Shown: positions 1 through 64,000, numbered from the stretch's first letter. The stretch: 64,000 nt of DNA from Algoriphagus ratkowskyi (GCF_002150505.1 NZ_MSSV01000001.1:1-64000), one strand, 5' to 3'. Made by a program: numbers and translations. Notes: generated from the sequence alone by a model not told the origin.

Positions 1-3
1 ACA

Positions 4-32
4 CTTCGGTCTCCCGTCTTCGGTCTTCCAGC
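4..32 (-). repeat. 29-nt dispersed GACCGAAG-type repeat, copy 1
   Basis: Read on the minus strand this 29-nt stretch begins GCTGGAAGACCGAAGAC and ends GAGACCGAAG. It matches copies at 12741-12769 and 50695-50723 at all but a few positions. It lies 25 nt past the stop of the minus-strand DUF1801 gene and runs in the same direction as that gene, as the other two copies do with theirs. Confidence 0.7.
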
Positions 33-56
33 ATTTAGAAAATCACTTTATGCCGT

Positions 57-440
57 TTACTCTTTCTTCTTCTTCTTCAGCTCCGCTTTAGCCTCAGCTT
101 CCGCGGCTCGGAATTTAGAGATATCGGTAATCAATTGAATCGGTAGAGGCTTATCTAGTGGGAATTGAATAGCGCCAGTTGAGGTCACATATTTCTTGAG
201 CTCTTTTTTGAATTCAGTCACACCACTGCTTGTAGGGTAGAAGCCTATGTGCTTTTTGGCAGCAGAGAAATATACCAGTACCTCTGTAGTTTTATATGCT
301 GGCATGTGATAACTGATAACTTCTTTAGCTTTTGGAATAGCTTTCAGAATAGTTGTGCGCATTTGTTCAAGCTTTTCTCTTACCTCCGGAGAGCACCAAC
401 TGAGGTATTCTTCAACTGAAGATGGTTTTGCGTTCATCAT
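57..440 (-). CDS. DUF1801 / YdhG-like protein
   Basis: A 127-aa soluble protein resembling the DUF1801 (YdhG/YyaA-like) family, small alpha/beta proteins sometimes annotated as iron chaperones without strong functional proof. Family-typical features are the early V-E-E-Y-L segment, the P-A-Y-K-T stretch near residue 47, an I-G-F-Y-P-T motif near residue 66, and the late I-Q-F-P-L-D-K-P-L-P segment. The C-terminus is a run of lysines and glutamates. Two adjacent ATG codons are possible starts. It is alone on its strand, 54 nt downstream of the convergently ordered M81 gene start side, with no visible Shine-Dalgarno sequence. Its cellular role is not established from sequence. Confidence 0.8.
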   Translation of the reverse strand: MMNAKPSSVEEYLSWCSPEVREKLEQMRTTILKAIPKAKEVISYHMPAYKTTEVLVYFSAAKKHIGFYPTSSGVTEFKKELKKYVTSTGAIQFPLDKPLPIQLITDISKFRAAEAEAKAELKKKKKE

Positions 441-493
441 TTTCCAAAGATGTTAGATTTTAGACTTAAGACTCAAGACTTTTTCATTAAAAA

Positions 494-2053
494 TCAGTCA
501 AGCTTATTCGCCGCTGGAACAAATTTAGCTTTCAAATCTGGATCTGCCATCGCAGCATCTAACGGGAACATCGGACGGTTAATTCGCTTGTATCCTAATC
601 TCTCCAAATCCTGATCAACTCCGCCCGGAGTCAATGCCATAATCCAATCTCCTCGCATATCATATAATTCCGGCACTAAATAGCCAATTTTCACTACCAC
701 AATATTTGCCTCTCTTGGCTTCAATCCAAGGTTTGTGAAGTCACTTTCTCTATGATAAGGCTTGCGCTTTTTGGTCACGATTACATGCACCGAGCCAACC
801 TTCACTACTACTTCAACTTCAGCTGCGTTGTCGCCTTCTTTGATTGCTTCTACAGTTCCTTTCAGCATCACAGGAGGTGCAAACCTGTCGTCAATAGCTG
901 CTCCAGCAGTTCCTTCCACTTTTCCTCCAACTCCAGCAGCAATTGCCTTCTCCACAAACTCAGGACCTGGGATAGACGCATAAATCAATATTGGACCGTC
1001 TTCAGATTTGAATTCAGGTCTTTTTAAAATTTCTGTCAATGTCCAAGTTACATCGCCAGCACCACCAGCAGTTGGGTTGTCACCCATGTCGCTAATCATG
1101 AAAGGCTTTTTGTCACTAGCTAATGCCATTTTCAAGCTTTCATCCAAGGTGGCTACAGGAGCAACAAATTCGAATTCATTCCGCACATCCCAGAAGCTCT
1201 TCGCAAGTTCCTCAGCCGATTCTGTCACCTGTTTCTCATCATCTCCAGTCACCATCACCACGGCATGATTTCTAGGCTCATCTGCCCAAGCATATCCAAT
1301 CCATATCGCAGCATCGATCACTCCTTCTTTCTTGGTCATTGGGTCTACTTTTGCATAAAGACTCATGCCAGGGTCGATTCTAGTACTTGTCTTTTCGCCA
1401 GGTAGCAAAATAGGAACCGGAATCCAAGCTTTGTAAGCAGGTTTTCCTTTGCCACTTTCCAGCCTATCCAACATATTTTCTACTGCTCTTTGCTTCGATT
1501 CTAGCGCATCCTCATGGGGAGCCATTCTGTAGCAAGTGATCAAATCTGTGTTTTCTGCCAGCCTCCATGAAACATTTCCATGTAGATCCATAGAGGTGGA
1601 AATCAAAGTCTCTGTCCCTACAACTTCTCGAACTCTGATGATGAAATCCCCTTCTGGATCATCTAATCCTATCACGCTCATGGCACCATGGATATCGAAG
1701 AAAAGTCCGTCATAGGGTAGATTCTCTTCTAGCATTTTCAGCGTTTTACCCACCAACTCTTCATAAGCTTCCCGGGTCACTATTCCACCTGGAATGGCAT
1801 GACCTCTAAGGGTTGGAAACCATTCGGCTCTCCCTCTATCCGCAGAAGCTGAATCAAGGAACGGGTAATAAGAGAATATATCGGCGCCTTCTCTAGTTCG
1901 GAAGGACTCTACATCACTTGTCGCTGGTGAAAAAGTGCTCGACTCAATCGCTATTCCTGCTATTGCAATGCGTGGAAGCTGTTTTGGTTCTTCCTTAGTA
2001 GAACAGGAAACAGAAATAAGTGAGGTAAAAAGAAGAATAATGAAATATTTCAT
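494..2053 (-). CDS. M81 family metallopeptidase (MlrC-like) lipoprotein
   Basis: A 519-aa exported protein of the M81 / MlrC (microcystinase C) family. The N-terminus is a lipoprotein signal with lipobox S-V-S-C (Cys17), so it should be membrane anchored. Family metal-site segments are visible: D-I-H-G-A-M at residues 120-125, D-L-H-G-N at 156-160 and P-H-E-D at 179-182, followed by the C-terminal MlrC domain with D-M-G-D-N-P near residue 320. M81 members are zinc hydrolases; MlrC cleaves linear microcystin fragments, but most homologues have unknown substrates and that name should not be taken as function here. It is a single-gene unit between two same-strand genes separated by 50-145 nt. 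Confidence 0.85.
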   Translation of the reverse strand: MKYFIILLFTSLISVSCSTKEEPKQLPRIAIAGIAIESSTFSPATSDVESFRTREGADIFSYYPFLDSASADRGRAEWFPTLRGHAIPGGIVTREAYEELVGKTLKMLEENLPYDGLFFDIHGAMSVIGLDDPEGDFIIRVREVVGTETLISTSMDLHGNVSWRLAENTDLITCYRMAPHEDALESKQRAVENMLDRLESGKGKPAYKAWIPVPILLPGEKTSTRIDPGMSLYAKVDPMTKKEGVIDAAIWIGYAWADEPRNHAVVMVTGDDEKQVTESAEELAKSFWDVRNEFEFVAPVATLDESLKMALASDKKPFMISDMGDNPTAGGAGDVTWTLTEILKRPEFKSEDGPILIYASIPGPEFVEKAIAAGVGGKVEGTAGAAIDDRFAPPVMLKGTVEAIKEGDNAAEVEVVVKVGSVHVIVTKKRKPYHRESDFTNLGLKPREANIVVVKIGYLVPELYDMRGDWIMALTPGGVDQDLERLGYKRINRPMFPLDAAMADPDLKAKFVPAANKLD

Positions 2054-2198
2054 GGCTTAACTTGTAGAGTTTGTGAATATCCAATGTGAGGAAATCCTCA
2101 GTCTATATACACGCCTCAATTTAAGCCAACATCTCGAAACATTATGTAAATTTTTCTAGAATTGTTTTTTGTAACCTGAAAATTTTTTAAAAGACTAC

Positions 2199-3293
2199 TT
2201 ACTTTTCTTTCTCCTTTTGTGCTAAAACCTGCGTAGTATGAGCAAATCTATCCAGCCAACCGCGTCGATCTTTTCTGATAAAAGTCACCATAACGGTTCC
2301 AAAAAACCAAATGGCTAAAAATAACATATATAGAAATAAGTAAAAATTGTCATCGAATCTGGTGTCAATCAAAAATTTAGATACTTCACCAACCAAAAAA
2401 GGGAGTATCAAAAATATGCCATAACGAGCAATTAAATCTTTGTAACTGAGTTTAAGCCCATCCATTCTGACGATTCGAATGCCCAATAGCTTCTTGCCAA
2501 AGGTCTGTCCATTGGTCAGTTTGCTTGTAAGAATAAAATAGAAATATAGCAGTCCGACTTTCATCAGAGAGAGTAGCCACACTTTCTCTGTAATCCCCTC
2601 AATAATATAGGCGGTAAACAAAATCACCAAAAGTGAATCAACAAATATTGCCAAAAATCGCTGTGTCAACGTGACCGAGCTTTGATTTAAAAGTGGCTTA
2701 CTGGATACATTTGGAAGAAAAGTAGTATAGGATGCAATGGTAAATCCGACGAAACATCCAAACGTGTTGGTGATCAAATCATCCACCTCAAAATATCTGT
2801 ATCGGCATGGATATAGTCCGTAAAGGGCTGTAAGTTGCGTGATTTCGAAGAATAGAGATGCTAAAAAACCTAGCAAAGTTGCTATTCCAATACTTTTAAT
2901 TTGGAATAGATACTTTAGGAAAAAGCCCAATGGCATTAATAACAATACATTAAAAGCGGTAACCATAAAGGTGGTGCTTTGTACAATACTGAAAAGTGAT
3001 ATATTTCCTTGTACCTCTCTGAAGGTATTTATCACAAAACGAAATGGAAAAAATGTTGGAGGAACACTTCCTCTGAATTCACAGAATTTAGCTGAAATCG
3101 GTGGAAGAGGGAGAACAGTTAGGAAAAATGCTGTCATCAGATAAAATGCGAAGACATAAAAAACAAAGCCTCTGTTAACTTGAACATATCCTATCCTACG
3201 ATATTGGAAATATGCATAGGGCACAAAGCTTAGAAAGGCAATAAGCGGAAAATAAAGAATGGAGGTTCTGATCGCTTCGAAATATGAATTCAT
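2199..3293 (-). CDS. VanZ-like and RDD domain fusion membrane protein
   Basis: A 364-aa polytopic membrane protein. The N-terminal half (about residues 1-190) has the VanZ-like layout: several hydrophobic helices, an acidic E-I-T-Q segment near residue 150 and E-V-D-D-L-I-T-N-T-F-G near residue 170, equivalent to the D-x-x-x-N-x-x-G signature of VanZ. The C-terminal half (about 205-355) is an RDD-like domain with the G-Q-T-F-G-K-K-L-L-G-I-R-I-V core near residue 265 and a basic tail. VanZ proteins are linked to glycopeptide and lipoglycopeptide tolerance; RDD proteins are poorly understood transporters. It stands alone with no gene partner that would define its role. Confidence 0.8.
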   Translation of the reverse strand: MNSYFEAIRTSILYFPLIAFLSFVPYAYFQYRRIGYVQVNRGFVFYVFAFYLMTAFFLTVLPLPPISAKFCEFRGSVPPTFFPFRFVINTFREVQGNISLFSIVQSTTFMVTAFNVLLLMPLGFFLKYLFQIKSIGIATLLGFLASLFFEITQLTALYGLYPCRYRYFEVDDLITNTFGCFVGFTIASYTTFLPNVSSKPLLNQSSVTLTQRFLAIFVDSLLVILFTAYIIEGITEKVWLLSLMKVGLLYFYFILTSKLTNGQTFGKKLLGIRIVRMDGLKLSYKDLIARYGIFLILPFLVGEVSKFLIDTRFDDNFYLFLYMLFLAIWFFGTVMVTFIRKDRRGWLDRFAHTTQVLAQKEKEK

Positions 3294-3444
3294 AAAACCC
3301 TGATTTTGCTTTTAGCAAGTTTTAAAGACTTGCCTTGGGCATACCTAAAATTGAAACTGCTTTCTGCAAGAACCGAACCGATTAAACTTGATTTTTGCGG
3401 TGGAAACTAATAGATTGTTAATTTTGGTAAAACTCAAAAGTAAT

Positions 3445-3783
3445 ATGAAATCCGAAATTACCATCTCTGAAGCCCAACAGCAAGTAGATCATTGGATCAA
3501 AACTGTCGGTGTCCGCTACTTCAACGAATTGACTAATATGTCAATATTGATGGAAGAAGTCGGAGAGTTAGCCAGAATCATGTCCCGAACCTACGGAGAG
3601 CAATCCTTCAAGGAATCTGATAAGGGAAATGATCTAGGCGATGAGATGGCAGATGTGCTTTGGGTGTTGATCTGCTTGGCTAATCAGACTGGTGTTGATC
3701 TCACTGATGCGATGAAGAAGAATTTCGAAAAGAAGAATATTCGAGACATCGATAGGCACAAGAATAACGAGAAGCTGAAATAG
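3445..3783 (+). CDS. MazG-like nucleotide pyrophosphohydrolase
   Basis: A 112-aa all-alpha NTP pyrophosphohydrolase of the MazG / iMazG family. Helix motifs with the metal-binding acidic residues are visible: E-E-V-G-E-L-A-R near residue 33 and D-E-M-A-D-V-L-W near residue 66, the typical E-x-x-E ... E-x-x-D arrangement. These enzymes hydrolyse non-canonical or excess (d)NTPs to monophosphates and PPi. The open frame extends 19 codons upstream to 3388, but the internal ATG at 3445 was chosen because family alignment begins just after it and the extension is hydrophobic and atypical. It is divergent from the VanZ-RDD gene and stands alone. Confidence 0.88.
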   Translation: MKSEITISEAQQQVDHWIKTVGVRYFNELTNMSILMEEVGELARIMSRTYGEQSFKESDKGNDLGDEMADVLWVLICLANQTGVDLTDAMKKNFEKKNIRDIDRHKNNEKLK

Positions 3784-3797
3784 TGAATGGGTTAATT

Positions 3798-4265
3798 CTA
3801 TTCTGAAATTACTTCAGTAAAGGATTTCGATTGACTGAAAAAATTTATCCCAAATAACCTCCATGATAAAATGCCATTTACTTCGAGCTTTCCGTCACTT
3901 TCGTATACTCCTGATTGTTCCCAATCTAAACCTGACATAAAACCTGTAAGATTTGAATCTGTGTATTGCGTTAGGATTTCACCCGATTCTTTGTCACGGA
4001 TAGAGACAATGGAAATATGGTTGGTCAAGGTTTTACCTGTTTCTACAATAGTTACCGTTGTGGGTTTATTGTAACTCATTTTAGGAGCGACAGAATCCTT
4101 TGATTTAGCTGAAAGTAAGACGAGTAAACCGACAACAAAAAAAATAGAATAAGGTCTTGAATTTCCTACCGCAATGTTTTTTCGTCTAAAAAAAAGGCTG
4201 AATCCAATCCACAGCCAACTTAGAATCAATAAAATATTTAGAACTCCCCAAATCAGATAAATCAT
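3798..4265 (-). CDS. small membrane-anchored protein of unknown function
   Basis: A 155-aa protein that I do not recognise. It has two N-terminal hydrophobic segments (about residues 3-28 and 40-54) joined by a short basic loop, followed by a polar domain of about 100 residues rich in S, T and E that probably lies outside the cytoplasmic membrane. No catalytic motif is visible. Its 3' end converges on the MazG-like gene with a 14-nt gap, and its start is 61 nt from the stop of the downstream-lying sulfatase gene on the same strand. Codon usage resembles neighbours. Confidence 0.6.
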   Translation of the reverse strand: MIYLIWGVLNILLILSWLWIGFSLFFRRKNIAVGNSRPYSIFFVVGLLVLLSAKSKDSVAPKMSYNKPTTVTIVETGKTLTNHISIVSIRDKESGEILTQYTDSNLTGFMSGLDWEQSGVYESDGKLEVNGILSWRLFGINFFSQSKSFTEVISE

Positions 4266-4326
4266 AAACTTAAATTTTTGCTATGTTAGAAAATATAATT
4301 ATTACTTAGTTTTAAGTAATTCCTTA

Positions 4327-5799
4327 TTAATCAAACAATCCAGTATTTCCTTTTTCCAACAAGGGCATTAATTCAGTTACTATTTTCGGGTTTTGTTCGG
4401 CAATATTGATCGTTTCTAGCGGATCTGTCTGATGATCATATAGCTCAATAGTTGGCTCGACACTTCTAAAATACTTCGTTAATCTATAGCGATCGGTTCT
4501 GACCGAAATCCCTTTGTTGTAGTAGGAATAGGCGACATTTCCAGATTGAGATTCTTTGGTTTTTAATAGACTTGCGAAGCTGTCTCCATCCATATTTCCA
4601 GGCGTTTTCACGTCGAGTAGTTCCAAAAGTGTAGGATAGATGTCAACTGATTCCACAATTGACGAATCAATTTTACTAATAGTAGATCCGGGGATTTTGA
4701 AAATTAGCGCAGAATTTAATGCATTTTCAAAAAGCGTATGCTTTCCCCAAATCTGCTGCTCACCCAAATGCCAGCCATGATCTCCCCACACAATTACTAT
4801 GGTGTTTTGATCCAGTTCAAGCGCCGTCAATTCGTCTAGAATTAAACCAATCTGGGCATCCGAATAAGACGCGGCAGCATAATAGGCATGCTTGATTTTT
4901 CTGGCATAATCATCGGATAGGATCTTATCCAATCCAGCTTTTTCTTCACCCAATTCATAGCCATTGAACTCACCACTTTCTTGGAGACTAGAATTTGCCA
5001 CGTTTTTAGGCTTCCTAGGATTCTTTGCCACAGGAATTTGATCTTCGTCGTAAAGATCCCAGTATTTTTGTGGAGAGGTAAAAGGCAAATGTGGTTTGAA
5101 TAGACCTACACCTAAGAAAAATGGCTGTGATTGATTTTTTAATTCCCGTAGTTTTTTGATTGCTAACTGTGTTGTCAATCCGTCCGGGTATCCCAAGTCA
5201 TCTACGTCCGCTGCCTCGTAGGGCTTAACTTGCTTTTTCATGCTTTGGCGATTTTCCCCATTTGCGTAAGCAAAAAATGCATTCCAGCCAGTTTCCCATT
5301 GCCCATAGTCAAATGGCATTTCATCCCAGCTGTATGGCAATTCTCTTTGATTAGAAACTGCCTCCTCGTATCCATAAACATATCCATCTGCTGAATGGGA
5401 GATTTTGCCTATGCCTACAGTATGATATCCATTCCTTCGAAGATGATGGATAAATGTTTCTGGATTTTCTGATTCAGGTTTAATGGACCATTCATCGCCC
5501 ATTATATTATTACCTAGTTCAACAATTCTGCTCGGTCTTTTCCCAGTGAGAAAAGCCGCACGAGAAGCTCCGCAGGTGGGAACTTGCACAAAATGGTGGC
5601 TAAAACTTACGCCTTCGGAAGCTAACTTATCGAGATTTGGCGTAATGATAGTGCTGTTTTCAAAGTGGCCTAATTCAGATCGAAGATCATCGACGGCGAT
5701 GAAAAGTACATTTGGTTTGCTTGTCTGTGCATAACTTTTAAAAAATACTGAGGCCAGTAAAATGATAAGAAGTGTATGATTTAAAAATTTGTATCTCAT
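4327..5799 (-). CDS. secreted sulfatase, iduronate-2-sulfatase-like
   Basis: A 490-aa type I sulfatase with a Sec signal peptide ending near A-Y-A-Q (residue 25). The formylglycine motif C-G-A-S-R-A-A-F-L-T-G begins at Cys76, so activation by a formylglycine-generating enzyme or anSME is expected. Metal-site aspartates D37-D38 follow the first strand, and G-D-H-G-W-H-L-G near residue 340 supplies the second acidic pair. The D-D-L-R and W-G-K-H-T-L segments are characteristic of the iduronate-2-sulfatase-like subgroup. It would desulfate sulfated glycans in the periplasm. No polysaccharide-utilisation genes adjoin it. A second, different sulfatase lies at 39243-40664. Confidence 0.9.
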   Translation of the reverse strand: MRYKFLNHTLLIILLASVFFKSYAQTSKPNVLFIAVDDLRSELGHFENSTIITPNLDKLASEGVSFSHHFVQVPTCGASRAAFLTGKRPSRIVELGNNIMGDEWSIKPESENPETFIHHLRRNGYHTVGIGKISHSADGYVYGYEEAVSNQRELPYSWDEMPFDYGQWETGWNAFFAYANGENRQSMKKQVKPYEAADVDDLGYPDGLTTQLAIKKLRELKNQSQPFFLGVGLFKPHLPFTSPQKYWDLYDEDQIPVAKNPRKPKNVANSSLQESGEFNGYELGEEKAGLDKILSDDYARKIKHAYYAAASYSDAQIGLILDELTALELDQNTIVIVWGDHGWHLGEQQIWGKHTLFENALNSALIFKIPGSTISKIDSSIVESVDIYPTLLELLDVKTPGNMDGDSFASLLKTKESQSGNVAYSYYNKGISVRTDRYRLTKYFRSVEPTIELYDHQTDPLETINIAEQNPKIVTELMPLLEKGNTGLFD

Positions 5800-5892
5800 A
5801 ATCCGCTGTAGTTTCAGCCTGTCAATCTAGGCCATTTGTTGCGGAGATAAAAGTGTTGTCAGCTCATCTTTTAACTAAGGTCGCTGAATAAT

Positions 5893-5922
5893 AAAAAGAG
5901 CTGGCAGTATTTGCCAGCTCTT
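5893..5922 (-). terminator. intrinsic terminator of the alpha-amylase gene
   Basis: On the minus strand an 11-bp stem AAGAGCTGGCA / TGCCAGCTCTT with a short loop is followed by TTTTATTATT. It begins 8 nt after the amylase stop codon. Confidence 0.85.
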
Positions 5923-5929
5923 GAAAAGT

Positions 5930-7408
5930 CTAAATGATTTCAGTCCAAACAGAAACTGATCCCGGAGCACAATGGAATTCTGCCCATCCGGACTCATTTA
6001 CCCATACTTCATCTTGGATTTTACCTAGGATATCACGGAAACTTCTCCCTGAATATCTAGTCCCAATCTCCATTGAGATAGTGGCGCCATCGGCATTGGA
6101 CATCACTACTGCACATCCAGAATGCTCCTCGTCTCCCTCTCTTGTCCAACCGATTGTATTCATGCTTTCAAAATAATCACGCTGAGTTCCAAAAGCGAAA
6201 TCTTTTCTAACATAAAGCATTGCTTCCAATCCGTCCACTTTATTGATAAAAATCTCATAATCTTGACCATCGTCCCCTTTATCCCAATAGCTCGCACCAA
6301 AGAGATCAGGATAAAATACACATGGATAACCATCGTTGCGCAGCAAGATAAGTGCGTAAGCAAGCGGCTTGAACCATGGTTCAACTGGCGCTTCCAGTGA
6401 CTGAAGTGGCTGCGTATCGTGATTGTCCACTAGTGTTACAGCCAATGCTTGGTTGTGCGCAACTAATGATTCATCGAAGATTGTTCGTAGATCAAACTCA
6501 CTACCTGCGTTTGATGCTTTATGAAGATTGTGTTGAAGTGCAGAATCAAACACACTCATTGTGCTGTCAGTAGCATCAATATAGCGCTGGAGTAATTCTA
6601 AATAACCTGGGGCCCAATACTCACCAACTGCAAAGATTTCCTTTCCTGTCCGCTCTCTAAGTAGGTGAAGAAATTCTTTAAAATATTGAGGTGGTATGTG
6701 TTTTACGGCATCTAAACGCACTCCATCGAAATAGGTGAGTTCGTGTAGCCAAAGAGAATAATTTAATAACTCTTCACGTACTGCTGGATTTCTAAATTCT
6801 ATATCGCAGAACATCAAGTAATCATAATTACCCTTTTCATCGTCGATCACGTTTTCCCAATCGTCACCATATTCGCTCAAAAAATTAAATATGCCGTTAT
6901 CTTGATTTCTATGATCGTAATCTACTCCACTAAAGCATTGTTTATCCCATATAAATTTAGAATACATTCCATTTCTTCCAGGAAAAGTAAATTTAGTGAA
7001 AGCTTCAATATCATAAGGATCTGAGATGTTCTCCAAACGATTTTCTTCACTAACCTTTATGGCTTTGATGACTTCAGTTTCATCTCCTCCAGCTTTGTGA
7101 TTAAATACTAAATCAACAATGACCTGAATTCCTTTATCATGAAGGGCTTGAGTCGCTTCAATAAATTCATCTTTAGTACCATACTTAGTCCTTACAGAAC
7201 CTTTCTGGTCAAATTCCCCGAGGTCAAATAAATCGTAACTATCATACCCTACACTTCTTCCTCCTTGTTCAGCTTTCGAAGCTGGAGGAAGCCAGACACT
7301 TGTAATTCCTAGATTTCCCAGGTATTCTGCTTTCTCTTTTACTTCCTTCCAAATGGTATCCTCTGGGGAATACCAATGGAAAAATTGGATCATAGTTCCG
7401 TTTTTCAT
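5930..7408 (-). CDS. amyA: cytoplasmic alpha-amylase (GH13, subfamily 5 type)
   Basis: A 492-aa glycoside hydrolase family 13 enzyme that cleaves alpha-1,4 linkages in starch, glycogen or maltodextrin. Conserved GH13 regions are intact: D-L-V-F-N-H at residues 99-104, G-V-R-L-D-A-V-K-H at 229-237 with nucleophile Asp233, the acid/base Glu263 in V-G-E-Y-W, and V-D-N-H-D-T with the transition-state Asp near 331. There is no signal peptide, the N-terminus (G-T-M-I-Q-F-F-H-W-Y) and length fit the intracellular Bacillus-type/E. coli AmyA subgroup. It is divergent from the outer-membrane barrel gene and ends at a strong terminator. Confidence 0.93.
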   Translation of the reverse strand: MKNGTMIQFFHWYSPEDTIWKEVKEKAEYLGNLGITSVWLPPASKAEQGGRSVGYDSYDLFDLGEFDQKGSVRTKYGTKDEFIEATQALHDKGIQVIVDLVFNHKAGGDETEVIKAIKVSEENRLENISDPYDIEAFTKFTFPGRNGMYSKFIWDKQCFSGVDYDHRNQDNGIFNFLSEYGDDWENVIDDEKGNYDYLMFCDIEFRNPAVREELLNYSLWLHELTYFDGVRLDAVKHIPPQYFKEFLHLLRERTGKEIFAVGEYWAPGYLELLQRYIDATDSTMSVFDSALQHNLHKASNAGSEFDLRTIFDESLVAHNQALAVTLVDNHDTQPLQSLEAPVEPWFKPLAYALILLRNDGYPCVFYPDLFGASYWDKGDDGQDYEIFINKVDGLEAMLYVRKDFAFGTQRDYFESMNTIGWTREGDEEHSGCAVVMSNADGATISMEIGTRYSGRSFRDILGKIQDEVWVNESGWAEFHCAPGSVSVWTEII

Positions 7409-7582
7409 TGTTAAAAGTTGGTTGATGGTAGTTTAACTTATCGGTAAACGCCAAAAATCAAGGATGGTTCAAAAAAAAAAAATCTTTATAAAACCACCTA
7501 TTTAGTCATGCCTAGAGCATAATAAGGTCAGATAATTATCAATACTTTAATCTGTTTTGAAGGGACTTTCGTACTTTTCAAC

Positions 7583-8662
7583 GTGAGATTTATATTCCTG
7601 TTCCTATTTGTATCATTCAATTGCCTAGCTCAAAAAGCTGACTCCGATGGAATTGGAAAAAATGATAAACTTACAATTTCTGTATTGCCTCTGGTTTATT
7701 ATACTCCTGAGACTAAATGGGTGTTCGGGGCGGGCGCAGTAGGTTCGTTCAAGCTCGCAAACATTGACACCTATGAGAGTCTAATAACAGCTGGGCTTGC
7801 CTATTCTCTGAGAAAGCAAATTTTAACCTATGCAAGTTGGAGGATTTTCACACCAGCGAACAAAGATCTTTTTATTGGAGAAGTGGGATGGTACAGCTAT
7901 GTATATTATTTCTATGGAGTTGGAAATGATATAGCAGAAAGTGATCAAGAAAGCTATTCCGCCAAATATCCGAGGATTAGGTTTGATTATGCACGTAAAA
8001 TTTCACCCAATTTGTATTTAGGTATTCGATATGGATTTGACAGTTATGATATATACGATCTAGATCCTACTGGTCAGTTAATCAATGGGGAATTTACAGG
8101 ACCCCAAGGAGGTGTTGTAAGTGGGATTGGTCCCTTACTAGTTTATGATTCTAGAGACAATCAGCTATATCCCACAAATGGGAATTATGCGGAGGTTAGT
8201 TTTCAGCAATACGCTAAGTACTTAGGAAGTGATTTTAAATACAACCGTGTAGTAGTTGATCTGAGAAACCTATTTCCGATAAAAGATAATCAGGTATTTG
8301 CGACTAATTTTTACTCTGAACTTACTTCAGGAGGAGCTCCTTTTTTTTCGCTGGCAAATATGGGAGGGAACAAGCGGATGCGGGGTCTTTTCGAAGGGAA
8401 ATATAGAGATCAAAATTCGGTGATACTGCAAGGAGAATATCGATATAAATTTCTTCCACGTTGGGGTGCAGCGTTTTTCTCGGGAGTTGGAAATGTATTC
8501 TCTGCTGAAAATAAATTTCAATTTCAAAACACAAAACTTACCTACGGAACCGGGGGGAGATTTCAACTCACTAAAAAGAAAAAGCTAAATCTGCGACTAG
8601 ATTTAGCTCATTCTCCTGGAGAGGATCTTCAGTTTTATTTTACTTTTGGAGAAGCATTTTAA
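7583..8662 (+). CDS. Omp85/BamA-like outer-membrane beta-barrel protein
   Basis: A 359-aa outer-membrane protein with a GTG start and a signal peptide ending near C-L-A-Q (residue 17). The mature part has alternating aromatic/polar strands and a C-terminal region resembling the surface antigen (D15) barrel, including the G-G-N-K-R-M-R-G-L-F-E-G-K-Y-R-D-Q segment near residue 262, which matches the inward L6-type motif of Omp85 barrels (V/I-R-G-F/Y). It has no POTRA domains, so it is a barrel-only member whose substrate is unknown. The C-terminus ends in Phe, usual for such barrels. Its stop overlaps that of comB by 4 nt in convergent orientation. Confidence 0.8.
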   Translation: MRFIFLFLFVSFNCLAQKADSDGIGKNDKLTISVLPLVYYTPETKWVFGAGAVGSFKLANIDTYESLITAGLAYSLRKQILTYASWRIFTPANKDLFIGEVGWYSYVYYFYGVGNDIAESDQESYSAKYPRIRFDYARKISPNLYLGIRYGFDSYDIYDLDPTGQLINGEFTGPQGGVVSGIGPLLVYDSRDNQLYPTNGNYAEVSFQQYAKYLGSDFKYNRVVVDLRNLFPIKDNQVFATNFYSELTSGGAPFFSLANMGGNKRMRGLFEGKYRDQNSVILQGEYRYKFLPRWGAAFFSGVGNVFSAENKFQFQNTKLTYGTGGRFQLTKKKKLNLRLDLAHSPGEDLQFYFTFGEAF

Positions 8663-9369
8663 AGCTTTATACCAGTTAGAATCCCGTTTTCAACTTTGCC
8701 TACCAAGCTGAATAAATCCAGCGTAAGACAAAAGTCTATATCGGAATCGATGTTGTGATTTTGTAGACGTTTTGCATGGGAAGCCTGTGAAAGAAAATTC
8801 TTCAGGTCATGCCCTTCTTTTTCATACAAAGACTTCATAGCAATCGCTGCATCATCTTCAGAATAGTGAGTTGCCTCCAATGCTTTTACCAGTGCTCCGG
8901 CATAGAGAGAGTCTTCTAGGTTAAACTTTCCTTTCCATCCAGCACAATGAATTAGGACATCCATTTCTCGTGATTGAATGTAGCTAACAGTTGCCTGTAG
9001 ATTTGGAAAAGCACCAATCAAAATCTCTTCGGCTCCAATAGATTTAGAAATTGCCAGCGTACCATTAGTAGTAGTCATCGCAAGTTTCTGGCCTTGATAT
9101 TCACCGGTAAGATAGGCTAGAGGTGAATTTCCCAACTGGAAACCTTCCGCCATGATTCCATTTCTTTCCCCTGCAATTAAATAGTCCGAAGAAGCCATAG
9201 TTCGGCATTCTTCCAGGTCAGCGCAGGTTTTTATTTCTGAGATTCCATTTCCCAATGCCGCAACCATCGTGGAAGTGGCTCGAAAAATATCAACCACTAC
9301 CACGATTTTGCCCTGTAATTCATGCAGGTGAATTAATTCTGGACTGAAGCAGATTTCTACGTGTTGCAT
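8659..9369 (-). CDS. comB: 2-phosphosulfolactate phosphatase family protein
   Basis: A 236-aa member of the ComB family, Mg-dependent phosphatases that in archaea dephosphorylate 2-phosphosulfolactate during coenzyme M synthesis. Family segments include V-V-V-V-D-I-F-R-A-T-S-T near residue 23, I-A-G-E-R-N-G near residue 65 and T-T-T-N-G-T near residue 100. Bacteroidota do not make coenzyme M, so the substrate is probably different or the role lies in sulfolactate metabolism; that is inference. The start codon overlaps the stop of gcvT by one nucleotide, so the two genes are likely translated from one message. Confidence 0.87.
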   Translation of the reverse strand: MQHVEICFSPELIHLHELQGKIVVVVDIFRATSTMVAALGNGISEIKTCADLEECRTMASSDYLIAGERNGIMAEGFQLGNSPLAYLTGEYQGQKLAMTTTNGTLAISKSIGAEEILIGAFPNLQATVSYIQSREMDVLIHCAGWKGKFNLEDSLYAGALVKALEATHYSEDDAAIAMKSLYEKEGHDLKNFLSQASHAKRLQNHNIDSDIDFCLTLDLFSLVGKVENGILTGIKL

Positions 9370-10463
9370 TAGGCTTTCAAAAGTGGAAGTTTCTCCACCA
9401 CTGCTTTTAAATTCTTGTTTCTTACTTGGATGAAAATCTCAGTTCCCACCTTACTGAATTCTGTTTTTACATAACCTAAGCCGATACCAACTCCCATGCT
9501 TGGAGATTGTGTGCCTGAGGTTACTTCACCAATTACCTCTCCAGCTGCATCCACGATAGGATAATGTCCTCTTGGAATACCTCTTTCTTGCATGATGAAG
9601 CCAACCAATTTCTTTGATACTCCAGCTTCTTTCTGTGTTGCAAGCGCATCAGAATTGGTGAAGTCTTTATTGAATTTGGTGATCCAACCCAACCCAGCTT
9701 CCAAAGGGGAAGTGGTATCGGTGATGTCATTTCCGTATAGACAATAACCCATTTCCATTCTGAGTGTATCTCTAGCACCTAGGCCGATTGGCTTGATGTC
9801 AAAGTCTTTTCCAGCTTCGAACACAGCGTTCCAAACTTTTTCAGCATCCTCATTTTTCACGTAGATCTCAAATCCACCGGAGCCTGTATATCCCGTTCCA
9901 GAGATGATCACATCCTGAACTCCTGCAAATTCTCCTACAGTGAAATGATAGAATTTAACCTCAGAAAGATTAACTGGCGTCAGGGATTGTACTGCTTCGA
10001 TAGCTTTCGGGCCTTGAATAGCGAAAAGTGACATCCCATCAGAGATATTGGTGAGGGTAGCGCCCATGGTATTGTGCTGGTTTACCCAAGTCCAATCTTT
10101 GTCAATATTACCAGCATTTACGACAAGCATAAACTTCTCGTCTTCAAACTTGTATACGATAAGATCATCTACGATACCACCAGTTTCGTTTGGAAAGCAA
10201 GAATACTGCGCTTGTCCATCGACGATTTTAGAAGCATCGTTTGAAGTAACTTTTTGGATCAGGTTGAGAGCCTCTGGGCCTTCCACCATGAATTCGCCCA
10301 TATGGGACACATCAAAAACGCCCACGCCATTTCTCACGCAAAGGTGCTCTTCATTATCAGAACTGTAACGCACAGGCATATTATATCCTGCAAAAGGCAC
10401 CATTTTACCGCCAAGGGCAACGTGCAAGTCATTGAGTTGAATTTTTTTGATTTGCTCTTCCAT
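9369..10463 (-). CDS. gcvT: aminomethyltransferase, glycine cleavage T protein
   Basis: A 364-aa T protein of the glycine cleavage system, transferring the methylene group from the aminomethyl-lipoyl H protein to tetrahydrofolate with release of ammonia. Conserved segments include M-P-V-R-Y near residue 27, F-D-V-S-H-M-G-E near residue 51, [11 protein letters not shown] near residue 195 and [11 protein letters not shown] near residue 227, where the catalytic Asp and folate-binding residues fall. The frame stays open 22 codons upstream, but the ATG at 10463 was chosen because family N-termini begin with this lysine-rich helix. Other gcv genes are not in the window. It is co-directional and overlapping with comB. 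Confidence 0.95.
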
Positions 10464-10518
10464 AATCTGGGTTAATTTTCTAGTGGGCAAAGGTAAGGAT
10501 TGAGGCGAAAAATGCACT

Positions 10519-10546
10519 AAAAAAGGCAACCCGATCAGGTTGCCTT
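10519..10546 (-). terminator. intrinsic terminator of the IscA-type gene
   Basis: On the minus strand AAGGCAACC / GGTTGCCTT pairs over a 6-nt loop and continues into TTTTTAG. It lies 25 nt after the iscA-type stop and overlaps the upstream side of gcvT. Confidence 0.8.
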
Positions 10547-10570
10547 CTTATGATTTGCAAGAATGCTAGC

Positions 10571-10897
10571 TTATACGGAGAAGCTTTCGCCACATCCGCA
10601 GGTTCTGCTAGCATTTGGATTGACGAATTGGAAACCTTTTCCATTCAGTCCGTCGGTGAATTCCAGTGTAGTTCCGGCTAAGTATAGTAAGCTTTTTCTG
10701 TCCACTAGGATTTTCACTCCTTTATCTTCAAATACATGGTCAGTTTCTATTTGAGCGCCATCGAAGCCTAAGTCGTACATTAGACCTGAGCAGCCGCCAC
10801 CTTTCACCGAAACACGTATATTTTCATTTTCTGCGCGTCCTTCCTCTTTTTTGAGCTCTAGGATACGCTCTTTGGCTTTGTCAGAAACGATTATCAT
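10571..10897 (-). CDS. A-type iron-sulfur carrier (HesB/IscA/SufA family)
   Basis: A 108-aa A-type carrier that accepts Fe-S clusters from a scaffold and passes them to apoproteins. The three invariant cysteines are present: Cys36 in G-G-G-C-S-G-L and Cys100/Cys102 in the C-terminal C-G-C-G-E-S-F motif. Length and layout match ErpA/SufA/IscA, and sequence alone does not decide which. It stands alone, not in a suf operon. A minus-strand TATATTTG (10967-10974) about 70 nt before the start fits the -7 element of the Bacteroidota promoter. Confidence 0.93.
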   Translation of the reverse strand: MIIVSDKAKERILELKKEEGRAENENIRVSVKGGGCSGLMYDLGFDGAQIETDHVFEDKGVKILVDRKSLLYLAGTTLEFTDGLNGKGFQFVNPNASRTCGCGESFSV

Positions 10898-10966
10898 ATT
10901 TTTATATATTACTTTGTCTTAAGTTGAATATTGGGAAAACAGGCTTGCTCCCAAAATGATTCACTG

Positions 10967-10974
10967 CAAATATA
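10967..10974 (-). promoter_or_regulatory. candidate -7 element for the IscA-type gene
   Basis: Minus-strand TATATTTG matches the Bacteroidota TAnnTTTG -7 consensus, about 70 nt upstream of the start codon. The expected -33 TTTG is only TTTT, so support is partial. Confidence 0.4.
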
Positions 10975-10986
10975 GCAAATTTAAAA

Positions 10987-11388
10987 ATGAGGAAAATCGA
11001 GCATATAGGAATCGCTGTAAGCGATCTAGAAAAGTCTAATTCACTTTTTGCGAAGCTACTTGGAAAAGAACACTTCAAAACGGAGAAAGTAGATGGAGAG
11101 AAAGTAGCGACATCTTTTTTCCAAGTAGGAGAAACCAAAATTGAACTACTCCAAGCGACAGATGAAAGTAGTCCGATTGCTAAATATCTGGAGCGAAAAT
11201 CAGAAGGTGTTCATCATATCGCATTTGATGTGGAGGATATCACGGCTGAAGTTGAAAGACTCAAAGGTGAAGGCTTCGAAATCTTGAATGAAAATCCGAA
11301 ACTGGGAGCAGATAATAAATTAGTGGTATTTTTACATCCTCGAAGCACGAATGGTGTTTTGATTGAGTTGTGTCAGGAGATATCTTAA
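10987..11388 (+). CDS. mce: methylmalonyl-CoA epimerase
   Basis: A 133-aa vicinal-oxygen-chelate protein that interconverts (R)- and (S)-methylmalonyl-CoA in the propionate/succinate route. Two beta-alpha-beta-beta-beta modules are visible; metal ligands are expected at His6 (I-E-H-I-G-I-A-V), Glu in the K-I-E-L-L segment near residue 51, His in V-H-H-I-A-F-D-V near residue 77, and the C-terminal Glu of V-L-I-E-L-C-Q. The G-V-H-H-I-A-F motif and the terminal H-P-R-S-T-N-G-V-L-I-E-L are diagnostic of Mce. It is divergent from the iron-sulfur carrier gene with an 89-nt gap and has no mutase gene beside it. Confidence 0.93.
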   Translation: MRKIEHIGIAVSDLEKSNSLFAKLLGKEHFKTEKVDGEKVATSFFQVGETKIELLQATDESSPIAKYLERKSEGVHHIAFDVEDITAEVERLKGEGFEILNENPKLGADNKLVVFLHPRSTNGVLIELCQEIS

Positions 11389-11394
11389 CTTCAA

Positions 11395-11600
11395 TATTCA
11401 TTAGTGAACATTTATCATTAGATATTTTTGATGGAAAAAACTTGTCCGCCGGGGCGGATTGAAAGATCTGAAAATTGAAAAAGTTGGTTTAGAAGATGCT
11501 GAATTGTAGGAAGGTCTCAAAGTGGCGAGAGTTGTAGAAGAACCTCAACTTCACTTTAAATCTCGTAAATCTGAAATTCAAAAAGTGCCAATAGAATAAG
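11395..11600 (+). other. decayed short coding remnant with palindrome
   Basis: Between mce and thiL the plus strand holds a short frame L-K-I-E-K-V-G-L-E-D-A-E-L, a TAG stop, and the same frame continuing E-G-L-K-V-A-R-V-V-E-E-P-Q-L to a TAA near 11598. It reads like protein but has no start and an internal stop. It begins after the GC-rich inverted repeat TCCGCCGGGGCGGA at 11445-11458. I cannot name the source gene. Confidence 0.3.
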
Positions 11601-11618
11601 TACATAAAACGCTGCGTT

Positions 11619-11636
11619 TCCCGATAGCTATCGGGA
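11619..11636. repeat. perfect 18-bp palindrome TCCCGATAGCTATCGGGA
   Basis: A perfect self-complementary 18-mer inside a GC-rich patch just before thiL. Imperfect relatives occur at 62451-62467 (TCCCGATGACTATCGGA) and a half-copy near 27072. Such palindromes are widespread intergenic repeats in this phylum. Confidence 0.7.
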
Positions 11637-11659
11637 GCGCCGCCGCGAGAAATAATACT

Positions 11660-12688
11660 ATGTCAGAAAAAAGAACAGAAATAAACGATTTGGGTGAATT
11701 CGGCTTGATCGATCATCTAAATAAAAAAGTAATTATTAAAAACTCCAGCACCTTAAAAGGTATTGGAGACGATGCTGCAGTGATTGAAGCTGGAAATATG
11801 GTCAAAGTCGTGACCACTGATCTTTTGGTGGAAGGAGTTCATTTTGATCTATCCTATGCACCATTGCCTCACTTGGGTTTCAAAGCTGTGGCTGTGAATG
11901 TATCTGACGTGGCAGCTATGAATGCTGTTCCAAAGCAGATCACGGTAAGCATCGCGCTATCTAACAGATTCTCCGTGGAGGCAATTGACGCTTTGTATGA
12001 AGGTATTCATGCAGCATGTGAGCATTATGGTGTGGATTTAATTGGTGGTGATACTACTGCTTCGAGAAGTGGCTTGGTGATCTCTGTGACTGCGATCGGC
12101 GAAGCAAAACCTGAGCAAATCTCTTATAGATCTGGAGCTAAAGAAAATGATATTCTTTGTGTGACTGGAGATCTTGGGGCAGCCTTGGTTGGATTGCAGA
12201 TCTTAGAGCGTGAGAAGGAAGTATTTCTTGCCAATCCTGATATGAAGCCTGATTTGGGTAAATATACCATTATCACTGCTCGTCAATTGAAGCCAGATGC
12301 CCGAGTGGATATTATCCATGAACTACGGGAAATGGATGTAATCCCTACCAGTATGATAGATATTTCGGACGGACTAGCTTCGGAGATTTTCCATATCTGC
12401 AAAGCCTCAGGAGTAGGAGCTACGATCTATGAAGATAAGTTGCCAATTGATAAGCAGACTTTTGATACTGCTGTGGAATTGAATCTCGATCCGATTACCT
12501 GCGTCATGAATGGGGGAGAAGATTACGAATTGCTATTTACGATTGATCAGAATGACTTTGAGAAACTAGAAAAGCATCCTGATATTCACTTCATAGGTCA
12601 TATCACAAAGTCGGAGGAAGGGAAATTCCTAGTCACTAAAAGTGGAACGGCTGTGCAGATTAAGGCTCAGGGCTGGAAGCATTTTTAA
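11660..12688 (+). CDS. thiL: thiamine-monophosphate kinase
   Basis: A 342-aa ThiL that phosphorylates thiamine monophosphate to the active cofactor thiamine pyrophosphate with ATP. The AIR-synthase/PurM-like fold is evident: G-I-G-D-D-A-A-V-I near residue 34, T-T-D-L-L-V-E-G-V-H-F near residue 53, G-G-D-T-T near residue 127, G-A-A-L-V-G-L near residue 172, I-D-I-S-D-G-L-A near residue 233 and G-G-E-D-Y-E-L-L near residue 288. All Mg/ATP-binding aspartates expected for the family are present. It is a single-gene unit between a repeat-rich leader and the convergent tsf gene. Confidence 0.95.
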   Translation: MSEKRTEINDLGEFGLIDHLNKKVIIKNSSTLKGIGDDAAVIEAGNMVKVVTTDLLVEGVHFDLSYAPLPHLGFKAVAVNVSDVAAMNAVPKQITVSIALSNRFSVEAIDALYEGIHAACEHYGVDLIGGDTTASRSGLVISVTAIGEAKPEQISYRSGAKENDILCVTGDLGAALVGLQILEREKEVFLANPDMKPDLGKYTIITARQLKPDARVDIIHELREMDVIPTSMIDISDGLASEIFHICKASGVGATIYEDKLPIDKQTFDTAVELNLDPITCVMNGGEDYELLFTIDQNDFEKLEKHPDIHFIGHITKSEEGKFLVTKSGTAVQIKAQGWKHF

Positions 12689-12740
12689 AAATCTGATTAT
12701 CCCAAATGATGCCATTTATATTCTTTTCTTTGCTTACCGA

Positions 12741-12769
12741 GCTGGAAGACCGATGACCGGTGACCGAAG
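12741..12769 (+). repeat. 29-nt dispersed GACCGAAG-type repeat, copy 2
   Basis: The stretch starts GCTGGAAGACCGATGACC and ends GGTGACCGAAG. It lies 52 nt after the thiL stop and in the same orientation as thiL. It matches the copies at 4-32 (minus) and 50695-50723. Confidence 0.7.
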
Positions 12770-12870
12770 TTACTTTAGTGCGAGTGTTTACCATACATTA
12801 AGAAGCTTTTGTCTTTTACTGGTTCAGTTTCGGATTAAAAGATTTAAAAATAGCAAATACTTGGAAACCA

Positions 12871-12906
12871 AAAAACCTCTTCAAATTCAATTGAAGAGGT
12901 TTTTTT
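12871..12906 (-). terminator. intrinsic terminator of tsf
   Basis: An AACCTCTTCAA / TTGAAGAGGTT stem with T-runs on both sides (bidirectional), 21 nt beyond the tsf stop on the minus strand. It could also end transcription coming from thiL. Confidence 0.85.
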
Positions 12907-12927
12907 ATGGTTAAGGATCTTTTCGGA

Positions 12928-13758
12928 TTAACCGATAGATACTCTTTTAAATGCAGATACAGTCATACCTTTGCTTACGCTATCAAGATATTGAGCGATC
13001 GTCATGCTGTTGTCTTTTACAAAAGACTGGCTAAGAAGTGTGTTCTCTTTGTAGAACTTATTCAGTTTACCCAAAGCGATTTTCTCAAGCATTTCTTCAG
13101 GTTTGCCTTCAGCTCTTGCTTGCTCTTTTCCAACTTCGATTTCACGCTCTACAGTAGAAGAATCAACTCCGTCTTTGTCTAAAGCAACTGGGTTCATCGC
13201 TGCAATTTGCATTGCTACATCTTTTCCAGCTTCTTCTACATCAGTTCCGTTTGTATTAGTCAAGCCTACCAATACACCTAATTTACCATTAGAGTGGATG
13301 TAAGGAACTACAGTCTCAGCTTCTATTACCTCAAAGTGTGAGATCTCAAGTTTCTCTCCGATTTTGCCAGTCATCTCAACGATCTTAGCTGCTACGAGCT
13401 GATCTTCGAAAGGAAGTGCAAGAATAGCTTCGATCGTAGTAGCTGAGTTTTCGACTGCGATGTCCATCAAAGAATTAGCAAACGTCACGAAACCTTCGTT
13501 TTTGGCCACGAAATCTGTTTCACAAGTCAATGTAAGTAAATATCCTTTTGAGCCATCAGTAGTGATTCTAGTTAATGCTACACCTTCTTTAGTCTCACGA
13601 TCAGCTCTGGAAGCAGATACTTTCTGACCTTTTTTTCTAAGGATATCAACCGCTTTTTCGAAATCGCCTTCAGCTTCAGTTAAAGCTTTTTTGCAATCCA
13701 TCATACCGGCGCCGGTCATTTGTCTCAATTTGTTTACTTCTTGTGCAGTAATTGCCAT
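12928..13758 (-). CDS. tsf: elongation factor Ts
   Basis: A 276-aa EF-Ts, the guanine-nucleotide exchange factor of EF-Tu. The N-terminal UBA-like domain carries V-N-K-L-R-Q-M-T-G-A-G-M-M-D-C-K-K-A-L near residues 8-26, followed by the T-D-F-V-A-K-N motif near residue 81 that contacts EF-Tu. Length matches the common two-subdomain form. It is last in the rplM-rpsI-rpsB-tsf series; a hairpin lies between rpsB and tsf, so tsf may be partly uncoupled from the ribosomal protein genes. Confidence 0.97.
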   Translation of the reverse strand: MAITAQEVNKLRQMTGAGMMDCKKALTEAEGDFEKAVDILRKKGQKVSASRADRETKEGVALTRITTDGSKGYLLTLTCETDFVAKNEGFVTFANSLMDIAVENSATTIEAILALPFEDQLVAAKIVEMTGKIGEKLEISHFEVIEAETVVPYIHSNGKLGVLVGLTNTNGTDVEEAGKDVAMQIAAMNPVALDKDGVDSSTVEREIEVGKEQARAEGKPEEMLEKIALGKLNKFYKENTLLSQSFVKDNSMTIAQYLDSVSKGMTVSAFKRVSIG

Positions 13759-13901
13759 GGTATTATCAGTTTGTATGATTAAACGATATAATTCAATTTC
13801 AAAAACTTCTAGCTCTCAGTGAAGAACGTAGACGTTTTGTGCTCGGTAATGGGGTGCATTGGTCTGAGTGAGAATTCTCAAAAGGCAAATGCAGGTAAAA
13901 C

Positions 13902-13943
13902 AAAAAAATTGAACATAGGCCGAAACCTGATGTTCAATTTTTA
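13902..13943 (-). terminator. terminator or attenuator between rpsB and tsf
   Basis: On the minus strand ATTGAACAT pairs with ATGTTCAAT across an approximately 18-nt loop and is followed by TTTTTTT. It starts 24 nt beyond the rpsB stop and about 145 nt before tsf, so it may end or attenuate the rplM-rpsI-rpsB message. Confidence 0.75.
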
Positions 13944-13966
13944 ATATATTTCAATCAAGTAGTGGA

Positions 13967-14731
13967 TTAATCTTTTGTTTCAGCAGCGTCCACAGCTTTT
14001 TTCGCTTCTTCCTCTTCAGTAAGTTTAGCGTCTTCTTTGTCTCTCTTACGCTCTGAAAGACCTTCTTCGATAGCTGCGCCGAATGCTTTAACCAGTAAAG
14101 ATACGGACTTGAAAGCATCGTCATTAGCAGGGATTGGGAAATCTACCTCGTTCGGGTTAGAGTTCGTATCTACTAATGCGAAAACAGGGATACCAAGCTT
14201 TTTTGCTTCAGCAATAGCAATGTGTTCTCTTTTGATGTCCACGATGAAAAGTGCAGCAGGTAATCTGCTCAAGTCAGCGATACCGCCAAGAACATCTTCC
14301 ATCTTGTCTTTCTGACGAGAAACCATCAAACGCTCTTTTTTCGCAAGGTTCTTATAAGCTTCCTCTTTCATCAATTTGTCCAAGCCAGACATTTTCTTCA
14401 ATGATTTACGGATAGTCGCGAAGTTGGTCATCATACCACCTAACCATCTTTCGGTTACGAAAGGCATGTTTAGTCTCTTCGCTTCTGCAGCTACAAGATC
14501 TTTCGCTTGCTTCTTAGTAGCAACGAACATCACTTTTTTGCCTGAGCGTACGATTTGCTTGATTGCGTTAGATGCTTCGTCGAGGCATACAAGCGTTTTG
14601 TTAAGATCGATAATGTGGATACCATTTTTCTCCATGAAAATGTATGGAGACATTCTTGGATCCCACTTTCTCGTCAAGTGTCCGAAGTGAACACCAGCAT
14701 CTAGTAAGTCTTTATATTCTAATTTTGCCAT
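13967..14731 (-). CDS. rpsB: 30S ribosomal protein S2
   Basis: A 254-aa S2 protein of the small subunit body-head junction. Typical segments are L-L-D-A-G-V-H-F-G-H-L-T-R-K-W-D-P near residue 9, F-V-A-T-K-K-Q-A near residue 69, R-W-L-G-G-M-M-T-N near residue 95 and I-P-V-F-A-L-V-D-T-N near residue 179. The acidic/lysine-rich C-terminal tail is a usual Bacteroidota extension. It follows rpsI by 33 nt. Confidence 0.98.
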   Translation of the reverse strand: MAKLEYKDLLDAGVHFGHLTRKWDPRMSPYIFMEKNGIHIIDLNKTLVCLDEASNAIKQIVRSGKKVMFVATKKQAKDLVAAEAKRLNMPFVTERWLGGMMTNFATIRKSLKKMSGLDKLMKEEAYKNLAKKERLMVSRQKDKMEDVLGGIADLSRLPAALFIVDIKREHIAIAEAKKLGIPVFALVDTNSNPNEVDFPIPANDDAFKSVSLLVKAFGAAIEEGLSERKRDKEDAKLTEEEEAKKAVDAAETKD

Positions 14732-14764
14732 AATATATTTTGTATATCCAGAAGTATATCCAGA

Positions 14765-15151
14765 TTAACGTTTTGAGAACTGGAATTTTCTTCTTGCTTT
14801 TCTACGTCCTGGCTTCTTACGTTCCACCATTCTAGGGTCACGAGTAAGGAAACCTTCTTTTTTCAATGCTGGTCTATGCTCTATGTCGAACTCACATAGC
14901 GCACGAGAGATAGCCATACGAGCTGCCTCTGCTTGACCTGTACTTCCACCACCATCTACATTAATCTTGATGTCGTAGTTACCATCTACACCTACTAGTG
15001 TCAATGGCTGTTTTACTACAATCCGGTGAAGTTCAAAAGGGAAGTGAACTTCTAGAGATCTGTTGTTAACGGTGATTTCACCTTTTCCTGGGGACATATA
15101 AATTCTGGCCACAGAGGTTTTTCTTCTACCGATTTTGTTGATCATTTCCAT
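14765..15151 (-). CDS. rpsI: 30S ribosomal protein S9
   Basis: A 128-aa S9 protein whose C-terminal tail reaches the P-site tRNA. Diagnostic features are G-R-R-K-T-S-V-A-R near residue 8, V-D-G-G-G-S-T-G-Q-A-E-A near residue 65, and the basic end K-P-G-R-R-K-A-R-R-K-F-Q-F-S-K-R. It is 9 nt downstream of rplM, the usual pairing. Confidence 0.98.
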   Translation of the reverse strand: MEMINKIGRRKTSVARIYMSPGKGEITVNNRSLEVHFPFELHRIVVKQPLTLVGVDGNYDIKINVDGGGSTGQAEAARMAISRALCEFDIEHRPALKKEGFLTRDPRMVERKKPGRRKARRKFQFSKR

Positions 15152-15160
15152 AATAGACGA

Positions 15161-15604
15161 TTAAAGAGTGATTGGTTTAGGCTGCTGTGCAATATGCGGA
15201 TGCTCAGATCCTTCATATACGTACAAGTTGCCGTATAATTTTCTTCCCAATCTGTTTTTAGGCAACATGCCTCGTACAGCTTTCTCGATCAAGATAGTTG
15301 AAGATTTCTCTTTCAATAATCTTGGCGTAGAAATACGCTGTCCACCTGGATAACCTGTGTGTCTCACATAAACTTTGGAGTCCCACTTGTCACCAGTTAA
15401 TCTGATTTTGTCTGTGTTAATTACGATGACGTTGTCACCACAATCAACATGAGGCGTGAAGCTTGGCTTCGTCTTACCTCTTAAGATTTTTGCTACCTCA
15501 CTAGCCAATCTACCTAAAACTGCAGCTTGGGCATCCACTACCACCCATTGCTTTTCTACAGTTGCGGCATTGGCTGATACGGTCTTATAGCTCAAAGTAT
15601 CCAC
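15161..15604 (-). CDS. rplM: 50S ribosomal protein L13
   Basis: A 147-aa L13 protein, an early assembly component of the large subunit. It shows W-V-V-V-D-A near residue 20, L-G-R-L-A-S near residue 30, G-D-N-V-I-V-I-N near residue 57, the G-Y-P-G-G motif near residue 89 and G-M-L-P-K-N-R-L-G-R near residue 113. It is first in the operon and preceded by a clear TTTG-N20-TATCTTTG promoter on the minus strand. Confidence 0.98.
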   Translation of the reverse strand: MDTLSYKTVSANAATVEKQWVVVDAQAAVLGRLASEVAKILRGKTKPSFTPHVDCGDNVIVINTDKIRLTGDKWDSKVYVRHTGYPGGQRISTPRLLKEKSSTILIEKAVRGMLPKNRLGRKLYGNLYVYEGSEHPHIAQQPKPITL

Positions 15605-15660
15605 TGTGTAACTGTTTAATATTTAGCTTGTTAAATTTATTTCACCCTCAAAAAGGGACA

Positions 15661-15692
15661 CAAAGATAGGAGTATTTTGTTTTGGATGCAAA
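15661..15692 (-). promoter_or_regulatory. Bacteroidota-type promoter of the rplM operon
   Basis: On the minus strand TTTG (15692-15689) is separated by 20 nt from TATCTTTG (15668-15661), matching the TTTG / TAnnTTTG housekeeping promoter of this phylum. It lies 57 nt upstream of the rplM start. Confidence 0.75.
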
Positions 15693-15785
15693 ATATTTCC
15701 AATACTAAGTCCTAATTTTCACAGGCTTAGCTTTTTACTACCAATCATTTTCGGGTTTTTCTTCACTTTTTTCGATGGGGATCTC

Positions 15786-16496
15786 TTAGCTGGTTTTCTC
15801 TAGCTGAGTAACCAAAACCTTGAAATCCTTAGGATAGGGGGCATTTATGAACAAATCTGCTCCGTCCAAACCCTGAAATCCAATCGAATAAGCATGAAGC
15901 GAAACCCGCTGCATAATTGGTAATTCTTCTGTCTCTTTTTTTAAATTAAATCGACGCTTGATAGAAGAAAGGTATAAAGGGTTACCTCCATATAAAGTGT
16001 CTCCGCAAATCGGGGACTTGAGGTAAGCCAAATGAACCCTAATCTGGTGCAGTCTCCCAGTGATGGGTTTGCACTCGACTAATGTATGTGCGTAGTAGGT
16101 TTTCAACGTATTGAAAATCGTCTGCGCTGGCTTGCCATCTTTACTTACTTTGGCTATTCCTTTATTGTTGGCTGCGAGATTTCTGTCCACCAGCTCATCG
16201 CTGAATTCCTTGATCCCTTCCACCACTGCATGATAGACTTTGTTTACTTTTCTGCTTTCAAACTGCATGGCCAAATGCCTGTAGGCCGCTGGATTCTTAG
16301 CAATCACTAGACATCCTGAAGTTTCCTTATCCAATCGATGGCACAGTTGGGAATCGGGTGTGTGAGCCTTGGCTAAGTCTAGGATGTTCTGCGCTTCGTG
16401 CCTATCGTCTAAGCTTGATAGATACGGCGGTTTATTGATTACTAAATAATCCTCGTTTTCAAACAGAATAAGATTGTCAAAATCTACTTTCTTCAT
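15786..16496 (-). CDS. RluA-family RNA pseudouridine synthase
   Basis: A 236-aa RluA/YqcB-like pseudouridine synthase. The catalytic motif H-R-L-D-K-E-T-S-G is at residues 53-61 with the nucleophile Asp56; V-I-N-K-P-P near residue 19 and R-L-H-Q-I-R-V-H-L near residue 147 complete the family signature. There is no N-terminal S4 domain, so it is the short form, likely acting on a limited rRNA or tRNA site that cannot be told from sequence. It is convergent to nothing and sits 100 nt upstream-side of the histidine kinase stop on the same strand. Confidence 0.9.
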   Translation of the reverse strand: MKKVDFDNLILFENEDYLVINKPPYLSSLDDRHEAQNILDLAKAHTPDSQLCHRLDKETSGCLVIAKNPAAYRHLAMQFESRKVNKVYHAVVEGIKEFSDELVDRNLAANNKGIAKVSKDGKPAQTIFNTLKTYYAHTLVECKPITGRLHQIRVHLAYLKSPICGDTLYGGNPLYLSSIKRRFNLKKETEELPIMQRVSLHAYSIGFQGLDGADLFINAPYPKDFKVLVTQLEKTS

Positions 16497-16595
16497 GGAT
16501 TCTCCTGCCTCTTCAATTGAGGCTGCAAAAGTAGGGAAAAAAGGATGGGTAAAAAACTTCTCTGGATTTTATTCTTTATGGGTTACCACTTATGG

Positions 16596-17651
16596 TTATT
16601 CTTCGGTAGGATCGACTTTCACTAGAGGTAGCGAAAAGCTGAAAATAGATCCTTTACCCACGGTAGAACTTACAGAAATCTTGCTTTTGTGGCCTTCTAG
16701 AATATGCTTAACTATCGCTAATCCTAAGCCTGTGCCCCCTTCTTTTTTATTTCTGCTTTTCTCCACCCGATAGAAGCGTTCAAAAATTCGCTTTAAGTCT
16801 TCTGGAGGAATTCCCTGTCCATCATCTTTGATATCCACTTTGATGGTGTTTTTAAGAGTTTTAAGGGAGATGTTTACTTCTCCGCCAGTATGATTGTACT
16901 TCATGGCATTGAAGATCAAGTTTTGGCAAACTCGGTAAATCTTCTGTCTGTCTCCATTTGTCAAGTAGTGCTTAGTTGACTCTACTTCAAATTCTATGTG
17001 TATGTCCCGCTTAGAAGCCTTGTGTTCTAGCTCCTCCATTACTTCTTCGAGAAGTACTTTCATATCAAAATCCGTAAAATTGAATTTGATTACACCACTT
17101 TCCATTTGATTCAGCGTGAGAAGATCTTGAACAAGTATATCTAGTGAATCTAGACTTTTGGCAGCTCTTTTCAGAAAGCGCATTCTAACTTGTTTGTCGT
17201 CAATCGCTCCGTCTAAAAGGGTGTGAATATACCCTTGGGTAGCAAAAATCGGGGTTTTTAACTCATGTGAAATGTCGGCAATAAATTCCCTTCTAAATTC
17301 AGCGTTCTTCTGCAGGGTATCAATTTCTTTTTGGCGTGCTATCGCATAGGAATTTATGACTTTATTGATTTTCCTCAACGGAGAAATAGAACTTATTCTT
17401 CCTTTTTCACTGATTTCAGATAAATCTTTTCGTTGGATTTTCTCCAAAAGAGAATAGATATCTCCGATTTCCTTGAATATAAAAAACTCCAGTGTGAATG
17501 AAATTAGCAAGTAAGCCGATGAAAAAGCAACGCCCCAAGCTACCAGGAGCAATAGGTAAGTCGACTCATTCATCAAGGACAAAAATGCGACAACCAGGGC
17601 CGAGATGGCTAAAGCCAGGATCAAAGAGATTCCTCTGGAAGTGGTAAACAT
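16596..17651 (-). CDS. PhoR-like sensor histidine kinase
   Basis: A 351-aa membrane sensor kinase. Two transmembrane helices (about residues 8-26 and 31-56) with almost no periplasmic loop precede a HAMP-like linker, a HisKA domain with the phospho-acceptor His129 in D-I-S-H-E-L-K-T-P, and a HATPase_c domain with N box (N-L-I-F-N-A-M-K-Y-N near residue 240), D-D-G-Q-G-I-P and G-G-T-G-L-G-L-A-I-V. The near-absence of a sensing loop suggests intramembrane sensing or a partner protein. Its start directly abuts the stop of the response regulator, so the two are cotranscribed. Confidence 0.93.
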   Translation of the reverse strand: MFTTSRGISLILALAISALVVAFLSLMNESTYLLLLVAWGVAFSSAYLLISFTLEFFIFKEIGDIYSLLEKIQRKDLSEISEKGRISSISPLRKINKVINSYAIARQKEIDTLQKNAEFRREFIADISHELKTPIFATQGYIHTLLDGAIDDKQVRMRFLKRAAKSLDSLDILVQDLLTLNQMESGVIKFNFTDFDMKVLLEEVMEELEHKASKRDIHIEFEVESTKHYLTNGDRQKIYRVCQNLIFNAMKYNHTGGEVNISLKTLKNTIKVDIKDDGQGIPPEDLKRIFERFYRVEKSRNKKEGGTGLGLAIVKHILEGHKSKISVSSTVGKGSIFSFSLPLVKVDPTEE

Positions 17652-18344
17652 TTATTGTCCTAATTCGAATTTATAACCTACACCTTTTACGGTAGTAATG
17701 TAATCATCTCCAATTTTCTCACGTACTTTTCTGATGTGCACATCGACAGTTCGCGCCAACACATATACATCGGTTCCCCAGATATTTTGAAGAAGTTCAT
17801 CTCTACTGAAAACGATATTAGGGCTTTTGGCTAGGAAATACAACAACTCAAATTCTTTCTTAGGAAGGATAATTGTCTTTCCTGCTTTGTCAATCGTATA
17901 GCTGCCACGGTCAATAATCAAATCTCTGATTTTGATCTGGATCTGATCTTGTTCCTTCTTGGACTCACGTCTGAAAAGCGCTGAAATCCTGCTCATCAAT
18001 GCGCGTGGCTTGATAGGTTTGGTGATGTAATCATCTGCCCCAACGTCAAATGCCGCTACTTCTGAATATTCTTCCATGCGAGCTGTAAGGAAAATGATGA
18101 AGGTATTTTTGAGCTCGGGGATCTGTCTGATTTGAAGGCAAGTTTCTACGCCATCCTGATTAGGCATCATGATATCCAAAAGAATCACGTCAGGTAGGAA
18201 CTTTGCTGCTGTTTTTACTGCTTTCAATCCATCTTCCGCAGTGGCTACATCATAACCTTCTTTGAGGAGATTATATTTTAGGATTTCAACAATATCAGGT
18301 TCGTCGTCAACTACCAGAACTTTGATTTTTTGCTTTTCGCTCAT
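17652..18344 (-). CDS. OmpR/PhoB-family response regulator
   Basis: A 230-aa DNA-binding response regulator. The receiver domain has D13-D14, phospho-acceptor Asp57 (I-L-L-D-I-M-M-P), conserved T86 region (F-L-T-A-R) and Lys107; the C-terminal winged helix carries the R-T-V-D-V-H-I-R-K-V-R-E-K-I-G recognition helix and the V-K-G-V-G-Y-K-F wing. It partners with the kinase encoded directly after it. A 10-bp hairpin lies 5 nt before its start codon and may influence translation. Confidence 0.95.
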   Translation of the reverse strand: MSEKQKIKVLVVDDEPDIVEILKYNLLKEGYDVATAEDGLKAVKTAAKFLPDVILLDIMMPNQDGVETCLQIRQIPELKNTFIIFLTARMEEYSEVAAFDVGADDYITKPIKPRALMSRISALFRRESKKEQDQIQIKIRDLIIDRGSYTIDKAGKTIILPKKEFELLYFLAKSPNIVFSRDELLQNIWGTDVYVLARTVDVHIRKVREKIGDDYITTVKGVGYKFELGQ

Positions 18345-18349
18345 CAGGG

Positions 18350-18381
18350 ATTTCTTAATGTTTGATTTAAAATTAAGAAAT
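18350..18381 (-). promoter_or_regulatory. 10-bp leader hairpin before the response regulator
   Basis: ATTTCTTAAT and ATTAAGAAAT pair around a 12-nt loop, ending 6 nt before the start codon. It is AT-rich, so it may be weak; a translational role is inference. Confidence 0.35.
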
Positions 18382-18495
18382 ATTTAAGGATTGGGACCTA
18401 ATAAATGAGCGCAGGGGGTGTTAAAAATGGATGCAAATGCCTAGAATGTTTGATAATAGCGACACTATGTTACCCCAGTGTTATGTACTTTTGGA

Positions 18496-19287
18496 TTAAT
18501 TGTTTTTCAAACCCTTGGCAGAGATGATGTCTAGATTGAGAGAGCCAATGAATAGATTGGCCTTGATTTTAACTGGGATTTTATACTGATCCTTTGTGAC
18601 CCATACCTTCACAGGGAATTCTCCTCGAAAAAGTTTATTCTTAGGGAGCTGTGGAGAGAATATGTACGTTTCCTTTTTTCCAAGATTGGTATCTAGGGTT
18701 TCTGTGCCCTCGTAGATTAACTTAATGTTATATATTTCCTTATCAAAGAATCCGCGGATTAGAATAGATTCTCCGGGCTTCAAATCCCTTAAATCTTGAG
18801 ATCTTAAGTGATAAAATCCGCTGACCAGATCCTGAACTTGACCAGGTAAATCAAAGTCTTTTGTGTCCTTTAGATTTCTGTTTTCCTTATCAAAAAGCTT
18901 CATAGTTGCTTTTTTGTTTTTTTGATCGAAGTGGACGTACTCGTGCTTTCGGTATTTGCCCTCTTCAATATGTCTATAGGATAAGGAAGGGAGGTTAGTT
19001 TCAATATCGAGGTAGGTTCCCCAGTTATCATTCACTTTCCCAAAAATCGTTGCTGCGCCTTTAGTTTTGCCGTACACATCAATTTTATAATGTGGTTTGT
19101 CATTCTGACTTTGCGGTTTTTTGGAAACTTGCATTTTGGCATCAGCAAGATTGAGCCATCCGTAGGAAACTTCAAAAGATAATTCCTCACCAAAAGTATA
19201 AGGATAGGAGCTTACTTGATCTTGTGCGGAGAGATCGAATAGGGTAAAGAATACAATGAGAGTAAGTGATCCGAGGATTCTTTTCAT
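18496..19287 (-). CDS. DUF3108 domain exported protein
   Basis: A 263-aa protein with a Sec signal peptide (cleavage near S-A-Q, residue 22) and a full DUF3108 domain: Y-P-Y-T-F-G-E-E-L-S-F-E-V-S-Y-G-W near residue 28, Y-K-I-D-V-Y-G-K-T-K-G near residue 68, and the late E-T-Y-I-F-S-P and P-V-K-V-W-V-T segments. DUF3108 proteins are periplasmic beta-rich proteins of unknown function, often conserved near recA or cell-envelope genes in Bacteroidota. It is divergent from recA with a 179-nt gap. Confidence 0.85.
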   Translation of the reverse strand: MKRILGSLTLIVFFTLFDLSAQDQVSSYPYTFGEELSFEVSYGWLNLADAKMQVSKKPQSQNDKPHYKIDVYGKTKGAATIFGKVNDNWGTYLDIETNLPSLSYRHIEEGKYRKHEYVHFDQKNKKATMKLFDKENRNLKDTKDFDLPGQVQDLVSGFYHLRSQDLRDLKPGESILIRGFFDKEIYNIKLIYEGTETLDTNLGKKETYIFSPQLPKNKLFRGEFPVKVWVTKDQYKIPVKIKANLFIGSLNLDIISAKGLKNN

Positions 19288-19466
19288 AAATTATAATGAC
19301 AATACCTGACGAAAAGGATGGTATTCTATAGGTATTACGAAAAAACGTGCCGAAAGGCGATTAAAATTACGAATTTGCCTTTCCAAAACAATAGTTGTGG
19401 CTGTCTTGCTTATAAACTACTGTTTATTTACTTTCATATAACTATAGGATCTAACAAAATAATAGC

Positions 19467-20498
19467 ATGAGTAATAACGCTGAAAAATTAAAAGCCCTGC
19501 AACTGACCATCGACAAGTTGGAGAAGACTTACGGTAAAGGCACGGTAATGAAACTGAGCGATAATAAGGTTGTGGATATTCCTGCCATATCCACAGGTTC
19601 GATAGGTTTGGATATCGCCTTAGGTGTAGGTGGGATTCCACGTGGACGTGTGATTGAGATTTATGGACCTGAATCTTCCGGTAAAACTACCTTGTCGCTG
19701 CATTGTATAGCAGAGGCGCAAAAAGCTGGTGGTATGGCGGCCTTTATAGATGCTGAGCATGCATTTGATAAGGCCTATGCAGAAAAATTGGGTATAGACA
19801 CAGAGAATCTTCTGATCTCTCAGCCAGACAATGGGGAGCAAGCTCTTGAGGTTGCAGAGCATTTGATTCGTTCCGGTGCGATAGATATTATCGTGATTGA
19901 CTCTGTTGCCGCTTTGGTGCCAAAGGCAGAGCTGGAAGGCGATATGGGTGATTCCAAAATGGGTTTGCAAGCTAGATTGATGTCTCAGGCTTTGCGAAAG
20001 CTAACTGGAGCAATCAATAAGACTGGCTGTTCCTGTATTTTCATCAACCAGCTTCGTGAGAAAATTGGTGTGATGTTCGGTAATCCTGAGACTACTACTG
20101 GTGGTAATGCATTGAAATTTTATGCCTCGGTACGTTTGGATATTCGAAGAATCGGTCAGATCAAAGAAAGTGCTGATAATATCCTAGGTAATAGAACCAA
20201 GGTGAAAGTGGTGAAGAATAAAGTTGCGCCACCATTTAAAGTGGTAGAATTTGATATTATGTACGGGCAAGGAATCTCCAAAGTAGGAGAAATAGTTGAT
20301 CTTGGTGTGGAGCTGGATATAGTAAAAAAGGCTGGCTCTTGGTTCTCATACAATGGGGAAAAACTAGGTCAGGGACGTGAGTCTGTGAAAACCCTTCTGC
20401 TGGACAATCCTGAACTGATGGAAGAGCTGGAATTAAAGATCAAAGCTGCATCTGGCTTATCCTCCAAAGGAACAAGTGAAGTAGTGGAGAAAGAATAG
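19467..20498 (+). CDS. recA: recombinase A
   Basis: A 343-aa RecA that forms ATP-dependent filaments on single-stranded DNA for homologous recombination. Walker [10 protein letters not shown] is at residues 67-75, Walker B I-I-V-I-D-S-V near residue 140, and the [21 protein letters not shown]-type L1/L2 loops follow. Length is usual. No LexA-type box is obvious upstream. It ends at a strong bidirectional terminator shared with the convergent ABC permease. Confidence 0.98.
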
Positions 20499-20527
20499 GT
20501 TTGAATTATAAAGCATTTATATACAGA

Positions 20528-20563
20528 AAGAGGTTGATCATTCATTTGATCAACCTCTTTTTT
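20528..20563. terminator. bidirectional terminator between recA and the ABC permease
   Basis: AGAGGTTGATCA / TGATCAACCTCT pairs over a 6-nt loop, followed by TTTTTT on the plus strand and preceded by A-rich sequence for the minus strand. Confidence 0.85.
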
Positions 20564-20583
20564 GTATAGTGAATTAGCGTGTA

Positions 20584-21831
20584 TTAATTCGTTCTAATAG
20601 CTTCTACTGGATCCATTCGCGCTGCGAGCGTGGCAGGAACGATTCCCGAAACTACTCCAATGATAGTGGATACTCCGAGACCTAAGATGACATTGCTTAA
20701 GGAAAGTGTGATTTCCAAAGTGCCTAATTGGATAAATGTCATGAAATAGACAATTATAATTCCAGTAATTCCACCGATCAAACTCAGAAGAACAGATTCA
20801 AATAGGAATTGAAAAAGGATAAAGTAATTTTTAGCTCCTAGCGACTTTTGAATACCAATAATATTGGTTCGCTCACGAACGGACACGAACATGATATTAG
20901 CGATACCAAATCCACCTACTAAAATTGAGAAGCCGCCAATAACCCATCCTGCCACGGAGATTACGTCGAAAATCGACCCGATGGCATTCTGAATAAACTC
21001 TGTTTTGTTTAATGCAAAATTATCCTCGTCTCGTGGTTTTAAGCCTCTTTTGGCTCGTAGCAAACCCGTCATTTCGTTTTCTAGTGCTACCAATCCTATG
21101 TCTTCTTCCATGCCTTGTACGGCAATGGTAGGTTCCATACCGTTTCTTCCGGTATAATACATCTTATTAAAAGCTCCATAAGGAATAAGGCATGCTTGAT
21201 CCTTAGATGGTGCGTCAAATAATCCTTCCCCTTCTTCTTCAAATACACCGATAACGGTGAATTTCATTCCTTTAATTTTAATTGATTTACCGATTACTTC
21301 CTGTTGAGGATAAAGTGTATTGGCAATTTCTCTACCGATGATTGCCATGTTTCTTGAGGCGTTTATTTCGGACTGAGTGAAGAACCTACCTTCTTCAATT
21401 GTTAGCTCGTACACATCCTGATAAGAATAGACCGCTCCAGTTAGTTGCATGCCTTGATACGCGTTACTTCCTGCTTTTACAGTAGTGCTAGAGGATGCAG
21501 AGATGGTAACTGCTTTCGCAGAGGTCAGGTTTTGTTCGAGAAATTCGTACTCAGCTACTGTCCCTGGTGGTCTTCTGAAATATTTCCACCAAGGATAATC
21601 TTGGGGGCCATTTGCATAGGGAAATCTATCCACTCGCATAACATTAGTACCCAAAAATGAGAAGGATGATTTAATGTTTGCTTCTAATGAATCAACGAGT
21701 GTAAATACTGCTATAATAGCAAAGATGCCTACCGTAACTCCCAATAGAGATAATATGGTACGTGTCAGACTAGTTTTTAATGCAGATATTGCGAAGCGAA
21801 AACTTTCCCATGAGAGTTTAAGAAATAACAT
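20584..21831 (-). CDS. MacB-like ABC transporter permease
   Basis: A 415-aa membrane protein with the MacB/FtsX topology: one N-terminal helix (about residues 22-45), a large periplasmic MacB_PCD-type domain, and three C-terminal helices. The M-D-P-V-E-A-I-R-T-N ending and the F-G-I-A-N-I-M-F-V-S-V-R-E-R-T segment near residue 310 are typical. Such permeases export peptides, lipoproteins or antibiotics, or act as mechanotransmitters. No ATPase or membrane-fusion partner is adjacent, so its substrate is unknown. Confidence 0.9.
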   Translation of the reverse strand: MLFLKLSWESFRFAISALKTSLTRTILSLLGVTVGIFAIIAVFTLVDSLEANIKSSFSFLGTNVMRVDRFPYANGPQDYPWWKYFRRPPGTVAEYEFLEQNLTSAKAVTISASSSTTVKAGSNAYQGMQLTGAVYSYQDVYELTIEEGRFFTQSEINASRNMAIIGREIANTLYPQQEVIGKSIKIKGMKFTVIGVFEEEGEGLFDAPSKDQACLIPYGAFNKMYYTGRNGMEPTIAVQGMEEDIGLVALENEMTGLLRAKRGLKPRDEDNFALNKTEFIQNAIGSIFDVISVAGWVIGGFSILVGGFGIANIMFVSVRERTNIIGIQKSLGAKNYFILFQFLFESVLLSLIGGITGIIIVYFMTFIQLGTLEITLSLSNVILGLGVSTIIGVVSGIVPATLAARMDPVEAIRTN

Positions 21832-21891
21832 TTCTATAAAGTTGGTTTAAAACAATTTGTTAAGTTAGCAGTAATTGCCTGATATTGTTAG

Positions 21892-21899
21892 TATCTTTG
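21892..21899 (+). promoter_or_regulatory. candidate -7 element for queA
   Basis: TATCTTTG followed by CA matches the phylum -7 consensus, in the gap before queA. No clean -33 TTTG is found at the expected distance. Confidence 0.45.
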
Positions 21900-21947
21900 C
21901 ATTTTTTAGAGTTATTCTAAATCACTCAAGACATCTAAAATTTATCT

Positions 21948-22043
21948 ATGAAATCGAGCATGTCGAAAACGACATTAATTGGTACGAATATCAGCCATGC
22001 GAGATTCCATATGGACTTTAAAAGACAAATAATAAACATATGA
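21948..22043 (+). CDS. possible 31-aa leader peptide overlapping queA
   Basis: A short frame of 31 codons starts at ATG 21948, about 50 nt after a TATCTTTG element, and ends in TGA at 22041-22043 so that its stop overlaps the queA start as ATGA. The peptide starts [14 protein letters not shown] and is basic. It would be transcribed as part of the queA leader and could couple translation. Nothing is recognised in the sequence; it may be chance, and conservation in relatives would decide. Confidence 0.35.
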
Positions 22044-23089
22044 AATTATCGGATTTCAAATTTGACGTTCCAAAGAAACTAGTAGCTCTTTATCCTGCAC
22101 CAAATAGGGATGAATCCAGATTGATGGTCCTCCATCGGGATTCTGGTAAAATTGAACACAGAGTTTTTAAAGATATCACCGAATATTTCGGTGAAGGTGA
22201 TGTCTTTGTTACCAATGATACGAAAGTATTTCCAGCTAGACTTTACGGAAACAAGGAGAAAACCGGTGCTGAAATCGAAGTTTTTCTCTTAAGAGAATTG
22301 AACTCTGAATTGAAGCTTTGGGATGTCCTAGTAGATCCAGCTCGAAAAATTAGAGTAGGTAACAAACTTTATTTTGGAGATTCTGACCTAGTTGCGGAGG
22401 TTATTGACAACACCACTTCTAGAGGACGTACTATTCGTTTCCTATTTGACGGAACTGATGAAGAATTCCATAAGACCATAGATACCCTCGGTGAAACCCC
22501 TCTTTTGAAAGAATTTATCGAAAGAAAAGTTGAAGCTGAAGATAAAGAAAGATATCAAACAGTATTCGCTAAGAACGTAGGTGCTGTTGCAGCGCCAACT
22601 GCTGGCTTGCACTTTACGCCACATTTGCTTAAAAGATTAGAGCTTCAAGGCGTAGACGTAACTCCAATTACACTTCATGTAGGCCTTGGTACTTTCCGTC
22701 AAGTGGACGTAGAGGATCTGACTAAGCATAAAATGGATTCGGAGAATTACAGCATCCCTGAAGAGACTGTGGAGCTTGTAAATAGATCCTTGGATGCTAA
22801 AAAGAGAGTAGTGGCTGTAGGTACCACTTCCTTGAAAACTATTGAGTCATCTGTAACTGCCAACGGTAGATTAAAAGCAAGCAGCGGATGGACAGATAAG
22901 TTTATCATCCCTCCTTACGAATTTAAAATCGCTAATTCATTGATCACTAACTTTCACCTTCCAGAATCCACTTTGCTGATGACCGCATCTGCTTTTGGAG
23001 GATATGATTTGGTGATGAAAGCATACAAAGAAGCCATCAAAGAGAAATATCGATTCTTCTCCTATGGAGATGCGATGTTAATCCTCTAA
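22040..23089 (+). CDS. queA: tRNA preQ1(34) S-adenosylmethionine ribosyltransferase-isomerase
   Basis: A 349-aa QueA that transfers and isomerises the ribosyl moiety of S-adenosylmethionine onto preQ1 at the tRNA wobble position, giving epoxyqueuosine. Conserved segments: S-R-L-M-V-L near residue 26, [10 protein letters not shown] near residue 58, [10 protein letters not shown] near residue 184, G-L-G-T-F-R-Q-V near residue 217 and [12 protein letters not shown] near residue 307. Length fits the family. Other queuosine genes are not adjacent. It ends at a GC-rich terminator. Confidence 0.97.
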
Positions 23090-23095
23090 TACTGA

Positions 23096-23119
23096 AAGCT
23101 CCGAAAGGAGCTTTTTTTA
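23096..23119 (+). terminator. intrinsic terminator of queA
   Basis: AAAGCTCC / GGAGCTTT over a short GAAA-type loop followed by seven T, 7 nt after the stop codon. Confidence 0.85.
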
Positions 23120-23335
23120 TGTTTTAACCATAGAATTAGCAGCAGTTCGGCAGGCTCACTAGTCAAGATTTACTTAGAGCGTACCACAGTAAGGAATGTT
23201 CTAATTCCTGAATATCTAGACATTGGGAGCTTTTATTTCCGTTTTTGAATTCGCTGTTTTTGGCTTTTAACAAAGACTTAATTTTGCAGTAAAACATTGA
23301 GGTGTTTGATTTCATACTTTTACATTAAAAACAGA

Positions 23336-24025
23336 ATGAAAAATAAAGCAGCGATAATCGTAGCAGGGGGGAAAGGTTTGAGAATGTGTGGGCCAATCGC
23401 CAAACAATATTTACCTGTTGCTGGTCTTCCCGTGTTGATGCATACACTTGCTGTATTTAACCGGGTAGTTCCTGCTATAGATTTGATTTTAGTATTGCCA
23501 GCAAGTGATTTTCCATACTGGGAGGAGTTATGTGCAGAATACAAATTCACTCTACCGCATAGAGTTGTTTCTGGTGGCAACTCAAGATTTCAATCCGTGC
23601 GTAATGGCTTGGAAGCCTTGACGACAGAGGCCATATTGGTTGCAATCCATGATGGAGTAAGGCCATTTGTGTCAGATCAAGTAATACTGGAGAGTTTTGT
23701 AGAAGCAGAGCGAACTGGAAGCGCGGTAGCTGTGGTGGCGTTGAAGGATTCCATTAGGAAGCTTAGAGATGATGGGAAATCTTTTTTTGAAGAGCGACAA
23801 TACTTCCGATTGGTACAGACTCCCCAGACTTTTCAAGTGGAGAAAATTAAAAAAGCATTTAAAGTGACAGAGCTCCAGCAATTTACCGACGATGCTACAG
23901 TCTATGAAAATCAAGGTTGGCAGGTGACCCTGATCCCTGGGAATGTAGAAAATATCAAAATCACTACACCGGAAGACATGGCCTATGCAGAGTTTATAGC
24001 ATTGAGGAAATTAGCAGATAGGTAA
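23336..24025 (+). CDS. ispD: 2-C-methyl-D-erythritol 4-phosphate cytidylyltransferase
   Basis: A 229-aa IspD of the non-mevalonate isoprenoid pathway, making CDP-methylerythritol from CTP and MEP. The nucleotide-binding start A-A-I-I-V-A-G-G-K-G-L-R-M-C-G with K-Q-Y-L-P at residues 4-25 and H-D-G-V-R-P-F near residue 105 are diagnostic, as is the D-D-A-T-V-Y-E segment near residue 187. The ATG at 23336 was chosen over an upstream in-frame TTG (23297) because the family starts here. Single-gene unit. Confidence 0.95.
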   Translation: MKNKAAIIVAGGKGLRMCGPIAKQYLPVAGLPVLMHTLAVFNRVVPAIDLILVLPASDFPYWEELCAEYKFTLPHRVVSGGNSRFQSVRNGLEALTTEAILVAIHDGVRPFVSDQVILESFVEAERTGSAVAVVALKDSIRKLRDDGKSFFEERQYFRLVQTPQTFQVEKIKKAFKVTELQQFTDDATVYENQGWQVTLIPGNVENIKITTPEDMAYAEFIALRKLADR

Positions 24026-24152
24026 GTTCTCCCCTTGTAATTTCACCGACTTTTTTGCTGGCTTCACCGACTTTTGGGAGTAGCTGACCTATTTCTTATT
24101 CCAGAGTTAGAGTCCTTGAGCTACTTTCGATCATCATTTAAAAAAAAAACTG

Positions 24153-24998
24153 ATGAAACGAAATCGCATAAATAACAATGACGGAGGAATGATCTTCGGA
24201 TTTATCATCCTCGGAGTAGGAGTCCTGATTTTACTTAGAAAGTTGAATGTTTTTTATCCTGTATGGTTGCTTTCATGGCCAATGATACTAATTGCCATAG
24301 GAGTGATCACACTTGTCAAGCATGAATTCAAGAGCTTATTTGGCGTGTTGATGCTTGGGCTAGGGATGTTCTTTCTTTTAGAACGGGAATTTAATTTCAA
24401 TTTTGGCTTGCAAAACTATGTTTTCCCTATTGCATTGATTGTCGTGGGCATTTACCTAATTACGAAGAAGCAACAAGAAAAGCAGGCATTAAGTGATTTT
24501 CAGGAGAAGATAAACGCAAGAGCGTCTTCAGTCAAAAACTCGACAGAAACAACATCTTCTGATGCAGAATACGACAAAGAAGGAAAGACAGCTTTCTACA
24601 GCCAATCTACGGATAAAAAATCCTTCTCAGGAATGTCGGGAACATCTGGGACGAGCTATTCTGATAGTGTCTCCATAGATTCTATCATGAGCGGGATCAA
24701 TAAGCGAATGCTAACTAAGAATTTCCAAGGTGGAAAACTGACAGCTGCCTTTGGAGGAATTGATCTGGATTTGACGCAATCAGATTTCACAGGAATGGTT
24801 ACACTGCAGGTTGATGTGATATTTGGCGGGATCAAATTAGTAGTGCCGCCACATTGGGATGTTCGAGTAGAAGTGACCAATATTGCTGCGGGAGTAGAAG
24901 ATAAGCGTTCCTATCGGCATGCTGATGTAGATTCAGAGAAAATCTTGCTTATCAGAGGTACAGTCTTCTTTGGCGGTTTGGAAATCAAATCATATTAA
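24153..24998 (+). CDS. LiaF-like / DUF5668 membrane protein
   Basis: A 281-aa protein with four short hydrophobic segments in the first 105 residues (DUF5668 / LiaF transmembrane-like), a polar linker of about 80 residues rich in S and T, and a C-terminal domain of the cell-wall-active antibiotics response (LiaF-like) type with G-G-I-D-L-D-L-T-Q, F-G-G-I-K-L-V-V-P and V-F-F-G-G-L-E-I-K. LiaF proteins repress envelope-stress two-component systems. It lies directly ahead of a LytS-type kinase and LytTR regulator, so a role as their modulator is plausible inference. Confidence 0.8.
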   Translation: MKRNRINNNDGGMIFGFIILGVGVLILLRKLNVFYPVWLLSWPMILIAIGVITLVKHEFKSLFGVLMLGLGMFFLLEREFNFNFGLQNYVFPIALIVVGIYLITKKQQEKQALSDFQEKINARASSVKNSTETTSSDAEYDKEGKTAFYSQSTDKKSFSGMSGTSGTSYSDSVSIDSIMSGINKRMLTKNFQGGKLTAAFGGIDLDLTQSDFTGMVTLQVDVIFGGIKLVVPPHWDVRVEVTNIAAGVEDKRSYRHADVDSEKILLIRGTVFFGGLEIKSY

Positions 24999-25024
24999 CG
25001 TTATTCCTTCTTAACACTATTCGC

Positions 25025-26065
25025 TTGTTCTCAAAAGTATTTACTAACCCTTCCAAAAGTTATTTGATCATCCAAGGATCTGGACTCATCTGGTTCCTTG
25101 GTACGTTTGGTTTACTTATGTTTTATGGGGTTGATCAATCCACTGCGATTGTAGATGCCCTAGTTTTCGCCCTCTTTTTCTCTTTGGGCGTAAATATGTT
25201 AGATAGAGTTTTCGGATTCTATATCCCGAAAGGCAGTAATAATTGGTTGCTATTGGGATTACCTCTGATATTCAGTTTAGTGGCAGTTTTAGTACATCAA
25301 TACTTATTGAAATGGATTTATTCTGATCAGGAAGGCTATCTTATTTTTCTAAAATCTCATTTCTATCTACGTTGGGCTATCTTGGGTGTCGCTGAGGTGT
25401 TAGTTGGCTTGATTGCCATCGTAGTTTCCAAGCTAGAGCAGCAAGATGAAGCGCAGAAAAGAGAAACCTTGATGAATGAGCTTTCTAGGGAAGCTGAGCT
25501 ATCCCGGTTACGACAGCAGCTTCAGCCACATTTCCTGTTCAATAGCCTCAATTCTATCTCTGCACTTACGATCTCTCAACCAAAAAAAGCACGTGAGATG
25601 GTACTGCAGTTGTCGGATTTTCTGCGCGGAACGATTCAAAAAGATCATCAGCAATGGGTGAGTCTTGAAGATGATTTGGGCTATCTGAAAATGTACCTCG
25701 ATATCGAACGGGTTCGATTTGGACATAGACTCGAAGTGGAATTTGATATATCGGATGATACAATGTCTATGCATCTTCCTCAATTATTGATTCAGCCACT
25801 TCTAGAAAATGCCATCAAACATGGCTTGTACGGCATTACAGAGGATGTCAAAATAATTCTTCACGTTTTCAAAGAACAAAACTATTTGATATTGAAAATC
25901 GAGAATCCTTTTGATCCAGAAGTAGCTGCGCCCAAAGGAACAGGATTCGGTTTGAGTTCTGTAGCTCGCCGCTTGTTTTTGCTTTTTGGGAGGAAAGACT
26001 TGCTAGAATCAAAAGCTTTAAACTCGCTTTTTACTGTAATTTTAAAAATCCCCCAACAGAAATGA
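25025..26065 (+). CDS. LytS/YehU-type sensor histidine kinase
   Basis: A 346-aa membrane kinase with four transmembrane segments in the first 135 residues, a short coiled linker, and a His_kinase domain with L-R-Q-Q-L-Q-P-H-F-L-F-N-S-L-N-S, His169 being the phospho-acceptor. The HATPase region has P-L-L-E-N-A-I-K-H-G and G-T-G-F-G-L. The predicted start is TTG at 25025; the next ATG would remove the first helix. It overlaps the LytTR regulator by 4 nt (ATGA), so the pair is translationally coupled. Confidence 0.9.
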   Translation: MFSKVFTNPSKSYLIIQGSGLIWFLGTFGLLMFYGVDQSTAIVDALVFALFFSLGVNMLDRVFGFYIPKGSNNWLLLGLPLIFSLVAVLVHQYLLKWIYSDQEGYLIFLKSHFYLRWAILGVAEVLVGLIAIVVSKLEQQDEAQKRETLMNELSREAELSRLRQQLQPHFLFNSLNSISALTISQPKKAREMVLQLSDFLRGTIQKDHQQWVSLEDDLGYLKMYLDIERVRFGHRLEVEFDISDDTMSMHLPQLLIQPLLENAIKHGLYGITEDVKIILHVFKEQNYLILKIENPFDPEVAAPKGTGFGLSSVARRLFLLFGRKDLLESKALNSLFTVILKIPQQK

Positions 26066-26787
26066 TCAAGACATTAATCATCGATGATGAGCCGTTGGCG
26101 GCATGTATTGTCCAAGAATTTTTAACAGACTTCCCACAATTTGAAGTTTTGTCTATTTGTAGAGATGGGTTTCAGGGTCTCAAAGCTATCCAAGAGCATG
26201 GGCCTGATTTGATTTTCCTGGACGTGCAGATGCCCAAAATAACTGGTTTTGAGATGTTGGAGCTACTTGATAAACCTCCAGCAGTGATCTTTACCACTGC
26301 CTTTGATCAATACGCATTAAAAGCTTTTGATGCCATGGCGATAGATTACCTGCTCAAGCCATTTTCTCAGCAACGTTTTACACAAGCAATAGAGAAATTT
26401 CTTTCCCTTCAGGGAGGATCTGAAGAGTCTGTTCATAAGCTGAATGAATTGGCTGAGAAAAGCAATCGTTTGGTTGTCCGTGTAAAAAATGAAATCAAAA
26501 TCATTCCAACTCATTCAGTGAGTTACTTCGAGGCAGAGGATGATTACATTGCCATTCATACAGGTGATGGTAAATACCTGAAGAAAATGACCATGAAATC
26601 ACTGGAGGATGCGCTCGACCCCACTAAGTTTGTGAGAGTACATAGGTCCTACCTGATCAACCTCAATGAGATCACGAAAATAGAGCCATATGAGCGAGAT
26701 AATTACTTGGTCATGCTTCGGGCTGGCGCAAAAGTTCCCGTGAGTAAGGCGGGCTATACCAGACTGAGGCAGGTGCTAGGATTGTAA
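26062..26787 (+). CDS. LytTR-family response regulator
   Basis: A 241-aa regulator with an N-terminal receiver domain (D8-D9, phospho-acceptor Asp54 in L-I-F-L-D-V-Q-M-P, T/A and Lys103 in L-L-K-P-F) and a C-terminal LytTR DNA-binding domain, with the F-V-R-V-H-R-S-Y-L-I-N-L motif near residue 191. Partner of the overlapping LytS-like kinase. The LiaF-like gene upstream makes a three-gene envelope-sensing module. Confidence 0.95.
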   Translation: MIKTLIIDDEPLAACIVQEFLTDFPQFEVLSICRDGFQGLKAIQEHGPDLIFLDVQMPKITGFEMLELLDKPPAVIFTTAFDQYALKAFDAMAIDYLLKPFSQQRFTQAIEKFLSLQGGSEESVHKLNELAEKSNRLVVRVKNEIKIIPTHSVSYFEAEDDYIAIHTGDGKYLKKMTMKSLEDALDPTKFVRVHRSYLINLNEITKIEPYERDNYLVMLRAGAKVPVSKAGYTRLRQVLGL

Positions 26788-27123
26788 GGCGAAAAAAGGG
26801 ATCAGTCGCAGTGTCAGTCTCAGGCTTGCACAAGCCTACAGACTGCTATTTCACCAATGTTAAAATTTAACACCGTCCGTAGGAACATTGCTTGAAAATC
26901 AATTCACGATGCGTAGCGGTGGTAGGCTTTCCCACTAATTGATCTCATTTCCTACAAATCAGATTTTCCTATGGAACATACAGCTAACACCTTCGAAAGG
27001 TTTTATGCTATGCTGAGAAATGCTTGCCTTAAGCAGCTTAATAAGAATAAACAAGTAGCTGTGCTTACTGCGATCCCGATAGCTGTAGAGACTCCTAAAC
27101 TCAGAGACGCAAAATTTAAAATG
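26788..27123. other. 336-bp non-coding gap with a compound hairpin
   Basis: No convincing gene. At 26815-26845 a compound inverted repeat is present: outer CAGTCT / AGACTG and inner AGGCTTG / CAAGCCT. Frames on both strands across 26959-27156 read as protein but share no recognised motif, run into the terminator hairpin and look like shadows of each other. A half-copy of the CCCGATAGCT palindrome occurs near 27072. Confidence 0.5.
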
Positions 27124-27153
27124 AAAAAAGCCCTGATCACTCAGGGCTTTTTT
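27124..27153 (-). terminator. intrinsic terminator of the DUF2795 gene
   Basis: AAAAAAGCCCTGA / TCAGGGCTTTTTT with a four-nt loop, directly beyond the stop of the 73-aa gene on the minus strand; T-runs on both sides make it bidirectional. Confidence 0.85.
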
Positions 27154-27156
27154 CAT

Positions 27157-27378
27157 TTAATATTCGTCTTCGTTGAAAAAGAAGTCGTCTTTGGTCGGAT
27201 AATCTGGCCAAATTTCTTCGATGGTCTCATAAGGTTCGCCATCATCTTCTAATTCTTGTAGGTTTTCAACTACTTCCATTGGTGCGCCGGATCGGATGGC
27301 ATAATCAATTAATTCATCCTTGGTGGCTGGCCATGGTGCGTCCTCTAGATAGGATGCTAATTCGAGTGTCCAGTACAT
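27157..27378 (-). CDS. DUF2795 domain small acidic protein
   Basis: A 73-aa protein matching the DUF2795 type: W-T-L-E-L-A-S-Y-L-E-D-A-P-W-P-A-T-K-D-E-L near residue 3 to 23 and an I-D-Y-A-I-R-S-G-A-P helix, followed by an acidic C-terminal tail ending D-D-F-F-F-N-E-D-E-Y. Small cytoplasmic proteins of this family are common in Bacteroidota and of unknown function. Its stop is right at a strong terminator; a 77-nt gap separates it from the DUF349 gene on the same strand. Confidence 0.85.
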   Translation of the reverse strand: MYWTLELASYLEDAPWPATKDELIDYAIRSGAPMEVVENLQELEDDGEPYETIEEIWPDYPTKDDFFFNEDEY

Positions 27379-27455
27379 AGTGTTTATTTTAAAGGAGTTC
27401 CGGAGATTAAGGGTTGCAAAATTATTCTTTTTTTATAATAATCAGCGGTGTATGA

Positions 27456-28703
27456 CTAATTAAAAGAGAGTTGTTTCAAAATATAATTTTTCACATCTAC
27501 TTTTCTCTTCACCGCAAATAGTTTTTTCTTCATCATTATGTCAAAATCAGCAGACTGAACGCGGAAATTCTCCGTATTGTTTTGCGCCGCTTCCAGCTCT
27601 GTTTGATCTCTACGCAATAAATCTTTTAGTAAAGCCGATTTTATTTGAATTTGTTCAGATTCAGGCTTTTCATCAAAATCATCATATTTACCGTGAACAA
27701 GTTTCTCAAGAAAAGCTTTCTCAAAAACGATATCGGAGAAGAATTGGAAGGATCTGACAATGAGATTTGCCTCTTTTGGCTTTCTCGGAGGAAGTTTTCT
27801 CCATTCTTCTTGTATCGCTTTTGCTTTTCCTACGAGTTCAAATGACGTAGGTTTTCCTGCCAGAATTTTTATTTCCTCGGTCAGTGTCTCTATTTTCTGC
27901 ATAAGTTCCCTAGGATTCATTTGAGGGCCAGTTTGCAGCGTTCTTTTATACCTGGAGAAAATGCGATTGTTCAATTTTGAGAACTCATCCCAAAGCGGCT
28001 GCCGTTTTTCCGCAGGTACCTTTCCTGCTTCTTTCCATTGACGTTGGATTTTCTTAGAAATATCAAAAGCTGTTTTTGCGTCAGGGAAATCATGAGCCTC
28101 TCTTGCTTGTAACACAAGTGCTTCATAGACTTTGATGTTTTCTTCTGCTTGAAGAGCTAAACCTTCAAAGAAATGCCTTCTGTTTTCAAAGAAATGCTGA
28201 ACAATCTCATTGAATGTTTCCTCTATTTCCTCTTGATTGTCTTTGTCAACAGGGCCAGTTTTGATCCAACGAAGTTTAAGTTCTTTATAAAATTCGGTAG
28301 TTTCTTTCCAGTCTGTATCATCCCTTTTCTCTTCAGCTTCTTGAATTAGAGCTTTCTTAACTTCAAGATTTTTACTGCGATTTACCTGAATGATTTCGTT
28401 TAAAAACTCCTCCTGTTCTTTCAGTTCATCAATTAAAGGCTCAAAATCACCCAATGCATCAGATTGCATTAGAGATTCTCTTAGGTGAATAAGCTTCATC
28501 AGAAACGATCCTTTGTTCTGATTTTCTTGAATATCATTTTTGAGTTTGCCTACTTTTTCTTTGAGTAATTCAAATCGATCCTCAAAATATTTAAGTGTAG
28601 AGGCCTCATCTTCTTTAACTTCGCCGATAATTCTATCATCCTGCCCTAAAAATCCCCTCAAATAAACTTTGTCGTTTTTGATATATCCATACGGATGCTC
28701 CAT
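27456..28703 (-). CDS. DUF349 repeat protein
   Basis: A 415-aa highly charged helical protein with several DUF349 repeats of about 75 residues; conserved W-K-x-x-G/T-P-V and W-R-K-L-P-P segments (near residues 160, 235 and 300) mark the repeat boundaries. It is probably an elongated coiled protein. DUF349 proteins have been linked to ribosome or RNA association in some reports, but function is not established. The frame is open 14 codons further upstream; the ATG at 28703 (M-E-H-P-Y-G-Y-I-K) was taken as the start since the upstream part is unlike family members. Confidence 0.85.
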   Translation of the reverse strand: MEHPYGYIKNDKVYLRGFLGQDDRIIGEVKEDEASTLKYFEDRFELLKEKVGKLKNDIQENQNKGSFLMKLIHLRESLMQSDALGDFEPLIDELKEQEEFLNEIIQVNRSKNLEVKKALIQEAEEKRDDTDWKETTEFYKELKLRWIKTGPVDKDNQEEIEETFNEIVQHFFENRRHFFEGLALQAEENIKVYEALVLQAREAHDFPDAKTAFDISKKIQRQWKEAGKVPAEKRQPLWDEFSKLNNRIFSRYKRTLQTGPQMNPRELMQKIETLTEEIKILAGKPTSFELVGKAKAIQEEWRKLPPRKPKEANLIVRSFQFFSDIVFEKAFLEKLVHGKYDDFDEKPESEQIQIKSALLKDLLRRDQTELEAAQNNTENFRVQSADFDIMMKKKLFAVKRKVDVKNYILKQLSFN

Positions 28704-28835
28704 TGTTATAAGGTAGGTTAAGTGGCAGTTTTCAAATTTCCGCAAATTAATTAATTCAAAAGCACTTATCCTAAGAAAGCGGTTTTTTTGCCATCTTTGA
28801 TATTTAAGTGCAATTCTAAAGTAAATAAATAAAGC

Positions 28836-30515
28836 ATGAGTTCAGAAAAAATCATCTTTTCAATGGCAGGGGTTTCCAAAATCTACCCGCCACAGAAAAA
28901 AGTCCTCAAAGATATTTATCTCTCTTTTTTTTATGGAGCCAAAATCGGGGTTCTAGGTTTGAACGGATCAGGCAAATCCTCTCTTTTGAAAATCATAGCC
29001 GGTATGGATAAGGAATTCCAAGGCGAAGTTGTTTGGTCTGCGGGCTACACAGTTGGAATGCTGGAGCAGGAGCCAAAACTTGATCCCACTAAGACGGTGA
29101 AGGAAGTGGTAGAAGAAGCGGTTTCAGAGACGGTTGCTTTACTAAAGGAGTTTGAAGCAATCAATGAGAAATTCATGGATCCTGCTTTGATGGAAGATCC
29201 TGACGCTATGAATGACTTGATCGAGAAGCAAGGTGTGGTGCAGGAGAAGCTAGATGCAGCCAATGCGTGGGAACTCGATGTTATGCTTGATAAAGCAATG
29301 GATGCGCTTAGACTTCCTCCTAGTGACGCCAACGTGGCGAACCTTTCGGGTGGTGAGAAGAGAAGAGTAGCACTTTGTCGCTTGCTTCTGCAGGAACCAG
29401 ACGTTCTTCTACTTGATGAGCCTACCAATCACCTTGATGCTGAGTCTGTGCATTGGTTGGAGCAACATTTGAAAAATTACAAGGGTACCGTAATCGCGGT
29501 AACTCACGATAGATACTTCTTGGATAACGTAGCCGGTTGGATTCTTGAACTGGATCGTGGTGAAGGTATTCCATGGAAAGGAAATTATTCTTCTTGGCTG
29601 GATCAGAAGCAAAACCGCTTGAAGCAGGAAGAAAAGACCGAGTCTAAGCGTCAGAAGACCCTAGAGAGGGAACTGGAATGGATCAGAATGACTCCGAAAG
29701 CGCGCCAGGCCAAAGGTAAAGCAAGATTGAGTGCATACGACAGATTAGTAGGAGAGGATTCTAAGGAAAGAGAAGCGAAACTGGAATTATTTATTCCTCC
29801 AGGGCCACGTCTCGGCGCGAAAGTGATAGAAGTAAATGGTGTGTCCAAAGCTTACGGAGATAAATTGCTTTTCGAAAACCTGACTTTTGCTTTGCCACAA
29901 GGTGGGATTGTAGGTGTGATCGGGCCAAACGGTGCGGGTAAATCCACACTTTTCAAACTAATCACTGGACAAGAAAAACCAGATGCTGGTAATTTCGAAG
30001 TAGGAGAGACAGTGCAGTTGGCTTATGTTGATCAAGGACATGATATCTTGGATCCAAACAAAACTGTTTATCAGACAATTTCTGAAGGAAACGAGTTGAT
30101 GAAACTTGGAAATAGAGAGGTTAATTCCAGAGCCTACGTTTCCAAATTCAACTTCGGTGGAGGAGATCAGGAGAAAAAGGTAGGAATACTTTCCGGAGGA
30201 GAGCGTAACCGAGTTCATTTGGCACTTACGCTGAAAGAAGGCGGAAACCTTTTACTTCTCGATGAGCCAACCAATGATTTGGACGTGAACACACTTCGAG
30301 CGCTGGAAGAAGCCTTGGAGAACTTTGGTGGATGTGCGGTGGTGATTTCCCACGATAGATGGTTCCTGGATAGAATCTGTACTCACATTTTGGCATTCGA
30401 AGGAGATTCTCAGGTGGTGTGGTTTGAAGGGAACTTCTCCGACTACGAAGAGAACAAGAAAAAGCGTCTAGGTGACGTGGAGCCTAAGCGGATTCGATAT
30501 AAGAATTTGAAATAA
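28836..30515 (+). CDS. ettA: energy-dependent translational throttle protein EttA
   Basis: A 559-aa ABC-F ATPase that binds the ribosomal E site and gates the first elongation step by ATP/ADP ratio. Two ABC domains: Walker A G-L-N-G-S-G-K-S-S near residue 42 and G-P-N-G-A-G-K-S-T near residue 364; signatures L-S-G-G-E-K-R-R and L-S-G-G-E-R-N-R; Walker B L-L-L-D-E-P-T-N-H-L-D and L-L-L-D-E-P-T-N-D-L-D. The start K-I-I-F-S-M-A-G-V-S-K-I-Y-P-P and the EttA-specific arm insertion (near residue 95-145) separate it from other ABC-F proteins. Confidence 0.96.
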   Translation: MSSEKIIFSMAGVSKIYPPQKKVLKDIYLSFFYGAKIGVLGLNGSGKSSLLKIIAGMDKEFQGEVVWSAGYTVGMLEQEPKLDPTKTVKEVVEEAVSETVALLKEFEAINEKFMDPALMEDPDAMNDLIEKQGVVQEKLDAANAWELDVMLDKAMDALRLPPSDANVANLSGGEKRRVALCRLLLQEPDVLLLDEPTNHLDAESVHWLEQHLKNYKGTVIAVTHDRYFLDNVAGWILELDRGEGIPWKGNYSSWLDQKQNRLKQEEKTESKRQKTLERELEWIRMTPKARQAKGKARLSAYDRLVGEDSKEREAKLELFIPPGPRLGAKVIEVNGVSKAYGDKLLFENLTFALPQGGIVGVIGPNGAGKSTLFKLITGQEKPDAGNFEVGETVQLAYVDQGHDILDPNKTVYQTISEGNELMKLGNREVNSRAYVSKFNFGGGDQEKKVGILSGGERNRVHLALTLKEGGNLLLLDEPTNDLDVNTLRALEEALENFGGCAVVISHDRWFLDRICTHILAFEGDSQVVWFEGNFSDYEENKKKRLGDVEPKRIRYKNLK

Positions 30516-30576
30516 AGTCTGAATGCTGAAGTGAAAAAGCTGAAAAGCTATTTCCTAGGTTAATAACCTATGAGGT

Positions 30577-30600
30577 GTCACCCTGAGCGAAGTCGAAGGG
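30577..30600. repeat. dispersed GTCACCCTGAGCGAAGTCGAAG-type element
   Basis: The intergenic stretch 30577-30600 starts GTCACCCTGAGCGAAG and continues to a CGAAGGG end, an imperfect inverted repeat that recurs across very many bacterial genomes. Only one copy in this window. Confidence 0.6.
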
Positions 30601-30769
30601 ACTTTTCGAAGGTTCATGCTTTTGGTGTTTTTCGATTAAATCTTAGAACCTCTTTCAATCTTGATAATCAGGCTTGGAGGAGGTTTTTATTTTTTATAGG
30701 TTTAGTTCAATGAACAGTTTTTTATCTAATTGCTCTTTATGTAAAAAATGGTAATCTAAATTGAATTTA

Positions 30770-32290
30770 ATGAAGAAATCAATCAATCTGGATTTTGACA
30801 GGGTCAATAAGTACTATCAGCAATCAGATAGGACTGGCTTTTTTCAGGATATTTCTTCCAAGCTTTGGAATGATCTGGGGATGGAAGAAGTGTTTTTTAA
30901 AATAGATTATACCCTTACCAAATACGGGGAGCAATTCTTGTATTATTCCCTTCGATTGGTGAAAAAGGGGCCATTGGTAGACGAAAGTTTAGAATCAACA
31001 ATTCAGTTACTCGATAAAAACCCAGGTTTTAAATCCTTTTTGAAGAACAAACTTGAAATCTTAGCAAAGAATGATTCCTATTTTTTGTGTAATGTTTTTC
31101 AAAGAGACACAGCTAAAAATCCTTGGTATATCCTCTTGTTTTATATTCTATCGGGACTTTCTGTCATTAGTGTAGTCTCGGCATTTTTCATACAATGGAT
31201 GATTTTTCCAGCTATACTAGTGATCACCTGCAATTTCATAATTCACTATTGGAGCAAACTGACTGTGTCTCTAGAGTCAAGGACATTTGGCCAGCTTGGA
31301 GAAATGCTAGCCATTTCGCAGACCATTCTTAAAGAATCAAAAAATCAAAGAATTTTCCTGCCCAAACAGCCAGAAATCGAAAAGGTAGGGGGACTCATTT
31401 TTAAGGCATCTATGCTTAAACCGAGAATAAAAGGGTTTAGTGAATTAGCGGAATTGGCTGGGTACATTTTGGAGTTGATTAAGGCTGCGTTCCTGATAGA
31501 AACCCTGCTCTATTATTCACTACTTAAAGATATACGAGAGAAGCGAAGCGTTATAGAAGATAATTTTGAGTACGTTGCATACCTGGATTTTGCGCTATGC
31601 ATTCTACAACTTAGGAGGTCAGACCCTTCGATTACCTTGCCTCAAGAGCATGATTTGCTGCAAATTGACGGCAAGGGTATGCTTCACCCTTTGCTTTCAG
31701 AATCTATTCGAAATTCTATTCTGATTGATCACAATGGCGTTTTGATCACTGGCGCTAATATGTCAGGGAAAAGCACCTTCCTAAGAATTATCGGTTTGAA
31801 TTGCCTGTTGGTCCAAACCATTAATTGTGCTTTCGCCTCGGAACTGACGCTGCCCAAACTGAAAATTTATTCGTCTATCCAGACTTTTGATGAGTTGGAA
31901 AGTGACAAAAGTTATTTTTACAGTGAGGCCGAGACGATTAAAGGAATGCTTTCAGTTCAAAATGAGCAAGATTTTAACTTGGTTTTGATCGACGAGATTT
32001 TCAAAGGAACTAACAGTCGTGAGCGACTGGTGATTTCTTCAGAAGTTCTGAAACAACTAGCCAAAGAGAATTCTATTGTGATTGCCACGACTCATGACTT
32101 GGAGCTGGTTCATGGACTCTCTGGTTTTATGTTTTTCTACTTTACCGGACAGAATGTGGCTGGTAAATATCAATACGATTTCCAGCTCAGATCTGGAGTT
32201 TTGGATAGTACCAATGCTGTTTTTGTGCTGAGAGATATGGGATATCCTGCAGGCGTTTTAGATAAAATCAGGGGAAGGTTAGATAACTAA
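30770..32290 (+). CDS. MutS-related membrane-associated ATPase
   Basis: A 506-aa protein with a C-terminal MutS domain V: Walker A G-A-N-M-S-G-K-S-T near residue 328, Walker B L-V-L-I-D-E-I-F-K-G-T-N-S-R-E near residue 405, then a conserved T-T-H-D-L-E-L. It lacks the MutS mismatch-binding domain I, so it is not canonical MutS; two strongly hydrophobic segments (about residues 121-160) precede the core, suggesting membrane association. Proteins of this kind are common in Bacteroidota and unassigned. The ATG at 30770 was chosen over a TTG three codons upstream. Confidence 0.85.
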   Translation: MKKSINLDFDRVNKYYQQSDRTGFFQDISSKLWNDLGMEEVFFKIDYTLTKYGEQFLYYSLRLVKKGPLVDESLESTIQLLDKNPGFKSFLKNKLEILAKNDSYFLCNVFQRDTAKNPWYILLFYILSGLSVISVVSAFFIQWMIFPAILVITCNFIIHYWSKLTVSLESRTFGQLGEMLAISQTILKESKNQRIFLPKQPEIEKVGGLIFKASMLKPRIKGFSELAELAGYILELIKAAFLIETLLYYSLLKDIREKRSVIEDNFEYVAYLDFALCILQLRRSDPSITLPQEHDLLQIDGKGMLHPLLSESIRNSILIDHNGVLITGANMSGKSTFLRIIGLNCLLVQTINCAFASELTLPKLKIYSSIQTFDELESDKSYFYSEAETIKGMLSVQNEQDFNLVLIDEIFKGTNSRERLVISSEVLKQLAKENSIVIATTHDLELVHGLSGFMFFYFTGQNVAGKYQYDFQLRSGVLDSTNAVFVLRDMGYPAGVLDKIRGRLDN

Positions 32291-32364
32291 ATTGAGAAAA
32301 AGGTTGAGTTTTTGATTCTAATTATTCTTTAAATCCTTTATACAGTATTTGCTTTGAATTTTAA

Positions 32365-33054
32365 ATGATGAGAAAAATTAAAAATCATGTTATATCTGCG
32401 GAATTACTCGAGAAATTTAAACTATTTAACACTCAGTTTATTCAGGCACTAATAAAGTTAAATGAGAAATCTCCGGAGGTAGCCTTAAAAATAGCTAAAC
32501 AGGGATGGTATTTAGGGTTAATTTCCCACATGGGGGCTCCATTAGAACTTAATGTTTTTCTTGAAAATAATCAGCTTAAGGAGCTTGATGAATGGATGAT
32601 GGATGAAGTAAAAGGAAGAATGGAATGGATTGAGCAATCGCTTTTAAAACGAAACCCAGAGAGGAGGCTATTATTTCAAGAAGCTTTCGATAATCATAGA
32701 AAAGGTCGGTATTTCTCTTCAATAATTCTATTACTTTCTCAAGTAGATGGAATGTGTAATGAAAGATTTGGGAAATCATTTTTCAGTATAGACCGCGGTA
32801 CGCAAAAGCCAGTTTTAAAAGAGCCTATTGAAAAAATACACCTTCATGACTTAAACTGGATGCGAATTGCTTTTAAGAGTTTGACAGCTATAAATGACAA
32901 AACCTCAAATTCACATAAATATCCCGATTTTTTAAACAGACATAATATTCTGCACGGCTTTGACACTAAATATGGCACGGAAATCAATTCATTAAAAATC
33001 ATATCATTTTTGAATTGCGTAAATGATATGATCTACTTCGATTTAGAACTATAA
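32365..33054 (+). CDS. hypothetical protein with HEPN-like C-terminus
   Basis: A 229-aa soluble protein I do not recognise by name. Predicted to be mostly helical. The C-terminal part carries L-N-R-H-N-I-L-H-G with R192 and H197 spaced R-x4-H, the catalytic signature of HEPN RNases, then a conserved-looking Y-G-T-E-I-N-S-L-K segment as in HEPN proteins of abortive-infection type. The G-R-Y-F-S-S-I-I-L-L-L-S-Q-V-D-G segment near residue 114-130 is also family-like. There is no antitoxin partner next to it. It starts with two adjacent ATG codons. It lies at the left edge of the AT-rich island, and a defence role is only inference. Confidence 0.6.
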   Translation: MMRKIKNHVISAELLEKFKLFNTQFIQALIKLNEKSPEVALKIAKQGWYLGLISHMGAPLELNVFLENNQLKELDEWMMDEVKGRMEWIEQSLLKRNPERRLLFQEAFDNHRKGRYFSSIILLLSQVDGMCNERFGKSFFSIDRGTQKPVLKEPIEKIHLHDLNWMRIAFKSLTAINDKTSNSHKYPDFLNRHNILHGFDTKYGTEINSLKIISFLNCVNDMIYFDLEL

Positions 33055-33160
33055 TAGCGCTAATAACTAAGACTTTTTAATTGATCAATCTAAAATATTT
33101 ACCAGCAATCTTGAATTTTTAAATAAAAAAACATCAAAGGTCAGCTCACTTATTTCACTT

Positions 33161-33397
33161 CTGTCTGCGTCACCTAATACTTTTGATCATAAAATTTCCA
33201 ACTGATGATTTTTCCAAGCAGCTCCTTCCAAAAATACAGAATGAGGAAGGCTCAAATCCCAAGTCCCAAGTCCCAAGCTTTTTTAAAAAGAAAGCATTCG
33301 CATGAATTTTCTTCAGGGCTACAGCATTTTGCTAAGCAGGGTCTACAGCCAAATTGTAAAGCATTGGCAGTCTGTCTGGAATGGTTACAAGTTTCCA
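33161..33397 (-). pseudogene. sulfatase 3'-end remnant, copy A
   Basis: The plus strand here aligns with the 3' end of the intact sulfatase gene at 39243-40664: shared landmarks are CTGCGTCAC, CAGGATGAGGAAG-like sequence, GCCAAATTGTAAAGCAT and CTGGAATGGTTACAAGTTTCC. It is broken by indels and stops and covers only the last about 75 codons. Relative to copy B it carries one extra TCCCAAG heptamer (three tandem copies versus two near 33257). Confidence 0.8.
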
Positions 33398-33890
33398 AAC
33401 TTTATGAAACTAAGTGCTCTCAAGATTTATCTAAGAGCTTAGCAGTGGAACCAGATAGATATGCCAAAATACTAGGAGCAGTTTTAGCTATAAATAAAAA
33501 AGTTGTTATGATTTAATATCGGACTAATAATGTCTGTTAGCTGAAACCATCGATACTGTCACTCTGTCTCAATCAACAGAATAAACTAGACGGTGTTCAA
33601 GGTTGATTCTTCTAGACCAGAAGCCAGAATAGTTATTTTTCAATCGATCTGGTTTACCTGTACCAGTTTCAGAATGCTGGATGAAATGAGAGATGAAGGA
33701 ATTGAAATCAGGTTTTCCAAGCGGTCGAATTCCTTTGTTTTCGAGAATTGTAAAGGCTTAAATGTGTTTTTCTCACTTGAGGTTTTGGAGTCAAGTGAAA
33801 ATAGGAATATCTCTGCCGGAAAAAGTTTGAATTATGTTCCAGCATCTAAAATTTTAGACGGAACTATGTTTTCTTTAACCTATGATCAGT
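33346..33890. repeat. 545-bp module-leader direct repeat, copy A
   Basis: This block recurs at 36242-36786 with a constant offset of 2,896 nt checked at several points, so no net insertion or deletion separates them. Its first 50 nt are the end of the sulfatase remnant; the rest has no homology I recognise. Plus-strand frames (33205-33516 and GTG 33593-33913) continue through it, but differences between copies fall on all three codon positions, so coding is doubtful. It ends just before the double-glycine peptides and may hold their promoter. Confidence 0.85.
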
Positions 33891-33987
33891 CGGCAAAGAG
33901 AAAGGCTAGCTAACTTATTTGCTCGTGCTGAGATTGGGAATTCCGATGCCCGGAAAAGATTGGTGTAAAGCATAAATTGTTTAACTT

Positions 33988-34176
33988 ATGGATAATTTTA
34001 AAGAGTTGACTTCATCTGAAATTAAATTTATTGATGGGGGTGGTTGGATTGCAGATGCTGTAGAATGGTTTGTTAGTGGGCTGATTTGCGGCTGCACAAA
34101 TGATGCAAGAGAAGGTGCAAGAGGGTACGGAGGTGTTCTAGGGATGAATGATTATGTCCCAAATTCTGCCAAATAA
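33988..34176 (+). CDS. double-glycine leader peptide 1 (bacteriocin-like)
   Basis: A 62-aa peptide with a classical GG leader: M-D-N-F-K-E-L-T-S-S-E-I-K-F-I-D-G-G-G, then a 43-residue core beginning W-I-A-D-A-V-E-W-F-V and containing C-G-C and a Gly-rich middle. The leader matches class II bacteriocin and secreted-peptide leaders cleaved after GG by C39-type peptidase exporters; many Bacteroidota peptides of this type are annotated as class IIb bacteriocin-like. No exporter is adjacent. It starts 98 nt after the 545-bp repeat and is 11 nt ahead of peptide 2. Confidence 0.75.
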   Translation: MDNFKELTSSEIKFIDGGGWIADAVEWFVSGLICGCTNDAREGARGYGGVLGMNDYVPNSAK

Positions 34177-34187
34177 ATTATATAATT

Positions 34188-34364
34188 ATGAAAAAAATTA
34201 AAATCGATATTATGGAAAATTTACTTGAAACCGAATTGTTATCAATTTCTGGAGGACAAAATTTACTTGGCCCAACTTTCTGGTGGTTGTATGTGTTTAC
34301 GGAGGTTATGGAAGGAGTACAAAAGGGAGTGGTAACTGATTGTAGTGAAACTTGTACTAACTAA
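34188..34364 (+). CDS. double-glycine leader peptide 2 (bacteriocin-like)
   Basis: A 58-aa peptide too short for routine gene calling. Leader M-K-K-I-K-I-D-I-M-E-N-L-L-E-T-E-L-L-S-I then S-G-G, core of 35 residues with aromatic-rich P-T-F-W-W-L-Y-V-F and a C-terminal C-S-E-T-C pair that could form a disulfide. It follows peptide 1 by 11 nt, so the two are probably cotranscribed like the two components of a two-peptide bacteriocin. Its stop is 7 nt before a 12-bp hairpin. Confidence 0.7.
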   Translation: MKKIKIDIMENLLETELLSISGGQNLLGPTFWWLYVFTEVMEGVQKGVVTDCSETCTN

Positions 34365-34371
34365 CAAAAAT

Positions 34372-34399
34372 AAATGGGTAGAAAATCATTTCTACCCAT
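34372..34399 (+). promoter_or_regulatory. 12-bp hairpin between peptides and CPBP gene
   Basis: AATGGGTAGAAA / TTTCTACCCATT pairs perfectly over a 4-nt loop. There is no T-run after it, so it may be an RNA processing or stability element rather than a terminator. The apparent upstream ATG of the membrane protein (34374) lies inside the stem, a reason to prefer the ATG at 34410. Confidence 0.7.
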
Positions 34400-34409
34400 T
34401 CTAGATATT

Positions 34410-34982
34410 ATGAATGAAAAGTTGAAGTTTGTGATAGTTTTTTTTGGACTTATTATCTACAATTTTGTTTTTGTTGATAAGATCTCATTCCATTTTGGTC
34501 TTGAAGGTAATACCAAAGCATTTTCAAGTTTAACTTTAATTTCCATTATATCGGCGATAGTGATTGCTCCAATATTGGAAGAAAGTATATTTAGGTGGGT
34601 GCTTTTAAAGAATGAAATGATTAAATATTATTTATATATTTTGTATAGTTTATGTATTATATTATTTATTGATGTCAATACTGGAGTGATTTTATTATTA
34701 TTTTTTTCTGGAGGACTTCTTCTTTTACACAAAGTAAAAGAAGAAAGCAGTTTAATTTTTTATGTTTTTATTTTTTTCGGGGCAATAACTTTCAGTTTGA
34801 TTCATATTCCTGTTATAAGTGGGTCGTCATTAAGAATTAATTTGATTATAGCAATATCGGCATTCCTTCCAATAGGCTTCTTTCTTTCTTTAATTAGAAC
34901 TAAATTTGGATTAATTTACTCTATATTGTTGCATTGTGTTTATAATGTCATTATTTTATCTGTAAATGAAGTTGTATATTAA
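34410..34982 (+). CDS. CPBP-family intramembrane protease-like protein
   Basis: A 190-aa protein with six to seven hydrophobic helices and all three CPBP (Abi/CaaX protease-bacteriocin processing) motifs: E-E-S-I-F-R at residues 57-62, F-S-L-I-H with His132, and H-C-V-Y-N with His175 and Asn179. The family includes bacteriocin self-immunity and maturation proteins in firmicutes (for example the SkkI/PlnI type), which fits the preceding GG peptides. It is clearly richer in A and T than its surroundings. The start at 34410 was chosen over 34374 because of the hairpin. The next gene overlaps its end by 17 nt. Confidence 0.85.
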   Translation: MNEKLKFVIVFFGLIIYNFVFVDKISFHFGLEGNTKAFSSLTLISIISAIVIAPILEESIFRWVLLKNEMIKYYLYILYSLCIILFIDVNTGVILLLFFSGGLLLLHKVKEESSLIFYVFIFFGAITFSLIHIPVISGSSLRINLIIAISAFLPIGFFLSLIRTKFGLIYSILLHCVYNVIILSVNEVVY

Positions 34983-35169
34983 GTTTATTATTTATTCCAT
35001 ATTAACATTTTTTGCAATAAGTTCCATTGATTTAATAATTGAAGTTTTTTTACGGGGATTTTCATTTAAGGACTGGTTGAATAACTTTATAGTTATAAGA
35101 GTTAGAATAAACTTACTAGTTTCAATACTTTTTTCTTTTTACATAATAATAATGCGTAGATCTAAATAA
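34966..35169 (+). CDS. 67-aa two-helix membrane peptide, candidate immunity protein
   Basis: A short hydrophobic protein with two transmembrane helices (about residues 5-28 and 43-62) and a basic end R-R-S-K. It overlaps the CPBP gene by 17 nt, suggesting translational coupling. Very AT-rich. I do not recognise a family; size and topology resemble small bacteriocin immunity proteins, but that is inference from context. Confidence 0.5.
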   Translation: MKLYIKFIIYSILTFFAISSIDLIIEVFLRGFSFKDWLNNFIVIRVRINLLVSILFSFYIIIMRRSK

Positions 35170-35299
35170 ATTTTTCAAACACGAATTTAATGGGTACTTA
35201 TCTCTAAGCAAAAAGATGTTTATAGAGTTTAATTTCCACAACCCTGCTTAAGTTAGAGGAAGACTGGGAAGTCCAATTGATTGAAACAGCTCCCTCTCT

Positions 35300-36030
35300 C
35301 TTCCTAGCAAAGCAGCTAATATGCAGCGTCTGTACGAAATCCAAAAAGAGCTGGGTTTAACCCTCTCACTAAATGAATCTGTGAAACTAAGTGGAATAAC
35401 ATCTGATTACTGTGTGGATCCCACTCAGTCCAAAGGAGCATAGGACTACGAAGTATTGGTATTTGCCTATCAATACTCTATGCAGTATTCCTACAAAAGG
35501 AATGGATGATAGTATTAATACAGTTTGACTTACAAATTTTCTACGATCAGCTAAAATATCTCCCTCACGGGTTCCGGTAAGGGATTGAAATGTTCCGTTT
35601 AGAAAACGCACAATATCTTCGCCAAATAGAAAAACCAGTATGATCAACTTCGGAATCAACGACAATACCAGAAGATAGATAATCCTTCCAAAGTTGGGAC
35701 TAGGACTATTTCGGCTGAAGCTCAGAAAACCGTAGGCAAACAAAAGGAATACGAAAATTAAAAAGACCAAATCACAATCTTGACCCAGCATTGCTCAGAA
35801 ATTAGGGTTGTGAAAGCTTGATAGGAATACCAGTCAATTAGGAATAATAAGACTATGACAATTACAATGCGAACCAATAGGGAAAGATTTTTTAAACGAA
35901 AAAATATATTGCGATTTAAAGAAGACTCTAAAAAGTTAAGCCTAATAAAATTAGATCCTGTATGCAAAAAAAACAATTCATTGGTTGAAATAGATGCTAA
36001 TATATTATGCATCAATGGTGAAAACATTAG
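35300..36030 (-). pseudogene. decayed metallophosphoesterase copy with an inverted piece
   Basis: From about 35435 to 36000 the minus strand encodes fragments equal to the N-terminal part of the intact metallophosphoesterase at 37856-39070: L-I-D-W-Y-S-Y-Q-A-F, F-L-F-G-E-D-I-V-R-F-L and I-G-K-Y-Q-Y, interrupted by frame changes and stops. At 35306-35394 the plus strand instead encodes A-A-N-M-Q-R-L-Y-E-I-Q-K-E-L-G, matching a later part of the same protein (near residue 247) but in the opposite orientation, so a deletion with inversion has occurred. The 5' side also covers the intergenic sequence before the sulfatase. Confidence 0.8.
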
Positions 36031-36063
36031 TCGCCATTCTTGATTCTCCGTTCTAATTTGTTC

Positions 36064-36293
36064 TCGGCTGCGTCACCTGATATTTATAATCATACAATCC
36101 CAACTGGCGCTTTTTCCATTCATCCCCTTACAAGAATATAGGATGGGGAAGATTTACATCCCAAGTCCCAAGTTTTTTTAATAAGTAAGTAGTCTTATCA
36201 ATGTTTTTCCAGAGCTAAATTATTTTCCTCAGAAGGATCTTCAGCCAAATTGTAAAGCATTGGCAGTCTGTCTGGAATGGTTACAAGTTTCCA
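36064..36293 (-). pseudogene. sulfatase 3'-end remnant, copy B
   Basis: Continues from the metallophosphoesterase remnant just as the intact pair is arranged at 37856-39243. It aligns with the last about 75 codons of the intact sulfatase (offset close to 3,190 nt) and stops where homology ends at TTTCCA (36288-36293). TCCCAAG occurs twice in tandem here. Confidence 0.8.
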
Positions 36294-36786
36294 GATTTTA
36301 TGAAACTAAGTGCTCTCAAGATTTATCTAAGAGCTTAGCAGTGGAACCAGATAGATATGCCAAAATACTAGGAGCAGTTTTAGCTATAAATAAAAAAGTT
36401 GTTATGATTTAATATCGGACTAATAATTTCCGTTAGCTGAAACCATCGATACTGTCACTCTGTCTTAATCAATTGAATAAACTAGGCGGTGTTCATGGTT
36501 GATTCTTCTAGACCAGAAGCCAGAATAGTTGTTTTTCAATCGCTCTGGTTTATCTGTGCCAGCTTCATGATGTTGGACGAGTTGAGGGATGAGGAAATTG
36601 AAATCAGGTTTTCCAAGCGTTCAAATTCCTTTATTTTCGATAATTGTAAAGGCCTAAATGTGTTTTTCTCACTTGAGGTTTTGGAATTAAGTGAAAATAG
36701 AAATATCTCTACCGGAAAAAGTTTGAATTATGTTCCAGCATCTAAAATTTTAGACTGAACTATCTTTTCTTTAAGGTATGGTCAGT
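36242..36786. repeat. 545-bp module-leader direct repeat, copy B
   Basis: Partner of 33346-33890 at a fixed distance of 2,896 nt. The first part (to about 36500) is almost identical to copy A, the later part has about one difference per ten bases. It is followed 31 nt later by the second pair of double-glycine peptides. The frame starting GTG 36489 is shortened by a TGA relative to copy A. Confidence 0.85.
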
Positions 36787-36817
36787 AGGGGTCAGGTTAA
36801 ATTAAATTTTTAAAAAA

Positions 36818-37009
36818 ATAGATAAATTTAAAGAGTTGAGTTTGGAGGAGATGCAAGAATTTAATGGAGGATTAACCTGGCTAGCTTTGGCTGGGGCTGT
36901 CGCATTAACCGTTGCATTGGAAGCATTAATGAATCCTAAAGCAACAATTGATGCAATGAGTAGTGGATGGGGTAAAGCAGAAGAACTTGAAAAGTATTCG
37001 GATAATTAA
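36818..37009 (+). CDS. double-glycine leader peptide 3, non-canonical ATA start
   Basis: A 63-codon frame clearly homologous to peptide 1 in its leader: I/M-D-K-F-K-E-L-S-L-E-E-M-Q-E-F-N-G-G versus M-D-N-F-K-E-L in peptide 1. The codon equivalent to ATG is ATA (36818-36820); nearest in-frame alternatives are TTG 36836 and ATG 36851, which would leave a truncated leader. The core is alanine-rich and hydrophobic (L-A-L-A-G-A-V-A-L-T-V-A-L-E-A-L) with a polar tail. Either translation uses a weak start or the gene is recently inactivated. Confidence 0.5.
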   Translation: MDKFKELSLEEMQEFNGGLTWLALAGAVALTVALEALMNPKATIDAMSSGWGKAEELEKYSDN

Positions 37010-37020
37010 TCTTAAAAAAA

Positions 37021-37200
37021 ATGAAAGAATTACATGAATTAAAGGAACGTGACCTCCTTGAAATACAAGGTGGGGGCTTAAGTGAAATTACAGAAGCTTT
37101 CTGGGATGGAGTAGGTTATGTAGCTAGAGTTTACGTAATATGCTGTGAAATAGCAGTAAAAACTGACACATATCAAGACCCTATGTATTATAGTAAGTAG
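37021..37200 (+). CDS. double-glycine leader peptide 4 (bacteriocin-like)
   Basis: A 59-aa peptide: leader M-K-E-L-H-E-L-K-E-R-D-L-L-E-I-Q-G-G-G, core of 40 residues with A-F-W-D-G-V-G-Y-V-A-R-V-Y-V-I and a C-C pair, ending Y-Y-S-K. It starts 11 nt after peptide 3, the same spacing as peptides 1 and 2. Positionally equivalent to peptide 2; aromatic core segments are alike in character. Confidence 0.7.
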   Translation: MKELHELKERDLLEIQGGGLSEITEAFWDGVGYVARVYVICCEIAVKTDTYQDPMYYSK

Positions 37201-37215
37201 TTAATTAAGATTAAT

Positions 37216-37255
37216 AATCACTGAGAATCATAATTCTCCAGTGATTTCTTTTTTT
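37216..37255 (+). terminator. terminator-like hairpin between peptide 4 and VanZ-like gene
   Basis: AATCACTG AGAAT pairs with ATTCT C CAGTGATT (one bulged C) over a 4-nt loop and is followed by TCTTTTTTT. It sits 15 nt after the peptide stop and 8 nt before the membrane gene, so it probably lets only part of transcription reach that gene. Confidence 0.75.
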
Positions 37256-37262
37256 GCATGAT

Positions 37263-37643
37263 ATGATTAAGAAAAATTATAAGCGGGTTGTTCTTATTTT
37301 ATTGCTATTCATCTTAGCCTTTCTTTTAGTTAACTATTATAGACCTTTCAAAGCCAAGCATGGTTTTTTTGATTTCGGATTGGCAGATAGTGGTTCAGGA
37401 ATGATCTCAATTGTCATAGTTTATTTTTTTTTATCAAAAAAAAGTATGTCTTTTCTAGAGTCGCTAAAATTAGCATGCTTGATTTTCTCCTTGTATCTCA
37501 CTCAAGAGATTTTGTCTTATTTTTCTCCGTTTATTGGAACATTTGATGTGAAGGACTTACTATATTATTTCTTTGGTTTGGTAATCGTTTTCTATTTTGA
37601 TATTAGGAAAAGAGAAGTCTTTCCTGAAGAGAAAATGCACTAA
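37263..37643 (+). CDS. VanZ-like small membrane protein
   Basis: A 126-aa protein with four hydrophobic helices and basic termini. The final G-T-F-D-V-K-D-L-L-Y-Y-F-F-G segment near residue 97 resembles the VanZ signature (D-x-x-D-x-x-x-N-x-x-G) though the Asn is replaced by Tyr. It takes the position that the CPBP protein has in module 1, right after two GG peptides and a hairpin. It may be an immunity protein; function is inferred from context. The ATG at 37263 was chosen over a TTG three codons upstream. Confidence 0.65.
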   Translation: MIKKNYKRVVLILLLFILAFLLVNYYRPFKAKHGFFDFGLADSGSGMISIVIVYFFLSKKSMSFLESLKLACLIFSLYLTQEILSYFSPFIGTFDVKDLLYYFFGLVIVFYFDIRKREVFPEEKMH

Positions 37644-37828
37644 ATTATATAGGCTTGCTGATACTTAATTGGTCAAGCGTCAAGTCATCAAAGTGAAATA
37701 AAACTCGTTTTTCGAGTCCCGATTAATCTCGCGGATGTAAACTCGAAGTTTGATCGGAAGATTTGTAATCTTAAAAACTAAGTCTATTTTCCTAGTATTT
37801 CGGATTTGAAATCCTATTATATAGGTTC

Positions 37829-37845
37829 AGGATTGCAAATCCTGA
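37829..37845. repeat. small inverted repeat CAGGATT / AATCCTG
   Basis: A 7-bp stem over GCA in the gap before the metallophosphoesterase stop, preceded by a GGATTTGAAATCC palindrome. Together they may act as a terminator on the minus strand, but no T-run is present. Confidence 0.35.
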
Positions 37846-37855
37846 CCAGTATACC

Positions 37856-39070
37856 CTACTTCCTCTTCAACTTAATCACCGTTATTTCCGGCCAAATACC
37901 TACCCTCCCAGCAAAGGCTAAAAAACCAAAGCCACGGTTTATATATAAGTAGCGGCCTAGTTCTTCATACAGTCCGGCCCATTTAGGATAGCGAAGGGAT
38001 ACCGGGCTCCATTTGATAAAACCGGGAATTTCGATCCCAAATTGCATTCCATGGGTATGACCACTCAAGGTTAGATGGATAAATTGGGAGAAATTTTTTA
38101 CTTCTTCATCAAAGTGAGAAGGGTCGTGGCTCATGAGTATTTTAAAACTTTGATCGCTGAGATTTGCAGTAGCTTTCTTGAGATCTCCATACTGCCCAAA
38201 TCCCTTTCCCCAATTCTCTATCCCAATCAGGTCTATACTTGCGCCTTTTCTTTCAAGCTTGACATTTTCATTACGTAAGAGTGTAAAACCTAATTCTTTT
38301 TGGATTTTGTACAGGCGCTGCATATTGGCTGCTTTGGCCTCCTTGCTAGGCCATGATACATAGTCCCCGTAGTCATGATTGCCTAGGATGGAGTAGATAC
38401 CCATGGGAGCTTCCAGCTTTTTAAACGTTTCTATCCATGGTTCCATTTCTATTGCTTGGTTGTTCACCAGATCTCCAGTAAATAGGATGACATCTGACCC
38501 TTGCTCATTTATTAACTCAATGCCATATTCCAGCTTCTTTTTATTATCAAAACTTCCGGAGTGTATATCTGAAATCTGCGTAATCGTAAAGCAATCAAAC
38601 TCCTCAGGTAGGTCGTCAAATTCCAAGGTATGGTGTATTACCCGGTATCTATATTTGCCTATTAATACGCCATGCAATATTCCTAAAAAAGGAATTGCAG
38701 AAATTACCAATGCAGTTTGACTGATGAATTTTCTGCGCTCAGCTAGGAAATCACCTTCATGGTTTCCGGTAAGGTATTGATAGGTTCCGGTTAAAAAGCG
38801 GACGAGATCTTCTCCAAATAGAAATGCCAGAATGATCAACTTTGGGATCAAAGACAGCACAAGCAAGGAAATAAGCCTGCCAAAGTTTGGAGTAGGGCTG
38901 CTACGGCTGAAGGTCAGAAAACCGTAGGCGGCAAAAAGGTATACTGAAATCGAGAAGATCCAAAAGCCGATCTTAATCCAGTTTTGCTCCGGAAATAGGG
39001 TTGCGAAAGCTTGATAGGAATACCAGTCGATGAGGAAAACAAAGACTAGGAGGATTATAATGCGAAGCAA
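37856..39070 (-). CDS. membrane metallophosphoesterase, YkuE-like
   Basis: A 404-aa protein with four N-terminal transmembrane helices (about residues 4-24, 33-53, 66-86 and 117-138) and a C-terminal calcineurin-like phosphoesterase domain: D-I-H at 168-170, G-D at 199-200, G-N-H-D at 230-233, S-H-D-P near residue 315 and S-G-H-T-H-G near residue 334. All metal ligands are present. Substrates may be phospholipids or nucleotides; not determinable. A broken copy lies at 35300-36030. The start is 173 nt from the sulfatase stop on the same strand. Confidence 0.92.
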   Translation of the reverse strand: MLRIIILLVFVFLIDWYSYQAFATLFPEQNWIKIGFWIFSISVYLFAAYGFLTFSRSSPTPNFGRLISLLVLSLIPKLIILAFLFGEDLVRFLTGTYQYLTGNHEGDFLAERRKFISQTALVISAIPFLGILHGVLIGKYRYRVIHHTLEFDDLPEEFDCFTITQISDIHSGSFDNKKKLEYGIELINEQGSDVILFTGDLVNNQAIEMEPWIETFKKLEAPMGIYSILGNHDYGDYVSWPSKEAKAANMQRLYKIQKELGFTLLRNENVKLERKGASIDLIGIENWGKGFGQYGDLKKATANLSDQSFKILMSHDPSHFDEEVKNFSQFIHLTLSGHTHGMQFGIEIPGFIKWSPVSLRYPKWAGLYEELGRYLYINRGFGFLAFAGRVGIWPEITVIKLKRK

Positions 39071-39242
39071 TAGAAAGAGATTATATTGAACGAGGAATTA
39101 TAAGATGATTTGCCAGAGAATTTAAAACCTAAGGCAAACTAGGATAAACCCTGTACGCAAAAGAATAGATTATTGGTTGACTTAGATGCAATTATTTATA
39201 CTTCAAAGGTGAAAGGCCTAGTCTCCATTTTTGATTCTGAGT

Positions 39243-40664
39243 CTATTTTGTTTTCGGCTGCGTCACTTCGTATTCATGCTCATACAGGCTCAACTGCCGT
39301 TTTTTCCAAACTGCTCCTTCTAAGAATACAGGATGAGGAAGATTCACATCCCAGTTACCTAGCTTTTTCAATAGATAGGTAGTTTTGTCGAGGTTCTTCA
39401 AAGCCAAATCGTTTTGTTCGGATGGGTCATCAGCCAGATTGTAAAGCATAGGCATTCTATCTGGAATACTTACCAGTTTCCAATCACCCTCTCGAATTGC
39501 TCTGCTAATGGTGAATTTCCAAGTCATCTCCCGATTGGCAAGAGGAGCAGTTTTTCCAGTAAGGTGAGGGAGTAAATCCAATCCAGTAAACATATTCATG
39601 TCGGTTTCTTTGTCTCCAGCTAGTGCAAGAAAGGTAGGGACGATATCAAGTGAAGTCACTTGTTCATCATAGTTTAGGCCTTTTGGAAGTAAACTCGGTA
39701 AATTCATCACGAAAGGAACATGGATTCCGCCTTCAAGCAAAATTCCTTTCTGTCCCCGATAAGGCGCATTGTTAGAAGCATTGCTATCCGTTGGTCCACC
39801 ATTATCGCTGATGAATACCACCAGTGTGTTTTCTTTGAGACCTTGGTCTTCCAGTGATTGCATGATTTTTCCCACATTCAAATCAAGTCGGTGCACCATC
39901 GCCGCATAGGTGCGTCGCTTTTTGTCAGCAATGTTTTGGTATAAAGCCAAATCCTCTTCTAGTGCTTGCATAGGAGTGTGAGGAGCATTGAATGCTGCAA
40001 AGAGAAAAAACGGCTCGTCCTTATGTCGAGTGATAAAATCCACGCTTTCATTTCCTACATCATCAGTGATATAAGTGATCGGAGCGGGAGTTTTGAAATT
40101 GCTCTCCAAAGGTTCTTTGTAACCTGTTCCATTAGGCAAGGCCTCAAAGTAATCGTGACCACCGCCAGTATATCCCCAGAATTCATCAAATCCTCTCTTC
40201 AGGGGATGGAATTGAGGTTCTTTTCCCAAATGCCATTTTCCGATCAAACCATTGACATAACCTAGCTTATTCAAATGATCAGCGATTGTTTGTTGGGTGA
40301 GTGGAAGTCCGTTGTATTCAGGGTCAAACCCAGGTTCAACTCCTCCCAGGTTATTGTCGTGGCCGAATTCCACTTGATTGATTCCTGTGATAAACCCAGC
40401 TCTAGAGGGGCTACAAACAGCAGAGGAAACGTAGCCTTGAGTAAAGGTGACGCCACTCGCAGCGAGTTTGTCTATTTTTGGTGTTTTGATCTGTGTGCTA
40501 CCTGTAAAACCCAAATCTCCATATCCTAAATCATCAGCGACGATCAAGACCAAATTATAATGAGTGGGAGCAGGATTTTTTGTCAAAGTGTCGATCGTAG
40601 CTTGGCTAAAAAATGGATAAAGCACAAGTGCTAGCGTGATAATGTGGGTTAGTAGGGTTTTCAT
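39243..40664 (-). CDS. secreted arylsulfatase-type sulfatase
   Basis: A 473-aa type I sulfatase with a signal peptide (cleavage near S-Q-A, residue 23). Formylglycine motif C-S-P-S-R-A-G-F-I-T-G begins at Cys84; the metal aspartates are in V-A-D-D-L-G-Y-G-D near residue 42, and I-S-D-N-G-G-P near residue 285 supplies the second acidic pair. G-K-W-H-L-G is also present. It is of arylsulfatase A-like type and should desulfate glycans or aryl sulfates in the periplasm. The frame is open 7 codons upstream; ATG 40664 starts the signal peptide well. Two copies of its 3' end sit to the left. Confidence 0.93.
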   Translation of the reverse strand: MKTLLTHIITLALVLYPFFSQATIDTLTKNPAPTHYNLVLIVADDLGYGDLGFTGSTQIKTPKIDKLAASGVTFTQGYVSSAVCSPSRAGFITGINQVEFGHDNNLGGVEPGFDPEYNGLPLTQQTIADHLNKLGYVNGLIGKWHLGKEPQFHPLKRGFDEFWGYTGGGHDYFEALPNGTGYKEPLESNFKTPAPITYITDDVGNESVDFITRHKDEPFFLFAAFNAPHTPMQALEEDLALYQNIADKKRRTYAAMVHRLDLNVGKIMQSLEDQGLKENTLVVFISDNGGPTDSNASNNAPYRGQKGILLEGGIHVPFVMNLPSLLPKGLNYDEQVTSLDIVPTFLALAGDKETDMNMFTGLDLLPHLTGKTAPLANREMTWKFTISRAIREGDWKLVSIPDRMPMLYNLADDPSEQNDLALKNLDKTTYLLKKLGNWDVNLPHPVFLEGAVWKKRQLSLYEHEYEVTQPKTK

Positions 40665-40863
40665 TTCAATGACTTTTGATACCATAGGAAACGTTAAGGA
40701 TAAGACAAATTCCAGTGAAAAAGAATCTCAAATACAATTAGTGTTAAGGTGGGTATAAGTCATGATGTAAATCTTCCTTCTGAACTTTTGTTATTTTATT
40801 CCATTTTCTAGGCTTTTTCGTTTCTTTACACCCGAATTATTTTGCATTCAGCCTAACAAACCT

Positions 40864-42165
40864 ATGAGACAGCTACTCCTCAGACCCGGAGCCGAAGAAT
40901 TGACGTATGAAATTCGTGGAATTGTAAAAAAAGCCCGTCAAGTGGAAGCCTTGGGCTATACGATGACTTGGGAAAATATCGGAGATCCTATCCAAAAGAG
41001 CAATCGAGTGCCAGAGTGGATGAAGGAAATCATAGCCGATTTGCTGAAGGAGGATAAGACGTATGGCTATGCGGATTCCAAAGGAGTGTTGGAAACGCGT
41101 AGATTTCTCGCTGATCTCAACAATGCAAGAGGAGGGAGTCAAATCACTGCAGAAGATATTTTATTCTTTAATGGGCTAGGGGATGCTATCGCAAAACTGT
41201 ATCAGTTTTTGATCCCGACAGCAAGAATTATTGGTCCTTCACCAGCATATAGTACGCATAGTTCTGCTGAAGCCGCTCATGCCAACGCTGCTCCGATTAC
41301 CTACAAACTTGATCCGGATAATCAGTGGCTACCAGATATGGAGGACTTGTATTTGAAGGTTCGTTATAATCCTTCGATAGTCGGAATCTTGATTATCAAT
41401 CCGGATAATCCAACGGGGATGGTTTATCCACGGGAGGTGTTGGAGGCTTTTGTGAAAATTGCCGAGGAGTTTAATCTGCTACTTATCTCGGATGAGATCT
41501 ACCAAAATATCACCTACAACGGAATTACGGCTGTTCCACTTGCCGAAGTAATTGGAGATAGACCTGCAATTTCACTGAAAGGGATTTCCAAGGAATTTCC
41601 TTGGCCAGGATCACGCTGTGGCTGGATGGAATTTTATAACCGAGAGTCCTCCATAGAGTTTTCGAAGCTTTGCCAGACGTTGGAGAATGCCAAGATGATC
41701 GAGGTTTGCTCTACTATTTTGCCTCAGCTAGCAATTCCAAAAATCATGAAGCATCCAGCTTATTTCAAGTACAGAGAAGAAGCAAATGCTCAAATAGGTA
41801 AGCGTAGCGATTGGATGCGAGAGATTTTAGGAGATATTCCAGGGATTAAATTTAACCCTACTCAGGGAGCATTTTATAATACCATCGTATTTGACGAGGG
41901 CGTATTGAAGGAAGATCAATTTCTCCCAATTCAGGATGAGAAATTACAAGCATTGCTAGATACTTGGCTTTTGGAAAAAAACATGCCGATGGACAAGCAA
42001 TTCGTCTATAATTTATTAGCAGCAGAACAGATTTGCGTAGTGCCGATTTCATCCTTTTGCTCGGATTTGAGAGGTTTCCGAGTGACGCTTTTGGAGGAAA
42101 ATGAAGAGGTTTTCAAAAGTACGTTTAGGAGAATAGGGAAAGCGATTGAGAGTTATTTGAAGTAG
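40864..42165 (+). CDS. PLP-dependent class I/II aminotransferase
   Basis: A 433-aa fold-type I aminotransferase. PLP lysine is expected at Lys244 in G-I-S-K-E-F-P-W-P-G-S-R-C-G-W; N-P-D-N-P-T-G near residue 180 and S-D-E-I-Y near residue 210 bind PLP; the R-V-T-L-L-E segment near residue 412 carries the substrate-carboxylate Arg. Length is slightly above most AspC/AlaA enzymes because of insertions. It could act on alanine, aspartate or aromatic amino acids; specificity is not clear. The stop is 8 nt before a 15-bp REP-like hairpin. Confidence 0.9.
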   Translation: MRQLLLRPGAEELTYEIRGIVKKARQVEALGYTMTWENIGDPIQKSNRVPEWMKEIIADLLKEDKTYGYADSKGVLETRRFLADLNNARGGSQITAEDILFFNGLGDAIAKLYQFLIPTARIIGPSPAYSTHSSAEAAHANAAPITYKLDPDNQWLPDMEDLYLKVRYNPSIVGILIINPDNPTGMVYPREVLEAFVKIAEEFNLLLISDEIYQNITYNGITAVPLAEVIGDRPAISLKGISKEFPWPGSRCGWMEFYNRESSIEFSKLCQTLENAKMIEVCSTILPQLAIPKIMKHPAYFKYREEANAQIGKRSDWMREILGDIPGIKFNPTQGAFYNTIVFDEGVLKEDQFLPIQDEKLQALLDTWLLEKNMPMDKQFVYNLLAAEQICVVPISSFCSDLRGFRVTLLEENEEVFKSTFRRIGKAIESYLK

Positions 42166-42172
42166 TGAAATG

Positions 42173-42206
42173 AACTCTCCGAGGGTTCTAAAACCCTCGG
42201 AGAGTT
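42173..42206. repeat. REP-like 15-bp hairpin, left of RAYT
   Basis: AACTCTCCGAGGGTT / AACCCTCGGAGAGTT, perfect stem with CTAA loop, between the aminotransferase stop and the RAYT 3' end. Shares the core TCCGAGGGTT with the hairpin on the other side of the transposase. It may also terminate both genes. Confidence 0.85.
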
Positions 42207-42225
42207 TCGCGGTTAGAATTTCAAT

Positions 42226-42786
42226 TTATTCTTCAGAAAGATCAAAATCTAGTTCAGCTGGAGATTTGTGAGCAGAAATCATCTCTTCTTTCCCTCCAAA
42301 CCATTCTAAGACTTTTTCTCTTTCTAGATGAGTTTGCTTCTCAGAAAAGAAAGCCTTCCAAGAGCTATGTTTCCACTTAGAAAAGTCTTTTGCAAATCCG
42401 TGATGAGTAGGGTTTTGATGGATATATGTGATACACCTTGTGAAATATGAGTCATTACTTATCTTTTCTCTTTTTAAATTAGACATGAATAAACTCCCTT
42501 TTCTATGGTATTTCTTATTGTAGAATTGGCAATAAGAATTAAGAAGATTAGAAAAGGCTTTGCTTGTGGATAGTGCTGGATCTTCATTTACCTGAATCAA
42601 AAAGTGGAAATGATTTGGCATAAGGCAATAAGTGAAAGTCTTAACTGCAGGGGACAAATAGAAGGAATACTTCGATAGGAAAAAAAAGTAATTTTCGTCC
42701 TCTCTAAAAATATTTTCTTTTCCATTTGCATGAGTCCATACATGGTAATATGCGCCAGGTTCAAAAGGTGTTGTAGGTCTAGACAT
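42226..42786 (-). CDS. REP-associated tyrosine transposase (Y1/IS200-like)
   Basis: A 186-aa HUH-superfamily nuclease of the RAYT type. The HUH pair His59 and His61 is in M-P-N-H-F-H-F-L-I; the catalytic tyrosine is expected in the N-S-Y-C-Q-F-Y-N-K-K-Y segment near residues 98-108; A-Y-Y-H-V at residues 12-16 is the usual first strand. RAYTs are domesticated single-copy transposases that cut REP hairpins. The gene lies exactly between two REP-like palindromes with a common core, as expected for a RAYT with its REPs. It appears intact. Confidence 0.92.
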   Translation of the reverse strand: MSRPTTPFEPGAYYHVWTHANGKENIFREDENYFFFLSKYSFYLSPAVKTFTYCLMPNHFHFLIQVNEDPALSTSKAFSNLLNSYCQFYNKKYHRKGSLFMSNLKREKISNDSYFTRCITYIHQNPTHHGFAKDFSKWKHSSWKAFFSEKQTHLEREKVLEWFGGKEEMISAHKSPAELDFDLSEE

Positions 42787-42820
42787 AGTAAAAGTTATTT
42801 GACTGAATAATTATTGTAAT

Positions 42821-42848
42821 CCTCGGAGGGTTTTTGAACCCTCCGAGG
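42821..42848. repeat. REP-like 12-bp hairpin, right of RAYT
   Basis: CCTCGGAGGGTT / AACCCTCCGAGG, perfect stem with TTTG loop, 34 nt upstream of the transposase start. The right arm continues as AACCCTCCGAGGGTT, itself a palindrome, giving the shared TCCGAGGGTT core. Confidence 0.85.
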
Positions 42849-42861
42849 GTTCTTTACATTT

Positions 42862-43797
42862 TCAATGGTCCCTCACTTTAATCCCTGCATCAGGCACTAT
42901 CACTTCTTCAATACCTGATTCCTTTGAAAAAGTCGACAAATCCGGTTGCCCGGCATTAACCCAGGCAGTAAACCAAAAGTCAGCGATCATCTTGATAGAC
43001 TTTTTCATTTGCCGCTCGATTTGGTTGTCTAGTGCTAGGGCATACGCTTCTGTGAATTCTCTAGAATAAACGCGCACAGTCAAAGTATTTCGCTCTTCGT
43101 AGCTATACTTCTGGTCTGGAGAGAAGCTTTTGGTCAACTCTTTTTCTATCCACAATACGCTGTCAACTTGATTGTGAGCTGCTGCCACGGCATCCCAGAT
43201 GGCGAGTTGAGGCTTTTCTACATATTCGGCCTGCCCGATCCAAAGCGCATAATCTTTAGCCTGAAGCTCAGGAATTCTGCTTTCCCAGAAGCCATGAATT
43301 CCTATCTGATCAGTTAGCTGCCCATTATAATTTACCGTAGTGTGTAGAGGTACATATAGGTCTGCGAGATAATGTCCTAAGTCTGCTGAAAGCCGAAGTA
43401 TGGCGTTAGAATTTTTAGTTTCGAACGCTTTTGTGAGGTTGAGAAAATTAAAATATGCCGACCAGGGACCAATTCCATACAATCGTAAACTGTCTTCAGA
43501 ATATTTTTCTACTGCTTCATTCCAATATTTTGGGAGTATTTGCAAGGCTGAATCACCATAATAATCCAAATCTATGTAGTGCTTCTCTGCTTCACCTTCC
43601 ACAGCATATCTCCTGCGATCAGGATTCACTGCATTCTCAGTAATGTACTGGATTTGAGGTTTGTAAAAGCCAATCATTTCCTCTGGAAGTGAGAAAACTG
43701 CGAGTCTATTAATAAGCGAATGCCCATAAAAACCCCAAACAATAGGTGTCGCTGAAATTAAAAAGAGAAGGACAATCCAGGTTAGAAAAAATCTCAT
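42862..43797 (-). CDS. zinc-dependent phospholipase C / S1-P1 nuclease-like protein
   Basis: A 311-aa exported protein, signal peptide cleaved before W-G-F-Y-G-H (Trp21 as new N-terminus, a zinc ligand in this fold). Further zinc-site segments are visible: H-Y-I-D-L near residue 72, L-S-A-D-L-G-H-Y-L-A-D-L-Y-V-P-L-H near residue 137-153, and I-G-I-H-G-F-W-E near residue 164. This is the S1/P1 nuclease-phospholipase C fold; Bacteroidota members are annotated zinc-dependent phospholipase C without biochemistry. It is divergent from rpsT. Confidence 0.87.
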   Translation of the reverse strand: MRFFLTWIVLLFLISATPIVWGFYGHSLINRLAVFSLPEEMIGFYKPQIQYITENAVNPDRRRYAVEGEAEKHYIDLDYYGDSALQILPKYWNEAVEKYSEDSLRLYGIGPWSAYFNFLNLTKAFETKNSNAILRLSADLGHYLADLYVPLHTTVNYNGQLTDQIGIHGFWESRIPELQAKDYALWIGQAEYVEKPQLAIWDAVAAAHNQVDSVLWIEKELTKSFSPDQKYSYEERNTLTVRVYSREFTEAYALALDNQIERQMKKSIKMIADFWFTAWVNAGQPDLSTFSKESGIEEVIVPDAGIKVRDH

Positions 43798-43926
43798 ACC
43801 TAAAAATAATCAAAATCTTTATCAGGTTAATGCCTAGATAAAAGGTATATTTGCACCCATAATAGGGGGCTAACCAACTTATTGTATTTGAAAAAGTACT
43901 GCAACTCGAGGAATGTTTGAAATTCG

Positions 43927-43958
43927 TTTGGCAGATTTAATAAATTACAATAACTTTG
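43927..43958 (+). promoter_or_regulatory. Bacteroidota-type promoter of rpsT
   Basis: TTTG (43927-43930), 20-nt spacer, TAACTTTG (43951-43958), matching the TTTG / TAnnTTTG consensus, 52 nt before the rpsT start. A second TATATTTG at 43846-43853 farther upstream lacks a clear -33 partner. Confidence 0.65.
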
Positions 43959-44010
43959 CACTCCGATTCGGAATAGGGACACGTAAAAGAAATTCAATTA
44001 TAATTAAGAT

Positions 44011-44265
44011 ATGGCAAATCACAAATCAGCTCTGAAGAGAATTCGTGCAAACGAGGCTAAGCGTTTGAGAAACAGATATCAGGCTAAAACGACTAGAACT
44101 TTCATCAAAAGATTGAAAGCAACTACTGATAAAGTAGAAGCTTCTGAGCTTTACAAGAAAGTATCATCTATGTTGGACAAGTTGGCTAAGAAGAATGTGA
44201 TTCACAAGAACAACGCAAGCAACAAAAAATCAAGATTATCCAAGATCGTTACTGCTCTAGGTTAA
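44011..44265 (+). CDS. rpsT: 30S ribosomal protein S20
   Basis: An 84-aa lysine- and alanine-rich helical protein of the small subunit. M-A-N-H-K-S-A-L-K-R-I-R at the start and the late H-K-N-N-A-S-N-K-K-S-R-L motif are diagnostic. It is transcribed alone, from the strong promoter at 43927-43958 to the terminator at 44285-44312. Confidence 0.97.
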   Translation: MANHKSALKRIRANEAKRLRNRYQAKTTRTFIKRLKATTDKVEASELYKKVSSMLDKLAKKNVIHKNNASNKKSRLSKIVTALG

Positions 44266-44284
44266 TTTTCCAAGATTTTATTTC

Positions 44285-44312
44285 TCTAAAACCCTGCTGG
44301 TCGGGGTTTTTT
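44285..44312 (+). terminator. intrinsic terminator of rpsT
   Basis: AAAACCC / GGGGTTTT stem with an approximately 9-nt loop and continuing T-run, 20 nt after the rpsT stop. Confidence 0.8.
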
Positions 44313-44361
44313 TTGTGCCTCGAAGTAATTAAATTCATAGCTCACTTTTTAATGAAATGCT

Positions 44362-45057
44362 ATGGATGTTTATTCCTCAATCAAGATTTCACAGCTAGCA
44401 GAAGAAGATCGACCTCGTGAGAAAATGCTTCTCAAAGGAAAATCTGCTCTAAGTGATGCTGAGCTCATCGCTATACTCATTGGATCTGGTACAGCATCGG
44501 TAAGCGCAGTTGATCTTTCAAAACACATACTATCAGCGGTAAATTATGATTTACGAGAGCTGGCAAAGATGTCAATCCAAGATCTGAAAAAATTCAAAGG
44601 AATAGGAGAGGCAAAGGCAATTTCAATTATTGCTGCAATGGAATTGGGGAGGAGGCGAAAAGATACGGAGCCTGTAGCCAAGCCTATAATTACCTGTTCC
44701 CATGATATTTATGATTTGATGAAACCGGAATTATTTGGTGAACAAGTGGAGTATTTTTACTTAATTCTACTTAATCGCGGTAATAGAGTAATGAAAAAGC
44801 AGTTAGTTTCACAAGGAGGCACTGCAGGGACAATTGTTGATGCTAAAGTCGTATTCAAAATTGCTCTAGAGCATTTGGCTCAGTCGATTATCTTGGTGCA
44901 TAATCATCCTAGTGGCAATACCTCGCCTTCTGATCAAGATAGAAGACTAACCCAAAGGTTGATTAGTGTAGGCCGCGATTTGGATTTGCCAGTGCTAGAC
45001 CATGTGATTTTTGCAGATAGTGGGTACTTTAGCTTTGCCGATGACGGTTCACTGTAA
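44362..45057 (+). CDS. radC: RadC-family JAMM/MPN protein
   Basis: A 231-aa protein with an N-terminal helix-hairpin-helix region (K-K-F-K-G-I-G-E-A-K-A near residue 72) and a C-terminal MPN/JAB1 domain with the zinc motif H-N-H-P-S-G-N-T-S-P-S-D-Q-D starting near residue 180. Known as DNA repair protein RadC, but a repair role is doubtful; the JAMM motif suggests a metallo-isopeptidase or nuclease. Complete at the usual length. Confidence 0.93.
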   Translation: MDVYSSIKISQLAEEDRPREKMLLKGKSALSDAELIAILIGSGTASVSAVDLSKHILSAVNYDLRELAKMSIQDLKKFKGIGEAKAISIIAAMELGRRRKDTEPVAKPIITCSHDIYDLMKPELFGEQVEYFYLILLNRGNRVMKKQLVSQGGTAGTIVDAKVVFKIALEHLAQSIILVHNHPSGNTSPSDQDRRLTQRLISVGRDLDLPVLDHVIFADSGYFSFADDGSL

Positions 45058-45209
45058 ATTATATGAAATCAAACTTGACCGAAGAACCCAAAGTTTTATG
45101 CTCCCATAGTTAGAGAGACTATAAAAGCGAGGCTCTTCCGGGATCTGTTTGCCAAGAGGAGACCAGTCCCGGGATTGCCAACTGACTATAAAATTCCAAG
45201 ACTATATAA

Positions 45210-45827
45210 ATGAAAAATAATACTATTATAATTCTGATTATTTCCGTGGTGGTTTTGACCGCGGTTGTTTACACGCTGACAGAGACTGAAACTCCTGAAG
45301 ATTATATTGAAAAGATAGAAGCTGAGCGTGAACGACAGTTTAAATTTATCCGTTTCAACTACGAATCACCATTGACAGATGAGCAAAAGCTGAAATTTAA
45401 AAAACTTGAGTTCTATCCAATTGATCCAGCTTACAAAGTCAAAGCTCGAATGATTTTAATAGAGGAAAGAAAAGTAAGAGAAGTTCCACTTACAGATGGG
45501 ACAAAAGAAAAATATCTGGAGCATTCTTGGGCAGAGTTTGAATTAAATGGTAAGCCTGAAAAGCTGTTGCTACTTCAAGCGATCAGCGAACCTGACAAAC
45601 GCAATTTCTTTTTGGCGTTTGCCGATAGTACCAGTGCAGTGGAAACCTACGGCGGCGGCCGATATATCAATGCCCGTCAAGACGGAAAAAACAGTATAAC
45701 CATTGATTTTAATATGGCCTATAATCCGTATTGTGCTTATAATCCTGATTATGGCTGTCCACTTCCTCCAAGGGAAAATTTGCTAGAAATCGCTATTCCA
45801 GTAGGGGAGAAAAATTACGAGAAATAG
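45210..45827 (+). CDS. DUF1684 domain protein
   Basis: A 205-aa protein with one N-terminal transmembrane or signal segment (about residues 4-22) and a DUF1684 domain ending in the signature G-G-G-R-Y-I, D-F-N-M-A-Y-N-P-Y-C-A-Y near residue 170 and C-P-L-P-P-x-E-N-x-L near residue 187. DUF1684 proteins are widespread, exported or membrane-anchored, and of unknown function. A TTCG-loop terminator follows. Confidence 0.88.
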   Translation: MKNNTIIILIISVVVLTAVVYTLTETETPEDYIEKIEAERERQFKFIRFNYESPLTDEQKLKFKKLEFYPIDPAYKVKARMILIEERKVREVPLTDGTKEKYLEHSWAEFELNGKPEKLLLLQAISEPDKRNFFLAFADSTSAVETYGGGRYINARQDGKNSITIDFNMAYNPYCAYNPDYGCPLPPRENLLEIAIPVGEKNYEK

Positions 45828-45877
45828 CCTTTTGCCTAGCTCAAATCTTTTAAATTTGTGAGCATATTTGAATAAAG

Positions 45878-45898
45878 AGGGGTTTTCGAACCCCTTTT
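45878..45898 (+). terminator. TTCG-loop terminator after the DUF1684 gene
   Basis: AGGGGTT TTCG AACCCCT then TTT, 50 nt after the stop codon. A very stable tetraloop hairpin. Confidence 0.75.
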
Positions 45899-46066
45899 GT
45901 TTACTACGCAGGTCAATTTTGATTTGCTTTATTACCCAATTACTGATGAAATCGAGCCTGAAGGAACAAAACAACTAGGAGTTTTTAAAATTCCTACGAG
46001 TTTCCTTCCGATAGCTACTGATACTTATGGGGTCGGAAAGGTCGATGAAAATCAAATTATAAACAC

Positions 46067-48481
46067 ATGAAAATCTCAATCAATAGATTAAAAAAATATA
46101 TACCTCATACAGAATCAGCGGAGGAAATAGGCGCATTGCTAACCCAATCTGGCTTGGAAGTGGAAGGAATCGAAGAATTTGTATCTATCAAAGGTGGACT
46201 TGAAGGGATAGTGATCGGAGAGGTGTTGACTTGCGAAAAGCATCCCGATGCTGATAAACTGAGTTTGACCACCGTAGATATAGGAGGCGATGAACCTTCT
46301 CAAATTGTTTGCGGAGCGCCAAATGTAGCTAAAGGCCAAAAAGTATTATTAGCAACCGTAGGTGCTACACTATATCCATCTACAGGCGATTCTTTTCAGA
46401 TCAAAAAAGCTAAAATCAGAGGCGAAGTTTCTGAGGGGATGATCTGCGCTGAAGACGAACTTGGAATTGGCGCAAGTCACGCTGGCATTATGGTGTTGGA
46501 TACAGATTTGCCTAATGGCACTCCAGCTTCCAAATTTATTGAAATTGGTCAAGATCAGGTTCTGGAAATCGGCTTGACACCTAATCGTGCTGATGCAGCT
46601 TCTCATTTGGGCGTAGCAAGAGATCTGAAAGCACTTCTTGGAAGAGATTTGGTAATTGATTCTGCACCAGAATTGAAGGTAGTTGCTTCTACTACTACTA
46701 TTAAAGTGGAGGTTGAAAATTCTGACGATTGTCCACGCTACGCAGGCGTGGTAATTTCAGACTTGAAAGTTGGGCCATCTCCGACTTGGCTTCAAAATTT
46801 CCTAAACGCTTTGGATTTGGAGCCAATTAACAATGTGGTGGATATTACCAATTTTATCCTTCATGACTTGGGGCAGCCCTTGCATGCATTTGACACAGAG
46901 AAAATTTCCGAGGGAAAAATCATCGTAGGTAAGCGTCCAAAGGATTCGAAGTTTGTGACTTTGGACGAAAAAGAGCGCAAGCTTTCCGGAGAGGAATTAA
47001 TGATCAAAGACTCAACAGGAGGACTTTGCATCGCAGGAGTTTTTGGTGGTGTTGATTCGGGTGTTTCGGATAGTACCACTTCTATTTTCTTGGAATCAGC
47101 TTATTTTTCTCCAGATATAGTGAGAAAAGGAAGTCAGTTTCATGGCTTGAAGACAGATGCTTCTTTCCGCTTTGAAAGAGGAACTGACCCAAATATGCCA
47201 GTTTATGCGCTGAAAATGGCTGTGAAACTGCTACAGGAAATTGCTGGCGGTAAGGTAAGTTCAGAGCTAATTGATATTTATCCAGAACCTGTAAAGGATT
47301 TTGTAATCGAAGTGAGTTACGGAAATATAAACAGGTTGATAGGTAAGAAAATTGAAGCATCTCAGGTGAAGTCAATTTTGGAGAGCTTGGAGATTAAAGT
47401 TACAAATGAAACTGCTGAAGGATTTACAGCTACAGCTAAGCCTTATAGAGTAGATGTGACGCGTGAAGCTGATATTATTGAAGAGATTTTAAGGATCTAT
47501 GGCTTTCATAATGTAGAGCTTTCTGATAATTTGAGGACGGATTTTTTAGCGGAGCATCCATTAAAGGATCTGAATAAACTTCAGTACAGATTGACTGAGA
47601 TTTTGACCGGTCAAGGATATTATGAGATGATTACAAATAGTTTGACCAAGTCAACCTATGCTGAGAAATCTGGCTTTTTGAATCCGGAGAAAAACGTAGT
47701 CATTTACAACAAACTTAGCGAGGATCTTGATGTGATGCGTCAGAGTCTCCTTTATTCTGGATTGGAAGTTCTGGCCAGAAATATAAACAGACGTCAGACC
47801 GATTTGAAATACTTCGAGTTTGGCACCGTTTATCATAAGGCTGAAGAAGGATATGCAGAAAGCAGAAGGTTGTCACTTTTCCTTACAGGTAAAAAGACCG
47901 GTGAAAGCTGGTTAGAGCCAACTAAGGGATTTGCCTTTGCAGATTTGTATTCAACAGTGGAAGCAATTCTAGAGAAGCTGAATATACAGGCTGGTGATCT
48001 TTCGATGATGGAGACTGCGCCTTACAACTACGGCTTGAAGATCATGCTTGGCCAGAAAGTACTGGCGACAATTGGATTGCTTGAGGATAGAATTTTGAAG
48101 CAAGCAGAAGTACGTCAAGAAGTTTGGTTTGCGGATTTGGATTGGGATTTGCTTTGCAAAAAAGCCTCTGGACTGAAAAAGTTTGAGGAGCTCTCGAAAT
48201 TCCCTGAAGTTCGCAGAGATCTATCTTTGGTAATCGATAAAACTGTGAATTACGATCAGGTGAAAGCTGTTGCGATGAAGTTTGGAGGAAAATTATTAAA
48301 AAGAATTGGAGTTTTTGATGTATACCAAGGAGACAAAATTGATGCAAGCAAGAAGGCTTACGCATTAAGTTTTCACTTACAAGATCAGGAAAATACACTG
48401 ACCGATAAGGTAATTGACAAAACTATGAGTAAATTGATTCAAGCCTTTGAGAAAGAGGTAGGTGCTTTGATAAGAACATAG
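46067..48481 (+). CDS. pheT: phenylalanyl-tRNA synthetase beta subunit
   Basis: An 804-aa PheT with the usual order: N-terminal domain (M-K-I-S-I-N-R-L-K-K-Y), tRNA-binding OB fold near residues 45-155 with H-P-D-A-D-K-L and V-C-G-A-P-N, B3/B4 editing domain near 210-380, B5, core synthetase-like domain, and C-terminal anticodon-binding FDX-ACB domain with F-P-E-V-R-R-D-L-S near residue 712. Partners with PheS, not in the window. It is first in a run of four tightly spaced genes to rny. Confidence 0.97.
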   Translation: MKISINRLKKYIPHTESAEEIGALLTQSGLEVEGIEEFVSIKGGLEGIVIGEVLTCEKHPDADKLSLTTVDIGGDEPSQIVCGAPNVAKGQKVLLATVGATLYPSTGDSFQIKKAKIRGEVSEGMICAEDELGIGASHAGIMVLDTDLPNGTPASKFIEIGQDQVLEIGLTPNRADAASHLGVARDLKALLGRDLVIDSAPELKVVASTTTIKVEVENSDDCPRYAGVVISDLKVGPSPTWLQNFLNALDLEPINNVVDITNFILHDLGQPLHAFDTEKISEGKIIVGKRPKDSKFVTLDEKERKLSGEELMIKDSTGGLCIAGVFGGVDSGVSDSTTSIFLESAYFSPDIVRKGSQFHGLKTDASFRFERGTDPNMPVYALKMAVKLLQEIAGGKVSSELIDIYPEPVKDFVIEVSYGNINRLIGKKIEASQVKSILESLEIKVTNETAEGFTATAKPYRVDVTREADIIEEILRIYGFHNVELSDNLRTDFLAEHPLKDLNKLQYRLTEILTGQGYYEMITNSLTKSTYAEKSGFLNPEKNVVIYNKLSEDLDVMRQSLLYSGLEVLARNINRRQTDLKYFEFGTVYHKAEEGYAESRRLSLFLTGKKTGESWLEPTKGFAFADLYSTVEAILEKLNIQAGDLSMMETAPYNYGLKIMLGQKVLATIGLLEDRILKQAEVRQEVWFADLDWDLLCKKASGLKKFEELSKFPEVRRDLSLVIDKTVNYDQVKAVAMKFGGKLLKRIGVFDVYQGDKIDASKKAYALSFHLQDQENTLTDKVIDKTMSKLIQAFEKEVGALIRT

Positions 48482-48483
48482 AA

Positions 48484-48768
48484 ATGATTCAAGAGGAACT
48501 GCAAAAATTAGAGAAACTAGCGCTACAGGCTAGTAGTAAATTGCTTGAAATACGTGAGGAGAATGAGCAATTGAAGCAAAAATTATCTGAAGTCAGTAGT
48601 ACTTTGGGTAAAAGGGAGCAGGAAATCGAACATTTTAAAAATAAAATTAAAATTAGTAACATTGTAGACAACCAACGGGTGAATCCGGAACAGTCAACTG
48701 AAATGAGTGAACAAATCAATAATTATATACAAGAAATCGATCATTTAATTACCTACTTATCCGAGTGA
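48484..48768 (+). CDS. coiled-coil protein upstream of zapA
   Basis: A 94-aa acidic protein with heptad-rich helices across about residues 1-55 (L, I and E spacing of coiled coils) and a C-terminal helix ending D-H-L-I-T-Y-L-S-E. It starts 2 nt after pheT and ends 1 nt before zapA. In position and style it resembles a ZapB-like or otherwise division-linked protein of Bacteroidota; this is inference from gene order. Confidence 0.65.
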   Translation: MIQEELQKLEKLALQASSKLLEIREENEQLKQKLSEVSSTLGKREQEIEHFKNKIKISNIVDNQRVNPEQSTEMSEQINNYIQEIDHLITYLSE

Positions 48769-48769
48769 T

Positions 48770-49057
48770 ATGGAGACTACACTTGCCATTAGATTGAAAA
48801 TAGGGGATAGAGAATATCCTATGCGCGTTAAGATTGAGGATGAATCCAAAATCCGTCATGCTGGCAAGCAGATTAATGAAAAATTAAGAAAGTATAAAGA
48901 GGAATACGGCCTGGACGATAACCAGGATTTACTGGCGATGGTAGCCTTCGATTGCATGGTGGAATCGTTAGAGACCAATCAAGTAAATACGGATGATTCC
49001 GAGCATATTAAATCCAGTATTTCTCACATTAACGCCTTATTAGCTAAGGCGTTATAA
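48770..49057 (+). CDS. zapA: cell division protein ZapA
   Basis: A 95-aa ZapA that bundles FtsZ filaments at the division ring. The N-terminal globular part has I-G-D-R-E-Y-P-M-R-V near residue 10, then a long helix (A-G-K-Q-I-N-E-K-L-R-K-Y and A-M-V-A-F-D near residues 33-64) that forms the coiled tetramer. It follows the coiled-coil gene after one base and precedes rny by 67 nt, the usual Bacteroidota order. Confidence 0.88.
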   Translation: METTLAIRLKIGDREYPMRVKIEDESKIRHAGKQINEKLRKYKEEYGLDDNQDLLAMVAFDCMVESLETNQVNTDDSEHIKSSISHINALLAKAL

Positions 49058-49124
49058 TTATTTACAACACAAAATTTAGATGATTTTTCAGATTCCCGAG
49101 GTTTAATTTATATCCAAAATACCT

Positions 49125-50690
49125 ATGGGAGAAATACTATATATTGTCCTTGCAGCCCTAATCGGGACTGGAGCAGGAGCGGCAATTGCTGGCGCATTAA
49201 TAAAAAATAAAAATTCTAAACTAGAGGAGGAAACTCGTGAGCGTGTGAAAACAATGCTTCGAGAAGCTGAGGTCAACGCGGAAACTATTAAGAAAGAAAG
49301 AATACTGGAGGCCAAAGAAAAGTACCTTAAGTTGAAGTCTGAGTTTGATGAGGAAATGGGTAATAAGAAAAATATTATCCTGACTAATGAGAATAAAGTA
49401 AAGCAAAGAGAGCAACAAGTTTCCAAGGAATTGGAGCAAGTAAAGCGCAAAGAAGCGGAACTTGATAGTAAGACTGAGAACCTAACTGCACAGCTACACT
49501 CCGTAAAAGTCAAAAAAGAAGAGCTCGATCGAGTAACAAATCAGCGTATCACCGACTTGGAAAAAGTAGCAAATCTGACTAGAGAAGAAGCCCGTGATCA
49601 GTTGGTAACTATGCTTACTGAAGAAGCTAATTCCAGAGCATCTTCCCAGATCAAAGACATTCTTGACGAAGCGAAACTTACTGCTACCAAGCAGGCGAAG
49701 AAGATCGTTTTGGATACCATTCAGCGTACTGCAACGGAACATGCTGTGGAGAACTGTGTATCAGTATTTAGCATCGAAAGTGACGATATCAAAGGTAAAA
49801 TCATAGGTAGAGAAGGTAGAAATATTCGTGCGCTGGAAGCAGCAACCGGAGTTGAAATCGTAGTAGATGATACACCTGAGGCAATTATTATTTCTGGTTT
49901 TGATCCAGTTAGGAGAGAGATTGCTAGACTTTCGCTTCATAGATTGGTGCAGGATGGTCGTATTCACCCAGCTAGAATCGAAGAAGTCGTAGCCAAAACA
50001 GAAAAGAATATAGAGGAAGAAATCGTAGAAATCGGCGAGAGAACCTGTATTGATCTAGGAATTCATGGGCTACACCCTGAGTTGATCAGAATGGTGGGAC
50101 GTATGAGATACAGATCTTCTTACGGTCAAAACCTTCTTCAGCACTCCAGAGAAGTTGCCAAGCTTTGTGCTACCATGGCAGCAGAAATGGGTCTTAATGC
50201 TAAGATGGCTAAGCGTGCCGGCTTGCTTCACGATATCGGAAAAGTATGGCATGAAGAGCAGGAACTTCCACACGCAATTTTGGGTATGGAGCTGGCTAAG
50301 CGATACAAGGAGCATCCAGAGATTTGTAATGCGATCGGAGCTCACCACGATGAGATTGAGATGACTACGATGATCTCACCTATCGTTCAGGCTTCGGATG
50401 CGATATCAGGTGCAAGACCAGGGGCAAGACGAGAAGTGATGGATAGTTACATCAAGCGCTTGAAAGACTTGGAGGAGCTAGCCCTAGCCTTTGATGGAGT
50501 GAACAAATGCTTTGCTATGCAGGCAGGTCGTGAACTTCGTGTGTTGGTAGATGCAGATAATGTAGATGACGTAACTGCAGGTAAGCTTTCATTTGATATC
50601 TCTCAAAAAATAGAGAAGGAAATGCAGTATCCTGGACAGATCAAGATCACGGTTATTCGTGAGATGCGGTCTGTTAATTACGCTAGATAA
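49125..50690 (+). CDS. rny: ribonuclease Y
   Basis: A 521-aa endoribonuclease that initiates mRNA decay at the membrane. N-terminal transmembrane helix (residues 3-24), long coiled coil (about 30-200), KH domain with [13 protein letters not shown] near residue 225, and HD domain with L-L-H-D-I-G-K near residue 368. All expected domains are present at normal length. Copy 3 of the 29-nt repeat begins 4 nt after its stop. Confidence 0.97.
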
Positions 50691-50694
50691 AGGA

Positions 50695-50723
50695 GCTGGA
50701 AGACCGAAGACCGAAGACCGAAG
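50695..50723 (+). repeat. 29-nt dispersed GACCGAAG-type repeat, copy 3
   Basis: GCTGGAAGACCGAAGACC continuing with another GAAGACCGAAG, in the rny direction, 4 nt after its stop. The internal heptamer GAAGACC recurs three times in tandem. Confidence 0.75.
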
Positions 50724-50770
50724 TAGCGAATATCAACTAGGCGATTGGTCTTTGTTTTGACTTATAAATC

Positions 50771-50805
50771 AAATGGCAGTTACTGAAAAGTGGCTGCCAT
50801 TTTTT
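50771..50805 (+). terminator. intrinsic terminator after rny, duplicated at 51050
   Basis: AAATGGCAG / CTGCCATTT stem followed by TTT. A close copy GGGCAG...CTGCCC with the same TTACTGAAAA loop stands at 51050-51075, right before the MtfA-like gene. Confidence 0.8.
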
Positions 50806-50812
50806 GTCACCT

Positions 50813-50982
50813 CGGCCTGTGTCTCACAGGCCGAAAACTTTCAGGCCATATGATATGTGCTGGCATTGCAGATAGACAGGCTTAATTGACCAATTATATA
50901 TTAGGTCTGTGAGACACAGACCACGGCGGCAAGGGGAACATTGGTCTGTGTCTGCCTTGCAAGTAGGCATATCTCACAGACC
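50813..50982. repeat. cluster of three GGTCTGTG-type palindromes
   Basis: CGGCCTGTG TCT CACAGGCCG (50813-50833), GGTCTGTG AGA CACAGACC (50904-50922) and a third copy (50943-50982) whose loop holds a further hairpin TGCCT / AGGCA. The rest of the 398-bp gap from rny to the next gene has no gene. The cluster lies between the two copies of the terminator hairpin. Confidence 0.8.
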
Positions 50983-51088
50983 GATTTAAATTAGGTACAA
51001 ACCACCGATAGATTACCCTAGATAACCTTGCTATTAATTCTTATTTTGAGGGCAGTTACTGAAAAATAGCTGCCCATTTTATTCGCCT

Positions 51089-51850
51089 ATGTTCTTACTT
51101 CATTCACTTTTATTTGAGATTTTCGAGTGGCTATCAGACGGAGTTGGCTATCTAAAAAGGAGAAAAATGACGAGTTCGGAGAAAGCAATTCTGGAAAATA
51201 CTTTCCCATACTACCAGAGACTCAATCAAAAACATAAAGATGAGTTTGTGAGAAAACTGGAAATGGTATTAATTGGCAAATCTTTTATAGCTAGGGGAGA
51301 TATCCGCGAAGTAACTCCAGAGATGAAAATACTCATTGGCGCAACGATTATAATGGTTACTTTTGGCTGGAAAGATCTTCGTCTGCTGCATTTCAAAAAG
51401 ATCTTGGTCTATCCAAGTACTTACTATAGCACTATTTCAAAGCAGTATCATCGAGGTGAAGTTAATCCAAGGCATGGTATTATTGCGCTCTCGTGGAGTT
51501 GCTTCTTGGAAGGAATGGAGAATCAAAAGGATGGCGTAAATCTCGGAATCCATGAAGTTGCCCATGCATTGAAGCTGGAAAACCAAATTTACTACAATTC
51601 TGAAAGTGACTTTTTCAACCCAGAGGTTTATGACTCCTTCCAGCTATTAGCGAATAAGGAGATAGAAAAAGTAAAAGCCGGATACCTGACCGTGTTTAGG
51701 TCAAGTGCCGGCTTAAATGAAGATGAGTTTTTTGCGGTCGCGTTGGAAACTTTCTTTGAGAAATCGCATGAATTCTTTCAATACAACCCTGAATTGTACG
51801 GAACTTTAATTCGGTTGATGCGCCAAGATCCGCGGGTTTGGATTAAGTGA
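51089..51850 (+). CDS. MtfA-like zinc-dependent peptidase (M90)
   Basis: A 253-aa protein of the zinc-dependent peptidase family related to MtfA, which in enterics inactivates the glucose repressor Mlc. The zinc motif H-E-V-A-H is near residues 155-159, with a downstream Glu in D-E-F-F-A-V-A-L-E-T-F-F near residue 216, as in M90. An N-terminal hydrophobic stretch may attach it to the membrane. The Mlc target is not expected in Bacteroidota, so the substrate is unknown. Its 3' end overlaps uxaB convergently by 8 nt. Confidence 0.85.
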   Translation: MFLLHSLLFEIFEWLSDGVGYLKRRKMTSSEKAILENTFPYYQRLNQKHKDEFVRKLEMVLIGKSFIARGDIREVTPEMKILIGATIIMVTFGWKDLRLLHFKKILVYPSTYYSTISKQYHRGEVNPRHGIIALSWSCFLEGMENQKDGVNLGIHEVAHALKLENQIYYNSESDFFNPEVYDSFQLLANKEIEKVKAGYLTVFRSSAGLNEDEFFAVALETFFEKSHEFFQYNPELYGTLIRLMRQDPRVWIK

Positions 51851-53246
51851 AAAGCAACCCATCCACCGCCTCCGTCACTGCGTCCACCAATCCATCATAA
51901 GCTCTCAAATCCTCCCCCCAATACGTTCTTTCGCTAAGCAGTTTGGCCACAGTCTCTTGAGTAGATCCAAGTGCCCAAGCTGAATTAAACTCAGTCATCA
52001 GCGTTGGATTGTCATTGACTGGAGTTTCTACTCCCTTATAATTTCCCTTGTAGAATACCAAGATCGCTGCAAATGAAAGAATCAGTTTCTCTGGCCATTC
52101 CTTTTTCAGTTCGTAATAGGCTAGGAGAGATGGTAGCACGCGAACTTTGAATTTGGAGATGCTATTCAGCGCAATAGACTTGAGTTCGTGTACGATAAAT
52201 GGATTGGCAAATCGCTCCAAGACATCAGCTGCAAACTGCTCCAATTCTTCCTTGGGCATGTCTAGCGTAGGGATGATCTCGTTGTAAATAGCCTCTTTCA
52301 GAATCGCTCCGATTTCAGAATCTTCCACTGCCTCTCTTACAGTTCTAAGGCCTTTGAGATATCCATAAGGTACCATGGCCGTATGTCCTCCATTTAGGAT
52401 TCTTACTTTTTGAGTTCGGAAAGGAGCAAGGTTATCCACAAATTTCACATTCAGCCCTGCTTTGTCCATCGGAAATTCTTCTTTCACAGTATCAGCTCCC
52501 TCAATTGCCCAAAAGTGATAAGGCTCCACTATCACAGCCATGTCATCTTTATATCCGATCTTCTCCTGAATCTCTTCAATAAAATCTTTTGGAAATCCCG
52601 GCACAATTCTATCCACTAGCGTATTGCAAAACGTATTGTGCCAATCAATCCAGTCTGAAAATCCCGCCGGCAATTTCCAGTATGAAATGTATTTCTGAAT
52701 ACAATCCTTCAGCGCTTCCCCATTTCCCTCGATCAATTCACAGGGAAGAAAAATTAATCCTTTGGAAGCATCTCCATTGAAAGTTTTGAAGCGGTGATAA
52801 AGCAAAGCTGTGAGCTTGCCAGGGAAAGTATTGGAAATACTGTCTGCTGAAGAATCGGTGGGTTCAAAGACAATTCCAGCTTCTGTAGTATTAGAAACTA
52901 CAAATCTTAAATCTGGATTTTCACCGAGCTTCAGATATTCTTCATAGTCTTCAAAGACATTTGTAATCCCTGCCACACATGTAATTAGTGTTGTTTCCTG
53001 CACCAGTTTCCCATTTTTCAAGCCTTTCTCTATCACATGAAATAGGCAGTCCTGATCCTTCATAGGATTATTTGCGGACTTGCTATACACCTGGACGATG
53101 TGAATATCACCATTAAACACCTCAGCACGATTTGCCTTTTCAATCATCCAATCAGTAAATCCGCGTAGAAAATTCCCATTTCCAAATTGAAGGATTTTTA
53201 TTGGGCGTGTTGAGGTGGTTAGCTTGGATTTGGAAAGAAGTTGCAT
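51843..53246 (-). CDS. uxaB: tagaturonate reductase (altronate oxidoreductase)
   Basis: A 467-aa polyol/mannitol dehydrogenase-type enzyme that reduces D-tagaturonate to D-altronate with NADH in galacturonate catabolism. The NAD-binding start is I-L-Q-F-G-N-G-N-F-L-R-G-F near residue 19, and the C-terminal mannitol-dehydrogenase domain with K-V-R-I-L-N-G-G-H-T near residue 280 carries the catalytic Lys-His pair. It is the end of a four-gene minus-strand run with the LacI regulator, kduD and kduI and supplies substrate to uxaA nearby. Confidence 0.92.
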   Translation of the reverse strand: MQLLSKSKLTTSTRPIKILQFGNGNFLRGFTDWMIEKANRAEVFNGDIHIVQVYSKSANNPMKDQDCLFHVIEKGLKNGKLVQETTLITCVAGITNVFEDYEEYLKLGENPDLRFVVSNTTEAGIVFEPTDSSADSISNTFPGKLTALLYHRFKTFNGDASKGLIFLPCELIEGNGEALKDCIQKYISYWKLPAGFSDWIDWHNTFCNTLVDRIVPGFPKDFIEEIQEKIGYKDDMAVIVEPYHFWAIEGADTVKEEFPMDKAGLNVKFVDNLAPFRTQKVRILNGGHTAMVPYGYLKGLRTVREAVEDSEIGAILKEAIYNEIIPTLDMPKEELEQFAADVLERFANPFIVHELKSIALNSISKFKVRVLPSLLAYYELKKEWPEKLILSFAAILVFYKGNYKGVETPVNDNPTLMTEFNSAWALGSTQETVAKLLSERTYWGEDLRAYDGLVDAVTEAVDGLLFT

Positions 53247-53271
53247 GGAGAATTGGGTCTAAGTCGAGGTA

Positions 53272-54303
53272 TTAATTTTCTTTGTTGATCGATGAATTCC
53301 GTATGATCAACTCAGGTTTAAGAATAGTTTTTTTCGGGATGATGCTTCCTTGATCCTTTTGGTTAAGGATTTCAAAAAAGGTTTCTGCAGTTATTTGCCC
53401 CATCGGAATACTTTTTTGATCCACGGTAGTTAATGTTGGCTCTGTGAAAGATGTAAATGGCTCGTTTCCAAAACCTACCAACTTTACATCTTGAGGAATA
53501 TTTAAGCCATTCTCTTTTAACACCTGCATCGCTCCCATGACGGAATAATCTGAGGAAGAAAATACAGCATCAAACTCAATTTTCCTATCTAAAGTCTCCT
53601 GCATGATTCTTCTTCCATCTTCAAGCTGCATGTCACTAAAAAGTATCAATTCAGGATCTACGCCGATTCCATGTTTAAGTAAAGCATCCTCATAGCCTCT
53701 TTTGCGATCTTTATAGATGTTGATGTTTTGAGCACTTGTGAAATGTAAGATTCGTCTGCAGCCTTCAGTTATCAAGTGTTCAGTTGCTTGAAATGCGCCG
53801 TAATAATCATCAATGACTACCTGGCTGACATCCAAATCATTAGTCACTCGATCAAAAAGCACTAATGGAATTCCTTTTGAAATTATTTTCTTGAAATGAT
53901 CGACGTTTTTTGTCGTCTTTCCCAGAGATGCAATTATGCCGTCCACCTGCACATTTAGCAAGGCTTCTATGGTTTGCTTCTCCTTTTCGAAGTCATCGTA
54001 AGATTGCGAAATCACCACTTTGTAGTTTAGCGAATTGGCAAATTCTTCAATTCCTCTGATAACTGAGGAAAAGAAATTTCTATTTGCTGTAGGAACTACT
54101 ACTCCGATTAGCTTGCTTCTGCCGCTTCTAAGCGCTGCGGCAATATTGTTAGGCTGGTAGTTTAGGTCTTTTGCAGCTTTCAGTACTCTTTTCTTCGTAG
54201 CATCAGAGATTCTTGGATTGTCGTTCAATGCTCTCGATACGGTGGAAGCAGTTACCTTGAGTTTTTCAGCGATGTCATGAATGGTGGCTTTCCCGTTTCT
54301 CAT
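53272..54303 (-). CDS. LacI-family transcriptional regulator
   Basis: A 343-aa LacI/GalR repressor: helix-turn-helix at residues 7-27 (T-I-H-D-I-A-E-K-L-K-V-T-A-S-T-V-S-R-A-L), hinge helix with A-A-A-L-R near residue 57, then a periplasmic-binding-like effector domain with I-G-V-V-V-P-T-A near residue 67 and the D-G-I-I-A-S-L near residue 124. It is inside the uronate cluster and the obvious candidate to bind the palindromes at 56175, 56356 and 62328. Effector likely a uronate or keto-deoxygluconate; inference. Confidence 0.93.
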   Translation of the reverse strand: MRNGKATIHDIAEKLKVTASTVSRALNDNPRISDATKKRVLKAAKDLNYQPNNIAAALRSGRSKLIGVVVPTANRNFFSSVIRGIEEFANSLNYKVVISQSYDDFEKEKQTIEALLNVQVDGIIASLGKTTKNVDHFKKIISKGIPLVLFDRVTNDLDVSQVVIDDYYGAFQATEHLITEGCRRILHFTSAQNINIYKDRKRGYEDALLKHGIGVDPELILFSDMQLEDGRRIMQETLDRKIEFDAVFSSSDYSVMGAMQVLKENGLNIPQDVKLVGFGNEPFTSFTEPTLTTVDQKSIPMGQITAETFFEILNQKDQGSIIPKKTILKPELIIRNSSINKEN

Positions 54304-54351
54304 TGCCTTGTTTAGTGTAGGAGAAAAATGATTGTTTAAAATCGAAGATAA

Positions 54352-55137
54352 CTATTCACCCGCGGGTTTACCTAGTGTGGCGAGGATTCCCCCGTCAACA
54401 TAGATTATTTGTCCGTTGACGAAATCGCTAGCGGAACTGGCTAAAAAGACTACTGCCCCTCCAAGATCGTCGGGGTTTCCCCAGCGACCAGCAGGAGTTC
54501 TATTTAGTATAAAGTCATTGAAAGGATGACCGTCCACACGGATCGGAGCGGTCTGCTCGGTGGCAAAATACCCAGGTCCTATGCCATTTACCTGAATGTT
54601 ATACTTCGCCCATTCGGTCGCGAGATTTCTTGTCAGCATTTTCAAACCACCTTTAGCTGCTGCATAGGCACTTACTGTATCGCGGCCAAGTTCGCTCATC
54701 ATGGAGCATATGTTGATAATTTTTCCTTGTCCATTTTTTACCATGGTTTTGGCTACTCGCTGAGATACTATGAATGGTGACACAAGGTCAATGTCTATCA
54801 CTTTTCTGAAATCTTCCGGATCCATTTCTAAAGCTGGCACCCGCTGGATCATTCCAGCGTTATTAACCAGAATGGTTATGTCCCCTATTTCTGCTTCGAT
54901 TTTAGAGATTGCCTTATCTACAGCTATGGCATCGCTGACGTCGAATAAATAAGAATGCACTGAGATTCCCTCGGAAGCATAATCTTTGATTGCGGCCTCC
55001 ATTTTGGATGGCGTGTGTCCATTGATGACTAAGGTTGCGCCTTGATGTGCAAGTGCTTTGGTCATAGCCATACCTAAGCCATGTGTTGCTCCTGTGACTA
55101 GCGCGATTTTTCCTTTAAGGTCAAAATTAGGTTTCAT
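54352..55137 (-). CDS. kduD: 2-dehydro-3-deoxy-D-gluconate 5-dehydrogenase / gluconate 5-dehydrogenase
   Basis: A 261-aa SDR enzyme: T-G-A-T-H-G-L-G near residue 16 (NAD site), N-N-A-G-M near residue 91, catalytic Tyr and Lys in S-A-Y-A-A-A-K near residue 158, and C-terminal G-Q-I-I-Y-V-D-G-G. It should reduce 5-keto-4-deoxyuronate-derived 2,5-diketo-3-deoxygluconate to 2-keto-3-deoxygluconate after KduI; gluconate 5-dehydrogenases look the same, so the name rests on its KduI neighbour. Confidence 0.9.
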   Translation of the reverse strand: MKPNFDLKGKIALVTGATHGLGMAMTKALAHQGATLVINGHTPSKMEAAIKDYASEGISVHSYLFDVSDAIAVDKAISKIEAEIGDITILVNNAGMIQRVPALEMDPEDFRKVIDIDLVSPFIVSQRVAKTMVKNGQGKIINICSMMSELGRDTVSAYAAAKGGLKMLTRNLATEWAKYNIQVNGIGPGYFATEQTAPIRVDGHPFNDFILNRTPAGRWGNPDDLGGAVVFLASSASDFVNGQIIYVDGGILATLGKPAGE

Positions 55138-55325
55138 GGATTTAACAAGTTTTTATAACAACAAAAGAAGCAGCTTTAAGGTGTGACTATGTCTTGATAG
55201 TTGTAAATGTAGAAGCATTATTTTTTTATTAAACTTCTAATTAATGTCGCTTAGGTCTTCAGTCTTCTAACCTTTTACTCAAAGAAAACAATGCAATTTG
55301 CATCCTTGAGGATAATCGGATTTAG

Positions 55326-56165
55326 TTATTTCAATTCAGAAGGCTTCACCATGTCCATGTCTCCATAATCCATGTTTTCACCAGCCATTCCCCAGATAAA
55401 AGTGTAATTGGAAGTGCCTGCTCCACTATGGATTGACCAGACGGGGGAAATTACAGCTTGATGATTTTTCAGCCAAATATGTCGAGTCTCGTCAGGAGCG
55501 CCCATAAAATGGGAAACCACATTTTCTTCTTTCAGATCAAAATAGAAATAAGCTTCCATTCTTCTATCGTGCACATGTGCTGGCATTGTATTCCAAACGG
55601 AGCCAGGTTTTAGCTCGGTCATTCCCATCTGTAATTGGCAGGTTTTTACAACGGAGTTAACAAGGAGCTTGTAGATCGTTCTATGATTTGAGTTTTCCAA
55701 TGAACCAAGCGTGACCGTTTCTGCATCGGCTTGTGTGATTTTGCGTGTTGGGTAGGAGCAATGAGCAGGGGCAGAATTGAAATAGAGTAAAGTCCGACCA
55801 TCAGAAGCAGGATGAAATACTACATTTTGAACACCCTTACCGATATAAAGCGCCTCTTTTCGACCCAAGCTTATTGATTCTCCATCCACTTCTATAATGC
55901 AGCTTTCGCCAACATTGATAATTCCTATTTCGCGTCGTTCTAAGAAGTAAGGTGATTTCAATTGATCGATAGTCTCCAGTTGCACAGGTTTATCAACTGG
56001 GTGTATTCCGCCTACGATCAGGCGATCTTCCATTGTATAGACACCAGTGATTTGATTTGGAACAAAAATATCTTCCAGAAGGTACTTTTCTCGAATTTCA
56101 TCGGTGTTATAAATGCTGAAATCTTCTGGATGTGAAGAATACCGTGTTTGTATAGAAATGCTCAT
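55326..56165 (-). CDS. kduI: 4-deoxy-L-threo-5-hexosulose-uronate ketol-isomerase
   Basis: A 279-aa KduI cupin enzyme isomerising 5-keto-4-deoxyuronate, a product of unsaturated oligogalacturonide or alginate breakdown. Conserved zinc-site residues are in the M-P-A-H-V-H-D-R-R-M-E-A-Y-F-Y-F segment near residue 197 and the W-S-I-H-S-G-A-G-T-S-N-Y-T-F-I-W-G segment near residue 245. Length is the family usual. A LacI-type operator-like site lies 10 nt before its start. Upstream of kduD by 188 nt, which holds the 13-bp palindrome ATGCAATTTGCAT at 55291-55303. Confidence 0.95.
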   Translation of the reverse strand: MSISIQTRYSSHPEDFSIYNTDEIREKYLLEDIFVPNQITGVYTMEDRLIVGGIHPVDKPVQLETIDQLKSPYFLERREIGIINVGESCIIEVDGESISLGRKEALYIGKGVQNVVFHPASDGRTLLYFNSAPAHCSYPTRKITQADAETVTLGSLENSNHRTIYKLLVNSVVKTCQLQMGMTELKPGSVWNTMPAHVHDRRMEAYFYFDLKEENVVSHFMGAPDETRHIWLKNHQAVISPVWSIHSGAGTSNYTFIWGMAGENMDYGDMDMVKPSELK

Positions 56166-56174
56166 AATAGTTTG

Positions 56175-56190
56175 TGTAATCGGTTGCGCA
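56175..56190. promoter_or_regulatory. LacI-type operator-like site before kduI
   Basis: TGTAATCGGTTGCGCA fits the LacI-family consensus TGnAAnCGnTTnC at all defined positions. It is 10 nt upstream of the kduI start, in the kduI / Gfo divergent region. Confidence 0.5.
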
Positions 56191-56355
56191 ATATATGGGA
56201 TAATATATAGATAAAGAAAGAATTACGGATTTCATTGAAGGTTAACAATCAGCTTCGTTTTTGACTTTCAGGTAATTTAGAATCACTCAAATCAATGCTT
56301 TATTATGAATATTTTTTCGTTTCAATTTCTAATTTGTTATTAATCTGATTATCTA

Positions 56356-56369
56356 TGCAATCGATTGTT
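56356..56369. promoter_or_regulatory. LacI-type operator-like site before the Gfo/Idh gene
   Basis: TGCAATCGATTGTT contains the perfect palindrome CAATCGATTG with the central CG typical of LacI-family sites, 42 nt before the divergent oxidoreductase start. Confidence 0.5.
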
Positions 56370-56410
56370 TCATAAATTCTTTTAAACTTCTAACATAAAC
56401 CACAAAATCT

Positions 56411-57811
56411 ATGGATAATAAGTTTTCACGCCGCTCTTTTCTCTATGCCATTAGTATGCTGGGAGCAGGCGCGGCCATGCCGATTCCTGCTAATGCCTTT
56501 GGTAATAAGGAAAAACTTAGAGTTGTACTGGTCGGCACTGGTGTACGTGGTATTTCCTTTTGGGGCAAACGCCTTGTAGAACAATACCCTGACTTACTCG
56601 AATTTGTAGGGCTGAGCGATATCAACCCTGGCAGACTGGATTTTGCCAAAACATATATGGGAGTTTCTTGTCCTGTATTCATAGATTTTGATCAGATGAT
56701 TTCTGAGACTAAACCTGACCTGATTATCGTCACCACGAAGGATTCCAATCACCACGAATTTATCATCAAAGGTCTGAATGCAAATATTGATGTTCTCACA
56801 GAAAAACCTTTAACGATTGATGAAACTAAAGCGCAGGCGATAATTGACGCAGAGAAAAAATCTGATAAAAATCTTATTGTTGGCTTTAACTACCGTTGGA
56901 GTCCATATATAACCAAAATTAAAGAGCTATTGAACAATGGTGAGATCGGAGAGATTACATCCGTAGATTTTAATTGGTATCTCAACAATCATCACGGTGC
57001 TTCATATTTCAGGAGATGGCATGGATTGATGGACAGCGGCGGATCTTTATGGGTGCACAAAGCAACGCATCACTTTGATTTGTTGAACTGGTTGCTGGAT
57101 TCAGATCCTGTGGAGGTTTTTGCCTATGGGGATCTAGAGCATTACGGAAGTAATGGGCCTTTTAGAGATACAAATTGTCGTCCATGCGCACACAAAGCAG
57201 ATTGCGCTTACTATTGGGACATCACCAAAAGTAAGCATGACATGGACCTATATGTGGCGAATGAACAGCATGATGGATATCTTAGGGATGGATGTGTGTA
57301 TCGCCCGGAAATTGATATTTATGATAAAATGTCGGCCCAAATCAAATATGCCAACAACGCAGTGGTAAATTATTCTCTGACTACTTATTCGCCGTATGAG
57401 GGCTGGAAAATTGCTTTTAATGGTATGAAAGGTCGTATCGAAGCCTGGCTTGACATTCCTTTCATGAATAATGAAAGTATGAGTCAGGAGGAACTTCATG
57501 CAGCAGAAATGAACCAGAATTCTAATGAAGATATGATGTTTGAGCCTTTGGTACTTCATAAAAATTGGGAAGACTACAAGATCATTCAAGTGTCCAGCGA
57601 AAGAAGCGGCCACGGCGGGGGAGATAAGCGATTACATGATAAAATCTTTATAAATCCTGATGCAGCAGATCCGCTAAAGCATTCTGCAGGACTTCGAGAT
57701 GGAGTTATGTCGGTACTTATTGGAGTCGCAGCGAGGAAAAGCATTACCTCCAATCAGCCTGTCAAAATCGCTGATCTCACTAGCATTAAGCCCACCGCGA
57801 ACAGGACTTAA
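56411..57811 (+). CDS. Tat-exported Gfo/Idh/MocA family oxidoreductase
   Basis: A 466-aa oxidoreductase with a twin-arginine signal (S-R-R-S-F at residues 6-10) and a Rossmann domain starting L-R-V-V-L-V-G-T-G-V-R-G near residue 36; E-K-P-L near residue 135 carries the catalytic Lys. It holds a cysteine cluster C-R-P-C-A-H-K-A-D-C near residue 256, usual in this periplasmic subgroup. It probably acts on a sugar or uronic acid in the periplasm. First gene of the plus-strand part of the uronate locus. Confidence 0.87.
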   Translation: MDNKFSRRSFLYAISMLGAGAAMPIPANAFGNKEKLRVVLVGTGVRGISFWGKRLVEQYPDLLEFVGLSDINPGRLDFAKTYMGVSCPVFIDFDQMISETKPDLIIVTTKDSNHHEFIIKGLNANIDVLTEKPLTIDETKAQAIIDAEKKSDKNLIVGFNYRWSPYITKIKELLNNGEIGEITSVDFNWYLNNHHGASYFRRWHGLMDSGGSLWVHKATHHFDLLNWLLDSDPVEVFAYGDLEHYGSNGPFRDTNCRPCAHKADCAYYWDITKSKHDMDLYVANEQHDGYLRDGCVYRPEIDIYDKMSAQIKYANNAVVNYSLTTYSPYEGWKIAFNGMKGRIEAWLDIPFMNNESMSQEELHAAEMNQNSNEDMMFEPLVLHKNWEDYKIIQVSSERSGHGGGDKRLHDKIFINPDAADPLKHSAGLRDGVMSVLIGVAARKSITSNQPVKIADLTSIKPTANRT

Positions 57812-57989
57812 TCTTCTTTTTTAGGTAAATCAAACAGCGGAGCTACAAACATGTCTCCGCTGTTTGCGTTTATTTGCCACTACATTTCCATATATCATTG
57901 CAATTTTGGATTGACATGAAGTTGTGCTCCGCTCTAATAAAATTAATTTAGCCAAATAGGATCTGAATAGAAAATAGAAAAACTATACA

Positions 57990-58373
57990 ATGAAATTTGA
58001 ACATTTTGCGCTTAATGTAAACGATGCTTCAGCAGCCTCACTCTGGTACGAGGAGAATCTTGGTTTGAAAGTAGTCAAGAAAATGACTGAGTCGCCATTC
58101 ATGACTTTCTTGGCTGATGATAGCGGTACAGTGATGCTGGAGATTTACACCAATCCAAAAGGCGAAACCTTAGATTTTGATGCGCTACATCCACTTGCGG
58201 TTCATTTAGCTTTAGTGTCTGAAGATCCTACTGCGGATCGAGATCGATTAGTTGAGGCTGGAGCTCGAGTGATTACTGATGATGTTTTGCCTGATGGTTC
58301 TCAACTGGTAATGCTAAAAGATCCTTGGGGAGTAGCCTTACAACTTTGCAGAAGAGCAACACCAATGATTTAA
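57990..58373 (+). CDS. VOC-family (glyoxalase-like) protein
   Basis: A 127-aa protein of the vicinal-oxygen-chelate superfamily: two beta-alpha-beta modules with H-F-A-L-N-V near residue 5, V-M-L-E-I-Y near residue 48, V-H-L-A-L-V near residue 71 and D-P-W-G-V-A-L-Q-L near residue 111. Metal ligands His5, Glu50, His72 and a late Gln are consistent. Function is open (lyase, isomerase or resistance). It lies between the Tat oxidoreductase and the YiaK-like gene with gaps of 178 and 63 nt. Confidence 0.8.
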   Translation: MKFEHFALNVNDASAASLWYEENLGLKVVKKMTESPFMTFLADDSGTVMLEIYTNPKGETLDFDALHPLAVHLALVSEDPTADRDRLVEAGARVITDDVLPDGSQLVMLKDPWGVALQLCRRATPMI

Positions 58374-58436
58374 TTATCTCAATTTTAGTAGCAGAGCTTT
58401 TATAGTAGGCTTGAAACAAGTTATTATTGGAAACCC

Positions 58437-59450
58437 ATGAACGATATTCTTATCCCATTTGAGGAGTTAGCAAAGGCACTTGAAAATATTCTATTAAAAA
58501 GAGGCTTCACAGCAAAACGGGCACAGCGCTGTGCTCATCTTTTCGCAAAAGCTGACCTTGATGGCGTGCGATCGCATGGGGCAAATCGCTTTTTACTTTT
58601 TCTGGATTTCATCAAAAAAGGCTTGGTTGACCCTGCTAAGGAACCAATCGCATTAAGCCAGCTTGCCATGTTTGAGCGCTGGGATGGTCAGTCTGGAGTT
58701 GGAAATCTAAATGCTGACTTTGCTATGAACCGAGCGATTAATCTTTCTAGGGAGTATGGAATTAGCTGCGTCACTTTACAGAACACAAATCACTGGATGC
58801 GCGGTGGAAATTTTGGATGGCAAGCTGTAGAAGAAGGTTGCATCGGAATTTGTTTCACGAATACGATTCCTAATATGCCGGCTTGGGGAGGAAGTGAACC
58901 TAAAATTGGAAATAACCCGCTCGTCATAGCGATACCAAGAGCAAATGGACCAGTAGTTTTGGATATGGCTTTTACCCAGTTTGCCTATGGAAAACTGAGT
59001 ATCGCCAAAGCTAAAGGTGAGCAGATGCCGTATGAAGCAGGATTTGATACTGATGGCAACCTGACTAAAGATCCGGGAGCTGTAATCGATAATCTCTTAG
59101 GCCTACCGATTGGATTGTGGAAAGGCTCAGGTTTGAGCATGGTTTTGGACTTACTCGCAGCGGTACTTTCGGGAGGAAATGCTTCATTTGAAGTTGGAAA
59201 ATCTGGTCACGAAAGTGCTGTTTCACAGGTATTCCTCTGCTTTGACCCGAAGAAGCTTGAACTCACAGATTGGATAGAAACCAAATCAGATGCCTTGATA
59301 GAAGACTTAAAAAGCTCAGCGACATTTATGGACAAATCAGTTAGATATCCGGGCGAAAATACCTTAGCAACACGAAATGTAAATCTTAAAACTGGGGTGC
59401 CGATCTCAGAGAAACTTTGGGCGGAATTACAAAATGAATTGGACTCATGA
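58437..59450 (+). CDS. yiaK: YiaK-like 2,3-diketo-L-gulonate reductase (Ldh/Mdh type 2)
   Basis: A 337-aa member of the Ldh family oxidoreductases. It matches E. coli YiaK in style: S-H-G-A-N-R-F near residue 42, N-H-W-M-R-G-G-N-F-G-W-Q-A near residue 116, I-G-N-N-P-L-V-I-A near residue 157 and W-K-G-S-G-L-S-M-V-L-D near residue 227. YiaK reduces 2,3-diketo-L-gulonate to 3-keto-L-gulonate; here a related uronate or keto acid is likely. In E. coli YiaK is next to the YiaMNO TRAP transporter, and here a TRAP operon follows. It overlaps the next gene by 4 nt. Confidence 0.85.
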   Translation: MNDILIPFEELAKALENILLKRGFTAKRAQRCAHLFAKADLDGVRSHGANRFLLFLDFIKKGLVDPAKEPIALSQLAMFERWDGQSGVGNLNADFAMNRAINLSREYGISCVTLQNTNHWMRGGNFGWQAVEEGCIGICFTNTIPNMPAWGGSEPKIGNNPLVIAIPRANGPVVLDMAFTQFAYGKLSIAKAKGEQMPYEAGFDTDGNLTKDPGAVIDNLLGLPIGLWKGSGLSMVLDLLAAVLSGGNASFEVGKSGHESAVSQVFLCFDPKKLELTDWIETKSDALIEDLKSSATFMDKSVRYPGENTLATRNVNLKTGVPISEKLWAELQNELDS

Positions 59451-60487
59451 CAAAACTTAAAATAGGAATAGTAGGGACTGGCGCTATCACTGGCAAACAT
59501 GCCGATGCAATAGCTGAAATAGAAAATGCCGAATTGGTCGCACTTTGTAGCAGTTCATCGGAAAGAGCGCAAGCAGCAAAGGAGAAATTTGGAATTGATA
59601 CTTACTCGGATATCTCTGCTTTTTTGACCCATCCCGAACTCGATATAGTGTGCATTTGCACTGCAAGTGGGCATCATATGGAAGCTGGATTATTGGCTGC
59701 CAAAGCAGGTAAGCATTTGTTGATCGAAAAACCTATTGAGATCAACCTTGGTAGAGCTGATCAGCTGATAGAAGCGTGTGAAAAATATGGTGTAAGGTTA
59801 GGGGTAATATTTCAAAATAGGTTTTCAGCTGACTACTTGAAGCTTAAAGCGGCGGTTCAAGAAGGAAGGTTTGGTAAGCTTCTCATGGGGAACGCACATG
59901 TGAATTGGTATAGAGCTCCGGAATATTACAGCGGCAGTCCATGGAAAGGCACCTTGGAAGGCGACGGTGGAGGAGCATTTATGAATCAAGGCATTCACAC
60001 AGTTGACCTTTTACTGGACATTATGGGCGATGTGAAATCGGTTTTTGCAAAGGTAAAAACAGCACTTCATCCTATTGAAGGTGAGGATCTGGGCACTGCC
60101 TTGGTGACTTTTGAGAATAAGGCCTTGGGAAATATTACTGCTTCTACAGCGCTATATCCGGGCTTACCTGAGCGCTTAGAGATTTTTGGGAAATGTGGAT
60201 CTGCCGTTTTGGAAGCTGGGAAAATAGTGCAATGGAGTATTCTAGGAGAGGAGCCAGAGCCGATCATTGCTGATTCCAATACTGGTTCAGGTGCCGCTGA
60301 CCCGATGGCAATTGGTCATGGATTACATCGAGCACAGTGGGAGCATTATTTGAAGGCGGTAGAGAATAATGAGCCCTTGTTGGTAGAAGGAAATATGGCT
60401 CGAAAATCAGTTGAGCTGATCCGAGCCATCTATAAATCTTCAGAACTTGAGAAGGAAGTTGAGTTGCCTTTTGTAGATTATACTTAA
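59447..60487 (+). CDS. Gfo/Idh/MocA family oxidoreductase
   Basis: A 346-aa NAD(P)-dependent cytoplasmic oxidoreductase. Rossmann start I-G-I-V-G-T-G-A-I near residue 6, E-K-P-I near residue 95, and the C-terminal domain with N-Q-G-I-H-T-V-D-L-L-L near residue 182. Overlaps the YiaK-like stop by 4 nt (ATGA), so both are translationally coupled. It is convergent to uxaA with a 4-nt overlap. Probably oxidises or epimerises a sugar acid. Confidence 0.9.
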   Translation: MTKLKIGIVGTGAITGKHADAIAEIENAELVALCSSSSERAQAAKEKFGIDTYSDISAFLTHPELDIVCICTASGHHMEAGLLAAKAGKHLLIEKPIEINLGRADQLIEACEKYGVRLGVIFQNRFSADYLKLKAAVQEGRFGKLLMGNAHVNWYRAPEYYSGSPWKGTLEGDGGGAFMNQGIHTVDLLLDIMGDVKSVFAKVKTALHPIEGEDLGTALVTFENKALGNITASTALYPGLPERLEIFGKCGSAVLEAGKIVQWSILGEEPEPIIADSNTGSGAADPMAIGHGLHRAQWEHYLKAVENNEPLLVEGNMARKSVELIRAIYKSSELEKEVELPFVDYT

Positions 60488-62130
60488 AGCGAAACTCCTC
60501 TTTTCCATGGAATAAAGTCATCCTGGCCTAGTATCATAGCTTTGGATTTCTCTTCACCGCTTGCCACCTTAATTACTTTCTCTAGAATCTCTTCACCCAT
60601 CTGCTGGATATTCTTCTCTCCTGAGATCACAAAGCCTGTGTTGATATCAATGATATCAGGCATGCGCTCAGCTAATTTGTGATTAGAGGAAATTTTAATC
60701 ACAGGAGTAATCGGATTTCCGGTAGGCGTACCAAGACCCGTGGTGAAGAGAATCATATTTGCTCCAGCTCCGGCCATGGCCGTGGTGCTTTCCACGTCAT
60801 TTCCGGGAGTACAAAGCAAAGTCAATCCTGGAGTGTTGACATATTCGCCATAGTCGAGCACATCAGTCACGGGAGAAGTCCCCCCTTTTTTTGCAGCGCC
60901 AGAGGACTTCATTGCATCTGTGATTAGCCCATCTTTTATGTTTCCTGGACTTGGGTTCATATCAAAACCAGACCCTGCAGCTTCAGCAGCGGCGGCATAT
61001 AGACGCATCAATGTTGAAAAGCGCTCAGCTTTTTCATCAGAAACGCAGCGGTTTATAAGTTCTTGCTCTACACCACATAACTCAGGGAATTCAGACAAAA
61101 TTGCTGTTCCGCCCAAGGCTACGACCAAATCGGCCGCGTAACCCACAGCTGGATTTGCAGAGATTCCAGAGAAGCCATCTGAACCGCCACATTCTAAGCC
61201 GACTACCAGTTTGCTCAGAGGGGCAGACTCTCTTGATTGCGTATTGGCTTCAGCCATACCGATAAAAGTTTCTTTGATAGCTCTGCTGAGTAATTTTTGC
61301 TCAGTTCCTTCTACTTGCTGCTCCAGTATGATCAATGGCTTATTGAAATTCGGGTTGATTAAGCGCAATTTTTCTTCCATATAAGAAGATTGTGCGTTTT
61401 GGCAGCCCAAGCTCAATATAGTAGCACCAGCCACATTCGGATTATTAATGTAACCTGCGATGAGAGCGCAAAGTGCCTGAGAATCTGTTCTAGTGCCTCC
61501 ACATCCTAAATGATGATTTAAGAATTTGATTCCATCTATATTCTCAAAAAGTTTTTCTTCCGTTGTTTCTACCATAGTTTCTACAGAAACAGAGTCGAAA
61601 GCACGGGTCTGACCAGACTTATACAGATTTGCCATTTCCCGTACCATTTTCTTGAATGGATTTGGCTTACCAAAACCTAGTTCTTCGAGAAATGCATCCT
61701 TGATGATGTCCACATTTCTATTTTCGCAGAAAACCATAGGGATTACCAACCAATAATTTCCCGTTCCCACCTGACCATCAGGACGGTGAAAGCCCATGAA
61801 CGTCCTGTCTTTGAATTTGCTGATGTCCGGTGCATCCCATTGATAATCACCCGTCTTTTCGCCAAAATCTTCAGCCTCATGAATTACATTTTGAGTGCTG
61901 AGCACAGCTCCCGAAGGAATAATAGAAAGTGCTTTACCTACGATCCCTCCATACATAAATACCTGATCGCCTTTTTTCAGTTCATTGATAGCAAATTTAT
62001 GTTTTGCGGGGATACTTTCTTTGAGCGTGATAATTATTCCTTTGTGGTCAAAAGTCTCACCTGCTGAAAGGTCTTGTAAAGCAACTAGTACATTGTCTGT
62101 CGAGTGAATCTGTAGGGTTTTATGGTTCAT
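60484..62130 (-). CDS. uxaA: altronate dehydratase
   Basis: A 548-aa UxaA of the SAF-domain / D-galactarate-altronate dehydratase family, turning D-altronate into 2-keto-3-deoxygluconate. The N-terminal SAF domain (about residues 1-95) is followed by the long C-terminal domain with G-Y-I-N-N-P-N-V-A-G-A near residue 243, L-E-C-G-G-S-D-G-F-S-G near residue 330 and L-T-L-L-C-T-P-G-N-D-V near residue 438. ATG 62130 was chosen over a longer frame from 62187. It is the partner of uxaB, 8.6 kb away on the same strand. Confidence 0.95.
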   Translation of the reverse strand: MNHKTLQIHSTDNVLVALQDLSAGETFDHKGIIITLKESIPAKHKFAINELKKGDQVFMYGGIVGKALSIIPSGAVLSTQNVIHEAEDFGEKTGDYQWDAPDISKFKDRTFMGFHRPDGQVGTGNYWLVIPMVFCENRNVDIIKDAFLEELGFGKPNPFKKMVREMANLYKSGQTRAFDSVSVETMVETTEEKLFENIDGIKFLNHHLGCGGTRTDSQALCALIAGYINNPNVAGATILSLGCQNAQSSYMEEKLRLINPNFNKPLIILEQQVEGTEQKLLSRAIKETFIGMAEANTQSRESAPLSKLVVGLECGGSDGFSGISANPAVGYAADLVVALGGTAILSEFPELCGVEQELINRCVSDEKAERFSTLMRLYAAAAEAAGSGFDMNPSPGNIKDGLITDAMKSSGAAKKGGTSPVTDVLDYGEYVNTPGLTLLCTPGNDVESTTAMAGAGANMILFTTGLGTPTGNPITPVIKISSNHKLAERMPDIIDINTGFVISGEKNIQQMGEEILEKVIKVASGEEKSKAMILGQDDFIPWKRGVSL

Positions 62131-62511
62131 TGGAAAAGGTTTATAGTCGGTGCAATCAGTTAGATGAAGGTTTGAGATTGAATGCAATAACGAAAATCGT
62201 TGGTTGATTTGAAACTATTGCAGAGTGGAACAAAGCCGAATTTGAGATTTTTGGAAAGTTTAGGATTTAAAATTAGGCTTTTTGTCCTAATTCTTTTCAT
62301 TATCTAATTAGCTTTCTTGTCATATAACTAAATCGATTCCGTAAATCGACACGAACTATGAGTTCAGAAACAGCTATACTTGTGTAGTATGTTTTATTTT
62401 CAATAAACCCATGAGATTGAGTATGAAGAAAAACCTAAGCAATTGGAATGTCCCGATGACTATCGGAATAACCTACGAGATCCCATCTGAAAATTGAAAA
62501 AGAATAAACAG
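62131..62511. other. 381-bp divergent regulatory region of uxaA and TRAP genes
   Basis: Carries the control sequences between uxaA and the TRAP substrate-binding gene. Two operator-like sites: a weak TGCAATCAGTTAGA at 62151-62164 and CTAAATCGATTCCG at 62328-62341 (listed separately). An AACGA / TCGTT palindrome with a 3-nt centre lies near 62192. A TCCCGATGACTATCGGA repeat is at 62451-62467. No gene seen. Confidence 0.5.
62328..62341. promoter_or_regulatory. LacI-type operator-like site before the TRAP operon
   Basis: CTAAATCGATTCCG shares the AATCGATT core with 56356-56369; 171 nt upstream of the substrate-binding gene start. Confidence 0.4.
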
Positions 62512-63498
62512 ATGAAAATCCATAAACTTCAAATTCTTTCTTTTTGTGTTGTACTGACGCTATTTTTTTCTTGTCAGGGCACATCAGATAAGCGAATAAT
62601 CAAACTCGGTCATGGCCTTGGGATCACACATCCAGTGCATGAAGCCATGCTTTTTTTAGCCGAAAAAGTAGCGGAAAAATCTGGCGGAAAAATGGTTGTG
62701 AAGATATATCCTAATCAACAATTGGGATCTGAGAGAGAGCTTGTAGAGCTTTTACAAATAGGAAGTCTAGGGATGACCAAAGTTTCCTCTGCAGCATTGG
62801 AAGGCTTTGCTCCCACGATGCAAGTTTTTGGAATGCCTTATTTATTTAGAGATGACGCCCATCAGCTTGCTGTTTTAGAAGGAGAGATCGGTAAAAAGCT
62901 TTTGCTTGATCCGCAGAAATTTTTGTTACGTGGTCTTTGCTATTATGATTCTGGGAAAAGAAGCTTTTATACTAAAACCAAACCCGTGGAAACTCCAGCA
63001 GACTTAGCTGGTCTAAAGATCCGTGTAATGGAGAGTAATACTGCTTCGAACATGGTGAAAGCCCTGGGAGGATCGCCTACACCGGTTTCTTATGGTGAAC
63101 TGTACACAGCTTTGCAACAAGGGATCGTGGATGGAGCTGAGAATAATGCTCCAAGTCTATATACTTCCAAACATTACGAAGTATGCAAATATTATAGCAT
63201 AGACGAGCACACTGCATTGCCGGATGTGATGATCGTGAGCACTAAAGTGTGGGAAAGTTTAAATGAGCAGGAGCAACAATGGCTTCAAGATGCTGCGGAT
63301 GAATCTGCTATCTACGAATATAAAATCTGGGCTGAGGCTACTGAACATGCTTTAAGTGAAATGCAAAAAGCAGGAGTGATTATTTCTTATCCTGACAAGG
63401 AGCCATTTCGTCAAGCGGTAGAGTCTATGTACTCAGATCTAAAAGTGCAACAGCCAGAAATCTATAAAATTGTGGAGCAAATCCGCGCAGTAAAATAA
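62512..63498 (+). CDS. TRAP transporter substrate-binding lipoprotein (DctP family)
   Basis: A 328-aa extracytoplasmic solute receptor with a lipoprotein signal (Cys21 after F-F-S). DctP features are G-H-P-V-H-type segments near residue 33, Y-P-N-Q-Q-L-G-S-E-R-E near residue 65, the conserved Arg in G-L-K-I-R-V-M near residue 167 that binds the substrate carboxylate, and G-A-E-N-N-A-P near residue 208. Uronates or their keto acids are likely ligands given neighbours. ATG 62512 was chosen over TTG 62494. Confidence 0.92.
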   Translation: MKIHKLQILSFCVVLTLFFSCQGTSDKRIIKLGHGLGITHPVHEAMLFLAEKVAEKSGGKMVVKIYPNQQLGSERELVELLQIGSLGMTKVSSAALEGFAPTMQVFGMPYLFRDDAHQLAVLEGEIGKKLLLDPQKFLLRGLCYYDSGKRSFYTKTKPVETPADLAGLKIRVMESNTASNMVKALGGSPTPVSYGELYTALQQGIVDGAENNAPSLYTSKHYEVCKYYSIDEHTALPDVMIVSTKVWESLNEQEQQWLQDAADESAIYEYKIWAEATEHALSEMQKAGVIISYPDKEPFRQAVESMYSDLKVQQPEIYKIVEQIRAVK

Positions 63499-63522
63499 CA
63501 ATCAACCCAACGATATAAACCT

Positions 63523-64000
63523 ATGTTTTCACCCCATACCAAGTTAAGCCTTGATAAATGGATTGCCCATATCTTGGTCATCTTGATGGCTCTCATGGTG
63601 CTCAATGTGACCTGGCAGGTCACTTCTCGCTATGTTTTTCAAAGCCCGAGTTCGTTCACGGATGAATTGTCCCGTTATATGCTGATCTGGGTAGGGATGC
63701 TGGGAGCAGCTTATGTCGCAGGGAAAAATGAGCATTTGGCCATTGATATTCTCCTGACTAAACTGGAAGAAAAAGGACAGGATAAATTAATGATCTTGAT
63801 AAATAGCTGTGTTTTAGTCTTCGCACTTGTAGTAATGGTTATTGGCGGGACTAACCTAGTTTATCTTACATTTATTTTGGAACAGAGATCTGCTGTGCTG
63901 CAGATTCCACTGGCATATATCTACGGAATAATCCCATTTAGCGGGCTATTGGTGATTTACTATCAGGTCGTGGCAATTAAATTTTTGACAAGTATTAAAG
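63523..64000 (+). CDS. TRAP transporter small permease (DctQ family), partial
   Basis: The first 159 codons of a DctQ protein cut by the window end. Four hydrophobic helices are in view (about residues 13-32, 44-64, 88-110 and 130-152), with F-T-D-E-L-S-R-Y-M-L-I-W-V-G near residue 45, the family signature. It begins 24 nt after the substrate-binding gene. A DctM large permease is expected directly downstream, outside the window. Confidence 0.85.
   Translation, partial: MFSPHTKLSLDKWIAHILVILMALMVLNVTWQVTSRYVFQSPSSFTDELSRYMLIWVGMLGAAYVAGKNEHLAIDILLTKLEEKGQDKLMILINSCVLVFALVVMVIGGTNLVYLTFILEQRSAVLQIPLAYIYGIIPFSGLLVIYYQVVAIKFLTSIK

Follow-up and report, generated by a model that had tools for sequence, protein, structure and literature searches.

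Paired double-glycine leader peptides with membrane partner genes in Algoriphagus ratkowskyi: probable remnants of a class IIb-like bacteriocin system

Two peptide modules and their membrane partners

The window, the 64,000-nucleotide stretch of Algoriphagus ratkowskyi DNA analysed here, carries two units sharing one plan, in which a pair of double-glycine (GG) leader peptide genes is followed by a hairpin and a gene for a multi-pass membrane protein. This two-unit plan, described in a first-pass annotation, was confirmed by the repeated blocks, peptide pairs, hairpins, and membrane genes. Module 1 contains peptides 1a (33988..34176, plus strand; core after MDNFKELTSSEIKFIDGG) and 1b (34188..34364, plus strand), and module 2 contains peptides 2a (36818..37009, plus strand) and 2b (37021..37200, plus strand). 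The partner peptides are separated by 11 nt in module 1 and module 2 alike, and both this spacing and the GG leaders, as annotated, were borne out by the coordinates and a leader HMM. Peptide 1a (12.8 bits) has a relative in genome G358 and matches the Pfam family Bacteriocin_IIc at an E-value of 1.1e-4, under the gathering score; peptide 1b (10.0 bits) is 38% identical to L108:5029-5205. Peptides 2a (11.7 bits when read from TTG) and 2b (13.5 bits) share 65% and 51% identity with L067:2116-2307 and L067:1925-2104, respectively.

With the leader HMM built from relatives and the four window peptides excluded, these peptides scored 10.0-13.5 bits and ranked as the top four of 419 window ORFs, whereas no other ORF exceeded 2.7 and no reversed ORF 3.2. 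Because their scores far exceed those of all other and reversed ORFs, the four GG-leader ORFs are not chance ORFs. Both modules therefore possess the two adjacent GG-leader prepeptide genes characteristic of class IIb, with peptide 2a having an ATA start (36818) where its homologues carry ATG, the closest usual in-frame start being TTG at 36836. Apart from this start, every cargo frame is open, while the adjacent relics are disrupted several times.

The proposed immunity protein of module 1 is a CPBP (Abi/Rce1-like) membrane protein (34410..34982, plus strand), matching the Pfam Rce1-like family with an E-value of 2.6e-6 and a score of 28.1 bits (cut-off 22.4). It carries the motifs EExxxR, FxxxH, and HxxxN, each of them invariant in the alignment with relatives; motifs and score together place the protein in the CPBP/Abi family, in agreement with its earlier description as a CPBP-type protein with all catalytic motifs. 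A scan of the genome contigs with this protein returned no match. The annotation had further assigned a 67-aa membrane peptide to module 1; a hydrophobic ORF of this length is indeed present (34966..35169, plus strand), partly overlapping the CPBP gene at the latter's 3' end, but its status is uncertain, as it has no homologue in any relative locus compared and no Pfam match.

The proposed immunity protein of module 2 (37263..37643, plus strand) is 52% identical to L067:1486-1866, which sits after a homologous peptide pair, and its structure model (pLDDT 85) contains four long helices. The label "VanZ-like" given to it holds in so far as it is a small helical membrane protein and four of 11 members of its family match the VanZ model (PF04892), all weakly (best E 0.0038). 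The window protein itself, however, has no Pfam match and thus no significant match to VanZ, and a fold search with the model found nothing at E <= 0.001 in the PDB or BFVD. Unlike VanZ, its family follows peptide pairs and not glycopeptide-resistance genes.

The hairpin predicted before the membrane gene of each unit was also borne out. That of module 1 (34373..34400, plus strand) separates peptide 1b from the CPBP gene (-15.4 kcal/mol, z -5.7, folded over 34365-34409), and that of module 2 (37216..37246, plus strand) separates peptide 2b from the VanZ-like gene (z -3.8, folded over 37201-37259). A hairpin between the second peptide and the partner gene was found in 12 of the 12 loci folded, with differing sequences, and probably tunes the relative expression of the peptides and the membrane gene. 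A sigma-70 promoter scan was uninformative; the Bacteroidota use another promoter type.

Gene relics in the repeated block and its flanks

Each module is preceded by a copy of a repeated block (33165-33893 and 36068-36789), the two being 88% identical over 730 nt and 93% across the first 300-nt family. The annotation regarded this as a 545-bp leader block, a view that did not survive tblastn and homology comparison: the block is a mosaic assembled from the remains of broken genes. On the minus strand these are a sulfatase gene's 3' end and a YoeB toxin gene interrupted by an in-frame stop; on the plus strand a regulator relic is left, the C-terminal 75-81 residues of a small HTH protein. A regulatory-leader or RNA reading was rejected in favour of these relics, and no Rfam family matched at gathering thresholds.

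In block 1, the sulfatase relic (33165..33398, minus strand) matches the intact resident gene (39243-40685) in two frames at 63-65% by tblastn, its DNA being 71% identical to that gene and 75% to G006. The YoeB-type relic (33527..33733, minus strand; internal stop) is 61% identical over 69 aa to the YoeB protein of L011, itself a match to PF06769 (E 2.6e-21), and the relic of the cognate HTH regulator (33668..33910, plus strand) retains only the C-terminal 81 residues, with 63% identity to L033:4937-5299. Block 2 holds the corresponding YoeB-type (36423..36593, minus strand; in-frame stop; 68% over 57 aa to the same protein) and HTH relics (36561..36785, plus strand; in-frame TGA; 61-62% to the same L033 ORF), together with a probably imported sulfatase 3'-end relic (36059..36293, minus strand). 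Intact YoeB-like toxin/antitoxin pairs matching the block relic occur at several Algoriphagus sites (L003, L011-L016, L018). Between the modules lies a metallophosphoesterase gene relic (35279..35877, minus strand, with 35279-35389 inverted to plus), consisting of three pieces in different frames with 63-65% identity to the intact protein.

Since the second sulfatase relic shares 85.4% identity with G006 but 76.8% with the resident gene, whose own nearest relative is G069 (86%), import from another species seems to account for at least part of the flank. Simple local duplication is thus insufficient to account for the flanks. The metallophosphoesterase relic, at 78.2% to the resident gene and 77.4% to G069, decides nothing on origin.

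The genes around the locus (28836-42165) encode ABC-F, MutS-like, metallophosphoesterase, sulfatase, and aminotransferase proteins. The same neighbourhood holds different bacteriocin cassettes in the Algoriphagus genomes G007, G022, G040, and G042, and none in the G006, G010, and G069 regions examined; from these comparisons, an integration hot spot at the ABC-F/MutS-like neighbourhood is possible. The ABC-F and MutS-like genes found near the window locus enclose, in G007, a VanZ-like gene without a recognisable adjacent peptide. On either side of this gene (L073, region 1261-2180), local sequence (..NNNKTSFNLDNQAWRRFLFFIGLVQ..) recurs as a near-direct repeat, which suggests insertion with duplication of the target region.

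Complete clusters in relatives and the missing exporter

The layout of a peptide pair plus a membrane gene, whose absence from related genomes the annotation had named as telling against its proposal, is in fact widespread. Clusters with the cognate exporter occur in Aquiflexum, Cecembia, Belliella, Cyclobacterium, Lunatimonas, Indibacter, Echinicola, and other Cyclobacteriaceae, in the order HlyD, C39/ABC, HTH, GG, GG, and membrane protein; two or three cassettes per cluster are common, and the HTH gene lies immediately upstream of the peptide pair. Related clusters, some of them differing in gene order, are found in Pedobacter, Mesonia, Psychroflexus, and Bacteroidales, and in some relatives' clusters a single GG peptide was detected. 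Across the relatives' loci, 69 ORFs scored at least 8 against a version of the leader profile that included the window peptides, compared with no reversed ORF. A membrane gene follows each peptide pair, here and in relatives, encoding a CPBP protein, a VanZ-like protein, or another protein with 2-5 predicted helices; these partners are swapped among cassettes while the pair and hairpin remain.

The module 2 trio is kept in G110, a different genus (peptide a 65%, peptide b 51%, and VanZ-like protein 52% identity). By codon position, the differences number 15/11/35 for peptide a, 40/29/69 for the VanZ-like gene, and 19/16/25 for peptide b, a third-position excess that is evident in peptide 2a and the VanZ-like gene, and slight in peptide 2b; dS is near saturation for most genes and dN/dS is only a guide. 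This excess indicates past selection on peptide 2a and the VanZ-like gene. A trio related to module 1 occurs in a third genus (G358), where peptide 1 shares GGGW[IL]AD and CGC, peptide 2 is 38% and the CPBP protein 36% identical, and HlyD followed by a truncated C39 gene lies next to it.

The composition of the cores from other genomes (66 in number) fits helix packing, to judge from sequence statistics: GxxxG was observed 43 times against 32.3 expected (p 0.02), [GAS]xxx[GAS] 237 times against 184 expected (a count reached in 0 of 2000 shuffles), and GxxG is depleted. GxxxG is present in the module 1 cores and absent from those of module 2. The mean core charge is slightly negative (-0.8), which is unusual among class II bacteriocins.

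In the window genome, the absence of an adjacent C39 exporter was correctly annotated; the regulator, though, is not wholly absent, as relics of it persist in both blocks, both HTH copies being broken. A C39 ABC exporter with its accessory protein, expected in a class IIb cluster, is lacking at the modules and present in relatives. The genome search proposed in the annotation recovered two C39 domains. One belongs to a C39/ABC exporter on contig C51, the only such exporter in the genome, which is accompanied by HlyD and a LanC-like gene close to mobilisation and transposase genes; it is not of the cognate type, with which it shares about 31% identity. No exporter nearer the cognate type was found in the assembly, a draft of 53 contigs in which the missing exporter could sit in a gap. 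The region on C51 (L007, G000:C51:306000-325116, about 8743-19117) also carries two glycosyltransferase-like ORFs; it is probably a modified-peptide cluster of its own, carried by a mobile element. The other C39 domain is N-terminal in a 520-aa membrane protein (L008, G000:C39; features at 387-659, 969-2531, and 2649-2882) with a GG peptide of a different leader type (MKKLNLGKLKL...) on either side.

The cognate exporter is 94% identical between A. faecimaris (G011) and A. alkaliphilus (G002), and is damaged elsewhere, being truncated in G008 (A. boritolerans) and G040 and frame-broken in G022. Given that relatives carry the exporter and regulator adjacent to the cassettes and that regulator remnants lie inside the block, the annotated orphan state is correct and reflects loss.

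Bacteriocin-immunity cassettes and competing readings

On the observed layout, homology, conservation, relics, and absence of the cognate exporter, we consider it probable that the modules are class IIb-like bacteriocin-immunity cassettes of the Bacteroidota, stranded without their exporter and regulator, and capable at most of immunity or dependent on a distant exporter. Because the peptide pair, leaders, and CPBP partner of such a system are all found but the exporter is missing from the locus, they are filed, on their gene content, as the remnant of a class IIb-like system and not as a working class IIb bacteriocin.

Judging from the known families, the C39 exporter of the complete relatives would remove the leader of each prepeptide by a cut after GG and secrete the freed cores; the two cores would then act jointly on the membranes of related bacteria, while the multi-pass partner (CPBP in module 1, VanZ-like in module 2) would shield the producer. 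Immunity to two-peptide bacteriocins is a reported role of Abi/CPBP proteins (PMC6957408), and pneumococcal blp cassettes contain CAAX or small membrane immunity genes, the protection by the CAAX type being assumed (PMC4860687). The CPBP and VanZ-like proteins probably protect the producer in the same manner, the role of the latter being drawn by analogy. In the window genome, the exporter and adaptor are gone, C-terminal scraps are all that is left of the regulator, and one peptide is without ATG; the cassettes occupy a neighbourhood in which cassettes of this kind appear to settle repeatedly within the genus, between relics partly from another species. Cleavage and export, killing, immunity, expression, and selective benefit are all inferred; retained immunity is the most to be expected in this strain, by analogy with exporter-defective pneumococci (PMC4739721).

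The annotation's bacteriocin or signalling-peptide system with swapped immunity or processing genes is accordingly supported in part. Swapped immunity genes are well supported by the same cassettes standing beside HlyD and C39 in many Bacteroidota with exchanged partners; swapped processing genes are less likely, as the C39 peptidase cleaves the leaders in such systems and the Abi/CPBP proteins are known for immunity (PMC6957408).

The reading that competes best, and which overlaps with the preferred one, is that the whole region is dead, all its cargo being early-decay pseudogenes with none expressed. We hold this to be a serious but lesser possibility. The flanks are relics with stops and frameshifts, peptide 2a has no ATG, the exporter and regulator are lost, and the exporters of G008, G040, and G022 are likewise defective. 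The cargo frames, however, are open save for that one start, next to multiply disrupted relics; the surplus of third-position differences in peptide 2a and in the VanZ-like gene speaks for past selection; and the peptide-less VanZ-like gene of G007 fits retention of immunity.

It is unlikely that the system still works, with the remote C39/ABC exporter and HlyD on C51 processing and secreting the peptides in trans. That pair is intact, and pneumococci with a broken BlpA can still export BlpC through ComAB (PMC4739721), but the exporter's distance from the cognate type and its setting beside a LanC-like gene, with mobilisation and transposase genes close by, argue against the idea, as do the broken HTH copies and the missing ATG of peptide 2a.

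GG peptides also act as pheromones. Slightly less likely again is a signalling role here, with the CPBP and VanZ-like proteins as receptors or processing proteases, for although single peptides match the BlpC and ComC models weakly and the CPBP catalytic motifs are intact, the peptides are paired with diverse cores, the partner family changes while pair and hairpin stay, the C39 domain accounts for leader cleavage, and a non-systematic look recognised no sensor kinase beside the clusters.

Among characterised systems, the bacteriocin-immunity cassettes most resemble plantaricin EF/JK of Lactiplantibacillus plantarum (class IIb with Abi/CPBP immunity) in their adjacent GG prepeptides followed by a CPBP gene and, in complete relatives, a C39/ABC exporter with accessory protein. 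They differ in belonging to Gram-negative Bacteroidota, in the HlyD adaptor, the slightly anionic cores, and the VanZ-like partner of module 2, and in having a small HTH protein in place of a recognised kinase and response regulator, with exporter and regulator lost from the window genome. Pneumococcal blp loci of "cheater" strains with a broken blpA similarly retain bacteriocin and immunity cassettes despite the defective dedicated exporter, with mixed and recombining CAAX and small membrane immunity genes reminiscent of the partners here (PMC4739721, PMC4860687); blp loci keep their regulatory genes and pheromone response, whereas the window locus keeps regulator relics only. Bacteroidetocins are likewise GG-leader peptides of Bacteroidota encoded next to a peptidase-containing ABC transporter, but are single four-cysteine peptides that come with a thiol oxidoreductase and lack an obvious immunity protein (PMC6671954); the window peptides, being paired, with cores of 0-2 Cys and a membrane partner, fall outside that group as defined there. 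Among the papers searched, none described a two-peptide GG bacteriocin system in Cyclobacteriaceae or a VanZ-like protein acting in bacteriocin immunity.

More speculatively, and with considerable doubt, the cassettes might be immunity-only "cheater" units moving between Algoriphagus species via recombination in the flanking relics, with the VanZ-like proteins forming a new class of immunity factor against the two-peptide bacteriocins of Bacteroidota. Complete clusters, such as that of Algoriphagus faecimaris (L117), make toxin activity and CPBP or VanZ-like immunity directly testable, and the several species with a damaged exporter but remaining cassettes would test the orphan-immunity idea beyond streptococci. 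Elsewhere in the window (2199-3293, minus strand), a separate 364-aa membrane protein resembles, by eye, a fusion of VanZ plus RDD.
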